Below are positions 1 through 34,447 of a DNA stretch of 34,447 nucleotides, one piece after another. Below the pieces are notes generated by a model. That model saw nothing but the letters and a program-made list of their open reading frames with translations. It was not told the DNA's origin and ran no database searches. Origin of the DNA: an uncultured Caulobacterales bacterium (GTDB lineage Bacteria; Pseudomonadota; Alphaproteobacteria; Caulobacterales; Maricaulaceae); NCBI GenBank assembly GCA_938040095.1, contig CALHXF010000067.1, positions 1 through 34,447 on the forward strand. The letters are read 5' to 3'. How positions within the stretch are numbered: position 1 is the first letter of the stretch; each line of letters starts with the position of its first letter. A program made the position numbers and the translations under genes.

Positions 1-93
1 TTAAGCGAAGCGTGCCAGTTGGCCCACTACGCCACTGCCGTGGCCTTTTTCGACTATAATCGGTTTCCCAAACCGATTATTCAGCTGCGCTGA
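1..93 (+). CDS. Possible C-terminal fragment of a CDS running in from the left edge (LSEACQLAHYATAVAFFDYNRFPKPIIQLR*)
   Basis: Frame +1 is open from base 1 to the TGA at 91-93. The opposite strand is also open (minus frame ending at TAA 3..1), so the strand is uncertain. Confidence 0.3.
   Translation, partial: LSEACQLAHYATAVAFFDYNRFPKPIIQLR
56..80. repeat. Perfect inverted repeat, 11-bp stem with CCC loop (ATAATCGGTTT-CCC-AAACCGATTAT)
   Basis: Read directly from the sequence. No adjacent T-run, so not a classic terminator. Confidence 0.6.
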
Positions 94-602
94 CCGTCTC
101 CAAAGCGCTTAAGCTCTGTTTTTCGCCACTGGTTTGCGCAGTAAACGACTGATTTGCTGGGGTCGGAGCCGCCGCGCGAAGCGAGGTGGGGCGGCGTAGA
201 CGGGACACCATTTTTACATCACCTTGGGCCAGTACAATTTTACTTGCAAAAATTGCACTGAGTGACACCATCCCAGAACCCTCAATTTACCTGTATTAAT
301 TACCCCCGTTCCAATCGGGACTCTTGAGCCAAAATCTGCTATGTTGTCCGCATGGCGCAGGAGGATGACTTCATTATTGGCGGTCGGAAGACTCGAAAAT
401 CTGGCTCGCAAGGCTCCCCTAGACCGAGCGCAAGCCGAGCAAGCTTGATTTGCCTCTAGTTTTATAGACACCTTGTTTGGTGAAATCGAAGGCAAGGAGA
501 GGGACTTGCGACCCACGCAATGTAATACTTTTGTATTAATCGCATAATGTATCTTATGAGAAATAGGCTGTGTGGTATCAATGGCCTTGGGTGTCACTGG
601 AT

Positions 603-3600
603 CTATTTAGGGCCTCTAGGATTATCTGACACGTAATAGGGTTTTCCATCATTGCCGATGAACATGTTTTCCATTTCATCTCTTGTGAATGGACGTGATC
701 CCAGACGACCAAAAACTGCCATTTGGTGTCCGCTCTCATCCACAGCGCGATCACGGTCGATACCTTTGGCTAGTGATCGCGCAGGAGACTTCGTGCGATG
801 CCAAGCAATTAGTTCAGGTTTCGGTTCTGGAGAAAAGCCGTAGAAATTTGGTTGGGTCTCTGGGCTTGTCAGTTGGATGACTTTGGTGCCGTTCACGCCG
901 TCTGCGACATATGCAAATAATGATGCATTTGTACTGCCAATGACGACGTCTTGAGTGTCGTTCATTTTGCCATCAAACGTCTCGCGACTATAGAGTGTTG
1001 GCGCTTCCGGCTTCTCAATGTCTACAATAACCAAGCCTTCTTCGCCGCCAGCGACATATGCATAGGTTCGTGCAATATACATACCCTGCGCATCCTTCAT
1101 TGGAATTGTTGCGCCTGGGACAAGTTTGGGCTTTCCAAGGTCGGTTACATCCAGAACCTTAAGGCCCTCAGCATCTGTCACCCAAAGATAGCGGAATTGA
1201 ATGTCAGTCTGCCGAGCATCCTGAAGAGGTATTTGCGACGTGACCTTGGGAGCCAGAGGGTCGTTCAGATCAACAACAACCAACCCAATATCCGTGGTGA
1301 TATATGCAAAATGTCCACCAAGCGTAATGTGCCTAGCCCCTTTCAATGCCCCGTCAGCATCCCACGTCAGCGCCCGTTTCAAGAAGTTATTACGCGGCTC
1401 CCCATCTGCTAATGTGTTCACATCTACGAGGATCAACCCTTCAACACTATCGGTTACAAAGGCATAATTATAAATGGGATGGAACGGCTGCTCTTGGTTT
1501 AGCCTCTGCATTTCTGGCGTATTTTTGGCTGGGTTAATTGGCTGGTTGGTTGCCAAGGTCATGCAGGTCGCATTTTTCGTTTTAACGTGTGTGTCATGCC
1601 CCAGTGGTGAGAATGGCGCGGTCACAATGCGTTCAGAAATGCCCTTATTTGCGACAGACGCAATATCATATACACGGAATCCCCCCTTGCCTTCGGCGAC
1701 GTAGAGATACTCGCCTCTATTCTGGATACAGCCGACTTGCCCGCCGGTTTTCTGATGAACATTGGCGATCTCTTCAACAGCGCCTGTTTCTCCAGACCAT
1801 TTATTATCCTTGTCAAAAATGTCGCCGCGTTGCCAGTTTATCAACTCGCGATCATTCCGTTCGACATGTGCTTTATAATAATCAGGATATGCATATTTTT
1901 GCAGGTATGACCCAAAGACAGCTTGAGGTTCATCCCATTCGGTCACGCGAACCGCTTCCAAACCCCCATCAAGGCCAACATAATTGTGCATGCCAACAAA
2001 GTTGACGAAATTCGTTCCGAGCAACATGAGTTGGGCCATGATCGCATTGTTGTCCCCCTCAACAGAAAGATGACAGTCTGAGCAGGTTTTCGTTTCCTCA
2101 CGGCGCACAGTATGCGGGAAATGGGGCGCGAATGCCTGGCTCGAATACCCGACGGCCGATACTGGCGGTTGCTGCACATAAATGCGTTCGCGGTTTAAGT
2201 TTGTTGAAGACAGCACAAGTGCGGATGTTGACCGAATTGGCGCAATCGAATTGCCCTTAGAGCTCTGATGTTTACCGAGCTGGAACATCTGATCCCGCGC
2301 AACCTGAGGATTATAGGTCGCATAATTGCGGGTCGTCCCGCCTTCGTATTTATGTGATTTCTTTTTCCAATTTGCTTCGATCGGAAGATGACATCCACCG
2401 CAGCTGGTCGTCCAAGACAGGTGACACGTATAGCATTCCATTTCTTCATCATCATGGGCAAGATTTTCGGGTGCGACGTCGTCACCCCAATCGACATTAT
2501 TCTTTGCCACGGTTTTCGCCCAAGCGGATTTCTCGTTAAAGTCTGGATGGTCTTTGGTTACACTATCCTTCACGAGACTGACTTTCCATGTCAGCTCAGG
2601 ATCCAAAACCGACCTTTGTAACAGCACATCTTGGCCGTCTTCCTCAACCCATTCAAACCTACGCTTTCCGTCAGGATTTCTGAGCGCCGTTAAATCTGTT
2701 CCACCCGGACGGGCAGCGGGACCAGAGGTATATAAGTTCGGCAATTTTTTGGCTGTGCCATGGCAATCCTTACATCCGATCTCAACGGCGCTCGCGACCT
2801 CGCCGTGAATAAAACCGTCCCCATGGCTGTCTTGCGTGAAATGACAATCAACGCAGTTCATACCCTTTTCGGCATGAATAGACATCATGTGTACAGTTTT
2901 GCCTGGGTTCACGCCGACCGGTACAAATTTAGCCTCATCACCCTTTCTGAATTTTTCAGGATCATCTGGATCTACGATATTACCGTCTTTGTCTAAAAGG
3001 TTACCTTTGCGGTCCCGCTTGAACACGGCTCGAAAATTCCAACCATGCCCATGATAATCGGCAAATTGGGTGTCATTTAATTCACGGTTTAGGTCATACA
3101 CATTGCGAGAGAACTCTGGATCACCCCACAGCCCGCGTACGGCAGCACCCTCAGGGTTGCGCTCTAAGACTTCATGTTGTTCTTCTATCGTCGGGTATTT
3201 TTGCTCTTCTGGCCACATCTTGGCCGCGTCAGACTCATAATCCCACATCGTATACCCAAGAAATGAATTCAGGAAGATATTTGGTTGGTGCATATGACAA
3301 TTCATGCACTGGCTTGTTGGGATGGCACGGGTAAATGCGTGCTGAATTGGATGACCTTTTTCGTCTTTCGGAATGGTCGGATCTTTTGAAAAACTCTTAC
3401 CGTCACGTCCATATTTTGCGTAGATAGAACTGTGCCGCGGTTCTCTGTCATTGGCATAAACAACATGACAAGACGCGCAACCTGAATTTCGATAATCACC
3501 AGGTTGATCATTCGTGCCCATGAACCAAGTAAACGGATCATTTAGACGCGTTTTATGGATATTGAGTACGGGGATGGCCACGCGAGACCCTGTTCCTGGC

Positions 3601-4484
3601 CCTCTGTTTGACTGCCGAATATCTGGACGCCCTGGTTCTTCAATACGTTGGATTTGCCCAGCCGCATTGGGAAGTCCAATTTCAGGGAACTGCGTTCCGA
3701 TGTTTCGGCCACCAGGCTCAAAAACGCGAAACGTATCTGCGGGTGGAATTACATTCCAAGCGGGCAGAGGACCTACTTTTTGGAGTATGCCCGCAGCTTT
3801 TTGCGCCTCTGTTAGTCCGTCTTCAGTGCCCGGTGAGGTCAATACAGCTGGCTTACCATCCGTTGTATAGGCCTCGCCGATATTATAATTTTTGTTTGGC
3901 AGAATACCGTTATTGTAAGCCGCTCCACCAAAGAACATTGCCCCTGTCGCCATTAATGATCGCTCTGCCTGAACGATTTGTTCCAGATGACAGGATCCAC
4001 ATGACTCCCGCGCTACGCGGTAATCTGATGGGTTTACAAATCGAATATATTCTGGGCTTTCCTTGTTCAGTAATGTGTAGCTGCGCTTAGGGTTTGCAGA
4101 ACTAGGGTAGTGCCACGTTTCAGGATATTTCGGTTGAACATGAGCTTGATCGCGAAACGCCTCATATTCAGGTGCCTCTTCATTTAACAAAACTGACACT
4201 TTGATCGCAGCGTCGCCGCCATGACAATCTGTGCATCCCAAGACAACAGATGGAATATCATGCATGGTTTTTTGATCTGAATTCGTATGACACGTAATAC
4301 AGCCAGAGCTCTTCGTCTGCGCTTCGGCCGCAGTCTGGACACGCGGGGCTGGTGGTGTGAATGCGTATGTAATTTCGCGCGGCACTTCGTAGTCGCCCGC
4401 CGCATAAGAAAATATCGACAAGCTAAGGCCCGTCAGCAGCATCAAGAAGATTGCAAACAAGTGATATATGTATGATCGCGCCAT
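603..4484 (-). CDS. Exported decaheme c-type cytochrome with C-terminal LVIVD-type beta-propeller repeats
   Basis: Ten CXXCH motifs (CITCH, CTDCH, CGSCH, CASCH, CMNCH, CVDCH, CKDCH, CYTCH, CGGCH, CSDCH). About six repeats such as FAYITTDIGLVVVDLNDP, LWVTDAEGLKVLDV and AYVAGGEEGLVIVDIEKP. N-terminal signal peptide. ATG at 4484 preferred over TTG at 4487. Confidence 0.93.
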   Translation of the reverse strand: MARSYIYHLFAIFLMLLTGLSLSIFSYAAGDYEVPREITYAFTPPAPRVQTAAEAQTKSSGCITCHTNSDQKTMHDIPSVVLGCTDCHGGDAAIKVSVLLNEEAPEYEAFRDQAHVQPKYPETWHYPSSANPKRSYTLLNKESPEYIRFVNPSDYRVARESCGSCHLEQIVQAERSLMATGAMFFGGAAYNNGILPNKNYNIGEAYTTDGKPAVLTSPGTEDGLTEAQKAAGILQKVGPLPAWNVIPPADTFRVFEPGGRNIGTQFPEIGLPNAAGQIQRIEEPGRPDIRQSNRGPGTGSRVAIPVLNIHKTRLNDPFTWFMGTNDQPGDYRNSGCASCHVVYANDREPRHSSIYAKYGRDGKSFSKDPTIPKDEKGHPIQHAFTRAIPTSQCMNCHMHQPNIFLNSFLGYTMWDYESDAAKMWPEEQKYPTIEEQHEVLERNPEGAAVRGLWGDPEFSRNVYDLNRELNDTQFADYHGHGWNFRAVFKRDRKGNLLDKDGNIVDPDDPEKFRKGDEAKFVPVGVNPGKTVHMMSIHAEKGMNCVDCHFTQDSHGDGFIHGEVASAVEIGCKDCHGTAKKLPNLYTSGPAARPGGTDLTALRNPDGKRRFEWVEEDGQDVLLQRSVLDPELTWKVSLVKDSVTKDHPDFNEKSAWAKTVAKNNVDWGDDVAPENLAHDDEEMECYTCHLSWTTSCGGCHLPIEANWKKKSHKYEGGTTRNYATYNPQVARDQMFQLGKHQSSKGNSIAPIRSTSALVLSSTNLNRERIYVQQPPVSAVGYSSQAFAPHFPHTVRREETKTCSDCHLSVEGDNNAIMAQLMLLGTNFVNFVGMHNYVGLDGGLEAVRVTEWDEPQAVFGSYLQKYAYPDYYKAHVERNDRELINWQRGDIFDKDNKWSGETGAVEEIANVHQKTGGQVGCIQNRGEYLYVAEGKGGFRVYDIASVANKGISERIVTAPFSPLGHDTHVKTKNATCMTLATNQPINPAKNTPEMQRLNQEQPFHPIYNYAFVTDSVEGLILVDVNTLADGEPRNNFLKRALTWDADGALKGARHITLGGHFAYITTDIGLVVVDLNDPLAPKVTSQIPLQDARQTDIQFRYLWVTDAEGLKVLDVTDLGKPKLVPGATIPMKDAQGMYIARTYAYVAGGEEGLVIVDIEKPEAPTLYSRETFDGKMNDTQDVVIGSTNASLFAYVADGVNGTKVIQLTSPETQPNFYGFSPEPKPELIAWHRTKSPARSLAKGIDRDRAVDESGHQMAVFGRLGSRPFTRDEMENMFIGNDGKPYYVSDNPRGPK

Positions 4485-6421
4485 CAATAGGTCAGCGTCG
4501 CATTGAGTAGCGCGGAAAGATAGCGGTTTTTATCGTCATTATTTGCAAAAACACGATCAAACCCTCTCCCCGGCTCCAGTGATGCAATCGAACCCCTGAG
4601 TACAATATTCTGCGAGAATTTGGGCCGCCAAATTGTAGAGGCTGAGAGATCATACCCGATCGTTTTATTGATATCTCCTTGGACCCTCAAAACTTCTAAT
4701 ATGTCGGTCTTGTCAAACTGAAGTACATTGGCATTTAAGGATAGGCGAACCTCGGGAGTGAGGTCAAAATCGGCGCCTAAGCCTAATAGCCGAGTCCCAG
4801 GGTTGTTGAAATTACTTTGCCCTTGTTCTTTCGACGAGCGCAAAGAATTTAATATGCCGTTTCGCCCACTGAGACCTACCGCACGCCCGCCACCTATAAA
4901 TGGAACGTTTTGTCTGATCCAATAAGACGAGTCTGCGCCCGCAAATTGAGGGTTTTCGAATATGGCATCGAAACCCGTTTCCACATCATCATATGGGTCG
5001 CCATCACCCGTCGCAAAAAGTCCCGACAACCTAAACCGCATCCAATTATAGTCGTAAGACAACTCTGCAGCTGCGAAGCCTGCACTGATCGTAGCAGGTT
5101 TACCTGTGAAAATGTTGTCACGGTCTTCACCAATCGCGTAATAGGCGGAACCCGTGATGTTTAGGCGCTTGAAACGTCCATCGACATTGTAACCGAAATA
5201 TCCAACGTCATAATCACGGGCCCGTAAATTCCCGATCAAAGCGGGGCGCACAGGGAACCCATTCGTATCTATTTCACTCTGCGCGCCTTCCCGGTTACCA
5301 TTGTAAACAACTGTAACTTGCGACGTAAGCCCCGGAACGGGAAAGTCCTGCCGGTAGAGGTTTGCTAACAAGATCACATCGTAACGCGGCGTTCTCAAAA
5401 CAGCGTTCAACCCAGAATTTGTGTCTTTTTCAAGCCTCATGAATGCGGCTAAATTATATTGGTATCGGTTGTTATCTCGGTTCCCAAAAAACCTAACCCC
5501 AGGCTGGCTGTCCTGAAAAAGAAAACCGCGGAAGTCAGTAGAGAACGGCTGGATACCGACACGCACAGAATCAAAGTCGTACAGATCTGAGACATTGCGA
5601 ATATGGTAATCTATGAACGCTTCTTGTATCCCAAGAAAGACATCGGTGCGCTCGGTTCCTTTGGACGGCTCGACATATAGCACCCGCTTTTCATTGACGC
5701 GCGCGTGATTGATATTGAGGGCGGCCGTTAGCCTAAATTCTAAATCCTGAGGTTTAAACGTTGTATTGCCTTGGATCAGGGCGGCACTCGCCACGAAGGT
5801 TTGCGCCAACAAAAGCGTATCAGGATCCCCAAAGAGATCATTTGATCGCGCTTCCGTTGTTTGAACGCCAACAGGAATAGGAAAGCTACGGGGTTCAATA
5901 ACCGTATCAGAAATACCTGTTAGAACCAGAAACCAATCCTCTGTACCCTTTAGGGGGCGATCACCTTTCAAGGTATTTTGATTGTAAGGGTCCCACCACC
6001 GCTCATTTACCCCAAAATTCTCAATAACGCGCCATCGGTCTGGCAATGGGATTTCGTCTGTCGGAAAGGTCGCGGGCTGTGGAGGCGCGACAGACGCAGG
6101 ATCAAACGGACGATCCCGCGTGGGCAAGGGTTCAGCTTCACGGCCTGGTATACGCCGCGTTGTCTGTGGCCTGTTCACAGGGTTTGTATCGGCAACACTA
6201 TCTGGAGATGTTTGGTCTGTCTGCGAATACGTTTCTGAAATTTGAGCCGTCTCAAAAAATTCGAGGATTATGGGTTCCCCGCTCACAACATCGAACCCAT
6301 CAAGAACCGTAAACGCAGGTTTCAAACTCGGTATGGGAACGTCAGATGTCGCCCTCACCTCCGTCGCAAACGCCACACAGAAAAGAGCAACACCAAATGA
6401 GATCCTACGGTCCCAGAGCAT
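4484..6421 (-). CDS. Probable outer-membrane beta-barrel/porin-like protein
   Basis: Signal peptide MLWDRRISFGVALFCVAFATEVRA. Proline-rich N-terminus, then alternating beta-strand-like sequence, with C-terminal aromatic residue (NATLTY). ATG at 6421 overlaps the upstream stop. The ORF track starts at TTG 6436. Confidence 0.75.
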   Translation of the reverse strand: MLWDRRISFGVALFCVAFATEVRATSDVPIPSLKPAFTVLDGFDVVSGEPIILEFFETAQISETYSQTDQTSPDSVADTNPVNRPQTTRRIPGREAEPLPTRDRPFDPASVAPPQPATFPTDEIPLPDRWRVIENFGVNERWWDPYNQNTLKGDRPLKGTEDWFLVLTGISDTVIEPRSFPIPVGVQTTEARSNDLFGDPDTLLLAQTFVASAALIQGNTTFKPQDLEFRLTAALNINHARVNEKRVLYVEPSKGTERTDVFLGIQEAFIDYHIRNVSDLYDFDSVRVGIQPFSTDFRGFLFQDSQPGVRFFGNRDNNRYQYNLAAFMRLEKDTNSGLNAVLRTPRYDVILLANLYRQDFPVPGLTSQVTVVYNGNREGAQSEIDTNGFPVRPALIGNLRARDYDVGYFGYNVDGRFKRLNITGSAYYAIGEDRDNIFTGKPATISAGFAAAELSYDYNWMRFRLSGLFATGDGDPYDDVETGFDAIFENPQFAGADSSYWIRQNVPFIGGGRAVGLSGRNGILNSLRSSKEQGQSNFNNPGTRLLGLGADFDLTPEVRLSLNANVLQFDKTDILEVLRVQGDINKTIGYDLSASTIWRPKFSQNIVLRGSIASLEPGRGFDRVFANNDDKNRYLSALLNATLTY

Positions 6422-8418
6422 TACTTTCCCTCGCAAGGGTTCTGGGCGCTTGAATCAAGAAACGGGGCAAAGGGGCAACTCACATATCGTAAACGAATAT
6501 CTTCACCTTTTACGGGCACGGTAATGATATCGGCGCGCACGTCTTTCGGTGCGTTGCCAAGCGTGCCCAATTTCACACCTGCGTTGTGAACGCCGAGGAA
6601 AGAGATCATATCATCTTGGTCAATCCCGTCACCTGACACCCCAATACCGCCAACGAGTTGGTTCCCTTTGTAAATCGGTACAGATCCTGGAAATATCTGA
6701 ATCCCATTCTGCAATCTATTTTGGCCGGCAATCGCATCAGGCAAAAAGGTACACCGTTGCGCCGTATCGGTATTTGGTAATCCACCACTTAGAACAAAGG
6801 TTACATGCTCAAGGATGTTGCCTCCAATGAGGTCCTCTTGAAGCCCCGTCGCAAAAGGGCTGAATTCAGAAATAGGTCGAGATAATGGCCCATTGTCGGT
6901 CCCGACTTCGCCGTCTGGAAAATAGGGCCTTGAAAGATTTCCGCCCGATCGATCCGCAAATGCAACCGTTCCCGTCAAAGCGTTCCCGTCGTTTAAGAAA
7001 GACCTGATTTGTGGAACACGCTCAGAAATTTCTACGTTGGGACCAGGCGCACCTGAAGCGATAGAGCTCAACCTCGTACCTAATAGATCACTTCCAGCAC
7101 TCGTGTTGGAGAAAAAAGTCGCCGTTCTTGCCTTTTGCAAAGAGACATCCGTTCCGAAAATCGGCGCATCGGGCGATCGTACGACACCTAAAATAGTTCC
7201 ATATGTATCAACCACGGAGATGCTAACTTGAGCACGGCTATTTAGAGGTCTCCGAATTTGCGCTCGCGACGATGTCATGACGGTAAAGGCTTCTTCGATG
7301 ACGGTCCGAACCTCGACAGCCGTTAGAGGACTTGCCACTACGCCACCATCAGCCCCTCCCCTAACCGGATAACGGTTAACGCCCGAACCATCAGACAGAA
7401 CAAAAACATCAGGATTCGCATATTCAGACGAGGTCGCAGGACGCATCCCAGAACCTTCCAAACTATAAGCCTGTCCTGGAACAATAGCCCCCGCACTATA
7501 TCCGTTCACAGATTGTAGAGCGCCCTCTGTTGCAAGAAGGCTTGCATAGGCAGGTGTGGACGCCAAATCTGAGCTCAAATCACTTTCATCGCGATCCAAA
7601 AATCGCAGCGTTGTACCATCAACCGATATACGCTCCGCACGGATATTCAGCGGCGCTGAAAATCCTGACATACCCGCGACAGCGATCAGTTCTTCATCAT
7701 CTCGATCAATGTCGTTGACTTCCGTATCAAACCCATAATCGGCATCCGCAGATATCCCGATGCCGCCAACCACAACTCCATTTTTATAGAGCGGAAAGCC
7801 GCCAGGGTCAGCAGAAAGGCCCAATGGCGCACGTTTCGGCCCAATGGTGTTCCCGAAACGTTGCGAAAGATCAGAACATGGCAGTTGTGAAAATTGCACC
7901 CCGAAGAGCGGGCCACTTTCCAACCCAACAGCATTTTTAGAAGGTGGAAAATGCTCCTGCACAATCATACTTGCCGTTCTCGTCGAGAACGCATTGCCGG
8001 CAGAGGATAGATAAGCTCCGGTTAGGGCTTTCGATATAGCGGCGAGTTCGCGCGGCACATCCTGACCTTGTAATCCAACATTTGCGACCCCCTCAAAATT
8101 TCGAGGACCGCGGCGGATTTTTGTGGTGGCACTGGCTCCATTCATTGTAAAAACAGCGAGAACATTACCAGGGCGGTCAACAACGGCAATCACGCCCCTA
8201 AGATTTCGAGCTTTTGCCTCAGATACCGCTTGAGCGATTATGTCCTCTATATCTGAAATGGTCAAATTTTCAGGAGCTGGAACCGCGTAAAGCGCCTGCC
8301 CAACAAGCGGCGCGGGCGGCGGAGCTTGGACGGGCGCTGTTGTTGACGTTCCGCCACCACCGCAGGAATTGAGGAAAAAGGCTGATCCAGATATAAAGGT
8401 TAGGAGGCTAACCCGCAT
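6421..8418 (-). CDS. Lipoprotein with two GlcG/HbpS (DUF336) heme-binding-type domains
   Basis: Lipobox-like FFLNSCGGGG. Two copies of the family pattern: EDIIAQAVSEAKARNLRGVIAVVDRPGNVLAVF...GGIGISAD...DEELIAVAG, and VRTVIEEAFTVM...QVSISVVDTYGTILGVVRSPDAP...GGIGVSGDGIDQDDMISFLG. Confidence 0.82.
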   Translation of the reverse strand: MRVSLLTFISGSAFFLNSCGGGGTSTTAPVQAPPPAPLVGQALYAVPAPENLTISDIEDIIAQAVSEAKARNLRGVIAVVDRPGNVLAVFTMNGASATTKIRRGPRNFEGVANVGLQGQDVPRELAAISKALTGAYLSSAGNAFSTRTASMIVQEHFPPSKNAVGLESGPLFGVQFSQLPCSDLSQRFGNTIGPKRAPLGLSADPGGFPLYKNGVVVGGIGISADADYGFDTEVNDIDRDDEELIAVAGMSGFSAPLNIRAERISVDGTTLRFLDRDESDLSSDLASTPAYASLLATEGALQSVNGYSAGAIVPGQAYSLEGSGMRPATSSEYANPDVFVLSDGSGVNRYPVRGGADGGVVASPLTAVEVRTVIEEAFTVMTSSRAQIRRPLNSRAQVSISVVDTYGTILGVVRSPDAPIFGTDVSLQKARTATFFSNTSAGSDLLGTRLSSIASGAPGPNVEISERVPQIRSFLNDGNALTGTVAFADRSGGNLSRPYFPDGEVGTDNGPLSRPISEFSPFATGLQEDLIGGNILEHVTFVLSGGLPNTDTAQRCTFLPDAIAGQNRLQNGIQIFPGSVPIYKGNQLVGGIGVSGDGIDQDDMISFLGVHNAGVKLGTLGNAPKDVRADIITVPVKGEDIRLRYVSCPFAPFLDSSAQNPCEGK

Positions 8419-9790
8419 TAGATCTCAACTCCTGTAGGCGCCCCCGCAACACTTTTAGAGCGGTCGTCAGTTGGTCTTGATCGTACTCATTTGGACTTTC
8501 GACGGCATCATATGCCTTGTTGATTTCATTTCGCATGCCTGACGTTTGCGCAAATGAGACTTGGTTTGCTGCAACCATGGAACTCAACAGCGTATCGACA
8601 GCCATAATTGCTTGTTCGGCCGCGACATAATCGGTGTAACGGCGTGTCAGAGCGTCCTCCACGACAACCTCAAGAATGCCTAACGTCTGATTTTTAGAAA
8701 AATCAGTCTCAGTCACAACCTTCATCAAATCTTCAGCCAAGCCTTCCAAGCTCTGGCTCACTTCACTTGCATCCCGACCGCCACCAGCCAAACTCGCGTG
8801 GAAAGCCTTAATTTCAGCATCAAGTTTTGGCGCAAGGTCTGGAGCAATTTGCTTCGCAGTGGCCAATAACATGATCATATTTGCGTCGTTAAACTTTACG
8901 ACTCCTGGAGCTTCGGGCCGTCCAGGGTTGGACCGAACTTCAGGGCGCCAATCCGGGTCATCTGAAATCTCTCGATGGCACGCGAGACAGTCGAAGAAAA
9001 CAAGCTCTGGGAAGACGCCGTCTCTGTTTAAGGTTGGCGTCTGAAAAAGCGCGAGGTTTCTCTTCATCGCCTTCGCTTGACCAATGGCCCAAATGCGAAC
9101 GCCTGGCTGCACGACCTTTCGCTCAAAATAATCTACGTCCTCATCGTGATGACTTTGCAATGACGTAAAGAGGTCCAACTCAAATGAAATACGCGGGTGT
9201 CCCGCAGCCATCATTCTATGTGTCACGAATTGGTTGTTGTCCGCGCTGCCTAAGTGACAAGACAGACAGACGTCGGCTCGCGAGCCCGCGTCTTCCAAGG
9301 GCGTTAGGCCGAGGCTAACATTCTTCGTATGGCTGGCCCCGACGTCATAATGCTGGGTCAACCAATTGACGGACCCACCATGACATGCCTCGCATCCAAT
9401 TCCGTCATCTACTTGAAACTTGGGGCCCCGTAAGTTTTCTGCGACATTATCTGAATGGCAGCCGAGACAAGAAGGCTCTTCTTCGGGCTTGCCTAAATTG
9501 AGCCGCTGCGTAATCGCACTCGATCGTTCTGAGAGTAAAATCTTATACGCTCGCAGATGCGCGCCTGTTGTTGAAGTTTGGTCTTGCCAACTGAGAATTT
9601 CATTCTGGCGCACAACGACACCTGTCGCCTCTTGTCGCGAGTGACATGTCGAGCCGTAACAGCCCATAATCCCTTGATGCAAAGCTTCGTTCGCTGCCGT
9701 CGTAGAAGGTTGCACTTGAGAAACGGCTGGAGACGTAGCCAAAGAGAGCAGGAAAATAACTGCAAATGTACATTTCGATAAAAATCGCAA
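8408..9790 (-). CDS. Periplasmic multiheme cytochrome c (cytochrome c554-like family)
   Basis: Four CXXCH motifs (CLGCH, CEACH, CLSCH, CLACH) plus CYGSTCHSR (CX4CH). Signal peptide. TTG start, with AAGGAGG upstream. Confidence 0.85.
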   Translation of the reverse strand: MRFLSKCTFAVIFLLSLATSPAVSQVQPSTTAANEALHQGIMGCYGSTCHSRQEATGVVVRQNEILSWQDQTSTTGAHLRAYKILLSERSSAITQRLNLGKPEEEPSCLGCHSDNVAENLRGPKFQVDDGIGCEACHGGSVNWLTQHYDVGASHTKNVSLGLTPLEDAGSRADVCLSCHLGSADNNQFVTHRMMAAGHPRISFELDLFTSLQSHHDEDVDYFERKVVQPGVRIWAIGQAKAMKRNLALFQTPTLNRDGVFPELVFFDCLACHREISDDPDWRPEVRSNPGRPEAPGVVKFNDANMIMLLATAKQIAPDLAPKLDAEIKAFHASLAGGGRDASEVSQSLEGLAEDLMKVVTETDFSKNQTLGILEVVVEDALTRRYTDYVAAEQAIMAVDTLLSSMVAANQVSFAQTSGMRNEINKAYDAVESPNEYDQDQLTTALKVLRGRLQELRSNAG

Positions 9791-9942
9791 AACGTTCCGC
9801 CCTCCTTCCCAATGAGATAGCTCTTGGGTCGCGCATGTCTAGAGATAATTAGATTTCCAGCCAATCAGTCAGACGTCCGTAAAAAAGTTGCCTCTTTCGA
9901 ATATCTCTCTAAGACAATCGCCTAAGGGAGACGCTCAGGGGC
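9791..9942. promoter_or_regulatory. Divergent intergenic region between the two cytochrome operons
   Basis: Head-to-head CDS starts at 9790(-) and 9943(+). Weak rightward candidate TTGCCT(9888)-N16-TAAGAC(9910). AAGGGAG before the 9943 ATG. Confidence 0.5.
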
Positions 9943-12399
9943 ATGGCAAATAAATACGATATAGCCGTCATCGGCTCTGGGCCAGCCGGCATCAGCGCAG
10001 CTGCCCACGCGGCAGAGCTTGGTCTTTCTCACGTCCTTCTCGAAAAAACAGACCACCTTTCCGATACAATTTACAAGTATCAAAAAGGCAAGCACATCAT
10101 GGCCACGCCCGACCAGCTTGTCCTACGAAGCGACATTGATTTCGAAGCTGGCAAACGGGAAGATATTTTGGCCCGTTGGGAAAATCAAACGCAGCAAGGC
10201 GAACTTAACGTCGCTTTCAATTCTGATGTCAGTGAAGTCTCCGGAGAGAAAGGCGACTTTCTTATTAAGACTAAATCTGGCGAGACCTTTAATGCCGCCC
10301 ATGTAATTTTAGCCATCGGGACGCAGGGCAATCCAAATACAATGCGTTGTCCTGGCGGCGATTTACCACATATTCAATACACATTGGATGACCCTTACGC
10401 TTACTTCGACGAAGATATTATCGTTATCGGCGGCGGTGATGCTGGGATCGAAAATGCAATGGGGCTTATTGCGAATACGCTCCTGGCCAACCGTGTGACA
10501 TTGGTTCAGCGTGCGGATGGCTTCCCGCGCGCAAAAGAAGCCAATGTAAAATCCTTGCTGCAAGCCATGAATGAAGGGCGTTTGGACGTCCTGACACAAG
10601 CGGAGACGAGCCTCGTCGAAGATAAGTTTATCACCCTCAATGTGAGTGATGGCGAAACACGATTGCCCTGCGACCGTATTATTGCCCGCATAGGCTCCGC
10701 ACCACCACGGAAATTTGTTGAGAGCTGCGGGGTCGCTTTTGCGTCAGATGATCGGATGGCATATCCGATTTTGAGTCCAACTTTCGAAAGCTCCGTTCAT
10801 GGCCTCTTTGTCGTCGGTGCATTGGCTGGATACCCTCTCATCAAACATTGCATGAACCAAGGCTATGACGTCGTGGAGCACATAAATGGCAATGTTGACT
10901 TGAAACCAGCAGATGAACCCTTGCTCGCTGAGAAGTTTGCAAAGCTCCCCGGCGATAACGACGTCAGTGCTATTCTTGAGTTTTTGCGGCAGAAAATCAC
11001 AATTTTCAATGATCTCACGTCGCTACAAATGCGTGAGTTCATGCTGGACTCTCAGGTACACGTTTTCAAAAAGGGCGACACCGTCTTCAAACGAAATGAT
11101 TACGGCTCATCCTTGTTCTCTATTGCAGAGGGCATCGTTGACGTTCTCATCGACCCTAATGATTCCACAAAAACCATCGCAATTTCTGAGGGTGAAATTT
11201 TTGGCGAAGCTGGATTGATTTCTGGGCGACGTCGAAATGCAACGATCGTCGCGGCCTCGGACTGTATTCTGGTAGAGACGCCGCGAAACTCCGCGCGAAA
11301 ACTCATTTCAACGGTGCCCGCTGTCGAAACGCGGGTGAACCAGATTGCCGTTGAGCGCCTGCTCTCTCAAATATTCGGAGCAGGGCTCTCGAAGACAGAA
11401 TTTTCTGCGGTCATTGCGGATGCTGAGATTAAAACGATAAATGCCGGTGAGACCCTTATTGAAGAAGGCGCGGACGACACCGACATATTCATCATCCGGT
11501 CAGGGTCGATGTTGGTTGAAAAGCATATCGGCGGAAAAGATGTGTTTTTGTCTTATGTCTCCGCCGGGAGTTATGTTGGCGAGATGGCGCTCTTCGAAGA
11601 AGGCCGCCGCACAGCGACGGTGAAGGCTGCTGTAAAATCTCAAGTCATTCGCCTTAAAGGCGCGTATTTCGAATCCCTATTGGGTGCGAACCCTGATCTC
11701 AAAGCAAAAGTCATGGATGAGCTCTCAGACCGTAGAGCTATGAATGCATTCGTAGAGGGTCAAAAAAGCGGATTTGATAGCGTCGCAGACCTCTATGGTG
11801 CGCGGGCAAACTTTCTGATTGAACAAGGTCTAGGCGAGGCCACTGACGCTTTACTCATCGACGAAACCCTCTGCATTGGCTGTGACAATTGCGAGGTCGC
11901 GTGTGCGGAAAGTCATGACGGCATCTCGCGCCTCAATCGAGAGGCGGGACAAACATTTGCGCATATCCATGTCCCTACATCCTGCCGCCATTGCGAACAT
12001 CCACATTGCATGTCTGACTGTCCGCCAGACGCTATTCATCGCGCGCCCGATGGTGAAGTTTTCATCGACGACAGCTGTATCGGATGTGGAAATTGCCAAC
12101 GATATTGCCCCTACGGCGTTATTCAAATGGAGAAGACGCCACCCAAAAAGCCGAATTTATTGTCGTGGATGTTGTTCGGCGTCGGGCCAGGACCCGGTCA
12201 AGCCAATAAGGCTTGGACGAAAAAGACGCTTGCGAAGAAAGGCAACGATGCACCTAAAGTCGCGGTCAAATGCGACATGTGTAAGGGCATCACGGGCGGC
12301 GCGGCCTGCGTGAGGGCCTGTCCAACAGGCGCCGCCATTCGCGTGTCACCAGAGGAATATCTATCCTATTCCAAAGACCCGACCAAAGCCAAAGCTTGA
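9943..12399 (+). CDS. Fusion: FAD/NAD(P)H oxidoreductase (thioredoxin-reductase fold) + two cyclic-nucleotide-binding domains + 4x[4Fe-4S] ferredoxin domain
   Basis: GSGPAG and VIGGGDAGIENAMG dinucleotide motifs. Phosphate-binding cassettes GEIFGEAGLISGRRRNATIVA and GSYVGEMALFEEGRRTATVKA. Ferredoxin cysteines CIGCDNCEVAC, CRHCEHPHCMSDC, CIGCGNCQRYC, CDMC...CVRAC. Confidence 0.93.
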   Translation: MANKYDIAVIGSGPAGISAAAHAAELGLSHVLLEKTDHLSDTIYKYQKGKHIMATPDQLVLRSDIDFEAGKREDILARWENQTQQGELNVAFNSDVSEVSGEKGDFLIKTKSGETFNAAHVILAIGTQGNPNTMRCPGGDLPHIQYTLDDPYAYFDEDIIVIGGGDAGIENAMGLIANTLLANRVTLVQRADGFPRAKEANVKSLLQAMNEGRLDVLTQAETSLVEDKFITLNVSDGETRLPCDRIIARIGSAPPRKFVESCGVAFASDDRMAYPILSPTFESSVHGLFVVGALAGYPLIKHCMNQGYDVVEHINGNVDLKPADEPLLAEKFAKLPGDNDVSAILEFLRQKITIFNDLTSLQMREFMLDSQVHVFKKGDTVFKRNDYGSSLFSIAEGIVDVLIDPNDSTKTIAISEGEIFGEAGLISGRRRNATIVAASDCILVETPRNSARKLISTVPAVETRVNQIAVERLLSQIFGAGLSKTEFSAVIADAEIKTINAGETLIEEGADDTDIFIIRSGSMLVEKHIGGKDVFLSYVSAGSYVGEMALFEEGRRTATVKAAVKSQVIRLKGAYFESLLGANPDLKAKVMDELSDRRAMNAFVEGQKSGFDSVADLYGARANFLIEQGLGEATDALLIDETLCIGCDNCEVACAESHDGISRLNREAGQTFAHIHVPTSCRHCEHPHCMSDCPPDAIHRAPDGEVFIDDSCIGCGNCQRYCPYGVIQMEKTPPKKPNLLSWMLFGVGPGPGQANKAWTKKTLAKKGNDAPKVAVKCDMCKGITGGAACVRACPTGAAIRVSPEEYLSYSKDPTKAKA

Positions 12400-13256
12400 T
12401 GAAGACACGCAAGACCAGCCCTGCTCAACACGTCAGCTTTCTGGCCCATAGAAGGTTTCTGTGGTTGAAAGTCTCAGGCGCTCTCTGCGTCCTCAGTATT
12501 GTTGGCTACGTGTCTACTGATTTTGATCCCGTCCGAAATGGTGGGACATGGTACGGATACACACTGGGCGTTATCGGTGCTCTACTCATTCTGTGGCTGT
12601 CTTTATTAGGCGCGCGTAAGCGCGCAATCACAGCCGGTCATTGGAGCTTGAAGGGGTGGACATCAGCTCATGTTTACCTTGGTGTCTCGTTGATCATCGT
12701 CGCAACGCTACACAGTGGATTCCAATTCGGATGGAATGTTCACACGCTCGCCTATGCGTTAATGATCTTTGTCATTCTGTCGGGCATTATCGGTGTCTTC
12801 TTCTATGTCTATATTCCCCGCCGCATGAGCGACAATAGAGCGGAAATGGGGCAGATGGACATGCTCAAAGATATCTCAAATCTGAATGCCATGCTTGATG
12901 ACGCGGCCCAACCCTTGAGCGATAAATATGTACCCATTGTCCGAAAGGCTATTGATAAAACAAAGTTGGGCGGCTCAATATTCCGTAGATTATCTATCAA
13001 TGATGCGCGTTGCTCCACGCGCGAAGCCCTCACTTACTTTCAGACAGAAATGCGGAACGTTGAAGCCAAAGAACGCTCTGAAATTCTAGACATGATTTCA
13101 GTATTGGAACGTAAGAATTCGCTCTTGCTCAAAATCCGAAAGCACACGCGCTACAAGGCTCTTTTACAAATTTGGCTATATGTCCACTTACCTGTCACTT
13201 TCGCTTTGATAGCGGCCCTGATTGCCCACATCATTTCCGTTTTTTACTATAATTAG
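12399..13256 (+). CDS. Membrane b-type cytochrome, ferric-reductase/cyt b561-like
   Basis: Hydrophobic TM segments with two H-X13-H pairs: AHVYLGVSLIIVATLH and VHLPVTFALIAALIAH. ATG at 12399 overlaps the upstream TGA. Confidence 0.78.
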   Translation: MKTRKTSPAQHVSFLAHRRFLWLKVSGALCVLSIVGYVSTDFDPVRNGGTWYGYTLGVIGALLILWLSLLGARKRAITAGHWSLKGWTSAHVYLGVSLIIVATLHSGFQFGWNVHTLAYALMIFVILSGIIGVFFYVYIPRRMSDNRAEMGQMDMLKDISNLNAMLDDAAQPLSDKYVPIVRKAIDKTKLGGSIFRRLSINDARCSTREALTYFQTEMRNVEAKERSEILDMISVLERKNSLLLKIRKHTRYKALLQIWLYVHLPVTFALIAALIAHIISVFYYN

Positions 13257-13265
13257 GGAGGCGAC

Positions 13266-15059
13266 ATGACGAGCACTATACGTAATTTGAAACGCAGCCC
13301 CACAGGTCGTGAGAGCATTCGAGAACGCGATTACGACGGGTCAGAGCTCTCATTTGGGCGCGACATACAATCCGACGTTCAATTGCAAGATCTCAGCGTT
13401 GCACTGAAACATGCCAAGCTAAGGTATGATGAGACCGGTGAGGTTTTCATCGATATTAGCGCGGGCCAAAAAGCTCTTATCAATAATCGGATCAGAACGG
13501 GAGTCGTCGGACCCCTTCAGGTCGGGACCAAAGTGAAGCTAGGGATCTATTTGATAACCCTTGAGGCCCCTACCGAAAAATCTAAGCTCGTCGCCCAGTT
13601 GGAAGTTGCCGAAGATATTTCTGGGACAGAAAATGAACCAGATGAGCAAAGCGTTTTTGGTCTAAAACGCGCTCTTCCTTCCAAACGCATAATGGCATGG
13701 GCGTTCGCATTTGTGGTATTGGTCACCTGCCTCGTATTACCAACGCATATCAATAAATATCCTGAAGGTAAGGTCGCAGTAGCCACCCCGTTTCAAGCTG
13801 ACCTATTTTGGAATAGCGGCCCAATCTCATTGCTGCATTCAAATCTAAAATCAGACTGCCAAAGTTGTCATGTCAAAGGGTGGGAAGCCGTTACCGACAC
13901 AACATGTTTGGACTGTCACACAGAACTGAAAGATCACGCGAAACCCGAAAGACTGCAACAAAGCACACCACTATCGACTGGGTTTGAGGCCGTATTGGGC
14001 GATGTAAGTGAAACATTTGGACGACCCGTTGACCGCTGCACCTCTTGCCATGTCGAACATAACGGGCGGGCTCACATCATGCCGTCCAGTCAGTCCCTCT
14101 GTAGCGATTGTCATGCGGATCTAGACAAAGCCTTACCAGATACAGAGCTGCTCAATGCCGCCGACTTCGGCACAGCTCACCCTCAATTTCGACCATCTGT
14201 GATCACGTCTCCTAGCTTTGATAAGCCGCTCTACACACGGGTCTCTTTAGATAAAGATCCGAAAGGGGTCTCCGGGTTGAAATTCCCACATGACGTACAT
14301 TTGTCCAAAACTGGCGCGGTGGCTAAGATGGCCAGCACATTAGACTCTCAATATGAATTTGCCGACGGAGTTGGGTGCCTTGACTGTCATAGTGAAGAAG
14401 CGGGCGGTGCCCTGTTTGAACCCGTGAGCATGACCAATGATTGCGCCATGTGTCACTCCATCGTTTTTGAAGACGATGAAGGTTATCCAAGAACATTGCG
14501 GCACGGAGAACCCAAAGAAGTCATCGCCTCTATGAGGGATTTCTATGAGGCTAAAGCATTAGGAAACATTCGCGATGCTGAGATGAATACCACAACTCGC
14601 CGGCGTCCTGGACGCGCATCGCAAATCCGGGACCTCAATCGAAGAGAGCTTGCATTTAAGCAGGCGGAAAATAGAACGATAGAAAAAGTCGAAGCGATAT
14701 TTTCGGAGGGTGGGGCCTGCTACGATTGCCATGCCATTGACCGGCCAGCGGAAATTGCGACTTTGGATTTCAAGGTCCAGCCCATCAGTCTTAATGACGC
14801 CTTCTACCCCCTATCACCATTCAATCATGAGCAGCACGAAATCAAAGGGCTGTCGTGCGATACATGCCATAGTGCGGAGACGTCAAAGACATCCGATGAT
14901 GTATTACTGCCAAAAATTGAGGTTTGCCGTGATTGTCATATTGGCGAAGAGAGCTATCGTGAAGGCGGGGACTTTGCACATGGGAAATTCCCGACTAATT
15001 GCTTGACCTGTCATGCTTACCACGACGGCGAGCATGGTAAGGACAATTCAAAAGACTGA
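13266..15059 (+). CDS. FHA-like domain + TM segment + decaheme cytochrome (cytochrome c3/c7-type)
   Basis: N-terminal LSFGRDIQSDVQLQDLSVALKHAKL...INN. One TM (IMAWAFAFVVLVTCLVLP). Then ten CXXCH: CQSCH, CLDCH, CTSCH, CSDCH, CLDCH, CAMCH, CYDCH, CDTCH, CRDCH, CLTCH. SD AGGGAGG. Confidence 0.9.
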   Translation: MTSTIRNLKRSPTGRESIRERDYDGSELSFGRDIQSDVQLQDLSVALKHAKLRYDETGEVFIDISAGQKALINNRIRTGVVGPLQVGTKVKLGIYLITLEAPTEKSKLVAQLEVAEDISGTENEPDEQSVFGLKRALPSKRIMAWAFAFVVLVTCLVLPTHINKYPEGKVAVATPFQADLFWNSGPISLLHSNLKSDCQSCHVKGWEAVTDTTCLDCHTELKDHAKPERLQQSTPLSTGFEAVLGDVSETFGRPVDRCTSCHVEHNGRAHIMPSSQSLCSDCHADLDKALPDTELLNAADFGTAHPQFRPSVITSPSFDKPLYTRVSLDKDPKGVSGLKFPHDVHLSKTGAVAKMASTLDSQYEFADGVGCLDCHSEEAGGALFEPVSMTNDCAMCHSIVFEDDEGYPRTLRHGEPKEVIASMRDFYEAKALGNIRDAEMNTTTRRRPGRASQIRDLNRRELAFKQAENRTIEKVEAIFSEGGACYDCHAIDRPAEIATLDFKVQPISLNDAFYPLSPFNHEQHEIKGLSCDTCHSAETSKTSDDVLLPKIEVCRDCHIGEESYREGGDFAHGKFPTNCLTCHAYHDGEHGKDNSKD

Positions 15060-15129
15060 AAACAAGACGGGCATAGACTCAGGCGCACAGAAAATTTATC
15101 CACTTTCTTCAGGAAAGAGACTTTGTTTC

Positions 15130-15993
15130 ATGATGAATGATCAAAACAGAATGATCATCGCACAGATCACCGATTTGCACATCGGGTTTGAAGGCGAAGG
15201 TGAGATTTGCCAAAATTCTGGTAAACTGCAAAGCGTCCTACGAAACATCGACACGCAAATCCTCAAGCCCGACGTCTTGCTCATTACGGGGGACCTCGTC
15301 GAGAGCGGATCTCACTGGGCCTATTCCCAACTTCGTGACCAGTTGCGCGGTGTTGATTACCCAATTTTATGGGCGGTTGGAAATCATGACAATAGAGACG
15401 CATTTGCTGAGATATTCCCCGATGCTGAGTTCAACGCAGGGTTCCTTCAATACGCGGTTGAGGATTGGCCCCTGCGTATCATTACATTGGATACGCTACG
15501 ACCTGAATATCATGGTGGGTATCTGTGCGAGACGCGTCTCAAATGGCTGGATCAAAAATTATCAGAGAGACCTAGTCAGCCCACCCTGATCGCAATGCAC
15601 CACCCGCCTATCGATACAGGCATTGCGTGGATGACAGAGCGTGACGACGCCCCCTGGATTTTGGGTTTGAAAGCGGTCCTCAAAAAACATGATCAAGTTG
15701 TCCACATCACGGCAGGCCATATTCATCGATCCATATTCCGTAAATTTGACAATCTAACGGTTTCCGTATGTCCAGCTATCGCACCAGAAGTAAGCCTAGA
15801 ACTGGCCCCAATTGATCCAAATCTCCCTGATAACCGCCCGCTCTTAAACACCTCATTTCCGGGGTATTGTTTGCATCATTGGAATGGAGACACACTCACC
15901 ACACATGCTGCGACCGTTACGGCAGGCGAAGCTATTGTTAAACATGACTCAGATCATGCCTTCATCGTCCAACATACGATGCATGGGAAATGA
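15130..15993 (+). CDS. cpdA: Calcineurin-like metallophosphoesterase, 3',5'-cAMP phosphodiesterase CpdA-like
   Basis: Motifs DLHIG, ITGDLVE, GNHDNR, MHHPP, GHIHRS. The ORF extends to 15013, but homologous sequence begins at MNDQNRMIIAQITDLHIG. Confidence 0.83.
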   Translation: MMNDQNRMIIAQITDLHIGFEGEGEICQNSGKLQSVLRNIDTQILKPDVLLITGDLVESGSHWAYSQLRDQLRGVDYPILWAVGNHDNRDAFAEIFPDAEFNAGFLQYAVEDWPLRIITLDTLRPEYHGGYLCETRLKWLDQKLSERPSQPTLIAMHHPPIDTGIAWMTERDDAPWILGLKAVLKKHDQVVHITAGHIHRSIFRKFDNLTVSVCPAIAPEVSLELAPIDPNLPDNRPLLNTSFPGYCLHHWNGDTLTTHAATVTAGEAIVKHDSDHAFIVQHTMHGK

Positions 15994-16083
15994 CGCACTC
16001 AAATTTGAACCAATTATTCCTGAGCAATCTCTAATGGGCGGGTCCATCACATTATAATCGACCGTCACATCTCCCTATGGCGC

Positions 16084-16989
16084 TTGCTAAAGATTATTTG
16101 GTCACGGCTGCTGATAATGCTGTTGATTGCAGTTGTGGGGGCCTTAGTGGTTTTAGAAATTGGATCACAATACATCATCGTTTCGACGGTGATCCCAACA
16201 ATTTTGGGCACAGCACTCTCTATTTTCCTTGGGTTTAGAACAAACTCTGCCTTCGATCGGTGGATGACGGCACGAGGGTTCTGGTCAAGTATTCTAGCGT
16301 CATCTGAGAACTATGCGCTGACCCTAGCTCGAGTTGATGGTGAAGCCTTTCTGAATTCGGTATCGAAGAAGCCGTCAAAAATTGCAAAAAAAGCGATGAC
16401 CCGTATGATCCGACGCAACATTGCGTGGGTATGGTGCGTCAATCACCAACTCAAGAAGAAAGCTCCACTTGACGGCATTCAGCAGTATCTTGAACCTCAG
16501 GAATATGAGTCGCTTAAAGCCTATGAAAACCCCGCCTTGAAAATGCTATATAATCAAAGTCGGGACTTTCGTATCGCGGCCGCAGAGAACCAATTCACAG
16601 ATGGGGAACATTTCGAAATCGTTGCAATGCAGAGGGAAATGTTGCGGGCTCAATATAGTTGTGAAGGTTTACAAGGAACGCCCTTCCCGACCCATTATAC
16701 ATTTTTTACAGATGTGTTCATTTGGATGTTGGTGGCGCTAATGGCCTTCTCATTACCTGCAATGGAGAACATTGGGTATTTTTCTATCTTCGCCGTCGTC
16801 CTCACGGGATGGGTCTTCTCAATGATCAATGGTATCGGGTCCTATATGGAAGAGCCCTTCATCAATAATCGCAATGTCATTCCAATGGATGCTTTGTGCC
16901 GTAAACTTGAAAGAAGCCTGCTACAAATCGCGCTTGAACAAGACGAAATTCCACCCGCCATACAGCCCATAAAAGGGGCGCTCTACTAG
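16084..16989 (+). CDS. Bestrophin-family (UPF0187) membrane channel
   Basis: STVIPTILGTALSIFLGFRTNSAFDRWMTARGFWSSI bestrophin-type motif; TM segments. TTG start. Confidence 0.85.
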   Translation: MLKIIWSRLLIMLLIAVVGALVVLEIGSQYIIVSTVIPTILGTALSIFLGFRTNSAFDRWMTARGFWSSILASSENYALTLARVDGEAFLNSVSKKPSKIAKKAMTRMIRRNIAWVWCVNHQLKKKAPLDGIQQYLEPQEYESLKAYENPALKMLYNQSRDFRIAAAENQFTDGEHFEIVAMQREMLRAQYSCEGLQGTPFPTHYTFFTDVFIWMLVALMAFSLPAMENIGYFSIFAVVLTGWVFSMINGIGSYMEEPFINNRNVIPMDALCRKLERSLLQIALEQDEIPPAIQPIKGALY

Positions 16990-17002
16990 GCGAGTTTAGC
17001 GT

Positions 17003-19339
17003 TTATTTTGAAGTTGCGATGTGGACGCCGTTCCAGTCAGGCGCGGGCGGCGATACCTTATACTCATCTATGCGCGCGGCCATCACATCATAATAGCCAT
17101 CAAAACCAAGGGGCCGCGCCAGTAATTTTAGTTTCGGGATTTCGATGACCGCCGCCTCCCATTGTTGGTCTCTGAACGCAGCCAGAAAGTCATTGTGTAG
17201 GGCCTTCAATTTGTCGAAATCTGATGTCGCCGACTGGGTCTCATCACCTACAAGGATCCAAATACGCTCTGGTGTTTCACGTCCGATGACCTTTATCAGA
17301 TCGGCTTCTATAATCGCGAAATCAGAGACAGCCTGAGCCGTTGTATCTCCGATCAATGACGAGACACGATATTGTTTTGTTAGCCCTTCAATACGTGACG
17401 CGAGGTTGGCGGCATCCCCAATCATGGAGTATGAAAAGCGTTGCTCCGACCCCAAATTTCCGACGCAACACACACCTGAATTGAGGCCAATTCCCATGGC
17501 AACATTATCAGGCCAGTTTACGTCATCCTGCGCTGTATAAGACTCATTCAGCTCGGCCAAAAGCGCATTCATTTTAAGGACTGCCCGCGCCGCATTTTTT
17601 TCATGGGCATCATCATCTAACGGCGCATTCCAAAACGCGACGATGGCATCGCCGATATATTTATCGATTGTCGCCTTGGAATCTTGAAGTGTGTTCGTCA
17701 TTGGCGTCAGGAAAATATTTAAGAAAGTTGTGATTTCTTGAGGCTCCAAGGCCTCTGAAATTTTTGAGAAACTTCGAATGTCCAAAAATAAAATCGTAAT
17801 ATATTTCTCCTCACCTCCCAGTTTGAGGAGGTTCGGATCGTCTGACACCTGCTTCACCATTTCCGGGGAAAGATACATAGAAAAGGCCGATTTAATGCGC
17901 GAACGTTCTGACTCTGTCATGTAAAAGGACACAATCGTCATCAATCCATATGTCGTGAAAATGGTCAACAACGGATAGGTCGGATTAATCAACAGCAGGT
18001 ATTTCGAGAATGCCGACCAAGAGAACCCTGCAATTCCAATAGCCAGCCCTGCACTAAAAATCGCGCCCCATGCTGCGGTCATACGCGGGAGAGTAAAGAC
18101 CAGAAAAAGACCCGGAACCAATATGGTCAGAAGCTCCCAAATTTCGGCCCAATAGGGACGATTCAAAATTTGTTTCCCCACGAGCCCCTCGCCAAGAATT
18201 TGCTCCGTAATCTGAGCATGTGCAAGCACACCCGGTTCCCCGCCCCGCATTGGGGTCGTAACAATATCTTTCAGGCCCGGCGCGCTTGTTCCGATAAAAA
18301 CGATATTTCCAGCAACACGGTCAGACCAGTTTTCCATAGGGATGGACCGATCTAAAATCGTTGAGGCAGATATGAAACGAGCCTTCTGAAGATCAGAAGA
18401 TGGTTTGGTGAAATACACTTGGAATCCACCATTTTTTGAGATCGGCCAGTTGAAATCACCGGTGGCCATAGACGAAAGGTAACGATCTTTGGCCCACCCC
18501 CCGATTTCTCCAGAACCATCGGAGCTCTTGAGTTGAAAGGCACCTGCCCCCTGAACGGTTCGGATCATCTCCGCGGATAGGCTTGGGTACAATTTTCCAT
18601 TATACTTATAGACCATTGGGGCGGTGCGAATGATCCCATCACCCGTTGGGTTAAAGCTGACGAAGCCTTCACCTGCTGCTGATTTTCCCAAGACGGGTAG
18701 AGCCGCAAATGCCCCCTTAAAGTCGAGAATATTTTCGACTTCTTTTACATCGCCATTTTCCTCAATTTTTACATCCCACGAATATGTGAAACCCGTTGAC
18801 GTCGTAGGGGAGCTTCGTGTGCTCTCACCTACGAGAAAAAAGCCAGTGACGACATTGGATTTAGCAAAGGATTGTGAGAGAATTTCGTCATGAGGCAGGA
18901 GGCGTTTTAGGGCGCTCATATCTCCAGTCGCCATCGGATTGTTTTGCAATACCCCAATCATATTTTCGGGCGATGTCCGATCGGGTTCCGAAAAAACAAT
19001 ATCATATCCGATAACGGCCGCCCCTGCTTCAGTCAGGCGATCATTGAGGTCGGCAACGATCGTTCTCGGCCACGGCCATTGGCCTATTGTCTCAAGGCTC
19101 TTATTATCAATATCAATTATCCGTACAGGCACCTCAGGAAGATATTCCCGAGGTTGCCAAGTTTGGTAGCGATCGAAGAGCAGGTTCCCCAGCTGTTCAA
19201 CCATGCGGGGTTTGGATATATTGGCAAAGTAGAACGCCAGCAGGCACAACAAACCCAACGCGCTTGGGATGAAAACTTTCTGTCGCTTTGAGGGCATTTT
19301 AACCCAATTTTTAAAGCGGTTCATCATCTCAAAAATCAC
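17003..19339 (-). CDS. CHASE2-sensor class III adenylate/guanylate cyclase
   Basis: CHASE2 signature VRIIDIDNKSLETIGQWPWPRTIVADLNDRLTEAGAAVIGYDIVFSEPD. TM segments. Catalytic FLDIRSFSKISE, IDKYIGDAIVAFWNAP, YSMIGDAANLASRIEG. Confidence 0.93.
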   Translation of the reverse strand: MIFEMMNRFKNWVKMPSKRQKVFIPSALGLLCLLAFYFANISKPRMVEQLGNLLFDRYQTWQPREYLPEVPVRIIDIDNKSLETIGQWPWPRTIVADLNDRLTEAGAAVIGYDIVFSEPDRTSPENMIGVLQNNPMATGDMSALKRLLPHDEILSQSFAKSNVVTGFFLVGESTRSSPTTSTGFTYSWDVKIEENGDVKEVENILDFKGAFAALPVLGKSAAGEGFVSFNPTGDGIIRTAPMVYKYNGKLYPSLSAEMIRTVQGAGAFQLKSSDGSGEIGGWAKDRYLSSMATGDFNWPISKNGGFQVYFTKPSSDLQKARFISASTILDRSIPMENWSDRVAGNIVFIGTSAPGLKDIVTTPMRGGEPGVLAHAQITEQILGEGLVGKQILNRPYWAEIWELLTILVPGLFLVFTLPRMTAAWGAIFSAGLAIGIAGFSWSAFSKYLLLINPTYPLLTIFTTYGLMTIVSFYMTESERSRIKSAFSMYLSPEMVKQVSDDPNLLKLGGEEKYITILFLDIRSFSKISEALEPQEITTFLNIFLTPMTNTLQDSKATIDKYIGDAIVAFWNAPLDDDAHEKNAARAVLKMNALLAELNESYTAQDDVNWPDNVAMGIGLNSGVCCVGNLGSEQRFSYSMIGDAANLASRIEGLTKQYRVSSLIGDTTAQAVSDFAIIEADLIKVIGRETPERIWILVGDETQSATSDFDKLKALHNDFLAAFRDQQWEAAVIEIPKLKLLARPLGFDGYYDVMAARIDEYKVSPPAPDWNGVHIATSK

Positions 19340-19374
19340 TCAGTACAGCTAGAAAATGCGACGGCGCGCGCGGT

Positions 19375-20727
19375 TTAAACCGCACCATAGGCGAGCATCG
19401 CATTCGCGACTTTATCAAATCCGGCAATGTTAGCCCCCTTGAAATAGTCTACTGTCCCGTCTTCTCTGATACCCTTGTCGACGCATTTTTCATGAATGCT
19501 TAAAATGATCTCTTTGAGATGGGCATCCACCTCTTCACGCGACCAACTCATGCGTAGGCTATTTTGGCTCATTTCCAGACCAGATACAGCCACTCCACCT
19601 GCGTTAGCGGCTTTTGAGGGGGCATGCATGATCCCTGCTTCGCGAATAATATCAATGGCGTCTGGGTCAGTTGGCATATTTGCGCCCTCGGAAATCGCTA
19701 TACATCCTGTCTTTACGAGCGCTATCGCATCGGCAGCTTCGATTTCATTCTGGGTCGCACAGGGGAAGGCAAGTTGACCTGGTAAAGCCCACGGACGATT
19801 ACCTTCATAAAATTTCGTACCTATACCTTCAACGCATTCGGACATTCTCCCGCCACGCTCATTTTTTAACGTCATGATCCAATCCAGGTCTGCACGCGTT
19901 AAGCCCTCTGGTTTGTAAATCGTGCCAGAGCTATCCGACATAGAGCAAACTTTAGCGCCAAGTTCGATCAGTTTTTCAGCGCAAAATTGTGCGACATTCC
20001 CTGATCCAGAAACGAGGCAAGTCTTGTCTTTTAAGCTATCATTCTGCCGTTCGAGCATGGCTTGCATCATATATACAACACCGTAACCCGTTGCCTCTGG
20101 CCTAATCCTTGAACCACCAAATTCGATACCCTTGCCCGTGAGAACACCTTCAAAGGTATCTTTGAGACGTTTAAACTGACCGAACATATATCCGACTTCG
20201 CGCCCTCCCACGCCGATATCTCCAGCGGGTACATCTGTGAATTGACCGATGTATTTAGATAGCTCGGTCATGAAGGCTTGGCAGAAACGCATAATTTCGC
20301 GGTCGGATTTACCCTTTGGATTAAAGTCCGCCCCGCCTTTACCGCCGCCCAATGGCAGGCCCGTCAAACTATTTTTGAAGACTTGTTCAAACGCCAAAAA
20401 CTTCAAAACAGATTGAGTCACCGTCGGATGAAAACGAATGCCACCTTTATATGGTCCAATCGCATTATTCTGCTGAACGCGATATCCTCGGTTCACACGA
20501 ATATTGCCGGCATCGTCTTCCCACGTTACGCGAAAGGAGACGATACGGTCAGGTTCCGTCATACGCTCCAGAATGCGCATGCGCTGCATGCGTTCATTAT
20601 CTTTGATATACGGCACAATATCCATAGCGACTTCTTGTACCGCTTGATGAAATTCGAGTTCGCCTGGATTTCGGGAGACAACCCCGCGCATAAATTTAGC
20701 TAGGTCTTTGTCTTGAATTTCAGCCAT
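19375..20727 (-). CDS. gdhA: NADP-type glutamate dehydrogenase
   Basis: GYRVQQNNAIGPYKGGIRFHPTVTQSVLKFLAFEQVFKNSLTGLPLGGGKGGADFNPKGKSD and PAGDIGVGGREVGYMFGQFKRL, characteristic of GdhA. Confidence 0.96.
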   Translation of the reverse strand: MAEIQDKDLAKFMRGVVSRNPGELEFHQAVQEVAMDIVPYIKDNERMQRMRILERMTEPDRIVSFRVTWEDDAGNIRVNRGYRVQQNNAIGPYKGGIRFHPTVTQSVLKFLAFEQVFKNSLTGLPLGGGKGGADFNPKGKSDREIMRFCQAFMTELSKYIGQFTDVPAGDIGVGGREVGYMFGQFKRLKDTFEGVLTGKGIEFGGSRIRPEATGYGVVYMMQAMLERQNDSLKDKTCLVSGSGNVAQFCAEKLIELGAKVCSMSDSSGTIYKPEGLTRADLDWIMTLKNERGGRMSECVEGIGTKFYEGNRPWALPGQLAFPCATQNEIEAADAIALVKTGCIAISEGANMPTDPDAIDIIREAGIMHAPSKAANAGGVAVSGLEMSQNSLRMSWSREEVDAHLKEIILSIHEKCVDKGIREDGTVDYFKGANIAGFDKVANAMLAYGAV

Positions 20728-20813
20728 TTCGCCCCCAATAAATTATCTTTTTAACTTTGGTAAATTCACCTTAGTGACGAAATTGGCGGGATATCTATAG
20801 AAAAATTTATTTC

Positions 20814-21770
20814 TTAATTTGACCAGCCACTCTGCTTTAAAATTTCGGCAACAGTTGCAGCGTCATTTTGGAAGTGAATTTTCAACGCTGCGATTTCTTT
20901 ATCCGCGGCATCAGACTGACCCAGAACTTTGCGGGCCCGCAGCAGTCTTACCCACCCTGTTGGGTCATCAGGGTTTTCTGCCAGTTTGAGAGAGAGACCT
21001 TCAACCATGCCCTGGATCATCACATTGCGATCGTCTGGAGTCATTTGAGCAGCGGCCTCAACATCTTCTCTGGTCGGCCCAGGTGTTCGAACGGACCCAG
21101 CCCCACTCTGCACTGGGACGGTTTGTTGTGCGGCAAAGGCCCGCGCACTTTGTAACTCAGCCAATATCTCAGGATTATTATCTGTAAGCGAAAGCGTCCT
21201 TTCGTAAGCAACGAAAGCTTCGTCAAAACGATTCACCGTCATCAAGCTACGCGCATAAAGCCCCCATTGTTGAGGACTCTGTTCGCCCGCCAATAGCTTT
21301 CTCTCGAGACCTGAGATCAAGTCCTCCATAGACGTATCATTTTCATGCTGCGACTTTGGCGCGGCTTGGGACATCGCTTGTTCAGGTGACAAAACAGCGG
21401 GCTTGAGGGCGTCCGCACCCGTTAACTCAGGCGATCCAATGACACCATAAATACCCAGCGTACCTGCAGTTAAAACAAGAAAGGTTCCAGCCATCCATAC
21501 TGTTTTACGATTGGTCGTAATACCGGAGGCTTGTGTCGCCGCTTTAACTAATCGCTTTTCTAACACTCTCTTTTCAGCGGTCATCGCATCGACATCACAT
21601 TCGCCCGACGCCAGTGTTTTTTCAATCTGTTGTAACTCGTGACGATATGCCGAGATTTCGTCTTGGGCTTCGCCATCAAGATTTGGCAACGTCAAATTTC
21701 TAAAAAACAGAGGCGTCGCAATGTAAGCGAAAACAGCGATGCAAAGTCCAATGGTCAAAACCCAAATCAT
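20814..21770 (-). CDS. ccmI: Cytochrome c biogenesis protein CcmI (TPR)
   Basis: N-terminal TM helix with FFRN, then a CcmI-type TPR region. Directly downstream of and overlapping ccmH. Confidence 0.85.
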   Translation of the reverse strand: MIWVLTIGLCIAVFAYIATPLFFRNLTLPNLDGEAQDEISAYRHELQQIEKTLASGECDVDAMTAEKRVLEKRLVKAATQASGITTNRKTVWMAGTFLVLTAGTLGIYGVIGSPELTGADALKPAVLSPEQAMSQAAPKSQHENDTSMEDLISGLERKLLAGEQSPQQWGLYARSLMTVNRFDEAFVAYERTLSLTDNNPEILAELQSARAFAAQQTVPVQSGAGSVRTPGPTREDVEAAAQMTPDDRNVMIQGMVEGLSLKLAENPDDPTGWVRLLRARKVLGQSDAADKEIAALKIHFQNDAATVAEILKQSGWSN

Positions 21771-22216
21771 GTGTTGTCATCCATTACACGTTTCAGAACA
21801 GCTTGTTCAGCCTCCGTAAGTTGGCGCGGCGTTTCTATATTGGGTTTCTGCCTGCGCGCTGCGAAGATCAACCATATGCCCATACCAAAAATCGTAAGCG
21901 CCGGGAGAAACCAAAGTAAATATGTGTTCTTTTGCAATGGTGGTTTTAGCAGGACGTAGTCACCATAGCGAAGACGCATAAATTCTATAATTTCTGCATC
22001 TGTTGCGCCAACGGAAATACGCTCTCGCACTAAAACTCGCATATCTTTCGCGAGGGCAGCATCGGATTCTTCGATTGATTGATTTTGACAGACAACGCAA
22101 CGCAGGGATCGCCCCACTTCGCGCGCCCGCGACTCAACCTCCTCAGCACTCGGGACGGTTTGTGCAAAGGCGATACTCGATAGGAGCAACAGACAAAGAC
22201 AGATAACGGACCTCAT
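21767..22216 (-). CDS. ccmH: Cytochrome c maturation protein CcmH/CycL
   Basis: LRCVVCQNQSIEESDA active-site motif. Signal peptide and C-terminal TM. Confidence 0.93.
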   Translation of the reverse strand: MRSVICLCLLLLSSIAFAQTVPSAEEVESRAREVGRSLRCVVCQNQSIEESDAALAKDMRVLVRERISVGATDAEIIEFMRLRYGDYVLLKPPLQKNTYLLWFLPALTIFGMGIWLIFAARRQKPNIETPRQLTEAEQAVLKRVMDDNT

Positions 22217-22752
22217 TCTTCTGCCTTCAGATCATTTATGATTGGGCTGAGAATATTTGACCAAACGTCATCCGTGATTATGCCAACATGCTTATACCGA
22301 ATACGCCCCTCTTTATCGACGAGGAAGCTCTCTGGAGCGCCTGTGACGCCTAAATCAATCGCAAGACGGCTATCTTCATCAAAAATCACAAGGTCATAGG
22401 GGTCGCCATTTTTCCGTAACCAACGTTGCCCCTTCTCACGCGTATCTCTCCAATCGATGCCAACCAGTTTAACATCGCCCATTCGAGAAAGTGCCATCAG
22501 CTTCGGATGCTCGACTTCGCACGCGATACACCACGACCCGAACACATTTATCAATGCCACGTCATCTAATAATAGGTCCTGCGTGTAGACGACATTGGGT
22601 CGATACAGATCAGTAAGCTCGAATTCTGGCATTGCCCGATCAATCATTTCTGACGGCAAGACACTTGGATCTCGAGTGAGGCCGAAAGCGAATAAGATAG
22701 CCAAGAAAAGCAATGCCATCAGAGGCCAAGTTGCGCGGAAAATGCGAGCCAT
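22213..22752 (-). CDS. ccmG: Thiol:disulfide interchange protein CcmG/DsbE
   Basis: NVFGSWCIACEVEHP thioredoxin-like motif; N-terminal TM. Position in the ccm cluster. Confidence 0.92.
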   Translation of the reverse strand: MARIFRATWPLMALLFLAILFAFGLTRDPSVLPSEMIDRAMPEFELTDLYRPNVVYTQDLLLDDVALINVFGSWCIACEVEHPKLMALSRMGDVKLVGIDWRDTREKGQRWLRKNGDPYDLVIFDEDSRLAIDLGVTGAPESFLVDKEGRIRYKHVGIITDDVWSNILSPIINDLKAEE

Positions 22753-22754
22753 CT

Positions 22755-24725
22755 CTAGGATATAACCAAGGTGTCTGAGCGTGTTTTCTCACCACTCCGA
22801 TGTCTAAATCGTCGATCACATAGGGAAACGAAACCTGCCAAAGCCATCAGGAGCGCTCCGATCCAAATCCAAATTACAAAGGGGTGGTGGTTCACACGTA
22901 CAATCCATCCCGTATCTGGGTTCCCCTCACCAATGGCTGCAAATAGCGTATGAGTTGGGCTTAAATGAAGCCCCGCTTCAGTCGTGACCATCTCTCGCAC
23001 TGGGTAATACCGACGTTCAGTATAAACGTCCGAGATGTTGGCACCCCCTTTGGTGATAGAGATGTTGGCACCCAAGAACTGATAGTTCTCTCGTTCCCCT
23101 GGGGTCATATCATTGAGCGTGAATTCGTAGTGCCCCAATGCAATGGACTCACCGACCTTCAGCTCACGTAAATCACTACTCTCCCATACCGAAATAGAGG
23201 TCACGCCAGCCGCAAAAATAGCCATACCTATATGCGCACCAATAAACCCAAATGTAGCGGCAGGTTGAGCCCGCAAGAGCCCCCAACTTTCCCGTTTCGG
23301 AACCTCGCCCCAACGAATTTTCTTTCCAACAGTCGCAAGGGTTCCAAACGCCAGAAATGCAGCAATACCCAGAGATAATCCGCCCAAACCGGATTTTCCA
23401 AATAGGCCAAAAATAACGGCAATCAAGACAAGGGCAATCACACCTTTTCGAAGGGTTGATTTGTATTTTGTAAGACTGTCGGACCGCCATTTCAGCAGGG
23501 GTCCAACAGCCATGAAAATAAGAAGAAGGCTCATCAAAGGCGCGAAGGTCATATTGAAATAAGGCGCGCCTACAGAAATTTTAGCGCCGGTGAAGGTTTC
23601 GACCATGAGAGGGTAAAATGTGCCCAAGAACACAGTAATTGTCGCAGCAATGAGCAATAAATTATTTATTACAAGTGCCCCGTCCTTTGAAACAAGATTC
23701 AACGATGAACGCGCCCGCAAGGTGTTGGCCCGCAACGCATAGAGACCCAGTGCGCCACCGATAGTTGCCAACAACATTGCAAAAATAAATACACCGCGTT
23801 CCGGATCAACTGCAAATGAATGCACACTTACGAGAATTCCCGAACGCACGACAAATGTGCCTATCAGACTAAGTGAGAATGCCAGTATTGACAGTAAGAT
23901 GGTCCAACTGGCCATTGAATGGCGCGTCCCCAGAACCATTATGGAATGGAGTAAAGCCGTCGCGGCCAACCACGGCATAAAGGATACATTTTCAACAGGA
24001 TCCCACATCCACCAGCCGCCCCAGCCGAGTTCGTAATACGCCCAAAAGCTGCCTAAGGTGATGCCTATCGTGAGGAAACTCCATGCAAGTAAAACCCAAG
24101 GCCGAAGCCACTTCGCCCACACAGCGTCCACGCGGCCTTCGATCAACGCTGCTACCGCGAAGGCGAATGGCATAGAAAGGCCAACATATCCCAAATATAG
24201 AAATGGCGGATGGATCGCGAGTCCGATGTCTTGGAGCAGCGGATTTAATCCCTGCCCGTCGGTCGGAACAGGAATAAGTCGTTCGAACGGGTTTGAAGTA
24301 AAGAGTATAAATGCGAGAAACCCGAGCCCCATTAGGCCTTGGATGGATATCGCCCTCGCCTTCAGTGATAAAGGTAGGCTCCGCCCGAAGACGGGAACTA
24401 AAGCCCCATAAACAGATAGGATCAGCACCCAAAGGAGAATGGATCCTTCATGGTTTGCCCAGACACCAGTTATTTTAAATATGAAAGGTGTTTGAGAGTG
24501 CGAATGCAGCGCTGCAAGCTTAACACTAAAGTCAGAGTGGACAAAAATAGAGATGAGTGCAGTAAAGGCAAAGGCAATCAAACAAAGCTGTGCCAAGGCG
24601 GCATAGTCACCAAACAACATCAAACGCACGTCATTGCGACGCGCCCCGATCATGGGGATAGCGAATTGTAAGAGTGTGACAACAAATGCTAAAATTAGGG
24701 CGACATGCCCAAGCTCTGCAATCAT
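22755..24725 (-). CDS. ccmF: Heme lyase subunit CcmF/NrfE
   Basis: WGGWWMWDPVENVSFMPWL tryptophan-rich motif. Many TMs; VWANHEGSILLW. Confidence 0.96.
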   Translation of the reverse strand: MIAELGHVALILAFVVTLLQFAIPMIGARRNDVRLMLFGDYAALAQLCLIAFAFTALISIFVHSDFSVKLAALHSHSQTPFIFKITGVWANHEGSILLWVLILSVYGALVPVFGRSLPLSLKARAISIQGLMGLGFLAFILFTSNPFERLIPVPTDGQGLNPLLQDIGLAIHPPFLYLGYVGLSMPFAFAVAALIEGRVDAVWAKWLRPWVLLAWSFLTIGITLGSFWAYYELGWGGWWMWDPVENVSFMPWLAATALLHSIMVLGTRHSMASWTILLSILAFSLSLIGTFVVRSGILVSVHSFAVDPERGVFIFAMLLATIGGALGLYALRANTLRARSSLNLVSKDGALVINNLLLIAATITVFLGTFYPLMVETFTGAKISVGAPYFNMTFAPLMSLLLIFMAVGPLLKWRSDSLTKYKSTLRKGVIALVLIAVIFGLFGKSGLGGLSLGIAAFLAFGTLATVGKKIRWGEVPKRESWGLLRAQPAATFGFIGAHIGMAIFAAGVTSISVWESSDLRELKVGESIALGHYEFTLNDMTPGERENYQFLGANISITKGGANISDVYTERRYYPVREMVTTEAGLHLSPTHTLFAAIGEGNPDTGWIVRVNHHPFVIWIWIGALLMALAGFVSLCDRRFRHRSGEKTRSDTLVIS

Positions 24726-24759
24726 AAATTCACCCTACCGATAAATCGGAAAAAACCGT

Positions 24760-25704
24760 TCATTGGCAACGTGGGAAATTAGGGTTGAGAGGCGTGCAAA
24801 CATCTTGAAAATCAGAAGCCCCTTCTAGATCTGTCGGCCACTGCATATCAGTCAGAGGGTTCAAAAATCCCGTGTCAGAATTTGGTGTGGTACCCGCTCG
24901 AGGTAGCGGCGCAAGAAGACCTGCGTCCAACGTAAACGGCTTGTAGGTTTGGCCAGATGTTGGTTCAGTTCTCAGCTTCGCATGAAATAGGTTTGAATCC
25001 GACTGTGACAACATAAACGGTTTGCTCGGGGGTGAATTCTTATCCGCAACGAAAACCGCCATACCGCTTGTTCTGACAATGACTGTCTCACCTGCAGACG
25101 TGATTGATATCTCACCGCGTCTGTTTTTGGATGTATTCTTTTTCCCAGGGCCTCGCAGCACAAATATGCTTGCGTTCTGCTGATCCACTTTCGTGTTTGA
25201 CGTAATGACACCCGCATTCTGAGCCATGAGGGCGGCTTCCAGCCCAATGACACCTTCCACCATTGTGCCGCGGATACCCATAGATGCGATCGGCGTTTCA
25301 ATTGAAACGCTGTCAGGACCCGACTTGGAAATATTTCCAGACATGAACCTGAACATCCCTTTTTTCACGCTTGCAGACATAGAGTTGGAGTTCTTGGACG
25401 GATCATAGACAAATTTGTCGATCGTCAAATTACAGTCTGGACCCACCGTGAACATTGTTTGGTCCTTCAACAGCACTTGGAGGCTGCCCACACTGTTCGA
25501 CGTCACGACATCGCCCAATAGAACAGGCTTTTTGACAACGGCCTGTTTCGCGGCTTGTTCGCCACTTTGGATCGTTACATCGCCCTTTACGGCCGCATTG
25601 ACGCCGATGGACGTATTATCCGCAAAGGCAGCGGTACTAGCTAATAACGCTAGGGAAAAAGCGCTCAGGAAAGATACGGTTTTGTTCATCTTGATCATCT
25701 CCAT
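24760..25704 (-). CDS. Exported FecR-domain protein
   Basis: Signal peptide MNKTVSFLSAFSLALLASTAAFA. FecR-like VLLGDVVTSNSVGSLQVLLKDQTMFTVGPDCNLTIDKFVYDP and TPIASMGIRGT. Confidence 0.88.
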   Translation of the reverse strand: MEMIKMNKTVSFLSAFSLALLASTAAFADNTSIGVNAAVKGDVTIQSGEQAAKQAVVKKPVLLGDVVTSNSVGSLQVLLKDQTMFTVGPDCNLTIDKFVYDPSKNSNSMSASVKKGMFRFMSGNISKSGPDSVSIETPIASMGIRGTMVEGVIGLEAALMAQNAGVITSNTKVDQQNASIFVLRGPGKKNTSKNRRGEISITSAGETVIVRTSGMAVFVADKNSPPSKPFMLSQSDSNLFHAKLRTEPTSGQTYKPFTLDAGLLAPLPRAGTTPNSDTGFLNPLTDMQWPTDLEGASDFQDVCTPLNPNFPRCQ

Positions 25705-25709
25705 ATCTC

Positions 25710-27020
25710 CTAAAAGTTCACGATAAATTTGACGTCTGCGCCTAGGTTTTCATACTCAAAGAACGAGACCGAGGAATCGTAATTGGTGTAATTTACCCCC
25801 GTTTCCATATAGACTTTTGTGAACGCAGGATTGGGCTCCATACCCAACCAGCCACTAATTTTATTCAAGGACGCTCCGGCACCAACACGACCTAATATCT
25901 GGCTATCGTCCCTATCTGTGGCGGTTCCGCTGAGCAAGTTAGCCGCATCAAAGTTTAGATCACGATAGCGAGCGTTGGCCTTTAGATACATACCGCTGTC
26001 AAAGCCTTTGAAGACATTGCCGGCGACATGAAAACCTTTGTATGCCAGCGCATCCTGTGTCGCGTTCTTATCTTCATACCCGAGAGATACGCCGTAGGTT
26101 AGATTTTCATCCACGCGAGTATGAACTTTCGCGCTTAAGACGGATTTATTCCCAGAGCGGAATTTTTCTCCAAAGCTGAATGACAGAGACTCAAAGTCTT
26201 GATCATAGATTGCTGCGGCAAGTGTTAGCCGCGTTTTTTCTGATAATTTTGTTCCAACACTGAGTTTCGGCCCCATTTGCGTTAGGTATTTTTCACCCCC
26301 AAAAGAAACATTATCAAACGAAAAATCAGCGCTCCAAAACAAAGCTTCACCCTCGCCAGAGACCCCTAGATCAGCACCAAGGACATCATAATCAGAGTTT
26401 GAAGATGAGAACTGCTTACGCGTTTGTCCTCTAGCGCGCGCATTGAAATTTAACCCGCCCGACTTTGTAAGTGGGAGCGACAGTTTCATCACGCCGTTTA
26501 TAAATGCCGCGCCATCGCTTTCGTTCGGCAGATCTAAGACGGTATCCAGCAATGCATTCCCAGCATTATTATCTGCACGAAGTCCAAACTCCACCACACC
26601 GGTGACAGCCGACTTAGGTGGCGCCGGGTTAGAAATAGCTTGGCTATAGGACGTGACAAGTTTCTGATCTGCACCACTCAATGGGCGACGGCTCAGTAAC
26701 TCGAATTCTCGGAGGGCAGACGCACGATCATCGAGTTCGAACAAAACGACCGCGTAGAGCACTCTTGCGGAATCCCAGTTCGGCTGGGAAAACAACATCC
26801 CCTCAAGAGCGCCAGCTGCGCTAAGAAGATCCCCTGCGGCGGCCTGTTGGCGCGCATAGTTGAGTTTCTGCTCATTATCGTCAGGGTTTTCAAAGACCTG
26901 CTCAAAGGTTACAACGGGACCATTATAGGTGATGGAGCTCGCAACAGCATTTGATCCTGAAATGGCTAAGCTTGCCACCACTAAAGCGGCGCGGCCTATT
27001 AGACTTTGCGTGAGTTTCAT
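25710..27020 (-). CDS. TPR + C-terminal beta-barrel outer-membrane protein (surface lipoprotein assembly modifier-like)
   Basis: Signal peptide from MKLTQ (ATG 27020). TPR-like N-terminus (LNYARQQAAAGDLLSAAGALEGMLFSQPNWDSARVLYAVVLFELDD). Barrel-like region ending KFIVNF. The track ORF starts at 27086. Confidence 0.72.
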   Translation of the reverse strand: MKLTQSLIGRAALVVASLAISGSNAVASSITYNGPVVTFEQVFENPDDNEQKLNYARQQAAAGDLLSAAGALEGMLFSQPNWDSARVLYAVVLFELDDRASALREFELLSRRPLSGADQKLVTSYSQAISNPAPPKSAVTGVVEFGLRADNNAGNALLDTVLDLPNESDGAAFINGVMKLSLPLTKSGGLNFNARARGQTRKQFSSSNSDYDVLGADLGVSGEGEALFWSADFSFDNVSFGGEKYLTQMGPKLSVGTKLSEKTRLTLAAAIYDQDFESLSFSFGEKFRSGNKSVLSAKVHTRVDENLTYGVSLGYEDKNATQDALAYKGFHVAGNVFKGFDSGMYLKANARYRDLNFDAANLLSGTATDRDDSQILGRVGAGASLNKISGWLGMEPNPAFTKVYMETGVNYTNYDSSVSFFEYENLGADVKFIVNF

Positions 27021-27227
27021 TGCGCCCCTATCCGTCACACATTCCTTTGAAGAAATATGATGACATAAACTAATAATTAGACGCAATTCGCTCCGAGAAT
27101 ATGTCAGCTAGCAACGCGACCGTGAATAATCAGTAATCTTGTTTCTTCTGACATACAATAGTCATTCATTTAGCATTCGTCGAAATGTAGTTTCGGTCTC
27201 CCAACAATTGAGAAACAGGGGTACTGT

Positions 27228-27242
27228 CCTACCTTGGGTAGG
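27228..27242. repeat. Short inverted repeat CCTACC-TTG-GGTAGG
   Basis: Perfect 6-bp arms read by eye, just downstream of the DUF547 stop. Confidence 0.5.
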
Positions 27243-27258
27243 GATTGTGAACTAGGTC

Positions 27259-28443
27259 CTAGTTGATTGCCGAGCTAGGAGGTTGACTTGGATCTGTCTC
27301 AATGTCTTCTATGATGACATATCCTTTATTTAGGCCAGTATAGATGCCTCTTCTCCGTAAAATCTCTTGTTTTCGACCAACTTCTGACAACAATCTAGCT
27401 GTCTCAGGTGGTAAATTTCCGCTACCCTCAACGAATAGAGCTGAGGCCTTTCTTTGACCGCCTGACAAGTCGGCAATTCTGGTTTCATAGCGGTCAAATT
27501 CAAAAGGCTTTTCGGTATTAAAGTCCTCTAAAGTGTCTCCTTCTGCATATTTTTCAACATGCGCCGCGATATCAGTTTGAAAGTTCGGAAAATAAAACGC
27601 CTTGGCATTGTCATAAATTTTCGAAACTTTCCGGGCCTTTCGAGACTCGTGGAAACCGCGAAGCGAATTCACAAACTCATTCGCGTTCCCGTTTAAGCGA
27701 TACTCTAAATTATTCGCTGTGAATGCCAAGCGCATCATTCTCGGGCTGCCAATATCGCCCCTGAAGAAACCATAAATAACGATCGGATCAGTCCAGTTTG
27801 AAAAGACAATATCTTCGCGGATATTTCGCAAGGATAGGGCCTTGCCCTTAATGACGATAAACTTTGCATCATCTAACAATACTTTGGATCCATTCACGTC
27901 AATCTTCAAAGTTGACGGGACGTCTTCTGGATATTCTTGTGAAATTTTTTCAATGAGAGCGACATTATGTAAGTTAAACCAGAATGCCAGTTGCTCGTCT
28001 TTTGATAAGCGGGTGATGTCGATTTGATTGGCGATACTGACGAGGTCTTCGCGGTACTGGGTTAGAACTTTCCGGTAATTATCATCAAGGAAGCCAAAGG
28101 AAATTCGACTACCTTCCAAGCGATAGGGCGAAACATGTCCCGAAACTATGCGTGTTCCTGTACCTTGCTGCGGACGTGTCGAACGGATTCTTGATGAAAT
28201 TCCAAAGTCGACAACAATGTTTTGCAAAACATCATCCCAGACTTGGTAATCGAGCCTACGTTTATCTGTCATGGCCTGAGGCGTAAAAGCTTCATAGGTC
28301 GAGGCATCAGTAGAGGTGTAGGTTGGACTGGAGAGAAGAGGCGCAACCCGCCCTGATTGGCTTTGCGCATGTGCAGGAAGTGCCGAGCTTACAATGAGTG
28401 AGAGCACAAGTATCGAAGCCGATTTCATATATGTAAGTCTCAT
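27259..28443 (-). CDS. DUF547-domain exported protein
   Basis: LAFWFNLHNVALIEKI...SLRNIREDIVFSNWTDPIVIYGFFRGDIGSPRMM pattern. Signal peptide. SD AGGAG. Confidence 0.85.
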   Translation of the reverse strand: MRLTYMKSASILVLSLIVSSALPAHAQSQSGRVAPLLSSPTYTSTDASTYEAFTPQAMTDKRRLDYQVWDDVLQNIVVDFGISSRIRSTRPQQGTGTRIVSGHVSPYRLEGSRISFGFLDDNYRKVLTQYREDLVSIANQIDITRLSKDEQLAFWFNLHNVALIEKISQEYPEDVPSTLKIDVNGSKVLLDDAKFIVIKGKALSLRNIREDIVFSNWTDPIVIYGFFRGDIGSPRMMRLAFTANNLEYRLNGNANEFVNSLRGFHESRKARKVSKIYDNAKAFYFPNFQTDIAAHVEKYAEGDTLEDFNTEKPFEFDRYETRIADLSGGQRKASALFVEGSGNLPPETARLLSEVGRKQEILRRRGIYTGLNKGYVIIEDIETDPSQPPSSAIN

Positions 28444-28520
28444 CTATTTTGCTCCTTATGCACGTTTAAAGTGTCACAATAATTATCGTTAATCAATAAA
28501 ATTATAAATTTCATTTGAAC

Positions 28521-28548
28521 AAAAAAAAGCGAGCCCAGAGGCTCGCTT
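28521..28548 (-). terminator. Rho-independent terminator of the S9 peptidase gene
   Basis: Perfect 9-bp stem AAGCGAGCC/GGCTCGCTT with 4-nt loop. T-run on the minus strand (A8 on plus at 28521-28528). Confidence 0.9.
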
Positions 28549-28570
28549 CATTAATATGAGTGTATTTTTT

Positions 28571-30568
28571 CTATAATCCGCCAGGACCACAGTCATTTTC
28601 AAGGTAGTCCAACAGCTTAGTATAGAACTGTTCTTGATGGTTATACATCAGAGTTGAAGAGAAATGGTCCGCGCCTTTAAGCGTCAAATATTGAGCGTCC
28701 TTGCCAGCTTTCTCCATAGCTTTCTTATAATCCTTCATGTTGAAATACATCACACGAGAGTCAACTTGACCATGCACCATCAGGAGCGGAATATTTGCCT
28801 TTGAAACCTCATCAATCGGGTTGATCCCGATCATGCCGCGACGCTGTGCCCAATCATCGATCGCTTTTGGAGTCCCTGGACCGCTTCGTTTCATATAAAC
28901 TTTTTTGGAGTCAGCAACGGCAGCGCCTGCGATAGCACATTGATAAATGTTGTTCTCACGACTCGTTGCAACGAGAGCTGCATATCCACCGTAAGACCAA
29001 CCAAACATTGCCATACGATCTTTGTCAACGAGACCCTTTTTCACAAGATGCAAAGCGCCATCATCTTTGTCGTCCTGCATTGCGAGACCATGCTCGCCGT
29101 AAGCTGAATCAAAGTGATCGCGGCCCCAACCCGTTGACATACGGTATTGTGGTTGAAGAACCATATAGCCCGCATTAGCCATTAATTGTCCCCACTCATC
29201 ATATCCGACGACCTCGTTCACGTGTGGGCCACCATGCGGCATCACGACAAGAGGATAAGGACCTGGGCCATTTGGTTTTGTGACATAAGCTGGGATCATC
29301 TTACCATCACGTGCTGGGTATTTGATGAATTCCACGTCCGCAAGTTGGCTAGGTTTCACCAAGGGATTTCTGCTCCCCACTTTGGACATCTTACCGTCTT
29401 TTACTAACCAGAATGAACCTGGGTCTCTTGGTCCTGAATTGGACACAACCATAGTCCCGCCATCCCGAGATCTACTAGAGATACGAACTTGATGAGCGTT
29501 CGGAATTTTGCTGGCGACAGAATCGTGAAGCGCTTTCTCTTCCATGTCGAACCAATGAAGTTCCCGCTTAGCACCAGAATATCTCGCGGCGACCATTTTG
29601 GTGTTACCGGCCCACGCCATCGAATGCGTCTGAATACCCATGACATCTGCATCTGGGGTACTGAAAAGCTTTTTGCCAAATTGACCCGTCGTGAAGTCGA
29701 ATTCCCACAAGGCGGCTTTGTCTTCCCCACGATCATCTATTATGTATCCAATGTTTGGATCATCATGTTTGAATCCGGCAAGGCCCTGAATTCCGCCAAG
29801 AAAGCGGTACAAATTGTTATGATCGTCTTGGTCATAACGTTCGCCAAATTCCTTCCAGGATTTATCTCCCGGCAAGCGATAATAGCTAATGACCTCATTT
29901 GTGTCTTGATCCAAGCCTTGCGTATAACGGGGGTTGCCATCGTTATCAAAGGTGGCTCTCGGATACTTATCGTTCCCTTTTAGAACGAGTGTTTTCCGGC
30001 CAGTATTCAGATCAAACTTATAATAAGAACGCGGTCTGAAAGCTAAGAATGGATCTACGCCTGTTCCGCCTCTATTTGCGGTTCCGGTTTGAATGAGAAC
30101 TTTGTTCGGTTCTTCAGGGAGGTTATTTACGATACCGAAACTGCCTGAGGCTTCAGAAAACTTATTTTCCTTCAGGTTGTAGGCCCAAGATTTGTAACTA
30201 CGGACATCTTCCTCTGGATTTTTTACGGATTTCCGAACGACCTTCCAAGCGCCACCAAAAATAAAATTGTCACTTACCCATCGGGCAGATGTCATTTCCA
30301 TAGGGTCGGCGTTTAAGCGGCGAAGAGGTTTCGACAAATCGTCAGTTTTGTAAATCTCAAGGACATTTTCGCCTTCCTTGCTTTTGTTGACCATCACAAG
30401 GATGTGCTTGCCATCAGGCGAAACCTGAACCGTGCTTACTACGTTGCGCAGTGACCAGACTTCGATTGGAACCGTTGGCGCCATCTTGGCCGTCGCTATT
30501 CCGGGTGCTGTGCTAAGTGCCAATACTGATGCAGCAAGCGCTAATCCTGTTGATTTCAAAAGCTTCAT
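28571..30568 (-). CDS. S9 family (prolyl oligopeptidase-like) peptidase
   Basis: C-terminal alpha/beta hydrolase: PLVVMPHGGPH, MFGWSYGGYAAL (GxSxGG), MVHGQVDSRV, GADHFSS. Signal peptide from MKLLKSTG (ATG 30568). The track ORF starts at 30619. Confidence 0.93.
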   Translation of the reverse strand: MKLLKSTGLALAASVLALSTAPGIATAKMAPTVPIEVWSLRNVVSTVQVSPDGKHILVMVNKSKEGENVLEIYKTDDLSKPLRRLNADPMEMTSARWVSDNFIFGGAWKVVRKSVKNPEEDVRSYKSWAYNLKENKFSEASGSFGIVNNLPEEPNKVLIQTGTANRGGTGVDPFLAFRPRSYYKFDLNTGRKTLVLKGNDKYPRATFDNDGNPRYTQGLDQDTNEVISYYRLPGDKSWKEFGERYDQDDHNNLYRFLGGIQGLAGFKHDDPNIGYIIDDRGEDKAALWEFDFTTGQFGKKLFSTPDADVMGIQTHSMAWAGNTKMVAARYSGAKRELHWFDMEEKALHDSVASKIPNAHQVRISSRSRDGGTMVVSNSGPRDPGSFWLVKDGKMSKVGSRNPLVKPSQLADVEFIKYPARDGKMIPAYVTKPNGPGPYPLVVMPHGGPHVNEVVGYDEWGQLMANAGYMVLQPQYRMSTGWGRDHFDSAYGEHGLAMQDDKDDGALHLVKKGLVDKDRMAMFGWSYGGYAALVATSRENNIYQCAIAGAAVADSKKVYMKRSGPGTPKAIDDWAQRRGMIGINPIDEVSKANIPLLMVHGQVDSRVMYFNMKDYKKAMEKAGKDAQYLTLKGADHFSSTLMYNHQEQFYTKLLDYLENDCGPGGL

Positions 30569-30601
30569 ACGACTGTCCTCACGATAATTTTTCGTACTAT
30601 G

Positions 30602-30642
30602 AAAAAAAAACGGCCCCAACGCAAATGGTTGAAGCCGTTTTT
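30602..30642 (-). terminator. Rho-independent terminator of the TonB-dependent receptor gene
   Basis: Stem AAAAACGGC/GCCGTTTTT (30606-30614 / 30634-30642) with T-run on the minus strand, just after the stop at 30665. Confidence 0.85.
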
Positions 30643-30664
30643 AGCTGTGACTTTTAATCTCAGA

Positions 30665-33600
30665 TTAGAACTGTTTTGTAGCCGATACGAAGAATTGGCG
30701 ACCGTCAAGATCATATCCGTTACCGATTGGTGTGTTCGAAATCGCGAAGACTTCGCCGCTGTCCACAAGTGGCGGATTGCGATCAAATACGTTCGAAACA
30801 CCAACACGTAATGTCAAAGAGTCATCACGATAGCGAATTGAAGCGGAATGCGTGAAGTACTCTTTAGCGAAACCAACATCGCGACAGAAGAAGTCGCCTG
30901 CTGCTGCACCGAGACATGTTTCTCCAAAGAAGCCTGTCCCTTGCGTGCCCGTTGCATCATCAAACTCATCGATGCCCTCTGGGTCTTGCTCTACCTTACC
31001 AATGTAACGCGCCTGCCATGTCAGGCGGAACTTATCTACGTCAGCTGTAAAGGTTGTACGACCAGTCCATTCAGGGAAACCAAATTCTCCAGCCAGCTCT
31101 GTTAGGCTTTCTTCCCCATTTGTGCCAACAAATAGGTTGTTTCGTTCCAGAAGTTTATTGGCTCTTAGGTTAACGCTAAAGTCAACGTTTTCGCCAAATG
31201 CTACCAACTCTTTTCCGAACGTTGCATTTACATCAACGCCCGAAACTTCTTCTTTGTTCAGGTTAATGAAGCCACTTGAAATGTCCGAAATCAATCGACG
31301 GTCATCATTTGCACCGACGGTGATGCGATCACAGAACGGACTACGGCTACCGTCTTGGCGAGTGTAACAGTCATCAACGATAAATTGAGCGCTAGGCTGA
31401 GTAACAGCGCCCTTAATATCGATTTGGTAATAGTTGACACCAATGTTGAAGTCGAAATCATCAGAGAATGGTTGTTCGAATGAAAAACCAGCCGTGAAGG
31501 ACTCGGAAGTTTCTGCATCCAAGTCCAAGGTGCCGCCTGTCGTATTTTCTACACTTGGCGAGGTGAACGTATTGAGACCGTTGGCGTCAATACCCGTCGT
31601 AGTTGGATCCCGTCCTTCACGAAGACAGTTAGCAAGCGTTTCTGGCTCACGTGTATCAAGAGCGGCAACATATTCACGTGTGACCACACCATCATTAGGC
31701 GTGATATCCACAAAAGCGACGTCAGGTACAGCACATCTATCCAAGACAGTTGGGAATCCTGATTGCCCGGCCAAGAAGTTCTCACGCAAGTTAGGGGCAC
31801 GGAAGGATGTGCCAAAGCTTGCCTTCAAGAGAAGTGAGTCGACTGGACGCCATCCACCTTTGATGGAGTAAGTCCCAGCCGTTCCGTAGAACTCTTCGTC
31901 CGTAACGCGGCCAGAAAAGTTTACGCCCAACTCACGGAACAAAGGCTTGTCTGCAAGAAGAGGGATATCAATTTCCGCAAATGCTTCACGGATCCATTTA
32001 CTGCCGACGGCACCACGATCAGAAGCGAAGCCAAAGAGAAGTCCGTTCGAGGCTTCAACAGAAGGCGTCGAGTCGATTTTGTCTTCGCGCCATTCAGCAC
32101 CTACAACCATTGCGACCTGACCTGCAGGCATCTCAAACACATTACCCGTTGCAAACGCAGAGAATAATGTTTGTTCATAGGTCGTGTCGAAGTTTCGCGT
32201 ACCGAAGACGTAATTACGTTCTGCCGCAGTCGCAAAATCACCAATTGTTTGACCCAAAAGGCTAGGCGCGAAGAGGTTAACCGGCACACAACCGTCCGTT
32301 AGATCGGCAAGGGCCTGATCTGGGTTGGCAAGTGCAGAAGCGTCACAGGCTGCAATCTCTGGTCCGCCAAAGATGCCACCGATTCTGACGTTTTGATCAT
32401 AATCATCCGCAATTCCGTCACCATTATTGTCGGTAATGCCATCAGCATCAAAATCTGCTGTCGGGTCAACACCCAAAGCAAATGCGAGTTTGTCTTCGCG
32501 AATACCTTGACGGAAGGACTTACCTTTTGATTTAGAGTATGATCCAGAAGCTTCAAACGTCCAGTTGTTAAGAGGGCCGGCACTTAGGAATGGAAGATCA
32601 CCCTTCACACCACCAACAAAACGAAGTTGCTCTTGTTCAACATCAACATTGTTTCTGTCGCCCTGAACCGTGACAATTGGAATAACTGGAAGATCAAACC
32701 CGCCGCCAAGGCCAGTGCCGAATGTTGCGTTCTCTGTTGCCCGACAATCAACGCCTGTTCCACGGAAACAAGGGTTAAATTGGTTGGTCGCAGATACGTA
32801 TGGGAAGATTTGCGGCGTACCCGTGTTATCCGATTGGATTTCAGCGCGGGAATAGTTTGCCTCAAAGAAAGGCGTGATATTGGCATCGCCTTCTAATGTG
32901 TACTCACCATATGCCATGACATTGTAGAGCTTTTGCTCACTGATAAATGTCTGATCAATATTTGCTGCGTTGTTGTTCACGTTTTGGAAGTCAACATCAC
33001 GGATACCGTCGCCATTTGCGTCAATGTCGCGGCCGCCGATTGTCGACTCGTTGAAGCCTGGAATACCTGTGTTACCTGCTCCATCAGTGAAATACACAGA
33101 ACCGAGGTTCGTGAATGGAATGAAGATACGGCCACTGATACCGGAAACTTTACAAGGGCTTTCAGAAACTGAAACACCTGGCGTCCGGTTCTGGACAACC
33201 AAATTGTCTCTCAGGTTGTTTGAGCGGATGTTGCCAGCACTGTCGACTTCAAGATGCGTATCACAGCCCGCCAAGAAATCACGATCTCTTAACTTCACTT
33301 CGTCGCGGAAATCATATTCTGCGCCGATACCGAAGAAACCACGGTCGTTGTTTTTACCCCATGCAGCACTGACAGTGAAATCATCACCGCCGCCACTCGC
33401 GCTATCCGCACGGCCAAAAACTTCTAAACCTTCAAAATCTTTTCTAAGGATAACGTTAGCCACACCAGCTACCGCATCAGAACCATAAACAGACGACGCG
33501 CCATCGAGCAGGAGCTCGTTGCGGTCAATCAATGAGCCTGGCAACAGGTTAACTGAAGGGCTCGTTGGAGCGCCCTCAACGCCAGCTGGTGCTAAACGAC

Positions 33601-34015
33601 GACCGTTGACGAGGAGCAATGTCCGACCAGCACCCAAACCGCGGAGGTTGATTGTTTGCGAACCAGGTCCGTTATCCAAAACAAAGCCTTGGAACGTCGC
33701 ATCGATTTGCTGACCAGCCGCTGATTCAGAGCGCTGAAGAATAGTGGACGGGTCAAACAAACCTACATCTTGGGACAAATCAGTTGTCAAAACTTGTAGA
33801 GGCGAGATGGACGAGAATGTGTCGCGCTTGATGCGTGATCCCGTTACAACAACGGTATCGTCATCCTCATTCGCAGCATCCACCGACTCTTCTAGCAACT
33901 CTACTGCGACAGGCGTCTCGTCGTTTTCGACTTGCGCGTAAGCTGGGGCTGCATAGACCGAAGCGGCAAGAATGCTCGATCCCAATAGTAGTTTACTCAA
34001 ATTTTTCGATTTCAT
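30665..34015 (-). CDS. TonB-dependent outer-membrane receptor
   Basis: Plug domain VVVTGSRIKRDTFSSISPLQVLT...INLRGLGAGRTLLLVNGRRLAPAG...DGASSVYGSDAVAGVANVILRKDFEG. Barrel ending RQFFVSATKQF. Confidence 0.95.
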   Translation of the reverse strand: MKSKNLSKLLLGSSILAASVYAAPAYAQVENDETPVAVELLEESVDAANEDDDTVVVTGSRIKRDTFSSISPLQVLTTDLSQDVGLFDPSTILQRSESAAGQQIDATFQGFVLDNGPGSQTINLRGLGAGRTLLLVNGRRLAPAGVEGAPTSPSVNLLPGSLIDRNELLLDGASSVYGSDAVAGVANVILRKDFEGLEVFGRADSASGGGDDFTVSAAWGKNNDRGFFGIGAEYDFRDEVKLRDRDFLAGCDTHLEVDSAGNIRSNNLRDNLVVQNRTPGVSVSESPCKVSGISGRIFIPFTNLGSVYFTDGAGNTGIPGFNESTIGGRDIDANGDGIRDVDFQNVNNNAANIDQTFISEQKLYNVMAYGEYTLEGDANITPFFEANYSRAEIQSDNTGTPQIFPYVSATNQFNPCFRGTGVDCRATENATFGTGLGGGFDLPVIPIVTVQGDRNNVDVEQEQLRFVGGVKGDLPFLSAGPLNNWTFEASGSYSKSKGKSFRQGIREDKLAFALGVDPTADFDADGITDNNGDGIADDYDQNVRIGGIFGGPEIAACDASALANPDQALADLTDGCVPVNLFAPSLLGQTIGDFATAAERNYVFGTRNFDTTYEQTLFSAFATGNVFEMPAGQVAMVVGAEWREDKIDSTPSVEASNGLLFGFASDRGAVGSKWIREAFAEIDIPLLADKPLFRELGVNFSGRVTDEEFYGTAGTYSIKGGWRPVDSLLLKASFGTSFRAPNLRENFLAGQSGFPTVLDRCAVPDVAFVDITPNDGVVTREYVAALDTREPETLANCLREGRDPTTTGIDANGLNTFTSPSVENTTGGTLDLDAETSESFTAGFSFEQPFSDDFDFNIGVNYYQIDIKGAVTQPSAQFIVDDCYTRQDGSRSPFCDRITVGANDDRRLISDISSGFINLNKEEVSGVDVNATFGKELVAFGENVDFSVNLRANKLLERNNLFVGTNGEESLTELAGEFGFPEWTGRTTFTADVDKFRLTWQARYIGKVEQDPEGIDEFDDATGTQGTGFFGETCLGAAAGDFFCRDVGFAKEYFTHSASIRYRDDSLTLRVGVSNVFDRNPPLVDSGEVFAISNTPIGNGYDLDGRQFFVSATKQF

Positions 34016-34263
34016 GATGTACCCTCATCTCAAAAATTATGACCCTGGACCCACAATATGGCGGATTCCGAGGTTTGTTGAAATTTCCGTAAGCTCACGA
34101 AGACTTTATTTCAAGCACGAGACCTTAACGAACTGTAATTTTTATCCAGTGTGCCTAAAATGACACATACGGAGAGTTTGCGCGTGTCTGATAGGACCCA
34201 CTTTGAAGCATAGTCCATACCCGAGTGGTTCAGTAAAATGGGTATCAACTTGGAGGAATAAAG

Positions 34264-34359
34264 ATGACAGTGTTTTGCGGTGAAAGCCTTTTAGAGCCTC
34301 TCAAGACCTCACAGATCCACAAACTCCGCAAATCTAGCCGCAACGGCTGGGGCGTTTAA
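34264..34359 (+). CDS. Possible 31-aa small ORF (MTVFCGESLLEPLKTSQIHKLRKSSRNGWGV)
   Basis: Strong SD (GGAGG) 8 nt before the ATG; TAA at 34357-34359. Overlaps the opposite-strand partial CDS. Below the ORF-track length cutoff. Confidence 0.35.
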   Translation: MTVFCGESLLEPLKTSQIHKLRKSSRNGWGV

Positions 34360-34446
34360 TGCGGCCCTCTTGTAATCGGCGCGCAAAAAGGGTTTGTCCA
34401 ATGTCGCTTCAAATGAGGCCAGCAAGCGGGATTTTTCAGCCTCCGG
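34309..34446 (-). CDS. C-terminal fragment of a CDS truncated by the right edge (...PEAEKSRLLASFEATLDKPFLRADYKRAALNAPAVAARFAEFVDL*)
   Basis: Open minus frame from the window edge to the stop at 34309-34311, with coding-like composition. Product not recognised. Confidence 0.55.
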   Translation of the reverse strand, partial: PEAEKSRLLASFEATLDKPFLRADYKRAALNAPAVAARFAEFVDL

Positions 34447-34447
34447 C

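Follow-up and report, generated by a model that had tools for sequence, protein, structure and literature searches.

We find that a leftward operon from an uncultured Caulobacterales bacterium, previously proposed as a porin-cytochrome conduit, is one half of a larger divergent cluster. In the window analyzed here, the whole 34,447-nt stretch of contig CALHXF010000067.1 (assembly GCA_938040095.1), the operon occupies 603-9790, while the functional unit runs past the divergent promoter to 15059 or beyond; the span given by the original prediction is too short. Judged from gene content and sequence motifs, the best reading is that the cluster joins a PCC4-type inner module to a different outer module. 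The component logic of the operon is conserved as one block and, in the genomes checked, always found with an inner-membrane redox module of the kind proposed for PCC4. That the outer proteins form an outer-membrane complex exchanging electrons with the outside, by a geometry other than that of MtrAB, seems to us evenly balanced between right and wrong.

Results

The leftward operon encodes two multiheme cytochromes, a lipoprotein and a predicted barrel

Read from the promoter outward, the operon encodes c554, HbpS2, BAR and LV, all on the minus strand. All four ORFs are open over the coordinates given below and, as listed, adjacent frames overlap by 4, 16 and 11 nt, consistent with one operon. 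c554 (8408-9790) is a periplasmic pentaheme cytochrome with four CXXCH motifs and one CX4CH. It matches the Pfam family Cytochrome_C554 (E = 5.8e-10) and, by profile, the solved cytochrome c554 1bvb (E = 4.7e-7); its C-terminal ~180 residues carry no heme motifs. Four CXXCH occur in 62/62 sequences and the CX4CH in 61 of the 62, and divergent members readable in full show the same pattern. HbpS2 (6421-8418) is a tandem GlcG/HbpS-domain lipoprotein, matched by PF03928 in several stretches (E = 5.9e-26). Its signal peptide ends LNSC-GGGG, a lipobox followed by a Gly/Pro-rich tether. This lipobox-type signal is common among close relatives and missing in most divergent members.

LV (603-4487) is an exported decaheme c-type cytochrome with a C-terminal LVIVD beta-propeller (PF08309, E = 1.9e-18) and a conserved tail. 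Its ten CXXCH motifs lie at residues ~63-806, and the protein has 129 residues per heme. Ten hemes were counted in 85 of 86 sequences and in 12/12 more divergent loci. The signal peptide is plain, with no conserved lipobox. The top NCBIfam similarity, which is weak and lies in the heme part, is to ExtM: the ExtM, ExtN and ExtO equivalogs score 81, 30 and 30 bits, under cut-offs of 800, 200 and 200. The MtrC domain PF22113 scores 16.9 bits and does not reach its cut-off of 30. When residues 31-1230 were submitted to structure prediction, the propeller part was modeled with high confidence and the heme region with low confidence. Foldseek matches were generic beta-propellers only, and a PDB sequence search with the LV profile returned no match, including none to a solved multiheme enzyme.

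In ORFs, domains and heme counts, these results agree with the original prediction, which had described a multiheme cytochrome, a probable outer-membrane barrel, an exported decaheme with a C-terminal LVIVD propeller and a tandem GlcG/HbpS lipoprotein. A surface site for the large decaheme is tentative: the signal peptide is plain, and the type II secretion protein GspG, present in 17/21 carriers, is missing in four complete carriers. In two genomes from the same family, GspG is encoded about 10 kb or less from the locus. Type II secretion was nevertheless uninformative as a marker specific to surface export, since 85/100 relatives have GspG.

BAR is predicted to be a narrow, AlgE-like barrel

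BAR (4484-6436, minus strand) contains no heme motif, and the window protein has no Pfam or NCBIfam match. An AlphaFold2 model built from 51 homologues has a mean pLDDT of 67, with most strands well higher; the low-confidence parts are an N-terminal extension of ~165 residues and a big loop. A strand count, which had been proposed as a check on the original prediction, gave 18 predicted strands from the model's listed elements. The nearest solved fold is AlgE (Foldseek E = 3.7e-16, TM 0.68 by target), followed by OprD-family porins. Pfam Alginate_exp matches 4/51 BAR members (best E = 8.7e-4), and a PDB sequence search with the BAR profile found no match. Orthologues end in F or Y in 89 of 89 cases, and this C-terminal residue and the loop conservation described below also enter the assignment as an outer-membrane barrel.

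In the model, one face of the barrel has long loops and the opposite face short turns. If the N terminus is periplasmic, nine long loops point outward and eight short turns inward, an orientation that we assumed from usual outer-membrane protein topology. The best-conserved long segment is a 72-residue loop (476-547) between strands 13 and 14, with a conservation of 0.88, compared with an average of 0.80 for the outward loops and 0.775 for the strands. Such conservation of long outward loops would be unusual unless a partner sits there, and suggests one.

An HMM comparison with MtrB/PioB, likewise proposed earlier, led us to reject membership of that family, as PF11854 gave no match to BAR and none in the host genome. 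With the PF22113 score of LV far under its curated cut-off, this bears out the earlier view that the operon is unlike MtrA/B/C in sequence. Computed ideal backbone diameters are 32-35 Å for 18 strands and 46-50 Å for 26. MtrB is of about 26-strand size with a periplasmic aperture of ~30 Å, and its pore just accommodates MtrA, which measures ~80 x 30 x 35 Å (PMC7198977). Since an 18-strand barrel would have a diameter of 32-35 Å and the MtrB pore just fits MtrA, a folded cytochrome is unlikely to fill BAR. As modeled, BAR probably lacks the width to hold an MtrA-type plug or a heme wire. The original prediction had named an undersized barrel as an argument against a conduit; at the level of an AlphaFold2 prediction, 18 strands come close to that.

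The divergent half encodes a candidate inner-membrane redox module

The right-hand operon, which the original prediction did not cover, starts 152 nt from the leftward one and runs in the opposite direction (9943-15059, plus strand). Its first gene (9943-12399) encodes a cytoplasmic fusion protein, in which a FAD/NAD(P)H oxidoreductase is joined to two cyclic-nucleotide-binding (cNMP) domains and to ferredoxin-type 4Fe-4S domains that match PF13247 (E = 1.8e-9). Because the flavin domain lacks a CXXC thiol pair, this is probably not a thioredoxin reductase. The second gene (12396-13256) encodes an inner-membrane cytochrome b with two WX3HX13H motifs, WTSAHVYLGVSLIIVATLH and WLYVHLPVTFALIAALIAH, and SGIIG. 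Among 61 cytochrome b sequences, all have both WX3HX13H motifs and 56 have SGXXG. By a simple hydropathy method it has four clear segments, with the segment at the first WX3HX13H below threshold; the PCC4 protein has five helices. The third gene (13266-15059) encodes an FHA domain, one transmembrane helix (142-160) and a periplasmic decaheme cytochrome. Ten hemes were found in this FHA protein in 50/50 sequences, and in the divergent members readable in full.

Further genes recur nearby, as counted in the 47 named loci that have at least 10 kb of sequence to either side. A CpdA-like cyclic-nucleotide phosphodiesterase (15013-15993, plus strand) is a frequent neighbor (34/47), while a CHASE2-adenylate/guanylate cyclase (17003-19339, minus strand) and a glutamate dehydrogenase (19375-20727, minus strand) recur in 18 and 15 of these loci. 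The dehydrogenase occupies several different positions; three loci, all from a single genus, have it within the operon. The cytochrome c maturation genes ccmI, ccmH, dsbE/ccmG and ccmF follow (20814-24725, minus strand). The host has a heme-copper oxidase, as does each of the four other carriers that we searched for one.

The cluster is conserved as a block and patchily distributed

c554, HbpS2, BAR and LV occur in this order on one strand in 60 of the 61 named loci that have sufficient flanking sequence. The FAD, cytochrome b and FHA proteins also occur together with HbpS2, BAR and LV in distant families of the Alphaproteobacteria and in a single genome from beyond that class, at LV identities of 57-64%. 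HbpS2-BAR-LV has the FAD, cytochrome b and FHA genes close by in each of twelve divergent loci; in one of these, L134, the FAD gene is on the other side of LV. The FHA decaheme was present in 19/19 LV-positive genomes from the class sample (288 genomes, excluding the window's own; Fisher p = 2.7e-24, for genomes that are phylogenetically non-independent) and in 14/14 LV-positive genomes of a second set. In G079, from this second set, both halves are present 1.7 Mb apart.

LV was found in 8/100 near relatives, in 20/289 genomes sampled across the class and in 11/399 across the phylum, one of them outside the class; the last two counts include the window's own genome. This distribution is patchy and bimodal, with either a strong match or none at E ≤ 1e-20. 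A species-level genome collection holds at least 554 sequence stretches related to LV, and the best 80 of these are mostly from Sphingomonadales, Caulobacterales and related Alphaproteobacteria, including Sphingobium, Novosphingobium, Erythrobacter, Brevundimonas and Phenylobacterium. Members of these genera are known as aerobic heterotrophs rather than as textbook electroactive bacteria. The cluster also occurs on Sphingobium and Sphingopyxis megaplasmids, one of which, from S. herbicidovorans, is typed as conjugative. On the megaplasmids, the gene products are labeled hypothetical, heme-binding or multiheme cytochrome.

The outer module appears to be swappable

Three loci (L156, L157 and L158), from genomes that have the inner module and lack LV, encode a 5-CXXCH cytochrome and a barrel-like protein of ~530 residues. 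The inner module adjoins this pair in L157 and in L158, the latter without a recognizable FAD protein; L156 is a weaker case, because its ORF list has other-strand frames at the FHA match. In L155 and L159, the inner module and c554 have no outer genes nearby. Since the inner module and c554 occur with another cytochrome/barrel-like pair or alone, the outer module looks like an exchangeable end unit. We also considered the barrel-like protein of these PCC4-like loci as a BAR homologue and rejected it, as a three-row profile gave no signal.

Discussion

Gene anatomy and the known properties of these families suggest a relay from NAD(P)H to an outer-membrane complex. The cytoplasmic flavin/4Fe-4S protein would exchange electrons with NAD(P)H, gated by cyclic nucleotide, and the diheme-type cytochrome b would carry them over the inner membrane to the FHA-anchored decaheme, which would pass them to soluble pentaheme c554. 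c554 may dock at an outer-membrane complex of the AlgE-like BAR, HbpS2 and LV. LV, with HbpS2, would be held at the outer face through the long conserved loops of BAR, and an extracellular partner would exchange electrons there. We infer the electron path, complex formation, LV surface exposure and cAMP control, the last suggested by the neighboring cyclase and phosphodiesterase and the two cNMP domains. Because BAR is probably too narrow for a heme wire, the LV/BAR geometry would not be MtrAB-like. The full proposal, a cyclic-nucleotide-gated relay common among aerobic Alphaproteobacteria that needs no MtrA-type wire at the outer membrane and uses BAR, HbpS2 and surface LV as a new exit architecture, is one that we advance tentatively and would sooner bet against than for.

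This relay is favored by the 60/61 gene order, FHA co-occurrence, the PCC3/PCC4 motifs of the cytochrome b and the swappable outer module, and further by the HbpS2 lipobox and tether, the long conserved BAR loops and GspG in 17/21 carriers. Against it stand the predicted barrel, which appears too tight for a c554- or MtrA-sized domain; LV itself, which has a plain signal peptide and, unlike a wire, as many as 129 residues for each heme; the unspecific distribution of GspG and its absence from four carriers; the loss of the HbpS2 lipobox in most divergent members; the low-confidence models of the LV heme region, the BAR N-terminal part and the big loop; and the assumed orientation of BAR. As to direction, He et al. 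took electrons to flow inward, from a donor outside the cell (PMC5566968), while the glutamate dehydrogenase neighbor (15/47) and the flavin protein would fit a route for disposing of NAD(P)H outward.

The same relay could instead end in the periplasm, with LV acting as a multiheme reductase or oxidase and BAR importing its substrate or exporting its product, so that no electrons cross the outer membrane. We regard this as a credible possibility, toward which we remain somewhat skeptical. The narrow pore of BAR and its transport-type fold (AlgE, then OprD-family porins) fit such a role, as do the plain Sec signal of LV and the 4/21 carriers without GspG. The best NCBIfam similarity of LV is moreover to ExtM, from a selenite/tellurite cluster in which selenite reduction depends on ExtI, a porin-like protein that may form a selective channel (PMC5877670). 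However, the outward loops of BAR are conserved like its strands, and the longest far more, which is unusual for a simple diffusion porin. The Gly-rich lipoprotein tether of HbpS2, the PCC-like gene logic and the lack of detectable similarity between LV and solved multiheme enzymes also argue against an enzyme of this kind.

An insulated wire like that of MtrAB, with some hemes of LV or c554 running through BAR, is improbable. Although a periplasmic multiheme, a barrel and a decaheme share the operon, and the real barrel could differ where the ~165 N-terminal residues and the big loop are poorly modeled, the 18 strands are mostly of good confidence and AlgE is the nearest fold. In addition, MtrB has an aperture of ~30 Å for the ~30 x 35 Å MtrA (PMC7198977), the host has no match to the MtrB family, and c554 consists of a c554-type core and a long heme-free part. 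Of the original porin-cytochrome reading, the component logic stands, strengthened by the conserved block and the PCC4-kind inner module; an MtrAB-like insulated wire is not supported. Finally, that periplasmic redox genes just happen to sit beside an unrelated porin is very unlikely: at least one carrier (G079) has its halves far apart, but the order is kept in 60/61 loci, co-occurrence is complete in the genomes checked and identity is still 57% outside the class.

If electrons do pass to or from the outside through the proposed complex, extracellular electron exchange would be far commoner in aerobic soil, plant and marine bacteria than has been supposed, and it would have to work by physical means different from a heme wire inside a wide barrel. 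The cluster is found in cultivated strains. Our searches of the open-access literature found nothing relevant on LVIVD multihemes, no pairing of alginate export with multihemes and no paper on this cluster.

Comparison with known systems

AlgE (PDB 3rbh, 4afk) shares an 18-strand fold with the BAR model (Foldseek E down to 3.7e-16, TM 0.62-0.72 by target). It differs in sequence, with ~12% identity to BAR and marginal Pfam similarity in 4/51 members, and no alginate genes were seen in the locus. MtrCAB shares the general concept of multiheme cytochromes and an outer-membrane barrel (PMC7198977). However, the window barrel is of another size and family (18 predicted strands, compared with the 26-strand size around MtrA), there is no MtrA-like wire, and the large decaheme lacks a lipobox and has an added propeller.

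The ext cluster of Geobacter sulfurreducens (extHIJKLMNOPQS) likewise combines a porin-like protein, a non-heme outer lipoprotein, a periplasmic pentaheme and an inner-membrane cytochrome b, and LV is weakly similar to ExtM (PMC5877670, PMC6148476). Heme numbers and families differ, the ExtM/N/O scores are far under cut-off, and family scans of the locus did not find the rhodanese, Rieske protein or selenocysteine cytochrome that are features of ext.

The cluster also resembles the putative porin-cytochrome clusters of He et al. (2017), whose PCC4, a genomic proposal for Fe(II) oxidizers with no experimental test, comprises 4-, 5- and 10-heme cytochromes, an inner-membrane protein, a porin and an Fe-S/redox protein (PMC5566968). 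The inner-membrane protein of PCC3 and PCC4 has a signature of two WX3HX13H and SGXXG (PMC5566968). PCC3 differs in its multihemes, with medians of 34 and 21 hemes at 22-39 residues per heme, whereas the window proteins have 10, 5 and 10 at 60-129. With PCC4, the window shares a cytochrome b of this signature, cytochromes of ten and of four (plus one) hemes, an Fe-S/redox protein with PF13247 and a porin-like barrel. Since the cytochrome b carries the PCC motifs, the inner half would be PCC4-type. The outer half looks different: the multihemes are 4(+1), 10 and 10 rather than 4, 5 and 10, with LV replacing the 5-heme protein, and this part consists of the decaheme LV with its LVIVD propeller, the tandem-HbpS lipoprotein and the predicted AlgE-like barrel.

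Gene content around the cluster

At three related loci from one genus (L013, L014, and L015), a glutamate dehydrogenase gene within the operon separates the genes for c554, the pentaheme cytochrome, and HbpS2, the tandem GlcG/HbpS lipoprotein. Genes for acetolactate-synthase-like and aldehyde-dehydrogenase-like proteins recur (18 loci each) approximately 7-9 kb upstream of LV, the decaheme cytochrome with a C-terminal LVIVD propeller. In related loci, these genes lie on the upstream side of c554 (e.g., L025:1090-2736).

At 24760-27086, the window also has a gene for a FecR-domain protein and, after it, one for a SlipAM-like barrel. Since similar FecR/SlipAM pairs are found close to the CHASE2 adenylate/guanylate cyclase, a recurrent neighbor of the cluster, in several related loci (L032, L036, and L046), the two genes in the window may belong to the wider neighborhood of the cluster.

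In S. herbicidovorans, a 959 kb plasmid that was typed as conjugative (pMSHV, NZ_CP020539.1; L162) bears the complete cluster. Thus, the cluster can probably be transferred between strains.

Three loci lacking LV resemble PCC4, a proposed type of porin-cytochrome cluster. Their PCC4-like outer modules (L156:11419-17522, L157:4347-9309, and L158:5396-12734) consist of a 5-CXXCH cytochrome and a barrel-like protein from an unnamed family, for which Pfam gave no match; L156 contains two c554-type genes.
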